Source: Paramacrobiotus metropolitanus (taxonomy: Eukaryota > Tardigrada > Eutardigrada > Parachela > Macrobiotidae). Taken from it: a DNA stretch of 64,000 bases. The translations under genes and the position numbers were made by a program. The notes under the pieces were generated by a model, which was given only the letters and a program-made list of their open reading frames with translations, searched no databases and had not been told where the DNA came from. The stretch lies in assembly GCF_019649055.1 (NCBI RefSeq), contig NW_026570236.1, positions 372,001 through 436,000 of the forward strand, read 5' to 3'. How positions within the stretch are numbered: the first letter of the stretch is position 1; each line of letters starts with the position of its first letter. Below are positions 1 to 64,000 of the stretch, one piece after another.

Positions 1-290
1 GGGTAACCGTTTAAAATCTTTCTCTGTGCTCTGCACGAGTATCGTACATGTTTTGCCCAATTAGCAGTCAGCATTAACACATTTTATTATTATTACAACA
101 ATTGGCTGTCGAATGCCACAGGTCTTTTCCAAACAACTCAAGAAAAAACTTATAAATTGGTAAGGTTCCTGTGTAACAGTCTGTAAAGCAAACTGAAAAA
201 AATGCATAGTAGTATACCGTACAGTATATGCATAGTGATGCACAATACATGGTGATATGCACAGTAATATACAGTAATACTGCAAGCGCA

Positions 291-1342
291 TTATCGCGAT
301 CCAGTCCGGTTACGAGCAAGGGTTACAGACGCTTGAAACTGTTTTGGATGAATAACCTCCAAAACCTGCAATCAAAACAAACTGATCGCAACTATCTGTA
401 TACAAAGTGATGAACAAAGGATACAATTTGAGTAAAGTTTATTCAAGAATATGTTATTGCATGTTAATGCATTGCATGTTATTTTACTTAACTGTCGAAT
501 TGCTACGCATTAAAGGTCATTTATCTGGAATTTTTAATGACATACATTGCTTATTCCGCTGCCATCGGGGGTGAATGAAAATGTTACTGCATATTCAGCG
601 ACGTCAACATCGTTTTTCCAGTAGGAAATTCGTGAACGGAGAGTATACCGATCGGGCATCATATATGTTGACTTGAGCTTGTATCCCGGGGCTGTCTGTA
701 GGGATGATGTTTCGCCCAGAACAAAAACGCTGACAACATTGTACTTTGGATCACTCCGTACGGTTTCCTGCTTGTATTTTCCATCGCTTGTCTTGCTGAA
801 GATAATACTGGTCGGGCCATTGGCCACATTTTTTGGTACATCTATAAACATTTGCATAAGACTGCAAAGCTACTGTCTAATTATGGTGACTTTTTATCGG
901 CCAAATATTAATATTAATTTTAAGAATTTTTTATTGAATATTAATACGCAACACATTTTGTATAATGGATAACGTTTTTGTGAAAAAATTTATTTAATCT
1001 GGGAACATACATCAGCATATGTCCATACGTCCAGGTCATACTCAAATTTGTAGAATGCTTACCTAAGATTCCGTTAACGAATTCTTCCATAAGATGTCGG
1101 CTCTCCAAGACGAAATCATATTGTCCCAGGTAAGGATCTAATGACCAAGAGGAATTTCCAGATTGTATTCCTTGGGCTTGGCAGACGTGTGCTATAATTT
1201 AAGAGTATAATACACAAACAAAGGAAAATGCATAATACAGTATGCCACTGCATGCATAAACAGAAGTATCAATAAATTTACCTGCACCGATAAAGTATAA
1301 GATCGTGATAAATAACAGGCCCCAGGTTGAACAGCGCGCCAT
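291..1342 (-). CDS. Secreted protein of unrecognised family, copy 1
   Basis: I do not recognise this family. Four exons (1342-1282, 1191-1063, 841-546, 365-291) join in frame to 186 aa. Exon 1 encodes a signal peptide (MARCSTWGLLFITILYFIGA). The mature part has a GNSSWSLD..LGQYDFVL motif, then VANGPTSIIFSKT, TLRSRIS and SGISN, and ends in a short exon with KQFQASV and GSR-stop. Intron phases are 1, 1 and 0. The same four-exon structure and motifs occur in the two copies at 3.4-4.7 and 6.9-8.0 kb, which is the main support for the model. The alternation of polar and hydrophobic residues and the lack of helix-rich segments suggest a beta-rich extracellular domain (inference). This copy is the most diverged: its last exon lacks the YT end. 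It has no GT31 remnant upstream that I can see. Confidence 0.75.
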
Positions 1343-3408
1343 TTTGCAAATGCAACAGGTTTGAAAAACTGTCAGAGCTTTAAAATGCTTTTGTTAGGAA
1401 TACCACGGAATGTACAATACCTCTACATAATATGCAGATACGTATCATGTCCGTGTGATTTTATTGATATTAATTTACCCTTTGGCAATATCTAATCAAC
1501 GTTTCTTATAACTACGTCAGTGCTTCTGCAGATTTCCTCTAAATTTATGCAGCTGCCAAGTGTTAAAAATGCTTAGAAAGGACTAACGATCGATTAGAAT
1601 CCCGATGTTTGCCAGTAATAGTCAAATCTTCAAATGCCACGTCTGGTATTATAGAAGTTTACAGGAAGAAACACTTAAGTCAAACTGCCAGAAATTCGCA
1701 GTACACAGGTATGTACTGCTAATGTCATATGCAGTTACAAGGAAACGTATTCTGCTTACCGATATTCGCACCACGCATTATCTAGCTTGAGATTAATTAT
1801 GTATCCTCAGAGCCAACGTATTGTACAGCTCTTTTCGAATAATTTTATAATATCAATTCTGGAAAACTAAAATTGCAACGTACAGGCTCGAGGTTGTCTG
1901 TAGGCAGCCGAAATCCCAGTTTTTTCTGTTGTTGTGAGTTGTGACTTTGTTTAAGTCTATAATCCTATTCAGGCAGGCATAAGTATCAGTTTTGTTTCTA
2001 ATTGTACGCTGTTTCACATGTACATGTTTCGGAATTTTAACGAGAAGGCTTGTTTGTACACTCTGTACACTACAGGTTCAAATATATATTACAGTTCTTA
2101 ACGATAACTGAGATTCTGTGCACTTATAAATCAGCTTTACGTTCTAGAGGGTTTTCTGTGATGTGCTTGTGAGTTTTGGTGACCTCAGGTTAATTTACGA
2201 TTATTTGCGAATGTTCTTCATTATTTTCCGCAGTTTAGTGTGGGTTAATATTGGGCAAAGTAAGGCAATCAATAAATCGGTTATGCCAAAGGTCACACAG
2301 TAAAGCACAACGACATGTTTTTCTATCTGTGATTGCCTAAAATTATAGGAGGTTAGACAGCGGTAAGCATTCCGGTGATAACTTCCAAGGAAATCAGTTT
2401 CTGTTTACAGAGTGATGGTGCACGGCGCGGAAGGTGCTTTGATGTATGCTTGCAATGCTCCCGAAATGTATTTTTTAACTTGCAGTATATTACTGTATTT
2501 CAAAACAGTGACCGGGACCTTTAAGCGTGGAATGCACTTTCTGAACTGGAAAGTATTAGAAAACAGAATACTGACTGGAAAACTCCGGTCTGTCGATATC
2601 TTTCGCCCTAGACGTGCGACATGTGCTCGTCGAACCCAGAAAAACGTTTCTAAGCAGAAGCGGAAACGTGCTTGACTGACAATCAGCCGGCAGAGACAGC
2701 ACTTTTCTGCCGTCACAGCCGGCAACGGACACAAATGTATTCGCACAGTCGTTTAACCAGTAATTAATTAATTAAGTTTCGCGACTTGTTACTAAATACC
2801 AATTCGGCCAAAACACACAAATTTTCCAAGACACAACAGTCCGCAACGATTATTCACATTAACCGTATAATAATACTCTTGGTAAGCGGCACAAGGTTAC
2901 CAATTTATTGTATTAATGAGGCTGGACTAAATATTAATAATATTTTTTATCGGATGTTTTACCTGCTTGTATATAAAATAAATAACATCTTTCCTTGGCC
3001 TCATTGCAAGTTTGACACAACAAAACCGGCGAAGATAATTACTCCAGGGACAGTCAACAGCGATAGACTGTATTAGTATTATTGTCATTATTTAGTTACT
3101 GTCAGCCGGTACCAGAAATAAAGTTTTGGTTGTGTACTGCAAATTAGCATTAGATGCAAACTTTTTACAGAAATATTCTGGGATGTACGTACAGATGTTC
3201 TGGGATGTCTGGGATGTCTGTATTCTGGGATGTCTGTACACATTCTGACAAGAACAATAAAGAAATGAAGAATATGATAAAAGAAGCAACAGAACACAAA
3301 TATAAAATGTCATTAATACTAAATCGTGCAAGGAAGTCTCTCTACACCCAGCACTCGCATATTCTACTATTAAAGTCTGATAGTATTACAAATTTTTAAA
3401 ATTATTTA
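1343..3408. other. Intergenic, no gene recognised
   Basis: About 2 kb between copies 1 and 2 of the secreted family. Short open frames occur at 2405-2746 but show no motif, splice context or paralogue. The only structure I see is a short degenerate tandem repeat around 3176-3245, built on TTCTGGGATGTCTG. It probably includes the promoter of copy 1 just above 1342. Confidence 0.5.
3176..3245. repeat. Small degenerate tandem repeat (minisatellite)
   Basis: Four imperfect copies of a unit close to TTCTGGGATGTCTGTA lie head to tail. It sits downstream of the terminal exon of secreted-family copy 2 and has no coding potential. Confidence 0.6.
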
Positions 3409-4667
3409 CTATGTATAACGAGATCCAGTCTGGTTGCGCGTAAGAAATACGGATGCCTGAAACTGCTTTGGATACAGCACATCGACCACCTGCAAAAAAA
3501 GTGCAATGCTTCGCTGCCATTGTAAAAACACGTGGTCTAATGTTAATCAGAAGAAAATAATTGATTTTAACATGTAAAGGATGACGTGTGCAAATCAAAT
3601 GTACCTATTCTCTTGTTGTATGCCGGATCAAAACGTTGGAGCTATTGTATGCAATATGCAGTGCATACATAGCCTTGTTTACATATTACTCGTATATATG
3701 CGAAATACTGTAATCAAGGAAACTTGCAAAATTCCAAACAAATGGTCATTAGTTAACTGTAAAAGGGCCGATTGTTAAAAAATCAAGGACTATCTGTATT
3801 CTATAGCAGCGTTGGCTTTGCATATAGTTTGAACGAAGTACTCGTAGAAAAATTATTTAAGTTACTGATTCCACTGGCATCGGTGTTGAACGAAAAAGTT
3901 GCTGAATATTCTGCTGTCGTATTATCTTCCAGGTAAGAGATTCTAGAGCGCAGCGTGAACTGGTCCACCATGGTAAACGTTGATGTCAGCCAGTGTCCAG
4001 GCCGCGATTGTACTGATGTCACACCCAGGACAAAGGGAATCGTCACATTATAGCGTGGATCAATTCGTACGGTTTGCTGTTGATACCGGCTTCCGTCTCG
4101 GGTTTTGCTGAATATTATACTGGTTGGTCCATTGGCCACATCTTTCGGGACGTCTAGAACAGAGAATTTTGCGGGTTTTAGCACTTCAAGTCTTTAACCA
4201 TCGAAAGTGGATGTAATTTGTCGTTTATGTTGTTGCCTCTATGATGGCTCTATCCAAATCCAGTTTCCTGTTTAAAGTTTAGTTGATACTGAGCAAGTTG
4301 TTAACTATGTGAGCCGCTGAAGCAACTAGCGAACTTTCATGAACGCCGTTTTATGATGTACAAAGTAAAATTAGTAAGCACTTACCCAAAACGCCGTAAA
4401 TCAGTTCCTCAATAAGATGCCGAGTTTCCAAAACAAAATCGTACTGTCCAAGGAATGCATCCAGAGACCATGACGAATTTCCCTGTGGGCCTTGCGCCTC
4501 GCAAAGAGTTACTGGATGGAACGATATGAACAAAAGAACTTTTAAATTCTTCACATAAGATACACAACTATAAGAGTAACTGGTGGTTATAAGGATGGCC
4601 CCTGTTGCTTACCTGCATGTAGAGTGCACATAACCGGCACTAATATCCAGGTAGTTGGACAGCGCAT
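3409..4667 (-). CDS. Secreted protein of unrecognised family, copy 2 (splice donor lost?)
   Basis: By homology with its neighbours the exons are 4667-4613, 4511-4386, 4153-3861 and 3489-3409, giving 184 aa. Exon 1 is a signal peptide (MRCPTTWILVPVMCTLHA). The body carries QGNSSWSLDAFLGQYDFVL, DVPKDVANGPTSI, TLRSRIS and SGISN. The terminal exon reads VVDVLYPKQFQASVFL...GSRYT-stop, nearly identical to copy 3. The third donor is odd: in copies 1 and 3 the bases after SGISN are GTATGT, whereas here they are TTAAAT. Without that donor the message reads on to a stop at about 3801, with an unrelated 18-residue tail. The copy could therefore be a new C-terminal variant, use a cryptic site, or be decaying. 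Confidence 0.65.
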
Positions 4668-5289
4668 TGTAGCAAATCTACAGACTACGATCGAAGCTCC
4701 CTTTGAAATTGCCTTCACGCCCGCTGTACAACGTATACCAACTATAGATATGTAAATTGTTTTATAAATAAGATAGACCAAATTGATAAATCTGATGCTA
4801 ACCACTACGACCCCCAGTTTAATTATACATGTACTGATTGTACTCGTACTAGTGATACTCGTACCGGATCATAATTTTGTGTCCGTTAACATTAGTCCAA
4901 ATGCGCATCGATCGTGGCGTAGTAATAAATCGCCAGTAGGTAGAAATTTTGTACGTAAGCCTAGTGGTCATTGACATTCCTATAACCATGAAATAGATCA
5001 AGACGTCGTTAGTTTTTTCCAGTAGAAACATTGCGCGATAATTGGACAAAATTTTTGATTTAGTGTGAAGTGTGCCAGTAATGTCGGCAAACTCGACCTT
5101 TTCTAATGCGTATGTACCATTAAAATGCGAATAACTGCCGCTTACAATCATAACTGCATCATCGTATGCATGACACAAGTGCTATTTCCATAAAATGTTT
5201 TCAGTTTGTACTTCGAAGTCTACGGTTTTTTAACAATTTTGCTTCGACAAAGAAGCAAGTGCAAAAATGCTTGCACTTCGTAATTTGTG
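4668..5289. repeat. Duplicated flank shared with 8.2-8.5 kb
   Basis: The stretch around 4880-5100 matches 8225-8440: both contain AATGCGCATCGATCGTGGC, a GTAGGTAGAAATTTT block and GTGGTCATTGACAT in the same order. Each copy lies between the secreted-protein gene and the 3' end of a GT31 gene (or its remnant). The unit that was duplicated was therefore secreted gene + spacer + GT31. A 109-codon open frame on the minus strand here is not conserved in the other copy. Confidence 0.6.
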
Positions 5290-6060
5290 TAAATAGTTTG
5301 TTTCGTTTTGCATCCAAATTAAAATCGGTAAAGAACAGACCTTGTGGGCCCGGCTCTGAACGTCCTAAATCCTAACCATAAGTACCTAAACATTTTCCTG
5401 TCTGCATCATTACAGCGTCTTTAAAAGCCAATCCAGTGTGCAAATAGTACTCTGTACGTTGTTGTGCATTCCACACACCAGCTCCTGTGCATTCTGGAAG
5501 CCTCTAGTAATGCACAATCCAACGTTTTTTGCCTAAAGAAATGTCTGTTAACCATAACGGGCCATTAGGATAGGAAATGCACAGGACGAGCATCTCAGTC
5601 AGTCAGACTGTCGAAGCGTAAAGGTCATGACACTAAACATTGATATAAAATCTGCCTTGTGTATAAGAAGAATTAGATATACAAATCGTACTGTTCTCGC
5701 CTCCGGTGTAATGGGTCAAAAATTTATGGTCCAAATAAATAGGTTAGCACTATCTTTATGTTTCAAAGCACAACTTCCGTGTTACGCATCGTCCTCCCAA
5801 AAATACACAGTTCGAACAAGCTTTTTACAATTGCCGGTATCCATTTTGTTGGATCGGACAACATATTCTGGAGAAAGGGGATCACAGATTCCAGATCGAA
5901 TGCTGCGTCATCGTCCGCTTTTAAAAGAATAAAACAATGGACTGAGCTAAATTTACGTTAGCAATAAGCAGAAACGGCGGGAAATCTTTGTATCGTGCAT
6001 ACAGTTCCAGTGGTTTGTTAGCAAATATGGATCTTGTCACGTTTAGTTCCTTAACCTGTA
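5290..6060 (-). pseudogene. Broken GT31 glycosyltransferase copy
   Basis: This is a degenerate copy of the GT31 gene at 8.7-11.1 kb. At 5290-5600 the last-exon sequence is recognisable (KKRWIVHY against NKRWLVHY) but contains a stop directly after it. At 5690-6060 a remnant reads PLELYARYKDFPPFLLIANV (compare PELCAKYNNAPPFLFIAV of the intact exon 3). It runs directly into LLKADDDAAFDLESV (the DDD exon 5), so exon 4 and both introns are missing. Stops and frame changes exclude a working enzyme. The DDD triad survives, so the decay is fairly recent. Confidence 0.75.
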
Positions 6061-6896
6061 AAACTGAAATTATGAATAATTAATTTAAATTTACATGATA
6101 TTACATGTAACTTAAAGCGCCGGTACAAGTGCTCTCCATTTGTAAAACTGCAAAGGACACTTGAACCGCTTTTAGCCAAAGGGCTCATGCGGTATCGGTT
6201 AGAAACCATATATTTGTCTGTAAGGGCGATCGGCTGTTTGACGCCGAACTATACAAATACATACGTACCAGTGAAAGAAAACCATTAAAAGAAAACCATT
6301 AATTTATTGTCAACGGTCTTCCATTTTCCAGGTCGCAAAACGGTGCGGAATCTCTTACCTTAACGGGATATACCTGTCAGCAGCATGCCAGTACTATTAC
6401 ATTACGTATTGTAATAGTATTATAATATAATATGATATAATAGTATTTATATTTGTAGCTACTTTGAGAATTTGTTGTGCGCCTCGGTTGTGTTGAGGCT
6501 CATTAGAGAGCCTTAAATGGTTTAGGCATTTCTAGTACCAGTATCTTGGTTTTTTCTGTGCATTCCCAAAGTGCAGGACCCGCAGCCAGGGAACGCCGAT
6601 TAGAGGCACCAAACAGTGAGAAACAGCTTCTGAACAAGGCATTTTTTGAAATTTTTGACTGCGGTACGGCATAGAAATTAATTTTCAGTTCCATAACGCA
6701 GATCCGCTCCACATTACCTTGGAATATGTACCCATATTACAGGTTCGTACTTGCCCCTAAAAACAGTAGAACATAACTACGAAAGAATAAATTTAAAAAT
6801 AACAAACTCAGACAAATGTTCTGTAACGTTTACTGTGAAAAGAAGTCTTTGCACCAAAAGTGTGCGCATTTTGGTATTGTAAAAACACAAAATTAA
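6061..6896. other. Intergenic, no gene recognised
   Basis: About 0.8 kb of AT-rich sequence between the GT31 pseudogene and the third secreted-family gene. The missing 5' exons of the pseudogene (stem region, IRxTWG exon) are not recognisable here. Confidence 0.4.
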
Positions 6897-8044
6897 TCAC
6901 GTATAACGAGATCCAGTCTGGTTACGAGTAAGAAATACAGATGCTTGAAACTGCTGGGGATACAGCACATCGACCACCTGCAAAGCAAAAAAAACATGTA
7001 TTGCTTGTGTGACATTAGTCACATTACAGATGATTATCCGGTGTTACGTTCAACGCGTACGTACAACAAAATGAACAAAATTAATGTCATACATACAGCT
7101 GTATTGTATCTGTATGTATGCTGCCTTTCATACCATATGAAAATTGTTAATTACTCGCATCGCAGGCAAATCCTAAAAAAATCAATAAGAAAACCTGATG
7201 CTGTAACGACACAATACATACATTACTGATTCCACTGGCATCGGTGTTAAAGGTGAAGGTTGCCAGATACTCAACAGCAGTATTGTTTTGAAGGGAAGAA
7301 ATTCTAGAACGCAGGGTGAACTGGTCCACCATGGTAAAAGTTGATTGCAGCCAGTGTCCAGGCTGAGACTGTGCGGATGTCACACCCAAAACAAAGGGAA
7401 TCGTCACATTATAGCGTGGATCGATCCGCACGGTTTGCTGTTGATACCGGCTTCCGTCGCTGGTTTTGCTGAATATTATGCTGGTCGGCCCATTGGCCAC
7501 ATCCTTCGGAACACCTAACAAAGTTTTCGGATAATATATTTTTTATTAACGGCTAGAGATTTAATATCTAGCATACTTTAACAAAAACAAAAGTATGTCT
7601 GGCTCTTAAACATTTAAATTTACTGCATTCATTATTCTAAAAATAGTTGATGACTTTAAACAGCAAAGATCTTCAAATTCGCATTGTCACATTTGTCATC
7701 TTATTTACAGTGCTTATTTCGTTATCTAATGTACAGAGTATTATAAGTATACAGTTAGTACCGGAAATGCCATAAATCAGTTCCTCCATAAGATGTCGAG
7801 TCTCCAGAACGAAATCGTACTGTCCAAGGAGTGCATCCAGAGACCATGACGAATTTCCCTGTGGGCCTTGCGACTTGCAAAGAGTTGCTGGGTACCATGA
7901 CATAAACAAAAATGCCTTTTAATTATCTATACTTGTAGGATACACAATAATAGCGCTGCTTATTTGTTAAAACTCTGCGTTGACTTTACCAGTGCTTAGT
8001 ACAGATATAACCGCTGACAATATCCAGTTGGAAAGACGGTGCAT
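6897..8044 (-). CDS. Secreted protein of unrecognised family, copy 3
   Basis: Four exons (8044-7990, 7887-7762, 7514-7222, 6977-6897) give 184 aa with every splice signal intact: donors GTAAAG, GTACTA and GTATGT, and acceptors ending in CAG, TAG and CAG. Exon 1 is a signal peptide starting MHRLSNWILSAVISV. The remainder matches copy 2 closely (GNSSWSLDALLGQYDFVL, VPKDVANGPTSI, TMVDQFTLRSRIS, DASGISN, VVDVLYPQQFQASVFL, GSRYT-stop). Asn-Ser-Ser and other NxS/T sites in the mature part are possible N-glycosylation sites. It lies directly downstream of the GT31 gene on the same strand. This is the best-preserved member and the reference for the family. Confidence 0.8.
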
Positions 8045-8653
8045 TTTAGCAGATGTACAAATCTGTACTTCCTTTGGAAAACTGATTTCGTTTTATCTAC
8101 AATCTTGTTCGTCTTCACATAGATAAAACAGGCAAATTAGTTACATTTTATAATGATGAATATTAAGAAGGACAGACAACATCTCAGTTTAATTACACAA
8201 GCCAGGACAGTATCAAAATCTGTGTCTGTTAGCTGTGATACAAATGCGCATCGATCGTGGCAGTTTAACAAATTGCCAGTAGGTAGAAATTTTATTAGTA
8301 AACACAGTGGTCATTGACATGTCTATACTTAATTGTGAGACAGAAGATGACGGTAAGTTTTGCAGTACGAAGTTGTATGAAAACCAGGCAAAATTTTGAA
8401 TTAATATAAAAAAGGCGCGCCTACTAACAATGTCAGCAGGCCCCGAATATCGAGTTACTGTAATTCAGCTTATTCATGCAGTATTACGCTAACCTCACAA
8501 TCAGTAATCTGCAAATAGCCGCCGAATACAGGTGCTGCTCTTACGTGCTGCTCCAATTAAACCATGACAGATTATAAAACATTCCAACAGTCAAGTTTCT
8601 AGCTCTAATTTTATGGCTTTGACATGTACGCAATATGAATAACTATTTCTCTT
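8045..8653. repeat. Duplicated flank shared with 4.9-5.1 kb
   Basis: Spacer between the third secreted gene and the GT31 stop codon. The 8225-8440 part is the partner of the 4880-5100 segment. It marks one boundary of the tandem segmental duplication. Confidence 0.55.
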
Positions 8654-11118
8654 TTATATCACAGCAAAATCAGAATCGGCTAAAACTTTCCCGGTTCTGT
8701 TCTGAACATCCTTAATATAAAATTGTCGGGCTGTTTCGTTATGTCGACTTTGAAATGCCATCCAGTGTGGATTATCCATGTAGTACGTTGTTGGGTATTC
8801 AACCCACCAAGGATTGTACGGTCCTATTTGAAGACTCCAGTAATGCACTAGCCAACGCTTGTTGCTTAAAGGAACTTCTGGTGCCTTGTTAACCGCCATG
8901 ATGGGGCGTTGGGATGGGAGTTGCACACGACGGACACCCTTAATTTTAGTAAAAACGTTTTCATATTACTGGCATATTGATAATAAAAAATGTTAAAATG
9001 TTACACAGCCCAAAGGCCAGGATAATCGTCATATATAAAAACCCTACCGTGACAGCAAAGGCGGACTTTGGCAATAAAATACATTACTTTGTTCTACGTG
9101 TTTCCCGAATTTTGATTCATACAGTCCGGTTATTTGCGCTGGTAATACCTTTATGTTTCGAGCCACAAATCCCGTGAAGTATGCATCATCCACCCAAAAA
9201 TGCGGAGTTCGTAATGACATGTCGTACATTGGTTTAACTAGTACCTTGGGGACGAAATATGCATTTCCATAACAAAACGGCGGATAGACCTTTACGGGAT
9301 ATTCTTCATACTTAATGCACCACGTGTATGTTGTGCTTCTAGGAACCTGCTCGACGGATTCGACATGGTAACAATATAAGCTTTTTGCCGGCACCCATTT
9401 GTCTGGTTCGGACAAAATATCATTCAGAAAGGTTATCACAGTTTCCAAATCCAAAACTATATCATCGTCCGCTTTCAAAAGAAAATCATAACCGACGTTT
9501 TCGCAGTAGGTTGAAAAATATCGGTAGATGGAGGTTTGTTTAACCGTGAGGTTTCGATAATGGTCGATGTGACTGTTTTGCACAATATCGTGATATTTCT
9601 CGTTTTCGGCAAATATCTGCACCATATTAACCAAAGGCGTTTAATAAGAGTAACTGCGCAAAGTAAAGTCAGAATATTATCAGAAGCATTAATTACCTCG
9701 TCCTGCACAGTAGAATTTTCGGGAGATCCGAGGAAAAAAACCAAAGACGCGTTACACTTATGGAGGACTTCTCGATGCCCCCAAGTTTCTCTTATCTGCG
9801 TCACAGATTTAAATCACTGCATTCAAATATGGAAGACCAAACAACGGTCGGTTTTTGTTACTCACGCCTTGTCGATGCTGGGAATTATTCACCGCAGAGT
9901 GGACAGCAATGAACAGGAAAGGCGGGGCATTGTTGTACTTTGCACACAGCTCCGGTTGGTTAATGATGAACTTGGACTTGTCGGGATTAATATCATAATC
10001 TGAAGAAAACATATTATTGCCGTTAATATAGGTACGTAAACACGTGCCGGGGCAAGTATTATTCGTCCGTTCAAAAAAAGCAAGCCCTACTCGCATGAAC
10101 CGCTCCCAGCTACAACATTACACGTTGTATTATGAGGTTCGGGGTCGACAATTTTTTGCTGTTAATACTGCTCAGTTTTACGTTGCAGAACGATATATCA
10201 ATATGGAAATTTAACTCTCACAGTCACAATTACATAAGCTGTGGAAAATCGCTTGAATATAATCTTACTTTGAGCTTCTTTTAGCATAATACTTCTTTCT
10301 GCGAGCGATAGGTTATTTAGCAGTTCCTGTCCAGTGGAATCAATGCCACTTTCCGGGATATCTATATCGGTCACAGAGAACAGATCTTCGTAAGCAGGAC
10401 CGTTGGGGTGCTCTGCCTTCAGCCCTTGCACAGCCAGGTTCATGCATTGTCGATAAGGCAAGGACGAATCAACTTCTGAAATTTGTAAAAAATTAGTCAT
10501 TCTGTAAACCCTACACGGACGTTTATATGCAAACATAACTTATGTTGTTCCAAATTCCTGGTGTGGTAAATATTTACCGATTGCGTTATGCGGCATGGTA
10601 TGCATCGTAAAGTTTTTGGCACTGCCGCCCAGTGTTTCATGGACAACGTCATAAACCAGTATAAAATAGCTGACATCTTTACAGGTGCGAAAAATCCAGG
10701 ACTGCAACTCCGTTACGATATTTTTCGGGATTTCTCCCGGTTCGGCATCGGCGTTACTGCGTGTGGTAATAACGTGGGATAAATCTTCCTCTTTCAGCTG
10801 ATAACGGACTGTATCGGCCGTGTAGACTAAAATAATTTTGCAGTGGCATTTGAGCGCTATGCTGTACCATTCTGCGCGAATCTCTTTTCGAAAGTTCACG
10901 GTCGTATTGACGGGATGTAAGAAGATAACTCCTTTCGGTTGGAAATCATCATCCACCACGCAAGATTCTGGAGCATGTTCCAGCCAGGGAAATTCCTTAC
11001 CGAAAATAATGATTTTCTGGGTGTCTGAATTGTACGTGAAGATGAACGATACAATGTACGCGGATAAGAAGAATATAATGATAAGTAAAACAATCAAAGT
11101 TTTGATTTTTAAAGTCAT
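8654..11118 (-). CDS. GT31 beta-1,3-glycosyltransferase, type II membrane protein (copy 1)
   Basis: Six exons (11118-10578, 10475-10269, 9999-9866, 9795-9697, 9616-9149, 8938-8654) encode 577 aa. The start is the first ATG; the frame opens further only through a TTG. Residues 6-30 form a signal anchor, as expected for a Golgi type II enzyme. The C-terminal catalytic domain shows IRETWG (295-300), a DHYRNLTVKQTS...Y segment, the metal-binding DDD (about 377-379, KADDDIVLD), YPPFCYGNAYF and WVDDAYFTG (about 468-475). These are the GT31 hallmarks (beta-1,3-Gal/GlcNAc transferase type; sugar donor not predictable). The N-terminal half (GVIFLHPVNTT...RAEWY) looks like a worn second copy of the N-lobe without DDD. 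The next gene on this strand, 600 bp downstream, is a secreted protein. Confidence 0.85.
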
Positions 11119-12038
11119 AAGCTTGACAATTTCGGCCGGAAAACGGATTTGCAGGTCCAAGCTAAACAAATTCTACTCTAATCATTATTCGCATTAAATG
11201 TGAATTATATCGGCACCCATAAGTCCCATCACAGTGAATGCAAACGGCATATCATATTCAGTGTAAAGCCAAAAGGAAGTTAAAAGAATATTATCGTTTG
11301 TGATAGAGAGTAAAAACGCTGGCATTAAACTCTACAACATTTGTCGTAGCTGGAGTCTCGGTTTTGTCCCTGACGTAAGAACTTTATTACGTACAGAGCG
11401 CAAAACATGGCGCTACAAATTCCTGTCATATGTACGAGTAATTTGTAATGATCGTAAGCACAGCTTCGAGCCAGTGTATATATCCCGCGGTCGACAATAA
11501 ACCTACACTTGTTCCATACAGCTCGAATTCGGACATGCATATACATACCGATATACATACATGCATATATACATGTATACCGATTTTTAGAATTTTTAAG
11601 TAAACAACCAGAATTGACTATGCAAATGTAGAATGACTGACCGCTTTTATTAATAGGCATTTGTGAACACACAGCTGCATATTAACGGCCAGGTTTAAAT
11701 TCCCATGTTAACTGCTGGAGTAAAACACAGCAGATTTATGGGTTACCTGTACCGTGATGAATACTATCAAAACTATTACCAAACGGTAAAGACAAAGTAT
11801 GTGGTGTTTGTCGCGCTTGGGTTTCGTCATTCGAGAAGTGTAGCTTTTAAAAATTACTTTGGTATAATAATAATAATTTAGTTAATTCTGCGCCATAAGT
11901 AACAATATACCGGATATTATTACTGGATTTTACGAAAAACGGAAATTGTGCGCATAAGGGATCCGACAGGAACAGGCAAGAATTGGCTAAACCAGCACCA
12001 ACAATCAATGGTAATTAGCTGGGTTACAGCAAATTCAG
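11119..12038. other. Intergenic, no gene recognised
   Basis: Spacer between the two intact GT31 genes. It contains a run of ATACAT/GTATAC dinucleotide-like sequence at about 11535-11582 and probably the promoter of the first GT31 gene above 11118. Confidence 0.4.
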
Positions 12039-14666
12039 CTAATAAATATCAAACAGTGAATCTGACAAATTAGTGCCAGTCCGCTTGTAAATGTCATTTA
12101 GGAATATTTTCTTGATACTGTCGTTATGACGACTCTGGAATGCCGTCCAGTATGTGTCAAAAACTGTTGCATCACCCCAGGTATGCACCATCCATTTTTT
12201 CCCTTCGATAATTTCTTCCGGTGTCATGACCTTTGGCAAAATGGGACGTTGATGAGGCAGCTGAATGCGATGTACTTCCTAAACCAAAGACTAATGTAGG
12301 GTATGTGAGTAATGTGACTGCTATTATAGTTGTAAAGAATTCTTCTACTCTGTGGACAACTTTTTAATTTTCCTCCTGCAGATTTCTGCCGCCTCCATAT
12401 TAAGCTTAACTGCAAAGTTTTTATTGAACTTAACGAAAGTTTTAAGAGCGCGCAGCAAAAATAATAGTTTTCACCAAAACAGCTTCGGGCGTAAAGGAGC
12501 TGTGAAAAAGCCCAATAGCCACTGGTTTCATAGGCAGACAAAACTGTATCGTTTTACCAACAGAAATCGCCTGTTCGATAGTATTTTACCTTTATGTTTC
12601 TTGCAACAAATCCAGTGAAATAAGCATCATCAACCCAAAGCTGCGGTGTTCGCACTGCCATGTCGTACACTGGACGCACCAAATCTTTGGTAAACAAATA
12701 TCCATTTCCATAACAGAACGGCGGATACGTTTCGCCGGGATATTCCTCGTACGTTATGTACCATTTAAAGCTTTTCTTCCTGGGAACCTTCTCTTGGGCT
12801 TCCAAATGGAAACAGTAAATACTTTTCGTTATATTCGGCATAGCAAAGGTTAAATTCTTCAAGAACGACAACGTTGTCTCCAGATCAATCACAACGTCAT
12901 CGTCGGTTTTCATTAAAAACTGATATGGAATCTCATCACAGTAACTGGTGAAATACTGGAATATGCCAGTGTGTTTAAGCGTTAATTGCCGGTAATGGTC
13001 AGTATAGTTTTGTTGAATAACGTCGCGGTGGCGCGCGCTTTCCGCAACCACCTTGTAAACAGAAAGTTATTCAGAATAACTTTGTTAGTTTTTACGGTAA
13101 CTTTGATACATACTTCCTGCTGGACGGTAGAATTGTCGGATAATCCGAGAAAAAACAACAACACTGCCCCCAATCTCTGGAGCAGCTCGGGATTACCCCA
13201 GGTTGATCTTATCTGCAATTACATATACCCCGTAATTAATGAATTAATGGCAATCTTAAAATACATTCATTTTAAAGAATATCACTATATGACTATATCT
13301 GTACTAGCAACTAATAAAGTTATAATTATTTTATCCGGTGATACATAACTGTAAGAATAATTTAACCCAATCTAGCAATAGTACCTCTTCCCGGAGATCG
13401 AAATGATGGATGGCTGAGTGCACGGCAATAAATGCGAAAGGTGGAGAATTTTTGAGGGAGTCCGTGCATAATTCGGCTTGATTGATTATGTACTGAAAAT
13501 CGTTACTGTTTATTTGTTTTCCTGGAAAATAAACAAAATACGATAGCTAATGCGCTTAATAATCTTCAGCCTTAGACATTTACAATAGTTGCAATAAACA
13601 CATAACCATTATTAAAATAAATAAACCATATTGTGGAGGTTATAATAATAATTTCTCTAGCTTCGTACTCCATATCTTGCATAATTCTTATTTTACTTAA
13701 AAAAATGCAACCTTGGTCTTCTTTAAGAAGAATGCTTCTCCGATCAGCAGGCAAGCTTTCTAGTAACATTGTCTGAGCTTCGGAATCCATTTCGATAATA
13801 GGTGCGTCCGTGTCCGTTATCGACAACAAATCGTAGTTGCCCAGATCGGAAATGCTTTCCTCTCGCGGAGTTGGTACCTTCGCCATGCACCAATTAAAAT
13901 GCGCACCAATGAGATCGGGAGCAGTAACTGCAATAACAGTTTACAATACTGTACGTCAACATCGGTAAAAAATGTTCTGATTAATAAATTTTGTAAGTAT
14001 CACTTTTGATTAACTAATAATTTTGTTAACAGTGTCTATATATTTTTTATGAGATGCTGCTAGAAAATTTGTCCAGTGAAGTGAGAATATCACTACATCT
14101 GTAAATGTGTGGGGTGAATTTGTACCTGTTCCTGGAAGGATACGGAAACTTGTGCCACCGTGTGCAAATTCACTCAAAGAATTCTCCGTAACGTTGTCAA
14201 GAAATCCAAAATATTTGGCAAGTTTGCATTTCTGTTTAATCCACTGTTGCATATCCCCAATATTTTGGGCTTCATTCGACGTGTTCAGAAATAAAGTGTT
14301 TTCCAGTTTGTCAGGTTCATTAGTTGGTTCAGAATCAAAAGCTATAAAAATAATTTTGTATTGACATTTGACTTCCACTTTACGCCACATAGTACGCAGC
14401 ATATTCCGCAATTCTGTCGAAGTATTCGCAGGGTGAAGAAATATAACGCCTTCCGGTTCGTAAACGTTTTCCACCAGGCATGTTTTTGGTCTGCGCTGTG
14501 ATTTTGGCAATGACAACAAACTGCGAAGTCCTTGTTCTTGTACACGATAAACCGGTGTGGGACGTTTCCGGGACAATTTGTTTATATGAACGGAGAGGAA
14601 AAACGAAGAAACAGTCAAGAGCACGGTAAACAGTATTCGTGTCCTGTATCCGAAGGAGGAATACAT
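12039..14666 (-). CDS. GT31 beta-1,3-glycosyltransferase, type II membrane protein (copy 2)
   Basis: Six exons (14666-14126, 13927-13712, 13521-13385, 13212-13114, 13051-12590, 12278-12039) encode 564 aa. Phases are identical to the GT31 gene at 8.7-11.1 kb, so the two are tandem duplicates. A signal anchor covers residues 9-26. The catalytic part has IRSTWG (299-304), KTDDDVVID (DDD at about 381-383), EEYPGETYPPFCYGNGY and WVDDAYFTGFVARN. The N-terminal half repeats a degenerate N-lobe (EGVIFLHPANTS...RTMWRK) followed by WIKQKCKLAKYFGFLD, where an active enzyme would have DDD. The exon 2 donor (GTTGCA) is weak. A 336-bp spacer upstream separates it from the hydrolase gene. The acceptor sugar is unknown. 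Confidence 0.85.
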
Positions 14667-15002
14667 TGTGTGAAATACTTAGCAGTGTTAATCTTCATGG
14701 TACTTGTGAATACTCAGCTCTCCATGTGCTTAAAAGAAGATTTTGACACGCCGCAAGAACAGTGTAATAAGTTTTTTCTAGTACTTTCACACAGACTTGC
14801 ATCTAACTTGACCGTCGCGAAATCTAGCCTCAGGGCATTAACAACGCCGCGCAGTATAAATGCTTCGGCACGTCGATTTTGCTCATTTTAGTTAAGCATA
14901 TTGGGGTAGACTGTTGAAATGTTTGAAATTTTCAATCCGAAATTTCTTTTACTGTATTAAAAAATTTGTGTTACGACGGTAAAGTGTCTTTTGAAACTTT
15001 GA
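14667..15002. other. Spacer with promoter of GT31 copy 2
   Basis: This 336-bp gap lies between the 3' end of the hydrolase and the start of the second GT31 gene, both on the minus strand. It must contain the GT31 promoter and the hydrolase 3' UTR. No specific motif was identified. Confidence 0.35.
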
Positions 15003-16740
15003 CTAATGGCTGTTTTTGATTGGTCTGTGTTCAAGAAAGTCCACAATAACAGGCGCAACGGTTTCCGGGCGGTCCAAATGTACGTGATGGAGGCCGTCGA
15101 CGACAATGTAGGCAAACTGAAAAACAGTCAAAAAGCGCACATAATTTCACTGCGCATGAATATTTAACTTAATATGACATATTTCAGTTGCTCAGCGCAT
15201 GGACTTACATGCGAGCAATTTTTCTGGTACATGTCTTTGAATTCCTTCTCAACTTCGGGGGATTCGTAGTTTTGTGCACCTGCAGCTCTAAATGAAACGT
15301 TGGCTTCTTATCATTATTTTATATTACAAAGTTTACATTTCGTTTTACAGTAAATAAACCAGATTCTGTACAGGTATCGGAATAAAATCGTTTTACAGTA
15401 AATAAACCAGAATCTGTTTAGGTATCGGAATAAAATGTTACGCATAGCAAACTACTTAAAAGGAATTCAGGATAGACTGCACGGTACTAACTTGATAATC
15501 AGAAGATCGCATTTGAGCTCCTTCAAAACATTGCGATGCTGGTCCAAGTGCATCCGAAATAACGGAGGCTGCATTCATACAATACGAGAAATCAGAGCAT
15601 GCAATGCTCAACTGTCTTTTCAGATCGTTGCACTGGTCTTACAAATGTTAATCTGCTGTCCCGGTTGATCAAATGTTCATCTAGAAAACGCGAACCGAAG
15701 GTTTGGAAGAGCGCAGAATTGCATTTCAAGCGCCAAATTACCTGCTGTCGTGCCGCTGTTCTGCCGCATTCCCCTTTCCAGGATTTTCGCTGCCGATTGC
15801 TCGTTCATGAACGCCTTGCTTTGGCCATGCCACCTATGAAATGCCGAGTTGAAGCGGTTGATGAATGTTTTCGCTTTGCAAAATAGAAAAATGGTTTCAT
15901 AAAACTTACCATTGTTCCACTTGATTCTTGGACATGATTTCCGGCTTTTGTGGGGCAACCGTTTTCTGGTTATGGTCGGCCAGGGTCATGATGGCGTTGC
16001 GAAGGACTTTGTGCGTGGTCCCCGCCGGTTCTGATAACTGCTTGATGACATCCAGCGCCACCACAGCTTCCACTTCCTCCGGGAACAGAGCGCCATACTG
16101 TAAAAACAAGGAATAAAATGGTAATAAAAATAGCAGTCCCGCTTTGCGAGTAATCTTGCAGTATTATGTATGTTTAAAAAATCTCGACGGTACCATCAAA
16201 GCCACCCCGGCTCCCATGCTGTGCCCGATTAGGGTAAACTTTTGCCATTGCAAAACTGTAATTTGAACACGAATTAAACAAAGTAACACAAGCAACAGAA
16301 ACTTTGATTGCTTTGCTTTTTGACCAACAACTGAAGTTTAAAATAAGATTACCGTTAACAACCTCGCGCAGGTCCACCAGCCAATCGGTGATGTGGTAGG
16401 CGGCACCTGGTCCGCGGGGCGAACTGTGGCCGTGTCCGGGCCAGTCGATGGCGACGATCCACCAGTTTTTCGGCAGCAGTGGTATCAGATTCACATACGA
16501 ATTACTGTTGTCCTGCCATCCGTGCAGCAGCAAAACGCGTTTCACGGGTTCTACTCCGACCGGGCGACGTTGCTGGCCAAAGATTTCCCCGGCCTTGACA
16601 CGGTACGCTGTTTGCTCCAGAACTTCCGTCATTTTATTTATGATCCTCTTTACCGAAAAACCAGCGATCGTAAACACTTTCACGACTAATCCGGTTGCTA
16701 CTCTTTTCAGTGTCTTGCTCGAGTATCGCAGTGTCCGCAT
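15003..16740 (-). CDS. SERHL-like serine hydrolase (alpha/beta hydrolase fold)
   Basis: Eight exons (16740-16353, 16255-16194, 16097-15910, 15833-15742, 15680-15643, 15568-15492, 15287-15209, 15116-15003) join in frame to 345 aa. Fold landmarks are RVLLLHGW (oxyanion loop, about residue 73), IDWPGHGHSS, the nucleophile elbow GHSMGAG (Ser about 142), NRDSRL, DLLIIK and the C-terminal DGLHHVHLDRPE that supplies the histidine. Order and length match the serine hydrolase-like (SERHL) family; the substrate is unknown. The start at 16740 adds a basic N-terminus (MRTLRYSSKTLKR) that could be a mitochondrial signal. A later ATG at 16632, in better context (A at -3), would give 309 aa, the usual SERHL length. 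Exon 5 is only 38 nt. Confidence 0.85.
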
Positions 16741-17427
16741 TTGATGCGATCTGATTTCTGTGCCTCCCGGCGCATTGCTACCGCTAAACCAATGACTTCG
16801 AAACCAGCGCAAACCGGAAACTATCAAATTTGCTTCAAATCTGGTTCCGACCCACGTGTACAAAGTCACCTTCTGAGTGCTAGTAATTTATAAAGCCTGC
16901 GCGCATTTTACATTCATAAACAGAGGAGAAATTTAAAGTGTTTTATACTGTCGGTTAATTATTCATGATATCCACATATATCGGTTTAGTTCAAATCGAA
17001 GCTATTCGAAATACGGATTCCGATTTTCTAAGGCACAAGATTTAATTGTGTTATCTTTTGCAATTTTTTTCAGCTAGACCATTTTGGGTAGAACCGCACG
17101 ACGAATAAATTGTTTTAGCTCAAAAACGTAATTTTGCCATAAATCAAAAATTATGTTTGAAGTGGCCCCAGGCATACAAACGTTAGCGTCGTCGAGTCAT
17201 CGAATGTTAGGGCATCGCTTACGGTCTTCAAAACGCCGTCGCCCATCATTTGGGAAAAACATGTTTTTCAGCCAAAAAATTCTCTCAGATGACTCACAAA
17301 CAAGGTTACGGAAACCAGCTTGTTCGGTTAGAGAAATAGCGTCAGTACAACGGTCAGATCTGAATTTTCCAGTTACTGTTCAGACAATCTAGAATTCAGC
17401 AGCACGTTGCTGTATACGCTTTTGACA
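16741..17427. promoter_or_regulatory. Divergent promoter region, hydrolase / P450
   Basis: 687 bp separates the start of the minus-strand hydrolase from the start of the plus-strand P450, so both promoters must lie here. I see no clear TATA box or other defined site. Confidence 0.4.
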
Positions 17428-20217
17428 ATGGATTCACCCGCATCCCATAACCAAAGGCAAAACGGCACCACCCAGTCGCACGCGCTTCTGCTATTCGGGT
17501 TTCTCCCATTAAACTGGGCGCTTTTTGCGGTCGTCGTGATCGGTTTCGCGACATACTACTACTATAGGCGGCCGAAAGGTATTCCACCCGGACCTAATGG
17601 TAAGAAGTATTTTGTTAAAAAAATGTCCAGCTGTTACTTACATCTGTTTTTCATGTGCTTTCACAGGGGTTCCAGTTCTTGGCTACACCCCTTTCCTTGG
17701 CCAGAAACCGGCAGAAAAGGTCCTGGAACTTAGCAAACAATACGGGAACGTCTTTAGCATCTACCTGGGAAGCCAGTTGACGGTGATTTTAAACGATTAT
17801 GACGCAATCAAAACAGCTTATAACGATTACTCTGATATCTTCGTTGACCGCAAACCGGGATTTGCACACCGAGCCCTCAATGGTGCCTCCAATGGGCCGA
17901 TCAACGGCGGGCCTGACCTTCGTGTGCGAGGTATCATATCATTCAAAATCTAGCACATAATTACTAAAGTTACTATTTTTTAAACTGTATTTGTAAGATG
18001 CGGCACTATAAAATAATTTTAACGCAGCTACAAACTGTAGTTTTTTACGAAAACAAAAAGAACCGAAAATGAGAATAATCAAATACAACAAAAAATTCGT
18101 TCTTTTCGTACGAGTATTTTATAAGTGGAACTTGTAAGCAGCGCACATTCATATCAGTGACGATGAAACTGAAATTTAATAAATTAAGTTACTGTAATTA
18201 CATCAAGTTTAGTATTGAACAGTGAGTATGTACAATAGCTACTAAATTTTTTTATTGGGAATACACGATTTATTAACAGACTGCAAGGCAGCACCCTTTT
18301 CACGCGCTAAATTGACAGCGCAATATTTTAGCAAAGCAAAATGCGGGTGGAGAATATTTTCATAAATTTTTTCCCGTAACGGGAATTGTGCCCATCACGT
18401 TTTTAGCGTTTTTTTTGAACCTAAAACCTGAATAACTAATTAAAGACAATTTTTCGCAGGCTTGACGATGACCAATGGCGATCAGTGGCGCACCATGCGC
18501 CGTTTTGCTTTGACTACCTTGCGCAATTTGGGAATGGGGAAATCGCGTCTGCAGGAGCGAATCCTCGAAGAAATTGACTTTTTCTGCGAAACACTACGCA
18601 GCAAGAAGATGAAACCAGTAGAACCGGACAACCTGATGATTGCTTGCATAGCTAACATCATGTTCGCGGTGTGCTTCGATAAGCGCTTCGATCACAGCAA
18701 TCCGCAGTTCAAGAGCATCGTGGACTTCCTGATCATCGCGCTGCCGACACTCAGTAACATTGGTGCGCTGCAGCTGTTCCCGTGGCTTAGACTCATCCCG
18801 GGAAAATTCCAAAAATTCTGGGCGACATTTCGCCGTGAGGTGACACAGCTGCGCAGTATATTTGCGGAGGAATTGGCCATTCATGAAAAGAAATACAAGG
18901 AGGAACATGGCGATGTCCGAGATTATGTGGATGCATTCTACGATCAGCAGCAAAAAGAAGGGGAGCAGGGCAGCACTCCAAATTATTTTGATGGTAATAT
19001 AAATGCCAATCCTTGTCTTTAATTTGTTAATAAGTACGTATTGTGATCAGGAAATCACGCAATGAAATTATTGCAGATGATGAATTACTAGTGGAAATAA
19101 GTAATTTTTTCGGCGCCGGTGCGGAAACAACCGCCACAACGATTACATGGGCGTACTACTTTATTGTGCGTCATCCGGACGTGCAAAAGAAAATGCAGGA
19201 AGAAATCGACATGAAAGTTGGACGGGGACGTCATGTCACCACGGAAGATAAGGGTAAAGCAAAAAGAAAGTATTTAATTCGTAAATTCACAATTTAGTAT
19301 TTACGAAGATTGAATATCACAAAATTACAATTTTTATGCGGACCAGCGTCTGTGATACCCCTTGTTCTACGACTTTTGTTGGTTTATAGCGAAGCTGACC
19401 TACGTCGAGGCGGTATGTTCGGAAGTGGCTCGCATGGGCAGCGTGGTGCCTCTGGGCATTGGACGCAGTACCACGGAAGATGTGCAGATGAACGGCTACA
19501 CCATTCCCAAGGGGACCTACATCATGCCCAACCTGTGGTTTATTCATCATGACCCCAAACACTGGGGCCCAGATGCCAATGAGTTCAAACCGGAGCGATT
19601 TCTGGACAGCGAAGGTCGTGTCCTTAATCCTCCATCGTTCATGCCGTTTTCCATTGGTAGGTCGGCATTACTGTAGTTAATTACCTGTCACAAAATTAAC
19701 GATTCTAGCAAGCAGTACAGTAAGCCTGTGTGGATAAAAATAATAAATAGTACTGTTAGTTAGTTGATCTCCTTTAGGATGTCAACAAGTTCGCAGGCAA
19801 TTTTTACGGATAATAAATTCCTCGTGACTGCAAAACGACTTGGTTTAATCCCCTGATTATCGTTACCCAAATTCATCTGGAAATATATATATATATATAT
19901 ATATGACTAAGTTTACCGTACACACAAATGCATGATAATATTATCATGAAATTTTGATGAGTTTTAGAAACTCGCATAAAAGTGCTCGTGTGCAAACCGT
20001 AACCCACAGTGACTTTGTGATTGTTTTCACAGGAAAACGCCATTGCCCAGGAGAATCGTTAGCCAGGATGGAGGTCTTTCTGTTTGTGACCAATGTCTTG
20101 CAAAACTTTAATCTTCGTCTGGAAGAAGGCTACACATTGAAACCACCGGAAGACTACATCAACGGGCTCACAACACGGCCGCCAAGATTTGACGTCATTT
20201 TCGAACCACGGGACTGA
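17428..20217 (+). CDS. Cytochrome P450, CYP2 clan (copy A)
   Basis: Six exons (17428-17599, 17667-17930, 18460-18993, 19035-19253, 19390-19656, 20033-20217) give about 546 aa. An N-terminal membrane anchor (LNWALFAVVVIGFATYYYY) is followed by the proline hinge IPPGPNG. Later landmarks are WRTMRRF (helix C), the I-helix GAGAETT (about 351-356), the ExxR pair SEVAR (408-411), FKPERFL, and the haem loop FSIGKRHCPGES with the ligand Cys about 490. These place it as a microsomal monooxygenase of the CYP2 clan; the substrate cannot be read from sequence. The junction of exons 3 and 4 is uncertain: the frame is kept only by a 41-nt intron (18994-19034). The acceptor at 19050 would shift the frame. 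Confidence 0.9.
19881..19903. repeat. (AT)n microsatellite
   Basis: About eleven AT units in the last intron of the P450. Confidence 0.85.
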
Positions 20218-21682
20218 TCCCGCAATTATCTCTTGTTGGTCAAAGGTTTCTGAATGTCATAACCTACATAAGAGTACTTAAAATACATAAGACACGTGAG
20301 ACTATAATTGCTGCATTTTCTTATACGGTGGTCCCTTAAAACTTAAATCTCCCCGTAAATATGCCGATTATGTATATGCGTATTCCCTTCTCATCTGCTT
20401 GTCGAAAAGTACCCGGAGTATATAGAAATGAATTGCGATGACAGTCTCCGTCAGTCGGTCGCAAGCTGCAAATTACAACAATATTCAGTACTCACTTCTA
20501 GTAAATTATGTCTTTCTTGACAGACTAACTACAGATAGTGACGATAAGTGCCTGCCTTCTATGTAGCTGGATGGTTTTGAAATTCAAGAAAAGGTGACGG
20601 TCGGCGGTTTTAGCACTGCACAAAGCGTGATTGATAGAAGTTCAAGACCAATCACTTTCATCGACTGTGTTTTTCCGGATACCTGCTCGTAAAATACTAC
20701 AAACCAGACAACTAATATCGTTACACCGGCCGCACCTATTGTATAGATTTCTAAGTCGACTAACATTGGTCAGAGTGACGTATTCAGCGGCTGTGTTCGA
20801 ACTTCGGTACCCGTAGAAGTACTATATGCTGCAACCTTTACAAGCCTATTATATCGTAATATCGGCATATCAATTTCCTACCAAGCGCAATGCAAGTCAT
20901 GATAATAACAGCAACCAGAGTATTATATACTCTGCATATTCCCTGAAAAACGATTCAATAAAAAGACAATAATTACATATGTCCGATAGAATACAGCGGC
21001 TGGAAGAAACGCACTATGACCACACAATACATACTGTGTAGGGTAGATCGAGTTGAGCGTATCCATACAATATCCATTAAATTATATATCCATATCCATT
21101 AAATTACAACACCTGCAGTTTTACGGTTATAATGCGTGATGGATTTATATAATAATTTTTTAACTGCCACGCGCAATTTATACCGTACAACAGACAAAAA
21201 CGTTTTACATTATGCCGTACGCGTTACGCGTACACTTCGGGCAAGGGTTATCGACTCTTCTGCATTCATATTCGTGCTTGGAGCACAAAATGTCAGCGTC
21301 TACTTCCAGATCCGCACGAGCCGAAGACAAGATGATGAAAAGCAGCGATGTATATTATGCACACCGGTCAAGAACGATCTTTATACGTACTGCTCCTACG
21401 CACCTTACTTTGTATGTGTTTTTAGCATCTGTGCAGTACCTTTTTTTTATTTAGAAAAAAACGGCGGGTGCCGTACTCTTAGATGTTTTTTTGGCTACCG
21501 TACTCTTGTTTTGTTGATGTTTGCCGCTTTACGTTTTTAATGGTATAACTGTTGATAGAGGATAAAGACAGGCATTGTCTGTGGTATCTGATGTAAATTT
21601 TCCGCACATTTTTTTGCATGTGGATTATCATCCTGAATTACAACCAAATGTGCTTTGTACAGTTGGTGAAATTTTCAAGGGA
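20218..21682. other. Intergenic, no gene recognised
   Basis: About 1.5 kb of AT-rich sequence with several short unrelated open frames. Around 21055-21105 a short duplicated segment (CATATCCATTAAATT) is visible. Confidence 0.4.
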
Positions 21683-24288
21683 ATGCAGGGAACTTTCTTG
21701 TATTTTATTACTTCCTGCGCGCTCGTGATTTGTCTTATTGTTATTCCGACATGGGGATATTATGACCATGTAAAATGTTACGGTGCGGTAAAACTACAGG
21801 ACTAAAAAATTAATTAATGAATATACGCTATATATACACACGAAATTTTGTAAAACGACGACACGATTTTTTCGTACAGGCACTGGCGACTGCGTAATAG
21901 CGGCTGGAAACTTAGGCGGAGGACAGAATAATGACAGAGAAAAATGGATGATCGAGTGCGGAGATGGAGAAGGTAGCGGGTATTGACGACGATACAGTCG
22001 ATACTTACAGCCAAACAAAAAATAAAAAGCAATTTATTTAAGCTAAAGCCAGAATGTTGTAAATTATAACATTTACCAGTCATTAATGTGTGCAATTACA
22101 GGAATGATCGGGATTTACGATTTTAACTACCAATTCCGAGGCCTATCTCGTAAGGCTAAACTGAGATATTCAGAATATCTATATATACAATACGTATAAG
22201 ACAATCGGTCTCTACTCTATATTGCAACACTGACTTTTCTGATATTTCAACGATGCAGAAGTTTGGTGCTACTTTATGTTTCCCTTGAAACCTCCATCTC
22301 AGGGAATATATCCATACTACCCCTACTGTAACGTAAGGTAAAGTACATTCATTAAATTGAAATAAAAATTATTTGCGCACGGTTAGTGCTTCGACCTGAT
22401 ATCTCAACTACTCTAGGGAAGTGCACCGCTGTTGTCTAGCACTAACAATAATTTAAGACCGAAGCGAAGAAGATATTAAAATTCTGAATTTATCAATCGA
22501 AGATTTCAAAAACAAAAATGGGCTCACGTCATTAATAAACTAACTTGTCGATGTTAGCAATCATATCGAAATTTGGGCTTTCAGGAATCTTACTCTACGG
22601 GAATTTTATTGCTATGATCAATATTATCCGGGAGATACCTACAATACTTTTGTAACCGGTGAGTAAGCGAATAAGATTTACGATTCTGCACAGTGTCGCT
22701 ACGAATTACTGTGCGAAGACTTAACACCGATACAAACAAAATCCAGTGCAGCCACTGATTCTCTTTTGTTTGCACGGTGTCCTGCTGTATATTAAAATTT
22801 TGGCACTGTGTATATATTAAAAAAGTTCTGTAAATTTTAATCTTTGTTGTAGGGCTGTTTGCGCTGGAGTCATACGATCCTGTTTATCCATCGCTGATGA
22901 AATGCTGTAAGAAAGCACCGCTAATTAAGTATTTTGTATTACAGAGTAGACTCTACATTATTGCACACTATTAACTATGAACAATAAAGGTGCTCCCCCT
23001 TATTAATTTTAAATTGAAATACTAATTGTACAGAGTCTGTCTCAACCAAGAAATATACTGTACCGGTCGATGCTGCATGTGCTATCAAATCAGTCTCCGA
23101 CGTTCATAATTTAAAGGCCATTTTACTATCGCCTGGCGGTTAGAATAATTATTTTTTAAATATACGATACATAAAATTATTTTTGTGCACTATGCAGGGC
23201 ATGCTGTTTTTGAACAATCACTTTGATTTATTGAAGGAAACAAACCTAACGATTTTGTGTTCGTAAGATTGGCTGAGCACTATTAGTTACAGTACCGTGA
23301 CGCATCCGACCCATGAAAAGACTAATTCAAGCATTCAGAGGGCTAATTACCATGCCGTTTCTGATATCATAGAAATCTTACAAATTAAAGTAGCTTCGTG
23401 ACCTTTCACTGTTTAGGCAAAACACCACCGCAGTATGCACTGGATTATAGTCGCTGTCAATGGAAGTATACACACGACAAGTAAGTTAATTAATTACTGT
23501 ATACGGCTACTGCTGTTATGTTAAAGCTGATTCCTAAGCGTTTCTAGCACAGTACTACAAAACATTTATTGTTGCTTTCTAACCTACAACAACAACAAAA
23601 AAGATCATATCCTGCAATTATCATATCCTGCAACAAATATCATATCCTGCAATTAGTTAATTTTAAACAGAATTCAGGCCAACCCTAACTAGGCATGATC
23701 AAGATCAATGAAATTTATTGTAGATCAGTCACAAATGTTCCAAAATATGTTTGTTCACGCATTTTTTGCATTTACAGTACTTGACACTGAAGCATACAGA
23801 AATGTCAAATAGTAAAGAAATCTCTAGAACAAAAACACGATGACGCTATACGGATTTTAACAGATATGGCGAGCATTACGATGGTCAGTGGATTGTTAAA
23901 TGCGATACGAATTTTGTTATGACAGGTAGGACGCACGTAAAACATGATGTCCTCAAACTTTAGCAAATTTTGTCGCTTACCATGAATTTCGAGTGTTTTT
24001 GCAGGCTTAGGTCAAGCTATGAATCCATGGGATAATTATTTCCACTGGGTCTGGATTCAGGTAAAGCTGACAGTAGTATAACAAACACATCATACAAGTC
24101 AAACCAGGTAATTATCCAGTTGTTTTTTTTGTATTTTCGCAAAATGACAGTTCACTTAAGTTGAAACAATAACACTTATTAATTAAGTGGAATGCGTTAA
24201 AAATTACTATTAAGCGTTGCAATGGTATAATAATTATTGCACTTTGTTTTAGTGCTGTCCGTATATCACGGTAGGAAATCACGGATAA
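21683..24288 (+). CDS. Small secreted Trp/Cys-rich protein, possibly dermatopontin-like
   Basis: Nine small exons (21683-21782, 22259-22337, 22585-22658, 22853-22935, 23036-23138, 23417-23480, 23864-23925, 24005-24060, 24253-24288) join in frame to 218 aa. Exon 1 has a signal peptide (MQGTFLYFITSCALVICLIV). The C-terminal third reads YSRCQWKY, DGQWIVKC, FVMTGLGQ and FHWVWIQCCPY. This W-x(2)-C / G / W-x-x-CC spacing resembles one repeat of dermatopontin-type extracellular matrix proteins. The match is by motif memory only. The first and fourth donors (GTGCGG, GTATTA) are weak and were chosen because they keep frame. No paralogue lies in the window to confirm the exons. Confidence 0.5.
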
Positions 24289-24958
24289 CATGCTCCGGCA
24301 GCGGAAAGCCTTAATACCAGAATTTCCAACGGTTTCCATACACCTCAAAACTGATCTCATACCTTGCACCATTTTTGTTGAAGTACATAAATTTGGCTCC
24401 TTTGATTTGGAGCTTGGCCCAATTAACGTATTTCTACTCATAATTGATTTGTTATTGTAATGTGCATTTGCGGCATGGACTATTTTTTGCATATTATGTT
24501 AAAGGATGCGTCGTCTGAAACAAGACACAGCTAACCAACCATGTGGTCCGTCGCGCAAGCAACATTGTACGAATACTGTACTTCAGAAATGTGTGTCCAC
24601 TGTATTCATTATAATATTATGCTAAAAGCTAGCAGGTTTGTTTACTGACCATCTTGAGTATCAAAATATGTAAACCAATTGCATAAATCTTCTTATGTAG
24701 ACAAAGCTAGAGGCACTGCGTGGGTACAACAGATGCTAACGTTAACATGAGACAAAAACATGAGCAAAATTAGTTTGAATTTGCACAGGACAGCATGCGA
24801 ATGGACTTTCAGCTAGCTTCCGAGAGACACGCCAGTCTTCAAAAAAAGTTATTCACATTAAATTCTCAGTTGCGCTGGTTCTTGTGGATTACCTGGATTA
24901 ACTCGATAGATCGCGAATTACTTTACACGTCACCGATTCGCCAACATTAAGTAAAATT
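24289..24958. other. Spacer before the Ly6-like gene
   Basis: 670 bp between two plus-strand small secreted-protein genes. It probably holds the promoter of the downstream gene. No specific motif recognised. Confidence 0.35.
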
Positions 24959-26078
24959 ATGGTATTCGCGAAACAGCACCTGGTTACACTTACTGTTACC
25001 ATTCTGATATTTAGAAACGGTAAGGCAAAGCAGGACAATCTATTGTATGATGATCCCAATAATTGTTACAACTGCAATTATTTAATTTTTCTCTAACTAA
25101 ATTTTAGTTCCCAACGAATTATTGTAGTATAATTGCAACATATAAAATGTAGAAGTTAATAGTACTTTATACTGTACATTGTATTTAAATTAATTTTTCT
25201 TTAAGCTTAAAGTACGCTTGCGGCTTGAGCGATTGCTTGCAGTTGTTAGCATTGTAAGATAATGTTTGTACAGAATTAATAGCTATCATCTAAGTACAAA
25301 AGGAGCTATTTTTAACTGGTTGCGATCTCCAGAAAATGTGTGTGGCATTCGCTGTTACCAGTGTATGGGAACGCAGCCGGGATGCTCGACGGAAACGCTC
25401 GACTGGCGTTTAGTGAAAAACCTTGAATGCCCCGATCCGTACGATGCTTGCGTTAAGATAACTGACACAGTGTTAGGTGGGTGGATGTTACGAATGCGGG
25501 ACCGGTAATTCAGTACAGCATACGGAACTCTTGGTGAACATTCGCAAACCGTCTGGACACCTAGTTTTTGTGTCGGTTTGTGATGACACAAAGAAAGGAA
25601 TCTTTCAGATTATGTTGCATTTCAGGGTCGAATTTGACTACACGCGGGTGCCTATCGACATTCATCAGCGTTCGACGGGATATTCCAGCGGATAAGTACG
25701 AAGGGTGTCGATTAGGCGCACACGACATCCGCTTGAATAAAGATGTCATTGTTTCGGAGCCGCATCAAAAGGTACTAGCTTAACTAATGTTCGATTGTCT
25801 TTCACCATAGTATGACGGTTTAATTTACAAAGATACCCTATGCACCCAAACTGGCAACGCTTGGTTGTTTCTGCGCTGTTTACGCGGATGCATCTGTAAG
25901 AGGTCGTAACATCACGTGAATGGACTTTTTACGCTTGCAGATCGTGGAGAGAACCCATCACATGTTTTGTTTCTGCTCATGGGATAATTATTGTAACAGT
26001 TCACTGCGGAAATGCACCACGGGGTTCATACTGCAGTGGTCATTCTTGCTGCTAATAATTTTCGGTTATTATTTGTAG
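24959..26078 (+). CDS. Ly6/uPAR-type protein of the quiver (sleepless) kind, probably GPI-anchored
   Basis: Four exons (24959-25019, 25333-25476, 25626-25771, 25941-26078) encode 162 aa in a continuous frame. Exon 1 is a signal peptide (MVFAKQHLVTLTVTILIF). The mature chain opens with the typical IRCYQC, then CPDPYDACVKI, RGCLST, YEGCRL and the closing FCFCSWDNYCN, matching the C-x-C...D..CN end of three-finger Ly6 domains. A hydrophobic tail (FILQWSFLLLIIFGYY) fits a GPI-anchor signal. In insects, quiver-class proteins bind and modulate potassium channels and acetylcholine receptors; whether this one does is unknown. The whole unit is compact, with introns of 149-313 bp. Confidence 0.8.
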
Positions 26079-29000
26079 CGATTCAGTTCTAGCTTACAGT
26101 ATTGTTAACCCGTTAAATTGAATATTAAAACCGTGACGAATGATAAGCGTACAGTACTGTTGCTAACATTCAGTAGAAATAAATTATTACAATATTATCA
26201 TATACTAGCATAAAGGTCGTAACCGCCCTTAGGGCAAGCGGGCGGCGGTATTTAATTTTCAATATGTAAGGCAGCGAACGTATTAAGTGTTTAACAGGTA
26301 AGCACTGAAGCTGCAGAACTGACCTTTGCGATTGCTATTATTAGGACTAACTGCAAGCAAACTTTCGGTTTCGCATACACCAAACACTTTTGATATTTTT
26401 TCACGACATTTTGTAGATAAATGATTTAAGTATACTGAAGTGAAACCCGTTTGTGGACTCGACATCCGGTTGAAGAGTTATAGGTGATATACAATTTCAA
26501 TTGGTTTTTTAGCAAACCGGTTCATCATCAACAGTCTCATAATGAACCGGCATGTACAAATTTTCTGTGTGAAATATCTGTGTTTTTAACACGCATATCT
26601 TGAATCAAGCTAGAATTATCTTAAGAACGAGTTTCTGTATGAATTAATTTGAAAAATTGGATAGATTTCGATGATGTCCTGGAAGCGGGAAACCGAAATT
26701 ACACACTCCAAAATTAGAAAAGTGCTTCTTTTCAGACGTGTTTGTCCAGTGCAAGGAATAACAGAAACTTTGCACAATTAAAGCTCGTGAAATCCGCAAG
26801 TAAGGCCAGCCAGAAAGCCAGTCCCTGACTAACGATTTAGAAGCTAACCTGATTTGATTTTTTTCTTGGAAGGGCGATGTGTAAGCTACCCTGAATTGTT
26901 AAACTGGCATATTTTGTTGACACCTATCAAGCAGCCAGAAATTATTAAGAAAAACTGGCAGACCCTCGCAAATTGCGCGGAAGAAATTAAACGAACTACT
27001 GTAAAAATAACTAACCTTACTTACGTGATTAAAGACTGTTACTAAGGTTATTTAGGTTATTTGTTCTGGAATACTTTTACGCTTAATTTTTACAATAAAC
27101 CTGGCGCTTAAGTCATAATAAATGGTTTTTTCTTCAAATGCATGTTAACGTTTAAAATATACAGTACCACTATTAACTTCCTACGCTGCAGTAAATGCTA
27201 CTACCCGGTACCATAGCAGCACTACGGAGCAATTCAAGTTTGCGTAACGTTTTTTCACACGAGTTTTCACCACCAGTCCCCTGTTGGAAAACGCTAAAGT
27301 GACCGAATTATTACAACCATAATGCCGCAAACGCAGCACAAAGCCCAACCACTACTTGTAAAATGGAATTTCGATTGTTTCAGTTACATTTAATGTTTTC
27401 TATAGTGTCGGGCTGGCACGTACGCAAACCCTTCCATACCCATTCCCTGAAACGAAAACGTTGCGAAAAATCCAACAACTTTTGTATCATGTGGTATATG
27501 AATCGCGCCTACCGAAAACAGCAGCAATCCGTGTTTTCCATAACATATAAATATTGCATATATTTCCATATTTTCTACTGACGGTCATTTACCAGAGAAC
27601 GTTAAATTATGGTAATCGGTGTACTAACTTTTGTGCTGTCCGTTATCTTGAAACTCCGTAAAAGTTTTTAATAAATATCGGTAAGTACTAATTTAAGTGG
27701 TATTCAGTTCATCTTTTTATATTTTATTTATTTTTTGCACGTACCTAGATTATAGTTACCCAGTACCCGCACCCTGAGCAGGTTGACCACGTCGGACACT
27801 GGGAATTATTTTATTCATATTTCTTTATATGCAGAAATTAAATGTCTGACTTGCTGCTCCGCGAGCTCTGCTCGCGCAGCAGCTCGGCGTCCCCTTCGGC
27901 TCCGCCTTCCGTTAATAGTTCAGAAATACTGAACTGTGCTTCCTAAATCTTTAGTTTTTACTAAAAATAAATAAAGCAATGAATTTTGACAAATGATTAA
28001 AATGCGAAGTGGAACAGGTAAAACATGGTTCACGGTCACAGTAAAGCCTCCGTTTCAAGCAACAGCCAATCAATATTTCTGGTCCAACAGTAAAATTAAT
28101 ATTCTCACACCCCATAGACGAGCGGATACGTTAAACTCACACATACCGCTCTTGAAGGCGCAGTTATTTAACCATGAACTGCTTTCGCAGTTATTTTCAA
28201 TTTCCCTGATTGGCTGTTGCATGATTCCGTAGACTTTGTATAGTAAGGTTTCCCAGAGCTACCTTTAAAACGTACTTCTACTCGTTTTCTCAAATCAAAC
28301 TAATTTTGTAAAAACCTACTAAATTAGGGCTATCGAGTAATACGCACAGCTTAAAAATTGCCCCAAGAGGGTCGTTTAGCATGGATGCGCAGACAAGATC
28401 GCCACACCTCCTTTTATTCTTTTATTTTAATATATACTCGCACAAATCAAATAGAAAACGGCATTTTTGGAATAGTCACACAGTGCGAAAACTGCATAAC
28501 TGGCATAGCTCAAGCAACATGTCTACAACTGCAATACTTTTAAAACAGGAGGCCTTTCACACGAGACAGCTGAAATATTCCAAATGTCCATGCGTAAAAG
28601 AAATGCCTGAAGTTAATATGTTTTGCAACTTGAGACACGAAAACTTTTCACACTATTTTAATTGGCGACGTTGGAAACGAGCACAGCTTAAATTTTCAGA
28701 AAAGTGCTGTTAATGTCGGCAGTTTAAAAAATTCTCTATCGAACGAGCCTGAATAATTAACAGTGCGGAAACCGGTTTGCGATATAGAAGACAAAATGAT
28801 AAACGACATTGTTCTTGTTGAATGATAGCCGCTCTCACGCTGGATTTCTGTTCGACACTTCCAGAAGCTTTTGTGTTATGATTATGCACTTTTCAAATTT
28901 TAAGTTCGTTTGCTGTTAAGAATTTCTGAGTTAAAAAAAACCAAAAAAACATAGCAATTTAGCAAAATCTTTCAATTTATTTTCGAAATCGCAAGTAAAA

Positions 29001-30109
29001 TCTTCTTACAAATTGATTTGGGATTTAATAAAAAATGTAGTAAATAAAATTAATTTATTATCGATTTTGTAAAACTTTGAAAACAAATTGTCGACAAAAA
29101 TTTAACCGTTAAATATTTATATATTTTGCCATTCATGTGTTCAAGGTTTGCCGTGTAGCTATTGAATTATTTCTCAGGTCTTCAATTACGATAAAAAATT
29201 GGGCTGGCCGAAGCGTTTAAGTACGTGAAGCGGTGAAGCTAACGATTTCTCGATTACTCTGATCTTACTTGTCAAAATAACAACATTTACCAAAGTTTTC
29301 AATATCTCGGTCTGAATGGTTGGTTTTATGCTTGGCTTGAAAAGGTTAGTGCTTCCTATGCACAATAGAAAACGTGGCACCTGGCAGCCTTTTGTATCAT
29401 TTTAATATGCAACGTGTATATGGCGAAGTATTTCAGATAAAAAATCGATATATTGCAACAGGTTTCATCCGATGATAATTCAGTAAAAATGTTCTGCTTA
29501 AGTGAACAGGAGCCAAGTGGAACTGGCTTTTTAGTTAGAAGTGCTGTTGGGTAGTTTGTCGAGAGCTCCTGGTCCCAATGCCTATTGTACGGAATCTTGT
29601 TCGATGATAATCACGAAGCACTGTTAGTACCCTTGCCACGAGTAGGTTATAAAAGGGACCCGCAAGCACAAAACGGAAATTATCTGAGATAGTTATTTGA
29701 TTTGAAAGTTCAAAAATTTTTAAAAGATATTTAGGGCAATGAAGTCTGTTCTAAACATCCGAGGATACAATAATGATGTTTAAACAAATTTACAAAAATT
29801 TCTACATATCTATAAATATTTATTCGTAATATTGAAAAACGTTTTAACATAGTTAAACGTATTCAATAATGTTTTCGAAGGTAATTTAAATTTTTTTATA
29901 CCTTTCAGAATAGTTTCGAAATACTTTCAAACATTCAAAATTCTTCTAAAACACTTAGAAATTTTACTTCTAAATTTAGATTGCGGCTAAGTTATCGAAC
30001 TGCTGCTATGTCCCGTAAATATACGAAAGATCAAAACTTTGGATTGAAAGCGACCCAACGTTTACGATCGCCCAGTCTTAAGAACAGTTTTAAGTTCCGG
30101 GTACTTGTA

Positions 30110-30295
30110 GGCCAAAGGGTCACACGGCGACCTGAAGGTCAGGGTCGCCGTGTCTTAGAACCGCAGTTTCGGGGTGTCGTGAAACAAAGGTCACTAAAGG
30201 TCACTTGGCGACCCAAAGGTCTGGGTCGCCGTGTCTTAGAACCGCAGTTTCGGGGTGTGAGGAACCTGAAGGTCAAGGTCGCCGTGTCTTAAAAC
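30110..30295. repeat. Tandem repeat with palindromic core
   Basis: Two full units of about 75-85 bp and a partial third share GGTCGCCGTGTCTTAGAACC and CGCAGTTTCGGGGTGT. Each unit contains an inverted pair (GGCGACC...GGTCGCC). A 103-codon open frame across it is a by-product of the repetition. Confidence 0.7.
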
Positions 30296-30608
30296 CTCAA
30301 AGTGCTTATATTGAAAAAAACGCGGGCTCGCTTCGCTCGCCCGCTCGAATATATACTGTACTGTGACCGTACGCCGGTACGCGTAATTTTATCGGAACAT
30401 CTTTTATCCTGAAACATGGAAAAACATGAAGCACGTATTGCGGTAAATAATTGCCCTATGTGGCTGCTTTATATTCGGCTTGTTCAAAATCAATAATAAA
30501 AACTAATAAAAATTATTATCAAAGATTTTTTAAGTTTACGTACTACTACTCTGCAGTGACAGAGTCTGCAATACTGCACTCTGCAGCTTGTTCGCCTCCG
30601 GTGTACGA

Positions 30609-30616
30609 TGACGTCA
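30609..30616. promoter_or_regulatory. Consensus CRE/ATF site upstream of hydroquinone reductase 1
   Basis: A perfect palindrome TGACGTCA lies about 230 bp upstream of the first ATG of the reductase gene, in a plausible promoter position. Such sites bind CREB/ATF-type bZIP factors. Function here is inferred from position only. Confidence 0.4.
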
Positions 30617-30843
30617 GCAGAACACAAGACTTCAACAGAGACTACTGAACGCCGAAGACAGCTGTTTGCAACTTTGCGCTTTGCAGACAGAAGGTTGATT
30701 TCGCAGAGTCACCACAGTTTACAGTTGTTAAATTGTTTGCTTTTTAAGTTATTGCTACTTTATAAGTAACATTTGAATCCTTGACAGTTGTTTTTGATAT
30801 TAATAACACATTTTTGTGATTTGGTACTGTATCCCGTGGCCGT

Positions 30844-33560
30844 ATGCTGAATTATTCCGGGTTTTCGAAGTTGAGCACGGTTTCCAAACATTCCTATCAC
30901 ATCAGCTTCTCTTCGCAAGCGTTTTTATCCTTCTTTCGGATAGCATATTCTACAAACATGAGCGGCGATTCGAAGAATCAAGAGAATGCAGGGAAGAAAC
31001 CACAAGAAACTGATAATGCTAAGAGACTTTTGCAACAGGTAAGCAAAATCTCTTGAACGAGTGCTGGATGCAGCATACGCTGTAGGGACAGAACAGCCTA
31101 TATAGAATATAGATACAGTACAATACGATAAGAGCTCTGAACTCGTAAAATTGATAACCGTCGATTATGAACGTTTGATTTTGCAGTTACAGCGAACTAT
31201 TATTAGAGTGCTAAAGTGAAAAACTGAAATTCAGTGAAATAGTGAGAATAATCAAGTAAGGGTTAAGTGATAAACTGCAAGTGTTGACGATTTAAAAACA
31301 AAACTGAAACAAAAGTGTAGCTTGTGAAGATAAATTAATAATAAAAGCATTATTAAAATTCTGTACTAATTCCATTACGAGATTCTATTGTGAATTGTGT
31401 GTTTTTCGTTTGCAGTCGCAGTTTCGAAACTGGATCAAAGGCAAGTTGCATAATGCGGATTCAGTTTTGTTGTCAGCATTTTTAAAATTATGACAAAAAT
31501 TTAACTGTTCTGATAACTGCTAACTTGCTGTATAGTTTATTTATTTGTAGTAACATGGTCACGATTTATTGCTTAAAATGAAATGCTTGTTCTTAGCGGA
31601 CGGATCGAGTGAATTTCCGGCAGAAGCCAACCGCTACCATCTGTATGTATCCTGGGCATGTCCATGGGTAAGTGTCAGCTTCACATAAGTAATTGCTGTT
31701 TATACTTCGAGCTGTTAAGGAAAAGGTAATTTTTGTGCATTATGCCATCAATATTATTTTGGTCGGAAAACAAATACGGCATGTTTTCTACAAATACTAA
31801 TCTGTTCTTGATTTCAATCAACTCCCGCAACTGAGTCTTCTCTAAGAGTTTCTGTTAAGATTTACTGTCGTTGCAAATCGTTATCACGACTGCTCCAGTA
31901 TGATTTTTTGTGTGACTTTTCTGACTACAATTCGAAAATTATTCTTTAGGCGCATAGAACCATCATTGCTCGAAGTTTGAAGGGCCTTGAAGATGTTATT
32001 TCCATGACAGTGGTCGACTGGGCTCTTGATCGTAGCAAAGGTAGCTTGATTGCGATTGTATTGTTCTTTGTAGTGTGACTGATGTTGATTCGAGTATGAA
32101 TTCACTGAAATTCGCTCAGCTTGTTCTGTTTGGTTTAAGGGTGGTCGATTAATCCTGGTGTAAGTAAAGAGTGGACGGCCGTGATTGCATTTATGTTCAA
32201 TGATGTTCACAAAAAATATTATCTGACGGTGAACATTAAAATATTTTTGTACGGAACGTTTGCGATGCTTTCTCTGATGTGAGAGTAGGTATTAGAACAA
32301 GTGAAGAAGATTATTAAACGGTAAAGTATAATAACTGGAAAGTTTCGATGCTTGTATTTTCTAACTGCGAAACTATGTTTCTCATGCAAATTGTTTTATT
32401 TCGTATAAGTTAAATCATGTTTCAAATTTGATTACAGTATATTTGTTTTTAGCGACCGGGATGTACTGCTGACGATGTCAATCATGCGAAACTTTTGCGG
32501 GAACTGTATGAAGCTTCCAGTCCAGGTATAGTGTGAACGCAAAAATTCGAGTTCTTCGCATATGAATGTGTATGACAGTCGTGTTGTTGGCATCAGGCTA
32601 TGACGGCCGAATTACGGTTCCGGTTCTGTGGGATAAACAGGTATGACAGTCGCCGTACCATAACTGCCGGCGTCTGCGAAATGTTTTCACCTCTCGATGT
32701 TATTGTAGAAAAAGACCATTGTGAGCAATGAAAGCTCGGAAATCCTCCGTATGTTCGGTACCCAGTTCGACGCTCTGAGCAAAACGGAGGAGCAGAAGAA
32801 ACTCGATTTGTACCCGGTTAATTTGCAAAAGGAGATCGATACTATCAATGAATGGGTTTTCGAGTAAGAATCCTCAGTTCCTTGTTTTCACTTCACTGGA
32901 TTTCGGCTTTAACAATGAAACTATCAAATTAATTCAGTTTAAAAGACGCAAATTGGTCTTCGATGTCGTATCCGGTACATTAAATTTTACAGAAACATCA
33001 ATCGTGGCGTGTACAAATGTGCATTTGCAAAGACGCAGGAAGATTATGACACACCGGCAAAAGCGTTATTCGAACACCTGGACAAGGTAAAAACGGTTGA
33101 AACTGCGTTTTAAAAAATTACATTATATGTAATCTTTGATTTTTTTCCTGTGCAACAGGCGGAACGAATTTTGTCTAAGCAACGCTACATTGCCGGGAGC
33201 CAAATGACGGAAGCTGATGTCAGATTGTTTACCACTTTATTGCGCTTTGATCGTGTCTACTACGTGCTGTTCAAGGTTTGCTGTACTTTTTTGCTGGTGC
33301 AATAGATGAAGTTTTAACTCTGTTTGAAATTTTGACTTTTGTTGCAGTGCGCGAAAAAGCAGATCGTTAATTATCCCAACTTGTGGGGCTGGGTACGCGA
33401 TATGTACCAGAAACCTGGTATCAAGAAGACCGTCAATATGGAACACATCCGCAAGCACTATTACACAACGTTCAAGGAGCTGAATCCCAACGCAATCGTT
33501 CCCATTGAGGCCGACATCAGTTTCGACGAAGCTCACGGGCGTGAGAAGCTGAGTGCATGA
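30844..33560 (+). CDS. Glutathionyl-hydroquinone reductase, Xi-class GST (ECM4/YqjG family), copy 1
   Basis: Eleven exons (30844-31038, 31416-31440, 31597-31667, 31950-32040, 32140-32159, 32453-32525, 32597-32640, 32709-32863, 32993-33086, 33159-33275, 33348-33560) give 365 aa, or 327 aa from the ATG at 30958. The family uses glutathione to reduce glutathionyl-hydroquinones via a thioredoxin-fold cysteine. Visible marks are [17 protein letters not shown] (catalytic Cys in CPW, about residue 95), [46 protein letters not shown] and MEHIRKHYY. The longer start adds a basic, Ser-rich leader that could target mitochondria. Intron 2 has a GC donor (GCAAGT), and exon 5 is a 20-nt microexon. An AATAAA lies 35 bp after the stop. 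The family is usual in bacteria, fungi and plants and rare in animals. Confidence 0.9.
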
Positions 33561-34690
33561 GTTAACAGAGAAATCATGACAGATTTTAATCTTTAATAAA
33601 TCCATATTATTGATATAGTCGTTATTCTTTCTGGCGCATATGGTGTTGTTCTGATGTTGTTAAGCTTTTATTGAATCGGTTTTTATAGAGTGTTGGAAAA
33701 AGGTAGTTTTGTGAAACTTCTTCGAGTTTATTAAAGATTATTAGCATCGCGCTGAACTGAAGTATTCGTATAAATGAAATAAAACTGAAATCGGTGGACA
33801 CCGGGTGCCTGTGGCTGACTGGTTGTATTATTTCTGTGAGGCACAGTTTCAAGATTACAGCTCTCATGGCGTGACCCAGAGGGTTTGTAGTCTCCTGTTG
33901 CCGTATCCGTATTTTGTACGGGTACACATGTTCTGCAGATCATCTGAGAAGCGGGAAGAGAACATTCTACTGAAGTACGAATGTGACAAGCAATTATTAA
34001 TGATGTATTAACTGAGCGCTGTGCAGTAAAACGCCGAATAGTTAGTGCGGGTACGTAAAATCCTGATTTTGGAAGAACACTCGCAGGCCTCGGCGAACTG
34101 GAGAGCTTCCGCCAGTAATCCGATCAGTTAGCATATGTCGATAACATTAATATTATGGATTACAGCAGTCAGATTTAACCTATTTGGATGAATTTTGAAT
34201 TACTTACCGTAGAAAAATATGCAGCTTCTGCGTTTGCAGCCTTATCGTTATTTCATGATCATGTTGCAGTACACAGTATACCATGACCGGCGTGGCTTTC
34301 ATGTACTTAGATATAATATTTCTTTAACGATGCATATGCCTCTTGGAATTTCATTTTGCAGTGTTTCTTCCTTCGCGGTGTTTCCTGACTTCCGGCTGAA
34401 CGCGTTACCAGGATTACGGCGCTTGCACTGCCACAAGACATGCCGGCTGCCACCTTTCGTTGAATTACTTGCTATTTCTATTCACTCAGCACTTTCGCAG
34501 CCAGTTGTACAAGTTGTACCTATCGCACTACACATACAGATTTTTTATTGATCGGTTCTTAGTTGCGGACGATGATGCAGCAAACAGCTGCACATGCTTC
34601 TAACATTCCTTAAAACTTCAGTGCTGGGATTTCAGTCCGCTGGGAAGTTCTTGATTCGCCACGAACAGCCTGTATTTGCTATCTAAAAAA
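33561..34690. other. Spacer between the two reductase genes
   Basis: 1.1 kb containing the 3' UTR of copy 1 and, presumably, the promoter of copy 2. A 110-codon open frame at 34219-34551 has no recognisable motif. No clear match to the region upstream of copy 1 was seen. Confidence 0.4.
33595..33600 (+). terminator. Poly(A) signal of hydroquinone reductase 1
   Basis: AATAAA 35 bp downstream of the stop codon at 33560. Confidence 0.6.
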
Positions 34691-36994
34691 ATGTCGTCTA
34701 CCGGTTTTCACAACTGGATCACAGGTAATAAATAACACGACTTCGATAGTATAGGCCCCAGCTAATTTTCTTGGTTTTTTCTGTATCGCAGCTGATGGAT
34801 CAAGCGGATTTCCAGCAGCAGCCAACCGCTACCACCTTTATGTCTCCTATGCTTGTCCATTTGTAATTACACTAACTATGCATTTCATTGCTTGTACTTC
34901 TCAGACACTTATGTACAGTATTTAACAAATTGGCACTGCACAGCACAGCGTACTTACATACAGATCACGTTCTGCAGGCGCATCGGACAATTATCGGAAG
35001 AAGCCTAAAAGGTCTGGAGGATGCCATTTCTATGTCAGTTGTTGACTGGGCGCTGGATCGCAGCACAGGTAAATTAAATAATGTTACATTTATGATCATT
35101 TTTCATAGCTGACAGCATTAAGGGTGCTGGTTGATCATGAGAGCGCCTCTGTTGCTGATTCCAAGTGGGTATTAAGATTTTCTAGCATTGTATATATTTC
35201 CCTTTCTTCGCAGGATGGGCCTTTAATCCTGACGTAAGTGGGGAAACAAAAAACAATCTCGGAAAGAGTAAGATAAAGTTTTAACTTTTGTATTAACGGG
35301 ATAAACCGGAAAAAATTATGAATGCAAGTTTAGTGTTTATGGATCGATAGCTACTCGTATCTACACTAATACTGTTAACGTTAACCATACGCATCACAGG
35401 TGACAGTTGGCACATCCCTTGTTCGTTTACAACTATTAAAAATAGATAAAAAAATTTTGCAGGTGCTACTTGTGTGTAATTTATACTAGTAAATGATTGG
35501 TAGTTAAAAGTGTTTATTACGAAAGGCCACAAATTAACAGATAACTATTGGTAATAAGTTATAACTTATACGCTTGTCATGTTTAACCGTTATTTTCTGG
35601 CTTATCTTGACTGTAAAGCATTGGATACACTGTACACTGTACAGTGTACAGTGTACTGAACACTTTGTAATTGTAGCGACCTGGAGCAACATCTGATGAA
35701 GTAAATCACAAGTCTTTGTTGCGAGAAATTTATGAAATGGCTAGTCCGGGTACGTAAAAACCTGTATAGATATAAATGTGTGCGCAAACGCACTTTAGCT
35801 ACCCAAATAGCTTTCAATGAGCCGATACAAATACTAATGGTAAGCGAAATTCTCCCATTGTGTACAAACAGGTTACAGTGGAAGAATCACTGTGCCGGTA
35901 TTGTGGGATAAACAAGTAAGCCCAACGATACAGATCATTATGGTGAAAAGTTGTACGCGCAAGATAGCCACGGCCTCCCTGCAGAAAAAAACCATCGTTA
36001 ACAACGAAAGCGCTGACATTCTCCGAATGTTCCTCACCCAATTTGACGATTACGTACTGCAACAATTCTGCCCAGAAAGAACTCAACCTCTACCCAAGCA
36101 ATCTCCAGAAAGAGATTGAGGCAATTAACGAATGGGTGTTTGAGTATGTCAGCAGACTGTACTTATAATTGTTAGAAGTTAACGTTTTTTTAATTAAAGC
36201 GCTTATTTTACAGACATATTAATATTGGTGTTTACAAGTGCGCGTTCGCCAAAACCCAAGAGGAATACGATGTACCGGTAAAAAAATTATTCCAGCATCT
36301 CGACAAGGTACGCGATTAAAGCTTGATTCCAGACCAGAATTTAACGCTCATTTGTATTGGCTTTCTATAACGACATACCCGTCATACCTTCCTTCAGTAA
36401 ATAATATTTACCTCTAATAATTGTAAGTTGATCAACCTTATTGTTAGCGCTAATTATACTTGTGCAGGCAGAAGACATCTTAGCCAAGCAGCGCTTTTTG
36501 ACCGGAAGTCGGATGACAGAAGCCGATATCAGGCTGTTCACTACCTTATTGCGCTTTGACCGTGTCTACTACATCTTGTTTAAGGTATGCAATGTAGCGG
36601 GGTGTTGTTCTGAAGATAATTCTGTAATAGTGTTTTTTTTAGTGTAATATTCTGTGATAGTGTTTCTGTTTTTTTTGTTTTGCTGCCGCGATAATTATAA
36701 TTACTTCGATTTCAGAGAATTTTAGTATTACACCTCAACTTATGACTTATGTTGAGATTGTTCAACCCTTATTTGTTGCAGTGTGCCAAGAAGCAAATAG
36801 CAAATTATCCTAATTTATGGGGATGGTTACGAGACATGTACCAGGTGCGCGACATAAGGAAGACCGTCAATATGGAACACATTCGCAATCATTATTATAC
36901 ATCGTTCCAGCAACTAAACCCCAGCAATATTGTTCCCATTGATGCCAACATTGATTTGGATCAATCGCATGGAAGGGAAGCGGTGGGAAAGTAA
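34691..36994 (+). pseudogene. Glutathionyl-hydroquinone reductase, copy 2, frameshifted
   Basis: Ten exons (34691-34724, 34792-34862, 34978-35068, 35214-35233, 35677-35749, 35872-35915, 35985-36143, 36214-36307, 36468-36584, 36782-36994) line up one-to-one with exons 2-11 of copy 1, including the 20-nt microexon. The catalytic motif is CPFAHR instead of CPWAHR. Exon 7 is 159 nt against 155 in copy 1. The four extra bases at about 36050-36080 shift the frame so that a stop appears at 36117-36119 within the exon, although downstream exons remain open and well conserved. Possible readings are a recent pseudogene, an assembly indel, or splicing of a 22-nt segment (GTACTG...CCCAG), which would restore frame but is implausibly short. 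The 5' leader exon of copy 1 is absent. Confidence 0.75.
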
Positions 36995-37554
36995 AATGAG
37001 CAAGAATTTATGTTGCGCAGACAATAACCAAACCTTTTTCATTAATCCAAAATTTACAAATAATTGGCTCTAGTTATTTCGTTTGGAGCGCTATTGCGTA
37101 TGAGCACTTTTCCTGGACATTAATGCAACGTTATTGATGTTACTGTACTAGTACAAGTATCACTAAATGCTGTACCAGTTTTGGCGCTCAAATTTATTTA
37201 AAATCTTGAATGACCTGGAGGAGCAGGAGCTTGTATGGTTTTCAATGTATTTGCACTTTTAACGTTAACGAACGATTTCACCTTTGAGATTATCTATCAT
37301 GTAGGAGTGAGTAGGTTTTTCATGTTCTTCGTTTAGCATTTGCATATATGTATATCTATATTGAGATCGCATGGCTAATAAATATCATGTACAATTTATT
37401 GAACAAGAAAGATATACATGAAAGTAGAGCCAGGCAGTCATACTTCAACAGCGAAATTCCAAAGAAAAATGTTTGTATTCCAAGTTAACCACAGTGAAAA
37501 AATTTCAGTTCCTTTAACTGGCCGGCCGTTGCCTAATATTCAAAGCTCATGCTA
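36995..37554. other. 3' flank, no gene recognised
   Basis: 560 bp between the stop codons of the second reductase (plus) and the first membrane-protein gene (minus), so two convergent 3' ends. A short ATGTTTGTATTCCAA stretch at 37470-37484 recurs at 42093-42107 in unit B. Confidence 0.4.
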
Positions 37555-38653
37555 CTAATACCCTGGTTGTGTTACGATGATTTCGGAATAAGATGGGGGA
37601 TCATCAGAATAAGGTGCTTCCGTCCTTTGGGCATTCTGCAAAGTTTCCTGACCTTTTATAACACTTACGAGAGTACAGCACATAACGCCTGTTCCGAAAC
37701 AATTCCGCGCCAAACAATATGCCGCAACGGCAATGCCGGCATTTGCCGATGCGAAGAACGCTATTAATGCCACTTCCCAGTCCCGGATCAACCCGCGAAA
37801 ATACAGTATAGTGCACAGACTCATCGTTGTGGAGAACACAACGGCTACGCGACAGGTCGTCGCGGGACATTTGGTTTTACGGACATTTCGTCTGAGGACA
37901 ACTCGTTTTTGTGGCAAATAGCCATACGACTGTTCGTTGCCATAAACTTGTCGATAATTTTCTGGCTCCCCAAAAGCCGTGCGACCAAATGTCACATAGC
38001 AAAACGGCTGCAAAACGAGTTGTCCCAAAACAAATTAGCCGCTGCGACGAAAAACATGTGGCGAAATGTCCCACGACGAAATGTCCAGCGACCACTTGGT
38101 CTGTCACGGTGGAGAACACTACTGAACTCAGGTTGAAAATCAAGACGAGAGCATAAACAATGCTGCATATTGCGCAAACACCACCAATCACAACAAACCA
38201 GGTCCAGAAGTGATTAATGTGGTTGAACAAAGCTTCGCGGTGCTGTTGAGAATTAATTTGCCCCACTGCCAACCATGCACATATTACGGCAATTACGACG
38301 GCGATGTCTGTCGTCATCAGGATCGTGCGTTGCATGTTGCTCAAATAGCCTTGACCTTCCGCGGCAGCTGTAGGGATAGTAACTGCAAATATAAGGATTA
38401 AAAATTCTGTGTAACGCTCAAGATTCAATGTGGTACTATTACCAAAGGTAAGCAGAAATTCGACAGAGAGGTAGCGGAACAGAAAGCTCAAACCGATCCA
38501 TTTCAGTGTAGACCTGGCTGTCTCCACAATAACATTCGTATACAAACGGAGCAATTCGGGAAAGCTATTCCGATCTAAACCATTGTCGACGGCAGTTTGA
38601 GCGCCTATTTGACCCAAATATCTACCAATCGATTCGAAACTCAGGCCAGCCAT
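37555..38653 (-). pseudogene. Four-helix membrane protein A1, interrupted by a transposon
   Basis: Exon 1 (38653-38443) starts MAGLSFESIGRYLG and includes the first hydrophobic segment (WIGLSFLFRYLSVEFLL). After a 60-bp phase-1 intron, exon 2 (38382-37555) carries three more membrane segments and ends in a cytosolic tail with PPSYSEI. A paralogue in unit B (42432-43276) is intact at 255 aa. Here, after NLSSVVFST, 280 extra bases (37840-38119) shift the frame and introduce a stop. The rest of the protein (TMSLCTILYFRGLIRDWE...) continues intact beyond the insert. I found no splice pair that would remove the insert in frame. The family is not recognised. Confidence 0.75.
37829..38119. mobile_element. 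280-bp MITE-like element with 11-bp target site duplication
   Basis: The repeat GTGGAGAACAC occurs at 37829-37839 and 38109-38119; the paralogue has one equivalent site and no insert. The ends form an imperfect inverted repeat (GCGACAGGTCG...GGGACATTT against the reverse complement GTGACAGACC...TGGACATTT). Deeper inside lies a second inverted pair (GACAACTCGTTTT / AAAACGAGTTGTC). No transposase is encoded, so this is a non-autonomous DNA transposon. A target duplication of this size fits Mutator-type transposition, but the superfamily is not proven. Confidence 0.75.
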
Positions 38654-39402
38654 GTTATGAGCAAATTAAAAACAACGATACTGAAGAAATTACTGTGGAC
38701 AGTTACTAATTCGACAGCTGCCTGTAAAACGGGATATTACAGCATGATATCTAATATTTGAAATCCTCTACAAAATTGAAATTTAACTAAATTTCGTGTA
38801 ACTTTGTGTACACATATCAAGCGTACAATACGAGCAAACGATACTCGTTTTGTTGTTGTTATTATCCTTGTTTTACTCAAGCAGCTAGAGCTGTGCCTTA
38901 AAATTTTTAATGATCGGTTGCAGTTTTGTGATTCGCTGGCAGTCTAGCACAGTTTTCAGGTTGACTACTGGCCTGCTGTCGTTGGGTGCCACTAGCAATA
39001 AGAAGCATCATACTTTGTATCAGCGTACGAGAATAAAAACTTATTTTGCCGAGAGCTGAACCTGTACTAAGACAAACAAACAAAGTGTGGAATGGGGATC
39101 TCGTGCAACAAACATATTTTTACGTCAGCCAAATAGGTATCTTAAATTCTGAGACGCCGATATGAGCCCGGTACGTATAAGAAACGAGTTACTGTAGGCA
39201 GTTATGAACCTGTCATTGATGATTCACGTGCAGTAGTCGGCCGAACCTGAAGTGCAGCGACGATGTTTTATGTTTCGCTATTCGCGAGCAAATGTTCAAC
39301 GATCTTCTTACTTGCCGTCTGAGTTGCCGACAGTATTTTATTGTAGTCTTTCCATAAGTTTTGCTCGGGAAGATATGAATATAAGCAGTTAATACTGCAA
39401 TA
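38654..39402. promoter_or_regulatory. Divergent promoter A with conserved block
   Basis: 749 bp between two membrane-protein genes that start in opposite directions. Positions about 39069-39180 align with 43695-43805 in the equivalent promoter of unit B, including GGGGATCTCGTGCAACAAA and TTTTACGTCAGCCAAATAGG. The TTACGTCA core is close to a CRE/ATF site. Confidence 0.5.
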
Positions 39403-40150
39403 ATGGAGCGAAGCTACGGAAACACTGATCAGCTGTCAGTTGACGTTACCGTAAGGTTATTAGATGCCCACTGCGCGAGTTTGCTCACCTGGGCTGGGAT
39501 CACCGTAGCAGTGCAAATTCTGGATTATTTTTCCGTTGGCCAGTGGTTCTTACCAGGTAGAATTTCATTCCTGTATCTTATTTTTACAATATATATGTGA
39601 ACAACAATCGCATTATATTCATTCAAACCGGAATCGTTATGGTTTAGGTGAAGTAACCAACTCCAACGCCAGCATATTTCAATGGTCAACGTTATTGACG
39701 ATTGCGAATCTCGTAATTATCGTATCTTATGTATTTCTCAATCTTCACGCGGTTCTGACTGGTTCTTCGCAGACCGCTCATAGCGGCACCTCGACAGATT
39801 CGGGAAGTCCAGTGCGGTCCAAGGTGATAATCACCGGCATTTTAGTGATATCCTTAGCGATTGCTTACGCCGGCATTTTCGTTGTTAACTCACCTGTGGT
39901 GTTGGAGATATTCAAATCGCGCACAAACGCCGGAATTGCCGCTTTAACTGTTATCCTGTGTTTTCGAGGTGTGATTAGCGGTTATGCAACGTTGTTGGTT
40001 GCTTGTCTGATGTCCTTGCATACCGGTGCACTGGTCGCAGTGTTTTTCCTAACCACATATGCGGCACAATCCGGTCTGTGGTGGGGAAGCACTCTGCGTT
40101 TGCTTGCAGCACAAAATCACAATGCCACACACTTTAAACAAGGAGCTTGA
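39403..40150 (+). CDS. Four-helix membrane protein B1
   Basis: Two exons (39403-39556, 39648-40150) give 218 aa. A polar N-terminus is followed by LLTWAGITVAVQIL (helix 1), a phase-1 intron immediately after WFLPG, then three further hydrophobic segments (about TIANLVIIVSYVFL, IITGILVISLAIAYAGIFVV, and ATLLVACLMSLHTGALVAVFFL) and a short C-tail. The layout, intron position and an R-G motif before the last helix are shared with the other two subfamilies in this block, so all belong to one unrecognised superfamily. It has a paralogue at 43982-46335. The predicted location is a membrane; function is unknown. Confidence 0.75.
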
Positions 40151-40727
40151 CCTCGTTCATCTGCTTATTAAATTTACAATTATGTGGCAGGAATCGGTAC
40201 TTGCTTTTGCCGTACGTTTATTAACTGCCAATGATTGTGCTTCCGACATCACAAGGATTAGAAAAATTTTCTTGTGTCAAAGCCGGCATTAAATTGTTTT
40301 TTGGTCCCATATTGTATAGCATCTCGGTAGACATATGAAAATTTCACGGCATCTTCACGAACCATGCCAGGCGCTAATGCTAATCATACGGTCAAAATAA
40401 CGAAAATAATTTTGGAGCCCAGTTCTTACGAAATGGGATTCACAACTTCCCACAAATCCACGCAAGAATCGGGATCCGGAGTAGAAACGTTTTGGGAATT
40501 CACCATATATGCACTACTTTGGCTTTAGATAACCATCGTTTCCTTAAGCTTTTTCTACTTGAAAACAGTCCGGTGATACCTATTCAATTAATTAATGACT
40601 GCTATCTGCGGAGACTGGTGGTTCCTCATCACGAAATTTCGACTTGAATTGGTTGTGATCTATTATGTGGAATATTTTTGTTAATTTTTGATTCTTATTT
40701 TGCTGTGTCAGGATTGTGAGCACTTCG
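40151..40727. other. Convergent 3' flank
   Basis: 577 bp between the 3' end of membrane protein B1 (plus) and the degraded gene on the minus strand. No gene recognised. Confidence 0.4.
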
Positions 40728-41564
40728 TTAATGCAGGGAATAGGATAGTTCCTCATATGCAGGTGAAGTATCCAGAAAGGTTTCCCGGATATTGTTTACG
40801 CCTGCCCGCAGTCATGGTACTGCTCCGGTACATGAAAAGTACTACCTTAAAGATTGTGAAACTGGCCAAACCGCAGTTTATGGCTATCGCCAGCGTAGCA
40901 ATTGTGAGAGCAGTACCCCGGTGCTTGTATTAGCATAAGCCAAGCTAGTAGATAAATATCGAACATCCATGCCTTGGCGCTTCCGCCAGATCCACAGAAT
41001 GTCGGGAATAAGACGGCCAGCTAGGAAAAACATGGCATCAATATCGCTGATGCTGACCATAGCAGCATATACGGCGCAGGCAATCAAATTGACCTTTCCG
41101 ATAAACGCAACTACCGTCGTGTGGAAGTAGACATATTTGGGGCGTTGTAGTTGACCCCCGCTCAGTTCGCATTAAATCGAGTTTCCAATTTGCACAAATG
41201 CAAATCCCGAGGACAACGATGTTGAGTAGCCACAACCATAGCCCTGTGCCGGGTTGTGAAATGTGACGTCCATCTTCGCTAGTATCATCATTATTACCTC
41301 TAAAAAGTTGAAAACATCTAACGTAAACTTTGTGACACTTGCGATATTCACATATGCATAACTAATAAGTAATAACCCTGCACGCTCGAAAATCCAGCTT
41401 CCCTTAAAAAACCTGTAGCGGCCATACCCTGGGAAAATAGGCCCGATAAAAGGAATTAAACGAGGTGCTAATACTGCAGCTGTTGTTGCCCAGTATAGTC
41501 CTTGACCACGGCCAATAAGACCATCGCCATGTTGAATCAGATAGCGGCCGGTGCAGTTGTTCAA
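40728..41564 (-). pseudogene. Four-helix membrane protein C1, degraded copy
   Basis: Fragments in several frames match the intact gene at 47205-48051 in order. An exon-1 piece ends PFIGPIFPG. NIVVLGICICANWKLDL corresponds to NLAVLGSCYCANWELSL, VNLIACAVYAAMV to VNLFACAVYCVMV, and AINCGLASFTIFKVVLFMYRSSTM to AINCGFASYTIFQVVHFMYQSNTM. The tail SPAYEELSYSLH-stop corresponds to PPAYEEISQMF. At least two frame changes and a stop separate the fragments, so no full protein can be made. Confidence 0.75.
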
Positions 41565-41889
41565 GGTTTTGGGAGTAGTTCATAATCGATCCCGGCCCGG
41601 TGTCCTGCAGTTACGTTTTTATTTATCAGATTTTGGTTAATTCAGAGCTCGGTATAGGCATACAGCTCAAAGCATTGGAAGTTGTATTGTATTAAACAGA
41701 CGTCAGACGCATCAGTATGAAGCATCCGGCGCATCACAGTTCTTATTGCTGTTTTTCGGTCAGTTGGCTATACGGTATGCTAGAAATAAATAGCGTTTGC
41801 ATTTTTTTGCCCAAGGCAAGTGTTGTTTTTTTCCTGTGACGCAGTTACTGGAAGCAAATGCAATTGTTCCATCGGGTCTATACTTCTAT
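41565..41889. repeat. Unit A distal flank, matches 48165-48300
   Basis: CGGTCAGTTGGCTATACGG...GCTAGAAATAAATAGCGTTT at about 41757-41800 aligns with CGGTCAGTCGGTCACGCG...GCTAGAAATAAACAGCGTTT at about 48183-48230. It lies 5' of the membrane protein C genes in both units and so may also hold their promoter. Confidence 0.6.
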
Positions 41890-42004
41890 ACATAAATCAT
41901 TACAATTACTGAATCCTAGCAGTACTGATCCTTTGGATGCCGACATTGATTTGAATCGCTATGGAAAATATCACCAGCATGGAACAGAAATTACTGGGAA
42001 ATAG
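41890..42004 (+). pseudogene. 3' fragment of a hydroquinone reductase gene
   Basis: The frame reads LLNPSSTDPLDADIDLN and ends ITGK-stop, matching the C-terminus of reductase copy 2 (LNPSNIVPIDANIDLD...VGK-stop). Nothing upstream of the final exon is present. It marks the left border of duplicated unit B and shows that the duplication began inside the last exon of the reductase gene. Confidence 0.75.
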
Positions 42005-42431
42005 AACGGGCAACAATCTCGGATCGGCAGAATTAACCAGCAATAGTTTTCGTATAGGTAACAAGCAGTGCAGTATTGTAAACAACAGTATATAATGTTT
42101 GTATTCCAAAGTAATCGACTTGAATTGCGCTTCCTTTGGCGGTCAGATTCCGGCTCAGAATTTCAGGATTCAGGTCAGATTTTGGAATAAGACAGGGAAA
42201 TCATCAGGAAAAGTGTGAATGTGATAGCGAAGTACATAGACACATTTTTCGTATATAAATTTTCCCTATGCAAATGACACACAAACAAATTTTTCGCTTG
42301 CCTTAATGGTTAATATATGCCAAAACAAATTTAATTATTTTGCCCCCTTATCAAGTTGTGGTTTATCAGGAACAAAAATCATGTGACGCAGTTTTGAACC
42401 ATGGTCGATTAAATGGTACATAAATACGAAA
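42005..42431. other. 3' flank of membrane protein A2
   Basis: 427 bp without a gene. It corresponds to the 36995-37554 flank in unit A but is weakly conserved. Confidence 0.4.
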
Positions 42432-43276
42432 TTACGAATCAGGCACAGGGTCTGTCATCGTGATTTCCGAATAAGAGGGGGGATCATCAGCATATGGTAT
42501 TTCGATCCTTTGGCCATTCTGCAAAACTTCGTGAGCTTTTAAGGTGCTGACGACAGTGAAACACATAAATAAATCCAACAAACAATTCCGCGCCAAGCAA
42601 TATACCACAACGGCAACGCCGGCATTTGCCGACGCGAAGAACGCTACTAATGCCACTTCCCAGTCCCTGATCAACCCGCGAAAATACAGTATGGTACACA
42701 GACTCATTGTTGCGGAAAATATTATTGAACTCAGGTTGAAAATCAAGATGAGAGCATAAACAATGCTGCATACTGCGTCAACACCACCAATCACAATAAA
42801 CCAGGTCCAAAAGCGATTGATTTGTCTGAAGGAAGCTTCGGGATCCGGTTGCTGTGGAAGATTAGATTGCCAAGCCGCATACCGTCTAAATATTATGGTC
42901 AATATGACGGCGATGTCTGTCATCATTAGAATCGACCGTTGCATGGTGCTCAGGTCCTGACCTTCCGCGGAAGCTATGGGCACATTGACTACAATATATA
43001 CAGAATTAGAAATTTAGTATAATACGGAATCATTGAGCTTAATACAATAATTAGAAGACCTTTACCAAAGGAGAGCAGTACATCAAATGAGAGGTACCGG
43101 AATACTAGACTTAAGCCGATCCATGTTAGTGTAGGCTTGTAGCACCCCAAAAGCGTAACTGGAAGTGTGTGAAGCATTTCGAGCATAGTGCTCGAGGTTA
43201 AACCGTTTTGGGAGGCACTCTGGACAAAATTTTCGCCCAGATAGCGGCCTATCGATTCAAAACTCGAACCAGCCAT
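42432..43276 (-). CDS. Four-helix membrane protein A2
   Basis: Two exons (43276-43066, 42988-42432) encode 255 aa. The start MAGSSFESIGRYLG matches paralogue A1, so the in-frame ATG ten codons upstream is not preferred. Helix 1 is TWIGLSLVFRYLSFDVLL, followed by a phase-1 intron and three membrane segments (MMTDIAVILTIIF, WTWFIVIGGVDAVCSIVYAL, and SANAGVAVVVYCLA with flanks). A conserved STMSLC/FRGLIRDWE loop and a cytosolic tail with DDPPSYSEI follow. PPxY-type motifs of this kind commonly recruit WW-domain proteins or ubiquitin ligases; for this protein that is inference. Family not recognised. Confidence 0.8.
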
Positions 43277-43981
43277 GTTACAAGGAATCAAAACCGGTGC
43301 AGACAAAACTGCTGCAGCAGCTTATCCGAAATGTCTATAAAAGCAAACAGTGACATGTGCTGCCTAATACACAAATCATCTAAAAATTCAAATTTAATCA
43401 AACTCGGATTTTGTATACACAAAAACAGCAGGCACAACACTCGGATATATAAATGTTACGATAGCTATAACTTGTGATGGTCGATACGTGACGAGCAAAG
43501 CCTTAAACCAGTACTAGTACTCGTACTGTATTTGATCGGTTGCAAGTTGCTGCGATTTGTTCGGCCTGACTATAACGCTGGCCTGCTGCCACAGTGGCAC
43601 CAAAACGGATGCTAGCGTACTTGTACGACGATACGACTGCGTACTCGTAAAAAAATGAATAATTTTGCTTTGGGCAAATCTTTATGCAAAGGTACGAACA
43701 AGCACACAAAACGTGGACAGTCTGGTGGATCTCGCGCAAAAAAACACCGTTCTTACGTCAGCTGAATAGGTTTATTGAATGCTAAGAAGCCGACGCGAGC
43801 CGCATGACGTTTTTAGCTACAAATCTGTCGGTAATGAGTCGCTTGCAGTAACCAGACAGTTTAGCAACGAAGCGTATACAAAGTATTTCTGGCGATCTGA
43901 AAAAATATCCAACAATTTGCCGACAGTCTTTTTATCATTTCTACGTCTTTCTCGGGAGATGCATGAGTGAAGCGTGAGCTA
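43277..43981. promoter_or_regulatory. Divergent promoter B with conserved block
   Basis: Counterpart of 38654-39402. The block 43695-43805 includes GTGGATCTCGCGC and TTCTTACGTCAGCTGAATAGG (TTACGTCA core at about 43753-43760). Conservation between units while the surrounding sequence has drifted suggests a functional element. Confidence 0.5.
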
Positions 43982-46335
43982 ATGGAGCAAAGCGACGCAA
44001 ACGCTGACCAGTCATCGACTTCCGTCCGGAATGGATTAGAAGCGAATTCCTTTAGTCTGATCGTCTGGGCGGGCATCACCGTAGCGCTTCAAATTTTTCA
44101 TTACTTCTCGAGTTGGGCTGGGTTAACATGGTATTTGCCAGGTAAGGTTTTGCTGCTGTTGATTTGCAGTTTACATGTACGAATAGCAAATGCAAATTTT
44201 CCATGCATTTAACTGGATTCGTTGCGTTTTATAGTCGACGTGGCTAACTCGGACTCCAGTGCACTGCAATGGTCAACATTACTGACGGCTGCGAATCTCG
44301 TACCTATAGCCCTATTAATAGTTTTCGTGTTATCTGGCGTATTTATGCGTTCTGCTGAGTGAGTCACGAAAAAACTGATGTGGTATAGACCTTTGCAAAG
44401 CGATTCACAAAAGTCATGTTCGATGCGGACATGCTATCGTCCACACAGTACTTATTTATCTTGATCAGTACAATAATATCCGCGCTTCAACGACAGATTT
44501 ATCGTCGGTACACGAAAATTGTATCGACAACAAATATAATGTCGGAAATAGGCACTCCAAGCTGGATCGCACAAACGGAGGCAGTAAGGACAAAATTGAT
44601 GATAATCGTTAAGCTCCGTTCATTAATATCATCATCTATCCGAGCAGTTGAATATTGTGCTCGTACTAGTACATGTTCACCGTGAAAATTCTTTCTCTAT
44701 AATCTTCCCTATAATCTTACATCTTATTAGGTTTTGTTACGCGTACTTTTGCCCGTTTAACACAGGTAATTACTTGTACTACTGTATTAATACTACCAGT
44801 ACATGATACAGTGTGAATGATATCTTTACTCGCGCTCGTATCTCGTTTTGTCACCTTAACCTCGCAAACTCAGAATACGTGTAATTATGTTTATAATGTT
44901 ATTAGTTTATTATGTTATTATACTATCGGTTTGTCATCGAAACTAATCACTGTTACAGCTGCTCAGATTATAAGCATGGAACCGAGCCAATAAAGCAGGT
45001 CACACAAACACAATGCTGGACCATTTCAATCTGTCATTGAACCGGTGTCTATATATCTATGCACATGCGATGATTTTAGCTGATTTAAGGCCCTAAAATT
45101 AATATTAACAACATTCTGTGGATTATCTTGAAAAGGTGTTTCAAGATTTCTGTTTTCAGTATTTCTATCTGCAGTACAGTTTTTATCTATATTGTTTCTG
45201 TCGTCCAGACTGATACACCTACAACAAGTCAAATACGCACTTCGTTGACTAGGGGAGTAGCAAATATGGATGGTTCTAGTTGTGCGCATTGCACCGTCAG
45301 TTCGTTAATGGCTAATTGCATTGAAATTCGAAGTTGACTAAATGGACGCCAGCGCCCATCGACATCGTCATTTTTATCCATTGAAAACTTTTGCACGTCT
45401 CAAGCATGACAATCGCATTAAAACCTGAATTTTCATTTTTTTTTAGTAACGAACGGAATTCTGAACGTTAAAGTAGTAGTGTTTCTCGAAGAAGCACACG
45501 CTGACACAATGTCATGTCAAATTACCTGGAAATAATAATTACAGTATTTCGCAGATTCGCAAACAACATTACTTAACGCCCGAAATCATGTATAACTGTA
45601 TAAGTCATAATGTGTTCACGTCCCCGACCAAACACAAATTCGTAAATTAATGGTATTCGCGGTGATTATTGGTAGTGAGACTAGTGACCCGATTAAAACT
45701 ACACATATTTACCGCTAAAGGTACATTTTTGTTCCAGTACAAAAAATGTCCGCCAAAACTAAAAAATGGCGTTGAGCGGACGAATTTGTGTCTTACAGGA
45801 CAAAAACGTAACGATTTAAGGGGTATTGTTAATCACACGTATCACGTGTCCCTAAACGTACGAAAAAAAGTGCTGAACAAACTATCATTGACACAAAAAC
45901 TTTTAATAGTTTTTGTGTCAATGTCAAAACTATCATTGACACAAAAACAAAAACTTTTATCTACTTCTTTTACTTGGAATTAATCCGACAAGCTACTGGG
46001 AGCTGGAACGGCGGATAGGTTACGGAGATCCGATGCGGTTCAGAATAACTATCACTGCCATTGTAGTAATGTTATTAGCGATTGTCTACGCCGGCATATT
46101 TTTGGCTAACTCACGCATATTACTGGATATTTTTAAGTCGCGCACGAGCGCTGGGGTTGCCGTTTTAACTACTATTCTATGCTATCGTGGTGTGATTAGC
46201 GGTTATCTAGCGTTGTTGGTTGCTTGTATTACCGCGTCCCCAAATATCGGTGTGATGGTCGCAATATTTTTCATGACCAACTACGCGGTACAATCGGGTC
46301 TGTCCTGCAGAAGCATTCTGCGAGAAGACGCCTGA
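43982..46335 (+). CDS. Four-helix membrane protein B2
   Basis: Three exons (43982-44141, 44235-44358, 45993-46335) give 208 aa. The first intron is in the same place as in B1 (after YLPG). A second intron of 1,634 bp (donor GTGAGT, acceptor ACAAG) has no counterpart in B1. It splits the loop between helices 2 and 3 and hides a stop that would otherwise end the protein at SAE. Conserved segments are IVWAGITVALQI, LQWSTLLTAANLV, AIVYAGIFLANS, IFKSRTSAGVAVLTTILCYRGVISGY and MTNYAVQSGL. Unknown function; membrane location inferred. Confidence 0.7.
45884..45960. repeat. Inverted/direct repeat in intron
   Basis: AACTATCATTGACACAAAAAC occurs twice directly, with an inverted copy (GTTTTTGTGTCAATG) between them. 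The transcript could fold into a hairpin just upstream of the third exon of membrane protein B2. Confidence 0.65.
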
Positions 46336-47204
46336 TCCATTTTACTTGTTTACTAAACAGGATTCGGTAATCCTTATTTATCAAAACGTAGTCGTATAAT
46401 AACGACTACCCGCGCTGACCGGTGCCGTGATTACTGGAAAATGGAAATTAAAACAGAAAACAGCCATAATTTGCGATTACTTATTCGGTTTATACTACAC
46501 AAGAGTCCGTTTATGAAGTAACATACGTACGGGAGCACCAGTCCGTACGAGCACTGAGCAGGGTTCCAGAATTATTTTAATTAACAATTGTAAGTATTTT
46601 TAAATTTGAACGTATGGTTAGTAATACTAGAGCAGTCTTATCCATGGTTCCTGAAGAGATACTGCCCTAATCATCACTACGTTCTTTGGAAAAATTTACA
46701 CTACGTACTTCTATGGATCTGAAAGTAATTTATTGCCGGTATCTACGACACAAAAACATTTGTTCTTCTTCTAACCAGGTAATGTCGCATAGCTTTAAGT
46801 TTTGACTGGAATATGTTCTGCTTTTTTTATCGTAAAGCATTGTTTCTGTCACGTGGTTAAAGATTATGAATTTATTGCGGGGTATATAAAGTTGTAAAGC
46901 GAGCCGATTTCCGAACAACTACTCGAGCAGTCATGCGATTAAGTACGAAGATCATCACGAAATTCTGACAGCACCAGATTTTTGAATTTCATATAGAGAG
47001 TATATTTATTGGCGTGGACCATTATTACGGCCGTTAAACTACCGGTATAATTACAGCAAAGTGATATAAATAACCTAAATTGTGTGATTGTTTGATGATT
47101 GTTCGAGTTGTAGAAAGTAGAAATTATACCTTATCATAGTGAGCAGAGGTTGTCATATACATGAAAAAAAGAACGTAAAGAAAATATTTTACATATTTAT
47201 ACAA
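46336..47204. other. Convergent 3' flank, no gene recognised
   Basis: 869 bp between the 3' ends of membrane proteins B2 (plus) and C2 (minus). Nothing else recognisable. Confidence 0.4.
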
Positions 47205-48051
47205 TCAGTTTTGTTGCGGAAAAGGCTGAGCAAACTGCGCGAACATTTGGCTGATTTCTTCGTATGCAGGTGGATTCTCCATAAAGATTTGCCGCTTATT
47301 GGTAGACTCTCCAGCAGGCATGGTATTGCTTTGGTACATGAAATGTACCACTTGAAAGATGGTATAACTGGCGAAACCGCAGTTTATTGCCATAACAAGC
47401 GCAGAAGTTATGACGGCAGCGCCCGGTGATATCATTGCAGCAATCCAGGCTAGTTCATAATTCCGAATGATGTTTGGGCACATCCACAAGGAGATAGCAA
47501 GACACACAATTCCGGAAAACATGGCTTTCAGGTTGACGATGACCATGACACAGTATACCGCACAGGCAAACAGATTGACCATTCCATTAACCGCAACTCT
47601 CTTCGATTGGAGAGCGATATATTCGCGATTTCTGTTTGCCCATTGCTGCACTGTTGTAAATAAACTGAGCTCCCAGTTCGCACAGTAGCAACTCCCGAGA
47701 ACAGCGAGATTGGTTAACAGCAACAATATTCCGGAGAAGGGTTGTAATACGACTATGGTACTGCCGTCTTCGGTTGTACCGTCTGTAAAATGTTAAAACC
47801 ATTCGCACCGTGTATTTAGTTACATTAATTGCAATATACGGGGTAGTAATCCTGCAAACACGAAAAGCTTAGAATTCCTTAAAAACCGTAGTGGCCTCAC
47901 CTTGCGAAAATAGACCTGAAAAAAGGAAACGAAGTGCGAATATTACGCCTATTCCTGACCACCATGTTAGCTGCCCGATAACACCACTGCCCGCTGCGAA
48001 AAGTTCATTTAGATAATGCTGCAGTTGTTCAATGTTCTGGCGGTTATCCAT
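47205..48051 (-). CDS. Four-helix membrane protein C2
   Basis: Two exons (48051-47901, 47782-47205) encode 242 aa. The order is polar N-terminus MDNRQNIEQLQHYL, helix 1 (WWSGIGVIFALRFLFSGLF), a phase-1 intron directly after it, then FSGILLLLTNLAVLGSCYCA, MVNLFACAVYCVMVIVNL, AAVITSALVMAINCGFAS and a cytosolic tail with NPPAYEEI. The PPAYEEI tail parallels PPSYSEI in the A subfamily, and the first intron is at the same position in all three subfamilies. The single intact C copy; its unit A partner is a pseudogene. Function unknown. Confidence 0.8.
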
Positions 48052-48103
48052 AATGCAACCCGGTCGCGTATGTGCAATTAATTCTTTGAACTGATTAATT
48101 TAA

Positions 48104-48149
48104 TCCTTCCAGTTTCCTTCACAATTACGAAAAGCAAAACGTCAGGCGC
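48104..48149. repeat. 45-bp dispersed repeat, copy 1
   Basis: CCTTCCAGTTTCCTTCACAA through CAAAACGTCAGGCGC is found again, with two or three differences, at about 49600-49645 in the intron of GPKOW. Confidence 0.65.
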
Positions 48150-48663
48150 TGTATGACTTCATAGTTTTTGTTGTCATTTTTTCGGTCAGTCGGTCACGCG
48201 TTCGCCGCTTGGCTAGAAATAAACAGCGTTTGCATTTTTCCGCCCCTGGCAAGTTTGTTGTTTTTTTATATGACGCACTTACTAGAAGCAAATGGTTTTT
48301 ACATTGGGGCCTTTTGGATAATTATGATCATGCAGCACTTTCATACGGTGGCAATATTTATACGAGTATATCTATTTGTAAAACCTTTGTCTGTTGTAAA
48401 CTTTTGTCTGCTGCTACCTGTTGATGGCTTGCTCACACCCATCGGTTTTAAAATGAATTTTCTTTTACCAATACTCGTATATAATCGAAAGACGAAAGCA
48501 ATAATCAGCACTGCGTGCCCAACAGCAGATAGTCAGGAACAACATATGCGTGGACCATCCAACAGAACAAGGAATTCTTGTGAGGGGCACTTTGTGCTTT
48601 TTAAGGGACAAATATCATAACTTCGCAGTATTTTCTTTCGGTGTTAAAACAATGTCTCCTTTC

Positions 48664-48669
48664 TTTATT
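48664..48669 (-). terminator. Poly(A) signal of GPKOW
   Basis: AATAAA on the minus strand, 227 bp beyond the stop at 48896. Confidence 0.45.
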
Positions 48670-48895
48670 AAAATCGACAGTCAGATAAGCTTCGTTTACG
48701 CCAGACCATCATGGTAGGCCACAATCCGAGAACATCTGGTGACAGACTGCACGTACCTCCTTTCAGCAGTAATACAGACATTAACAAGTCCAACATGTAA
48801 TCTGTTTCCATTCTTAATTTCTCATGCAAGCACTGAACCACTTCACATATCGTCGCCAAACAAAATTCCGAAATAAAAGATACATACAAATTAGT

Positions 48896-50499
48896 TCACG
48901 AGCGGCTCCGCCGTCTTCTTTTGTGATCGGTAGACCTCGATCGGGACCGCCTTCTTCGCTCTTCCCTTCTCCTGTCTTTATCATCTCGGGACCGCTTGTC
49001 TGATTTTTCACTCGTTCTGGTCACCTCTTCGACAATTTTGTGATCGTAATACTTGTCGTTGTTGATGTAGCGTGTAGAGCGGTTGTATTCCTTTTCCGAG
49101 ATCACTTCAAGCGCCGCACCGGCAATACTAACGGAACGCTTCTCTTCTCCCACCAATACAACGATATATCGTCCAGCTTCGTTGTCCATCGCTGTCACTT
49201 TACCAGTACGGTTCTGGTGGCGTCCAGAATTTATTGACACATATCCTCCCACAGCTATAACCTTCTCCTGGAAAATTGTATAAGGTCAGACATACCAACT
49301 CCGGTATAAGTACATAAAAATTTTGACTATAAGCTACATACTGTATAACTGCACTTTACAAAAACTTAAAAACGACGAAAACACGGCGAAAGCACCCACA
49401 AAAACATTTCTTCGAGTTTCCATTCCAAAATAAACACAACACTGTTCTTTCTGTAATTACTTCTATCATTTTACGATATAAAATACAAACTTAAGTTATT
49501 ACCACAATTTTTTACGTACAGTACTTAAAGAAAGAAAAGCTTACTGATGGATATGCAGAAGTACTATACAGTGTACAATACACAAACAAAACCTTACACT
49601 TCCTTCCAGTTTCCTTCACAATTACCAAAAACAAAACGTCAGGCGCACAAAACGAACCACTTGCAGGATTTTGTAAGTTACTGTATATCAAAATCCTCAT
49701 AGATTCCAAAATATTATCAAGTAAGATCGAAAACTGTAATAAGAACGTAAGCAGACTAAATTCAAGTACGCCAAAATTACGATAATCACATAAGCATTAA
49801 TCAAGACCAGGAGAAAGTACATACCTTTTCATCCTTCTCCTCTCCACTCCGCCCCTCCTTCTTCCTTTCCTTAACCGGAGTCGCCCCCAATCCCAATCCC
49901 CGCGGTCTAAGCAGAACCTCCACGGGCTTCGTCACTTGTTTATTCCTCAATCCAATCCCTTCGTCCGCCTTCCAGCCCATTCCCCTCAACATGGCCATCC
50001 CGTAGGCCTCCACGGGTATCCTGTCATAATCTTCCAGACTGGATTCCTCAGCGCGCAGCGCCACATCCAACCTGGCATCCGTTTCAAACCCTTCGGGAAG
50101 TTTATTCTGCATCCACAGCGGAATCTCGGTTACTCCGTCGTCCTTGCTGTCGATCTTCGTCTCGGTCCCCTGAAAACGCTGGGCATCTTCCAGGATAGCC
50201 GCGGCGGCGGCAGCGTCATCGCTGGAGACAGGGAGCGCGGCAGGGGTTACAGATTTAGCAAGAAGGGGGGCATAGGTGTTGCGTTTGATGAGAGGGATTA
50301 CCAAAGAGTCAAAATCAGTGTGGTCAGAATCTGCGGGGGAGAGGAGATCATTAATGGATGTGACTAGCTGGCGTTTGGGCGCTTCGGGTGCCTCTACGGG
50401 TGCGATTACGGATTGCACTAGTTTGGATTCGATTTTGCGGGAGAAACTGAAGGCAACTTTCGATGAAGATGGAGGAACGGGATCGCTGTTCATCTTCAT
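48896..50499 (-). CDS. GPKOW: GPKOW / Spp2-like spliceosome factor (G-patch and KOW)
   Basis: Two exons (50499-49825, 49267-48896) give 348 aa. In this family the G-patch binds and stimulates the DEAH helicase DHX16/Prp2 during spliceosome activation in the nucleus. Visible here are an N-terminal VAFSFSRK start typical of GPKOW, a G-patch at about 163-207 (GMAMLRGMGWKADEGIGL...RPRGLGLGA), then one KOW-type domain from about 226 (GGYVSINSGRHQNRTGKVTAMD), and an Arg/Ser-rich C-terminus. Human GPKOW has about 476 aa and two KOW domains, so this copy is short. The start was chosen as the first ATG; the frame upstream opens only with GTG. It shares a promoter region with CHORDC1. Confidence 0.9.
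49600..49645. repeat. 45-bp dispersed repeat, copy 2
   Basis: Partner of the segment at 48104-48149, located in the single intron of GPKOW. Confidence 0.65.
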
Positions 50500-51131
50500 C
50501 GTCTGCACTGAAAGTGTAGGTCCACAGGCAAAGCCAAGATACAGTACAGTACCTGAGTACTGAAAGCAGTGCTTACGGATTACTCTAGAGTCTAGACTCT
50601 AGAGTCAAGACTTGTCTAGAATCCAAAAATCAAATAATTTATTATTAACCACTAGGCAAGAATATATCGGATGAATCCCGGAATCCAGAAAAGGCTTTGC
50701 TTAAAGGGATCAGAGAGAAACAACGTAAAGACAGATTAAGTCCAAACTTGAAAAAAAATTAATATAAATCTTTCTCACGAGTCAGTACCGACAGTACGAA
50801 GTACATACATGAGTCAAAGCTAGCGACAGCGTCATCACAACGTGCGCTGCCATAAGGGGCAGTACAGTAACGAACGTAACTGCCCATGCTGGGGCGCAGA
50901 GACCGATTTGCTATATGGGGGCGAAAATTCCCACCCCGCTCGTGGCGCACCTGATTTCGGGCTCGGATGCGTTTCCGCTTCCGGTTTCGCAAGGTTTTCT
51001 TCTGTTCTTTCCAGTCTCACTGGTTGTCCTGTTGTCCATAAGAAGAATCTGATTCTTTTTTTGTCTACTAGTAGACAATAGACACCTTGATTGCAAATTC
51101 TTTATCGTTTACTCATTTTGATTAACCGAGA
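50500..51131. promoter_or_regulatory. Bidirectional promoter region GPKOW / CHORDC1
   Basis: 632 bp separates two housekeeping genes facing apart. The part at about 50870-50985 is clearly richer in GC than the surroundings, as in TATA-less promoters. A perfect palindrome (CTCTAGAGTCTAGACTCTAGAG split at its centre) lies at about 50583-50604. Confidence 0.5.
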
Positions 51132-52447
51132 ATGGAACATTGTTACAATAAGGGCTGCGGAAAGCAGTTCAAAGTTTCGGATAATTCCTCCACATCATGT
51201 ACTTTTCACCCTGGAGAACCGTATTTCCATGACGCATACAAAGAATGGACGTGTTGTAAAAAGCGTTCCACGGATTTTACGGAGTTCCTCAATTTTAAGG
51301 GATGCAAAACATCCTTTCACTCGCATGTGAAACCGGTGGAAAAACCCAAACCAAAGCCTGTCGAAGTGGTCGACGAAATCTCGAAGCCTCCAGCGAAACC
51401 TCAGGAACCGATGCAGCGACCCGATGCCAGTTCGCCTTTAATCCCTCTGCCCGTCCAAGTCACGGCCTCTCTCAAAAAGTCTCTGGAAGAGCAACTGGAA
51501 AAGCTGAAGCTCCTAGCGGACGGTGATAAAAGCGAAAATGTGAGAAAATAAAAAATGAATACAGAATACTCATAAATAATTACACAGTATTTCGATTTTT
51601 GAATTTATTTTTGGCAGAATGCCGTGAAAGTTGGCGATCCCTGCCAACATCGTGGCTGCGCTGTCAAATACGACGGCCCGCAAAGTGACCACTCCAAGTG
51701 CATTTATCATCCGGGCTTTCCCGTGTTCCACGAAGGGATGAAGTACTGGACTTGTTGTCAGCGGAAGACGAGTGAATTCGATGTGTTTATGAAGCAGGAG
51801 GGCTGTGAACAGGGCAACCATGTCTGGAAGAAGACCGCCGCGGAGCTGCAGGCGGTGCCGACGTGTCGCACCGACTGGCATCAGACGCCGTCGCATGTCT
51901 ACGCCACTTTCTACGCCAAAAACGCCGTTCCCGAGCAGTGCAGCATCCAGGCTAATCCGGTGAAATTGAAGGTGAAACTGGTGTTCGATGCGGGCAAAAG
52001 TCTCTTTGAGAAAGAGATGGTGTTGGGAGGAATTATCGACATTGAGCAGTCGGATGTAAGTAGCAAAGCTTTTGCTTTTTTTTTTGGTTTTAACGAGCGC
52101 GATAGTTATTTTATTTTCTTCAGTTAACGTTTCTTACCTGAACCTTGTATCGCACATTCTTTTGTTACGGAAATATGTGAACTCTGACTTTAAATATTGA
52201 GTTTTGTCCCAGAGTTTTGTTCGTCGTGCTGCCTGTTGCATTAGTGTTTTTTAAAGTGTTACAAGATGCTATTATTGTTCACTAAATGATAATAGTAATA
52301 TTATACAGTATTGCATGTGCGTAATTTTTCATCGTGATGAGTTATTCCTCTAAATGGCAGGTTACGTTGGCGGGCCCCAAAGTGGAAGTCAAGATGAAGA
52401 AAGCTGAAGCGGCAGCATGGAAAACTTTGGATATTAAAGAGAATTAA
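51132..52447 (+). CDS. CHORDC1: CHORD domain protein (Morgana/CHP-1), HSP90 co-chaperone
   Basis: Three exons (51132-51539, 51618-52055, 52361-52447) give 310 aa. Two CHORD zinc-binding domains are plain: the first at about residues 4-65 (CYNKGCGKQF, HPGEPYFHDAYKEWTCC, GCKTSFH), the second at about 142-205 (CQHRGCAVKYDG, HPGFPVFHEGMKYWTCC, GCEQGNHVW). They are followed by a CS domain (about 215-305: HVYATFYAKNA..., VKLKVKLVFD, VTLAGPKVEVKMKKAE). Family members bind HSP90 and regulate ROCK2 and centrosome duplication in animals. Length and domain order are normal. The shared divergent promoter with GPKOW is consistent with constitutive expression. Confidence 0.95.
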
Positions 52448-52733
52448 TGTTCCCTTGCCGCCACAATTTGGCAAGACTTACATGTATGATCTTCATTTTT
52501 TACGTTGGAAAATAGATAAGAAAATCTTGACGCTGTTTTGACATTCGATGATGGAATTGGTGACCACCATTGGTGATTGGTACCTCAATAATTTCGTCTG
52601 CAGACGATGTACGATTGATTTATTGCGTAGTGTACAAGCAAAATTATTCAAAAAATGCGCTTGAAAATGAAAGGTGCGCTTGCGTCAATTTCGTTGTAAA
52701 GTACAAACTAACCCAGGTTGAGTTAGCTTGCAA

Positions 52734-55700
52734 TCAATATGAGCGTTGGATAGCACGAATTTTGAACGGAAGCGGCTTGCAGGACACTCCGAATTGGTAT
52801 TCATCCAGCGGCGGGAGTTCGTGGCCGGGTGCTTTGTGGAATTCGATCTGCTGCATCATGTTGGCGAAAACGAGAAACATCAACGATTTGGCTAGCTCTA
52901 TGCCGGGGCAGAATCGTGTGCCTGAAAAATACAGCGTTTTTTAAAGCCAAAGTTAAAACAATTTAATTTTTTCCAGTTGAGTAAATTCGATTAGTGCTCC
53001 CACCACTGAATGTACGAGTATGCTGACAGCCATACATACTGTATTTTAACGAGTCATCTGCCTGTATAATGTATGTTGAAAATATGATATTGAAAGTGTT
53101 TCATTTTATTGTTCGACCTTTACACTTACCCACACCGAAAGCCACAAATTCTTTCGGGACATGCACACGTCCATCGGATCCGAGGAATCTTTCCGGGTTA
53201 AACACCAAAGGATTATCCCAGTAGGCGGGGTTTCGATGGATGGACCACGAGTTGTAAATAATTTGGGTCCGCTTGGGAATTCGGAAGCCCATCACTTCGG
53301 ATTCCTCAAAGGCCGAGCGTGGGTTGCCGATTGGCGCATTTCCTCCCAAACGCAGGAATTCATACATTGTCGCCATGGTGTACGGCAAATCGTCTAATGG
53401 AAAATCAATGCAAACTGAAACTGCACATAATTTTCTGTAACACAATATTTGTATGAACTTGGGCCATTGCCATCGTTCTACTCGATTAGTATAAGTTCCT
53501 GTAATTATGTTAACAACTCATGATTAGCTTATTCGTATCACTTGCGACTTCGTGTGCTTTTAATTACGCAAAAGTTTTCTTGAGCGGTAAACTGATATTA
53601 AATACAAAAATATTGTGACTACTGAAATGCGGAGCCAGGCTTGATTATTCTCTTGTAATTTCGCTTTTCTACAGTAGAAGTAGTGCTTCTAAACGGCCTA
53701 CAAAATACTGGCACAGCAAACTGGCGGTTATTTTTCATCAACCACGAGTGAAAATAATCAAAAGTATGATTCTTAGTTTTAATACAGTACATGTCATAAT
53801 TACATAGAAACGTAAAAAAAACCTCCTTTGTACAGTTACAGATAGCGCATACGGCACGATTTACCTTGATCCCTGCTCACAACAGGCCGGCTTGGGCCAA
53901 CGACACGAACAATTTCCTCATTGACACGGCGTTGCACTTCGGGATACTTGGTCATAAAGAGGATGGCCCACAGGATGGCCACGTTCGTCGCTTCCGGTCC
54001 GGCACTCCACAGTCCCATCGTCGAACAGATGAGATCATCCTTGTCTACGTTAACAGGAAAATCGGTATTAACTTATAAGTTAAGAGTGTGCGACGCATTA
54101 GGACTTCACCACTGACGTTGCTCATGGGCGCATTGGCATAAAGTTTTCGCATCGATGATAATTTTTTGGACAGTTAGGGAATAGATTAGGGCTGGACAGT
54201 TAAAGAGCGTCAAAGAGACTTAACACTATGCCTTATACTGAAGCTTTTCACCCGAATTATTTCCAGCCGACGCAAATCACACACCCAGTAAATTATCGGA
54301 TTTGCATTACTGCATGCAAAATTCTTACAAGCGTATTGCCGAAATTCTTATATAAGCCATGTTGTTCTGGAGTGGTCATATTACAATTTTTGTGTGCGAA
54401 GATCAAAGCCTTTTGTCCACAACTAACTTTGATTTTAAAAACTGCAAAATATATTCCGATTTATTTGTTACGTACGACCAAGAATGGCAAAGGTTATGTG
54501 CATTTTCATGATGCTGTTTGTCAGCTATGCCGCAAGTAGATCTGTTTCTTACTTCACCGCTGCAGATGCGGATTATATTCAGCGAGTTCAGGTAATTTGG
54601 TGCTACTATGTATATCCTAGCGCTATAATTTATTATTGATATTTTCTTTGTATATAAAGTTTGCATTATTTAATGCTTATTGTAATGTTGACAGGAAATT
54701 TTGGATTCTCATGTTGAATCATCGGATTTTCCTGCCACCTATTTATTTCCTCAGAATCACCGGGCTCTGGACAGTGCAATGAAGGACATAATCTCGTCTT
54801 CTGTGCCCATGAAACGAAATAGCGAAATCCTCAACACTCTCATTGGTCTCCCGGCGAGACTGAAGCTCAAAGGCTAAGAAATCTGATGGAAAATGCTAAC
54901 GAAATTTTAATAACAGTTTTGGCGGCCTTTCATTTTTGGTCCTTTTTAATGGTACCGGAAATGTACGCCTTCATGCTGTGATTTCTGTTTCTGCTACATA
55001 ATTGAAAGTTAGGTTGCGCGTACATTGCTGACGCATTTTCACGTCAGCTTTTCCTACTCACTTTCTAACTAAACGTCTAACCTGCCCGAGTAAATAAGTT
55101 TTACATAATGCACACGCACTGCTGCTTTGCTTTATTTTGTGAATCATCTTCAAGTGAATGTACGAGTAATGCTGTATAACCGTGAATTAGGCATACACTG
55201 CTGTTTTTTTGTTAATTTATATTGAACTTGAAAAAATTAAAATTAGTTTCGGTGCTTACTTTGAAAGGCCAGTGATGGCTTGATATCATTTCCGCGAATG
55301 TGCCGTATATATGCGTCAAAGAAATCCACCATGGCTCCGTCTTTGTACATCTGCTCATGCTGAGCGTACTCTTTTGTAAAGAGTTCCCACTCGCGTTCGA
55401 CCATGTACCGCAACGCATCCCAGTCCTTGTTGAAAGGGGGAATATATCGCAGGAAAGGATACCTGCACCAAAAAACTGTTACCGTAAGCCTGGCAGTTAA
55501 TCTGTCACGCCTATCATATTAATCACACACTACTCTGTATATATAGCTAGTTGTACAGATAGTTACTATGAACAGTGTTTGCAATATACTCTCTATGTAC
55601 TTGTATAGATTCGCAGTGTACAGAAAAACCGTTTTTTGTGACAAAAGTCTTCTCACTGTTGAATCGGTGACCCGGCAATCGCGGCAAAAGCCTGCATGTT

Positions 55701-57784
55701 TTTTTCGGTCAGCTTTTTGAATTCTTCGCCGTTAAACTCCAGCTCTCTTCCGAACATCACTCCACAAAGGACGTTAAGGGTCACCGGATAGACGTACGGG
55801 TCGGGGTCAAATGCTCCCGAATTATGACGCTTAAAGGCCGTGATCATATGGTCCGCTTGTCGAACAATTATCCCATCTACTTTCTTGGCTTCTAGTCCAA
55901 GCTCACGGTATGTATCCATGACGAAGTCGTGGGTCGCTTTCCATTTGGGTCCTTCCATATCGAGAATGTCTGCGATGCGACCAGTCAGTAACCATACCCA
56001 ATAAATATTCCTTATTTTATAATAGTTTATCAGTGTTGCCGACAGCGTCGTCTTATGCAGTGTTTTATAGTGCCTACCAAGTTCTTCTAGGTTCATCTAA
56101 TAAAACTTTTTCGTTTGTCGTTTTTCCTACGTATAAACTCGTATCTGGATTTGCAGGTTATTAACTAACCTACATATAACTTACTGGCAAAATAACCTGC
56201 CAACTGGCAAGTTATTTTGCAGGTAAATATGTACAGTAGTAGATATTGTAAGTAACGATTTGTAGAGAGAGATAGCGCATAACACTTTAATTTGATTAAG
56301 AAAGTATGAATTATTTGAATTATTTGATTCTGCACAATAGGACATTCCATTTAAAGGCATCTTGCGTGTGCATTTGTGTGTTTTTATCAAAAAAGTTGAA
56401 GAAGTTTTTATGTTAATTAAAAATTAAGTTGGTATAGTGTACAGTACAGTACTTGCTAGGGTCGAGTCTGTAAGAGTGTCCAGATGTCTCATAGTCATAC
56501 ATATAAATGAATATCGGGTAGTACCGGTACTTACTGTGAACTTCGCCATCTTTTCCAGCGCTAAAATATTTGGTGAGGAATCCATAAGGTCTACCGATGA
56601 AGTTCTCGTCTTGCTCCACGAGAAAGGCCTTGACCGCTTCGTAATCTTGCAGGACTACCGTGTACTGGTTGCCCCAAAACATAGCCACGAGGCGCGGATA
56701 TTTTTTCCGCAATTTATCTAATCCAATCCATGGGTATTTCCCAAGAAATGGTAAGTAACCAAGAAAGGGTATACCTGCATATAAAATAGAAACCACAATC
56801 TGATGCTGAACAAGAGCTATGGATACATACATGTGCTAGATCTGGACATCGAAATTTAAAAACATATTAATAACCTACTAATTAAAAGTAAGCATGCACT
56901 TTGCTTCGGTAATTTTGTATTGAAAAAATAAAACACAGAGGGTTAGCATTGTTGATACCGCGCCTGCATGTTTTCTAACCAAAAGTCGCAGTTTTTTTTA
57001 AGAGTTTAGATGTCGGTATAACGGTTATACATGTATGTAGAACATGTGCACGGGAAGTTCACTAGCGAATTATAATACTAAGAAGACGACTTTTCAAATT
57101 TAATATTAAAAGCAAAGTTTATTATACAACCAAATTCATCTAGGTAGGTATAAAACTTTTTCGTTGGTGGTTTTTCCTACGTATTAACTCGCATCTGTTT
57201 ATGAAATATGGGCAGCTTCAATATCTACGATCATATCTAATTTTGATTCGGGTGAATTGTTTTGTACAGTCATTTTTAACGATTACCCAGTAACTGCTAA
57301 CGGAATATATTGCTATTATGAGACGGTGCGGTAGATATTTTATAATTTCTTTCTTGGCGGAAGGGCAAATTTTACCGCCGTCCGTTGTCGGTATAATGAT
57401 GTAGGTACCATTGTAACACATCGCCTTTAATGCATGCATCCTTAGACCTTAGGCATGTTTACGCATACAGTACTAAATATAATCTGATAATCATAAATTA
57501 ATACGATATTAATAACAGTATAACATTAATACACGTTGTAGATGTACATACAGTACTCACAAAGTCATAATAATGTAAGCGTGTCAAAAAGAGCAAGGCC
57601 GGGTATTCGTACAGTACCACACTAAAAGAATCCAAGTCTACGAAGTAACTCAAGTAAGCTTACCCATGGGACCAGGTGGAGTGCCATCCAGACCTGGACG
57701 GGTATACCAGACGTGCCATATTCCATATGCAATACCGACAACCGCCGTCAGACCAGGCAAAATGGCAAGTAATTCTGCTATCAT
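52734..57784 (-). CDS. Cytochrome P450, CYP2 clan (copy B)
   Basis: Seven exons (57784-57664, 56774-56535, 55969-55657, 55462-55260, 54044-53865, 53393-53130, 52921-52734) encode 502 aa. Features in order: an N-terminal anchor (LLAILPGLTAVVGIAYGIW), PPGPMG hinge, WKATHDF (helix C), the I-helix SAGPEATN, EFLR (ExxR, 364-367), FNPERFL, and the haem loop FGVGTRFCPGIELA with Cys 445. The I-helix is unusual: the acid-alcohol pair normally reads E/D-T, here E-A (Ala 311), so oxygen activation may be altered or need substrate help. It is well diverged from the P450 at 17.4 kb. The intron 55259-54045 contains a neuropeptide gene on the other strand. Confidence 0.9.
54484..54877 (+). CDS. Pdf: Pigment-dispersing factor (PDF) neuropeptide precursor, nested in a P450 intron
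   Basis: Two exons (54484-54591, about 54696-54877) give a 96-aa precursor. It begins with a signal peptide (MAKVMCIFMMLFVSYAA), a propeptide of about 57 residues, a dibasic KR cleavage site, then NSEILNTLIGLPARLKLK followed by Gly-stop. The 18-residue peptide has the length, the NSE(I/L)(L/I)N start and the LGLP-type core of arthropod PDF/PDH, and the final Gly would donate a C-terminal amide. PDF signals through a secretin-type receptor in circadian and other neurons of ecdysozoans. The intron acceptor (GACAG) and donor (GTAATT) are good. It lies wholly within one intron of the minus-strand P450. The second-exon borders carry a one-base counting uncertainty. Confidence 0.9.
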
Positions 57785-59358
57785 ATTTCGCTGATATTTG
57801 GTGCAAAATAATTAGATTAGTGTCGCGATCTGTAGTTTAGAGATGCGCGATCCCCTGACACTACACTTATCGTTAATTAACTAAAAAGAAACGTATTATT
57901 TTTTATCTAGTCGCAAATATTGGTAATGTGAGAATCAACAGCTAAAAAACAAGCAGAGGTGAAGTACCCACGCACTAATAAGCGCTTAAGTTTTTTGCCT
58001 TCCGGTAATAAATTTTGTAGAAACACGTTGCGAAAGGCTGTTGCAGCTGATTACCGTATACAATATTGTCAGTCATGGCATAAAATGGACAATGGGAATT
58101 TGCCGGTTATGATTGCAATATGTGAGTAATAATTTGAATGGAATAGTTATTAAAGTAAGTACACATTTATCTACTGAGTAGTGGTAATTATATAAACCAT
58201 AGCACGGGTATACGCTCTTACCATTAGTGATTCTGGTAACGCATAATAACTTTTTAATAAAATAATGTTTTACAATTTGTTTTCTGTTACACAGTTATAC
58301 TGCTTAATTTAGAGTGTAAACGTGGGTATTGTTCGTGTTCGTATAAAGTATATTAGTTTTTAAAACTTCTGTCAATCCAATGAAATGTTCGAGACCTACT
58401 CTACATGTTGCAGAATTATACGCGGTCAGTTTATCATTTTTGTTTTGGCTAATTTTTTTAAATGTGATAATGTTCAGCTCCGTAAAGATCTGTACCAAAA
58501 ACTTGGGTTTTGATCCACAGTTTTTGTGCTATGCTCTTTACTTTGAACCATCATACTCGTACATATCTCTATGCATGACAACTGTCTTGATCAATAGTCA
58601 TATTCTAGAAGGTTGAATATGATAGTCGTATTCTAAAAAGTTAGTATTACAACCTACGAGATAGAACGTAAAATTCAAACATAATGCAAAGTGGCTTCCC
58701 ATTGCGTCGAAACTCATTGACCAGCAGAGTTGAGTTTTCGACATATTCACAAACAAACCATTCTTCCCTGCCAAAATAAATAATGGCGCTTGAAAGCTGA
58801 ACCGGCATTTTGCACGTTTGTCTGTATTACAGTTGCTGCAAAAGGGCGATTATTATTGTGCGCCTAGTTCTATACCCGGCATACGTACTTTGATTCCCTC
58901 GCTGATGATTACATACAAATCTGTCGCTGGAAGACCCACCCAGCCACTCGGCTGATATCCACAGCGCTCGATATATCCCCGGCCCGCCGCTCTCTCCTAT
59001 CGGAAGTGCTGAGTTGCGTAATAATAAGCCAGCGCAAACGGTGTCATCCAATAGGATTATACAGTGCCAACATGCAAAAATTCTTACTAAGATTCCGTGT
59101 GCCCACCCGGCGTAGCCTCAAACCGTTCGATATACAACATAAGCACGGTACTTCTATTCCCAGCCGTTCAGTACGGAAATCCTTATTGCAAATTTTCGTT
59201 AATTTTTTAACGACAGGTTTCGGGATTATAACATCTTACGTAGAGGGGTGTACCAGCTCTGCAGATATACTAACTTGCTAGTTAATAGAATTGTGGCGCC
59301 TTAAATATTTTGAAAAGCCCAAATTTTCGTTTTGCGCGTCGTATCCTTGCTAACGAAA
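57785..59358. other. Intergenic with promoters of P450 B and flavin reductase 1
   Basis: About 1.6 kb between divergently oriented genes. Open frames at 58827-59281 overlap on both strands and show no motif. No repeat or RNA gene seen. Confidence 0.4.
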
Positions 59359-60941
59359 ATGTCCGAAAGCCTAAAGATTGTAGCATTCCTTGGCAGCGTT
59401 CGACAAGGTCGGATGTGTGAACGTGTGGCGAAGTTTGTTCGGAAGTGTCTCGAGGACCGCGGCCATACCGTAACTGTTATTGGTAGGCTAAACGCTGCGT
59501 ATATTATAGAATTAGTACGTCGTACTTATGATACAAGCCCTTAATTATTTTATTAAACTTAATTCGTGCTACGGATGTACTTAAATAATTTTTTTTATTC
59601 GGAGACAGTGTAATTTCTGGCAAAGTAAATGCAAATATGGGTACCGGGAGGGCTTATAAATTAGTTACTGTATGTGAACGAGGTTATAATTTAGACTGAT
59701 GTACATATTATGTGACAGAGCTAGAGTATAACATATCTGTAGAAGCATGCAATCTTTATGTTCAAATGCGTCCATATAAGATTTTTGCTCCGTTAACAGT
59801 TGATCTCCTGTTTTGCACAGATCCCTTAGAACTGGGTTTGGGCCAAGTTATCCAGCCAATGCATTTCTACCGTAACCCGGCGGAAATCCCGGCCATCTTA
59901 CCGCAGCTCAACGAACAATTGAAAGAGGCCGACGCCTTTATTGCCATTGCTGGCGAGTATAATTCGCAGATTTCGCCGGCACTGTGCAGCGTCATGGACC
60001 ATTTCCCACCGGTGTCTTACGCTTTCCGCCCAAGTGCCATCGTTACCTATTCTATGGGTAAGTAAAATAACGCTTGTCATCCAGCAGCAAACTAATCAAT
60101 ACGCCCTGCAACGTGACGCACTGTGCTCTTCTGGCGGATAACAAAAGGGAACACGAGCCACGTTACATAAGTGTGTGTGTGGTTATCCGCTTACATACTG
60201 GAACTGTTCATTTGTCGTACAATATTTCACCACTACGTCCATAGCGGTGCCGGGAAATCTCACGACAAATAGTATCGCTCCTTAACGCGGTAATAAGGCT
60301 CTTCCTCAAATAACCACGAAAACACGTGCACGAACAAGTATTTCGTTGCGGGATAGAAACTGTATACGATAGGTAGTTGTATTAACTTAACAATGTATCT
60401 GCGCATTGGATTATCATCTGCAGCTAATGTTCACTACGCATTGCAGGAAACTATGGTGGAATTCGTGCAGCTATGCTTTTGCGCCAGTTTCTATCGGAAC
60501 TGACCACTGTCCATATGCCAAATATGTTAGGTCAGTGAACAGCTTGAATAACATGGATAATCTTCGATTTCGAATTGAAAACGATTTTCTTAACGATGTC
60601 GGCTGCAGTGATCTCGAAAGTCCACGAATCTCTGAACGATGCTGGAGAATGTGCCGGTGAGGATGCCACTTCGCGTTTACCGAAAGCCGCCGACAGTATG
60701 ATCAATCAGCTGGAATGGTATGCTCGAGCACTGAAAAAAGAGCGCGAGGTACCGTCATATGTGCATAACAGTCCAAATTGTGTACTCGAGTGGTGTTTTT
60801 TTTTAAGTATATATACGATATTTCGTACGTAATTGTACCTTATAATATCTGCGTCGCATTTTATGAATTTCGAGTGCACAATTTACAATACCTACAGTAC
60901 GTGTGTGTTGCAACTTGCAGGTGGGCTTACCGAAGCAGTAA
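59359..60941 (+). CDS. NADPH-dependent FMN/quinone reductase-like flavoprotein, copy 1
   Basis: Five exons (59359-59482, 59821-60057, 60447-60530, 60609-60748, 60921-60941) encode 201 aa, the normal size for flavodoxin-like NAD(P)H:FMN or quinone reductases. LKIVAFLGSVRQGR at the N-terminus is the FMN-phosphate loop. AIAGEYNSQISPALCSVMDH and YSMGNYGGIRAAMLLRQFL are the central family motifs that bind the isoalloxazine ring. The last exon is only seven codons (VGLPKQ-stop). The enzyme would be a cytosolic homodimer transferring electrons from NADPH to flavin, quinones or related acceptors. The exact substrate is not known. A tandem duplicate follows at 62.5 kb with the same intron positions. 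Confidence 0.9.
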
Positions 60942-61390
60942 TCGTCACCGCTAGATGTATGGATATGTGGAAACGATACTTTCTGGTACTGTATTGTTGG
61001 AATATGGACCGGCGGCGAGTTCGAAACCCCCTGTTTTCACAGCAAATGACCCCTAAGAAACCTAACCCCGCGCTTTAACTAGAGTAGTCGATTTTGTTTT
61101 GGGTATTGATCCAAACTATTTTTCTAAATATCGTGATGTTCATCACCTTCACTCGAACATTGCTTATCAACTTCACTCGAACATTGCCCACTAATTAACG
61201 ATAAAAAGCGCGACACACAGACACGCGACATATTAATAGATTTCAAATTTCAATACTACTTATGCAATATCCATGCATATGATCTTTCAATGATCGGTTT
61301 TCATTGTTTTGAAATAAAGAATCCACTGCGAGTGTTTATTAAGCGATATTGTTAAATAATCACAGCTGATAAAAATATAATACTAATAAC

Positions 61391-61450
61391 CGACGAGTTA
61401 CCGTTAGAACTTAACGACGAGTTACCGTTACCGACGAGTTGCCGTTACGT
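61391..61450. repeat. Short tandem repeat
   Basis: Three imperfect copies of CCGACGAGTTACCGTTA. Confidence 0.65.
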
Positions 61451-61737
61451 AGGGCATTTTTCAAAATTGTCGCTTTTGTAAAAAAGCTCATGCCTTCGGA
61501 GAAGAATTTAAAACCATGATTTCATAATGGTGAGTGCAGATTTGCATACTACCTGAAGCAAATACGAGTAAATCTATCAAGGTTTTCTAAGCGATTAAAT
61601 TCACATAAAAGCGAATGAATTCACCGGTTGCACCGTTATAATTTTTACCTTCATCTCTGCATCTTAACATGCTTATGGAATAGCCAGAAGCTTGAAGTCG
61701 GGATAATCTAACAGTTCAAGTTTCAACCCTAATAATT

Positions 61738-62035
61738 TAATTCCTAAACGAAACAATAAGAATTAAAGTAGAAAATTACAAAATGATTACGGAATTATTT
61801 ATAAGACAATTTCAGAGCAGTTTTTTTCATTAAGAATGAAAGTTACTGTTACTACTATGTAACAGTAACTTTAATTTTAATTCCTAATTTTAATTCCTTT
61901 AATTTTAAGTTTAATTCCTAAACGAAACAATAAGAATTAAAGTAGAAAATTGCAAAATGATTACGGAATTATTTATAAGACAATTTCAGAGCAGTTTTTT
62001 TCATTAAGAATGAAAGTTACTGTTACTACTATGTA
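61738..62035. repeat. 120-bp direct duplication, nearly identical copies
   Basis: The segment starting TTTAATTCCTAAACGAAACA and ending ACTGTTACTACTATGTAA occurs at about 61738-61861 and again at about 61912-62035, with only about one base difference. An AT-rich spacer rich in TTTAATTCC lies between. The near-identity implies a very recent event. Confidence 0.8.
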
Positions 62036-62530
62036 ATTTAGCAAGTTGTGACAGTAAGTAATTACTAATTAGCATCCGTACTACACACTAACATTTATAA
62101 TTATGGAGAAAAATTTTATTACTGTACATAAAGTAAAAAATTGCAAAACTTTTATACAGTGCAGTTTAAAGCATGACACGTCAGTTCACTGAACCATCAT
62201 ATTGGAACCGGTTTGGTTAGCTTTTGTTTCTCTGCATTTCGAAATTCTTCTCCGAAGTTTCTCCTGTCTGCTTGCAGTTCATCTTGATACTGTTTCTGGT
62301 TATCTGACAGCTCCACAAGCGGTTTCTTCGTTCTTTATTGGCTTTTCAGCAGCTAGCAACTTGGCAGTGCATTTTTGGGAACGATTGTTCATTTGTCTAA
62401 ACTCATAGCCTCCGAGGAAATTGTTTGCTCGTTTAATCGGTGTTGAACAGGCATTTAGTCATCGACTTCCTGTGTGTAACGCTGCAGTTTTGGAGTGTTT
62501 AGTGTCCAGTTCTGTACCGCTAATTAAACC

Positions 62531-63889
62531 ATGTCTTCCGAAAAGCTGAACCTGGTTGTCTTCCTGGGAAGTGTTCGCCAAGGACGCCTGGCGGACCGTG
62601 TGGGGAAATTTATTCGCAAGCAGCTGGAAAGTCGCGGCCATCGTGTGACCATTCTCGGTAAATGACGCGGTCGTGGCCGTAGGTTTTACGGAGTTTGCAG
62701 AGGTTGCGCCAGGTTAAATGTGATACATTTACAATTGCTGTTAAACCAAGAATTATTTTGGAAGCAATCATCGTAATTATCATGGTTCATGGTTCCTGAT
62801 TTCTTTGATAAATTTATTGATTAATTTTAAAATAACATTGTGTAGATCCTTTGGAACTGAAGCTGGGGGAAGTGCACCAGCCTCTGCATTTTTATCGCAA
62901 TCCGGCCGAAGCCCCGGAGATTTTACGTACGGTGAATAAAACGATTCAGGATGCTGATGCCTTCGTTGCCGTGGCGGCGGAGTACAATTCGGCCATTTCG
63001 CCGTCGTTGTGCTCTATTATGGATCATTTTCCACCGGCATCCTATTCTTGGCGCCCGAGTTGCATTGTCACGTATTCAATGGGTGAGCAGAAGCGTTCGT
63101 ACAGTTTTTAAATCGCGATCCATAAGTCATAACGTTAGGACGATGACGCAGCAAAATTGGAATTAGCACTGCTGTTTGTGCATTAAAAATTGTGATCGGG
63201 TTTTTTTGTCGTTGATAATTTTTTTGAATTTATCAGACGGTTGATTTCACCGATGATAACTGAATTAACGAACGTTTAGGTAATTACGGAGGTATTCGTG
63301 CGGCCATGCAGTTGCGGGAATTTCTTTCGGAATTGACAACTGTTCATATGCCCAGTATGGTTGGTAAGTTCGCGACTGCTGAATCAGTTTTACGGATCCG
63401 GTATCGGCCTCATTTTTCACTCGTTGGTCATTTGCATAACATGTTGCTCGAAAATTTACGCAGATTTCAGCCGAAATGTAATTGTCCTTAATCTGCAGCG
63501 TTTTAGCAAAACATGTGTATGATCACTTTGGCAAACCAGTCCAAAAATTGCTTTGTATTTATTTTGCTGCACATGCCAGTTTTCATCGAATTATGGAGGA
63601 TGAATACTGATTCTGAAAGATGGCATCAGTAAATTAGGCTTCGTGTGCTTGCATTAATTTTGAGATACTATATTTAAAGGATAATTATACCCGTAATTTA
63701 TAAAATGAAAGTGAAATGGCTTGTTGTATTGAATTTTGTGTCTTTTTATCAGTGATTTCGAAGGCTCATGAGCGCCTGACGGATGATGGAGAACCAACGG
63801 GTGAAGGCGTGCAGCTTCTGCCCAAAGCAGCAGCGGATATGATTAATCAGCTGGAGTGGTACGCTGCGGCACTCAAGAATCATCGCGCG
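62531..63889 (+). CDS. NADPH-dependent FMN/quinone reductase-like flavoprotein, copy 2 (3' end at window edge)
   Basis: Four exons (62531-62657, 62846-63082, 63280-63363, 63753-63889) match the first four exons of copy 1 in length and phase. Motifs are LNLVVFLGSVRQGR, AAEYNSAISPSLCSIMDHFPP, YSMGNYGGIRAAMQ and LPKAAADMINQLEWY. After 63889 the sequence is GTAGGT: either it is a donor and a short last exon follows beyond 64000, as in copy 1, or translation simply continues two codons (VG) to a stop. Copies 1 and 2 differ throughout, so the duplication is not recent. The role is as for copy 1. Confidence 0.85.
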
Positions 63890-64000
63890 GTAGGTTGATT
63901 GAAAAATGATTTAATACTGGAACTTGCTCGTGCTCGAAGAGGAGTTGACCCAGACTGGTTTAATTTGTAAGCTCTCCAGCTTACTTACTTTCAAAAAGTT

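Follow-up and report, generated by a model that had tools for sequence, protein, structure and literature searches.

A family of putatively secreted proteins probably related to the tardigrade SAHS proteins, and its GT31 neighbours, in Paramacrobiotus metropolitanus

The locus and its local duplication

The window, i.e. the whole stretch of 64,000 nucleotides that was analysed, corresponds to C16:372001-436000 in the genome of P. metropolitanus (169.8 Mb in 533 contigs). Its left end carries, as the initial annotation had proposed, three homologous genes for putatively secreted, SAHS-like proteins on the minus strand. Gene A (291-1342; exons 1282-1342, 1063-1191, 546-841 and 291-365) has GT/AG splice sites and encodes 186 aa, and gene C (6897-8044; exons 7990-8044, 7762-7887, 7222-7514 and 6897-6977) encodes 184 aa, whereas gene B (3409-4667; exons 4613-4667, 4386-4511, 3861-4153 and 3409-3489) has lost its last splice donor and would yield a product of 184 aa only if the last exon were joined. 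In these gene models, the splice sites of which were inferred from the sequence, all three have four exons with intron phases 1/1/0, and hydrophobic N-termini can be read in all three. The conserved four-exon structure claimed for the family is confirmed for A and C but not for B, the last donor of which reads AAC/TTAAAT in place of AAT/GTATGT in the other two genes (the slash marks the exon end).

The same strand carries three genes of the glycosyltransferase family GT31, two intact and one broken, in agreement with the first description. GT2 (8654-11118) and GT3 (12039-14666) are open through six exons, and the features of GT31 membership are present in both, i.e. a Pfam Galactosyl_T domain (E 9.9e-32 and 4.2e-41, respectively) and the acidic metal-binding DDD motif (KADDD and KTDDD, as read from the sequence). 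The nearest solved relatives of GT2 are B3GALT5 (E 3.6e-17) and B3GNT2; GT2 and GT3 both match these GT31 enzymes, but GT2 differs from them by a long N-terminal region of about 260 residues ahead of the match, for which Pfam gave no family match at its cut-off. The third gene, GTpsi (5507-6055), is in pieces that lie in different frames (5507-5542, 5832-5939 and 5939-6055), and the genome search returned it as a GT31 match containing a stop. The secreted array is flanked on its left edge by one more GT31 gene, the N-terminal region of which is similar (L001 1267-4124, C16:353.3-356.1 kb). Read along the coding strand, the order is GT3, GT2, C, GTpsi, B, A, and to the left of A there are six further genes of the secreted family, of which one is plus-stranded; no GT31 match lies between these six, and a strict alternation of secreted genes with GT31 genes, as originally described, is not what is found.

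The remainder of the window contains a 48-base unit in two tandem copies that are 94% identical (15340-15435) and several open reading frames, of which 16177-16887 (-), 18444-19019 (+), 49804-50598 (-) and 51603-52124 (+) match the Pfam families alpha/beta hydrolase, cytochrome P450, G-patch, and CHORD plus CS, respectively, while four others of 193-262 aa (37880-38665 (-), 39509-40147 (+), 42435-43013 (-) and 47208-47792 (-)) have no Pfam match at E <= 0.001.

The duplicated spacer reported at 4.9-5.1 and 8.2-8.4 kb was recovered as a block of 112 bases upstream of B (4873-4984) with a second copy upstream of C (8216-8327), about 79.5% identical, and a genome search that skipped very common words located it at these two places only. 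The start-to-start spacings of the two copies are nearly equal for the secreted gene (3361), the spacer (3343) and two GT31 pieces (3333 and 3554), and thus indicate that a single tandem duplication, about 3.3-3.5 kb in size, would have carried all three together, so that the proposal of a gene pair that moved as a unit appears to be correct for this one event. Afterwards, one GT31 copy would have decayed and gene B would have lost its last splice donor. When B is read on past exon 3, a stop is reached after no more than about 20 residues, and its last exon differs from that of C by one non-synonymous and six synonymous changes, so that the loss of the donor looks recent; alternatively, it may be an assembly error.

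Selection on the secreted proteins had been postulated from conserved motifs, and the dN/dS ratios are in accord with it, being 0.19 for B-C (dS 0.50), 0.13 for A-C and 0.12 for A-B (Nei-Gojobori, own script), with the dS of about 2 for the last two pairs near saturation. Exons 2-4 of B and C are 85-90% identical and exon 1 is 71% identical. Their introns, at 63.5, 64.9 and 68.6% identity versus 60.3, 63.3 and 66.9% in shuffled sequence, have drifted to about shuffle level, and the 112-base block is better kept than these; it is a candidate promoter element or trace of gene conversion. The possibility that an open frame in the block represents a small exon was dropped, as on reading the two copies differ at many residues.

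The secreted family in the genome and its relatives

A genome search with exon 3 of B found 17 places, and two further queries raised the family to 19 exon-3 loci, both counts being lower bounds. Nine of the loci are clustered at 357.8-379.5 kb of C16, all but one of them on the minus strand, and the other ten are dispersed over C13, C5, C6 (two), C63, C18, C164, C53 (two) and C37; the family would have grown by tandem as well as dispersed duplication. One of the two C6 loci carries two stops. The other, C6:2663826 (L005), is repeated letter for letter over 81 exon-3 residues by the locus C18:3824 (L007), which lies near a contig end and is without the start of exon 3; C18:3824 may have been copied in part recently, or it may be a duplicate produced by the assembly. 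Sixteen members were modelled, leaving out C18, C6:2627556 and C53:676172; exon 2 was found in 15 of them (not in the C6 member), and exon 4 was used in 15 (not in B). All 16 have a phase-1 acceptor at exon 3, and all but B have a phase-0 donor after it. A, B and C belong to this wider family at E 1.6e-32 and group together firmly in a tree of the 16 members (100/100), in which 7 of 13 inner branches are open, and therefore no order of duplications is drawn.

Searches with single sequences gave no Pfam match for A and B and no PDB match for B, the Pfam Lipocalin/FABP families matched none of the 16 members at E <= 10, and three members had single weak Pfam matches, each to a different family unrelated to FABP. 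Because the searches with A and B were empty, a profile of the family was built from the genome, and its matches do not support the view that the secreted protein is unrecognisable. The top PDB match of the 16-member profile is RvSAHS1 (5xn9, E 7.5e-6), followed by weaker matches to RvSAHS4 (5z4g, 0.029), FABP9 (0.056 and 0.091), gastrotropin (0.15, twice) and intestinal FABP (1.2); seven of the eight sequences up to E 10 belong to the SAHS/FABP superfamily, the eighth being the uncharacterised 4q53 (E 0.18). Both RvSAHS1 and RvSAHS4, which belong to the SAHS (secretory abundant heat soluble) proteins of eutardigrades, are FABP-fold barrels (PMC5916119).

When the family profile was compared with a profile of four SAHS-type genes from this genome, the score was 44.4 over 132 columns; none of 100 column shuffles scored above 18.0, and a reversed profile gave 14.3. 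The score was 43.0 when A, B and C were left out, whereas these three alone reached 16.5, inside the shuffle range; the link of A, B and C to SAHS thus rests on the wider family. One ordinary FABP of this genome, taken as a single sequence, did not match the family profile (E 0.47).

Canonical SAHS genes are present in this genome. A 79-aa fragment of SAHS1 found 14 places at E <= 10, reaching E 0.38, among them seven on C3:446.9-467.2 kb (the best 57-62% identical), one on C78 and weaker others, including one at C16:157 kb that has the sequence of an ordinary FABP. The 19 loci of the window family were all missed by the fragment in this search.

Intron sites and the origin of the family

In three canonical SAHS genes, a core intron lies in a split Gly codon (phase 1) and another follows NNT/NNTEFK-type residues (phase 0); there is no third intron, the frame staying open as far as the stop. 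In the FABP gene at C16:157 kb there are a phase-1 intron splitting a Gly codon, a phase-0 intron and a phase-0 donor after NEMTL, the last of these sites being compared by eye, with the last exon of the gene not found. Two divergent SAHS-type genes have splice sites at all three FABP intron places: the gene at C78:513 kb (L014) has both SAHS introns and a third, in phase 0, before TYKVGD, and the gene at C13:843 kb (L015) has donors at all three places; it is possible that these two genes link the gene structures of FABP and SAHS.

In the profile alignment, which is blind to introns, the first core intron of the window family interrupts the residue that lines up with the Gly split in SAHS genes, and its last intron falls exactly at the third-intron site of the C78 gene. 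The window family thus has FABP sites 1 and 3 of three, whereas canonical SAHS genes keep 1 and 2; compared with SAHS gene structure, intron 1 is common in place and phase, intron 2 is absent, and intron 3 is matched only by the divergent C78 gene. FABP genes mostly have four exons and three introns at matched positions, with losses in invertebrates (PMC3796463, PMC7193176). The simplest reading of the gene models is one ancestor of the FABP type with three introns, followed by different intron losses. Late insertion had been inferred by Yamaguchi et al., who reported different splice sites in different SAHS paralogues (PMC3429414); for the genes compared here, differential loss would explain the pattern better. 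The intron argument for the origin of SAHS was not encountered in those parts of the literature on tardigrade SAHS and fatty acid-binding protein introns that were available.

Taken together, profile homology and shared intron sites and phases make it likely that the family of A, B and C has branched off, as a second and divergent line, within the superfamily of secreted FABP-fold proteins (SAHS) of tardigrades. Its members would thus be exported beta-barrels of small size that enclose a cavity. Further features of the family are purifying selection, an excess of sequons and the absence of an Arg (see below). It resembles SAHS in giving its best profile match there, in an N-terminus that, as read in A, B and C, may be a signal peptide, in its tandem clusters, its potential N-glycosylation and the phase-1 core intron in a Gly codon, but differs in being missed by the SAHS1 fragment, in lacking the carboxylate Arg, in having intron 3 in place of intron 2 and in its many more sequons. 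FABPs have two of their three intron sites in common with the family, and FABP9, gastrotropin and intestinal FABP are matched weakly by its profile; on the other hand, the family is predicted to be secreted, has no Pfam Lipocalin/FABP match and is without the fatty-acid Arg.

The family might also have been exported from a cytosolic FABP independently of SAHS, either convergently or as a separate event. The intron set 1+3, as opposed to 1+2 in canonical SAHS, would fit such a history, as both are subsets of the FABP set. Nevertheless, we consider it rather unlikely, since the best profile match is SAHS and not FABP, the single FABP tested does not match, and a phase-1 intron lies in the signal peptide region of the window genes and of candidate SAHS models (picked by hydropathy). 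It should be noted that phase-1 introns in signal peptide regions are common.

Glycosylation, GT31 linkage and possible function

That the secreted protein is itself glycosylated, as had been suggested, is plausible with respect to N-glycosylation, since the 16 members contain 64 sequons versus 22.3 expected by shuffling, and one sequon column is common to 9 of the 16. The motif GNSSWS had been singled out as conserved; it is common to A, B and C, but no sequon occurs at this place in the other 13 members of the alignment (the row of the C6 member is without exon 2). In RvSAHS, sequons have been reported around the cavity mouth (PMC11127935). A corresponding bias was considered for the window family and is not supported by the distances from the four portal tips: 18 of 60 sequons lie within 3 residues versus 19.8% of positions (p 0.04), 23 of 60 within 5 residues versus 31.1% (p 0.14) and 24 of 60 within 6 residues versus 36.7% (p 0.34), and Asn residues outside sequons are also near the tips (32.4% within 3 residues).

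The column of the carboxylate-binding Arg, the role of which in SAHS has been described (PMC5916119, PMC11127935), contains Arg in none of 15 family members (it is mostly Ala) versus three of the four SAHS-type genes of this genome, and this Arg occurs in many SAHS, not in all. A protective effect of SAHS proteins on liposomes and bacteria during desiccation has been reported (PMC11127935). Our best guess is that the proteins of the family fold into a ten-strand barrel in the ER, are N-glycosylated and then leave the cell, and that they either bind a different, non-classical small ligand or have a protective role outside the cell.

The initial annotation had interpreted a secreted gene and a GT31 gene as a repeated module and had raised an enzyme-substrate relation between the products. 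On such a reading, the linked GT31 enzyme would glycosylate the secreted protein and the pair would be kept together because its members work together, which appears very unlikely. Gene, spacer and GT31 were indeed duplicated together, the secreted proteins are rich in sequons, and the secreted array sits between GT31 genes on C16: the GT31 search gave 44 exon matches in the genome, the loci closest to GT2 being on C16 (353 kb, 377.8 kb (broken) and 384.6 kb), C117, C12 and C3:779 kb, and of the seven GT31 loci that are most similar to GT2, four are located here, to the left and to the right of the array. However, only three of the nine clustered members adjoin a GT31 gene (the leftmost, B and C) and six have none beside them, one of the two duplicated GT31 copies is broken, and so is a splice site of the partner gene. 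In searches that can miss weak matches, no GT31 match was found within 400 kb on the contigs of the ten dispersed loci, some of which are near contig ends; the nearest match is 441 kb away on C37 and 1.6 Mb away on C5, and among the listed matches there is none on C13, C6, C63, C18, C164 and C53.

In addition, the complex N-glycans of two other tardigrade species are described as being without galactosylation (PMC12167791), which, by analogy, speaks against a galactosyltransferase capping such N-glycans, though it bears neither on other GT31 activities nor on other species. As the pairing is local and no GT31 match was found near the dispersed members, it is taken as a by-product of one local duplication, the enzyme-substrate relation is unsupported, and the GT31 enzymes would most likely be ordinary Golgi transferases with no special tie to the secreted proteins.

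A chance resemblance to SAHS of a secreted family with another fold, which would accord with the single members without match, the weak E-values to SAHS4 and FABPs and the three FABP-unrelated Pfam families that appear once each with weak scores, is very unlikely, since the profile match extends from end to end and scores over twice as high as any of the 100 shuffles, and since the two families agree in the position as well as the phase of two introns.

Few extracellular protectants of tardigrades have been defined, and the SAHS proteins belong to these few. SAHS inventories are based on BLAST searches with known SAHS; one Paramacrobiotus SAHS has been named (PMC10799326), and 13 SAHS-like copies have been reported for P. 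metropolitanus from BLAST with SAHS1 (PMC13006486). In its widest form, which we put forward only as a tentative proposal, the second-branch reading would mean that tardigrades possess a second SAHS arm, with about 19 copies here, that was missed by SAHS1 searches, consists of sequon-rich secreted barrels without the fatty-acid carboxylate Arg and protects the extracellular space during drying via its cavity or a glycan coat; both arms would have arisen from one FABP gene by complementary intron loss, and the linked GT31 could make a special glycan cap.

If this is true, the complementary loss (sites 1+2 kept in canonical SAHS, 1+3 in the window family and all three in an FABP and the divergent SAHS-type genes) would count against the printed late-insertion reading of 2012 (PMC3429414), with which the pattern disagrees. 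Whether SAHS arose from FABP can be tested simply by means of the intron pattern. The SAHS inventory of the tardigrades would change if it had to include a related and similarly large family, which searches with known SAHS may miss.
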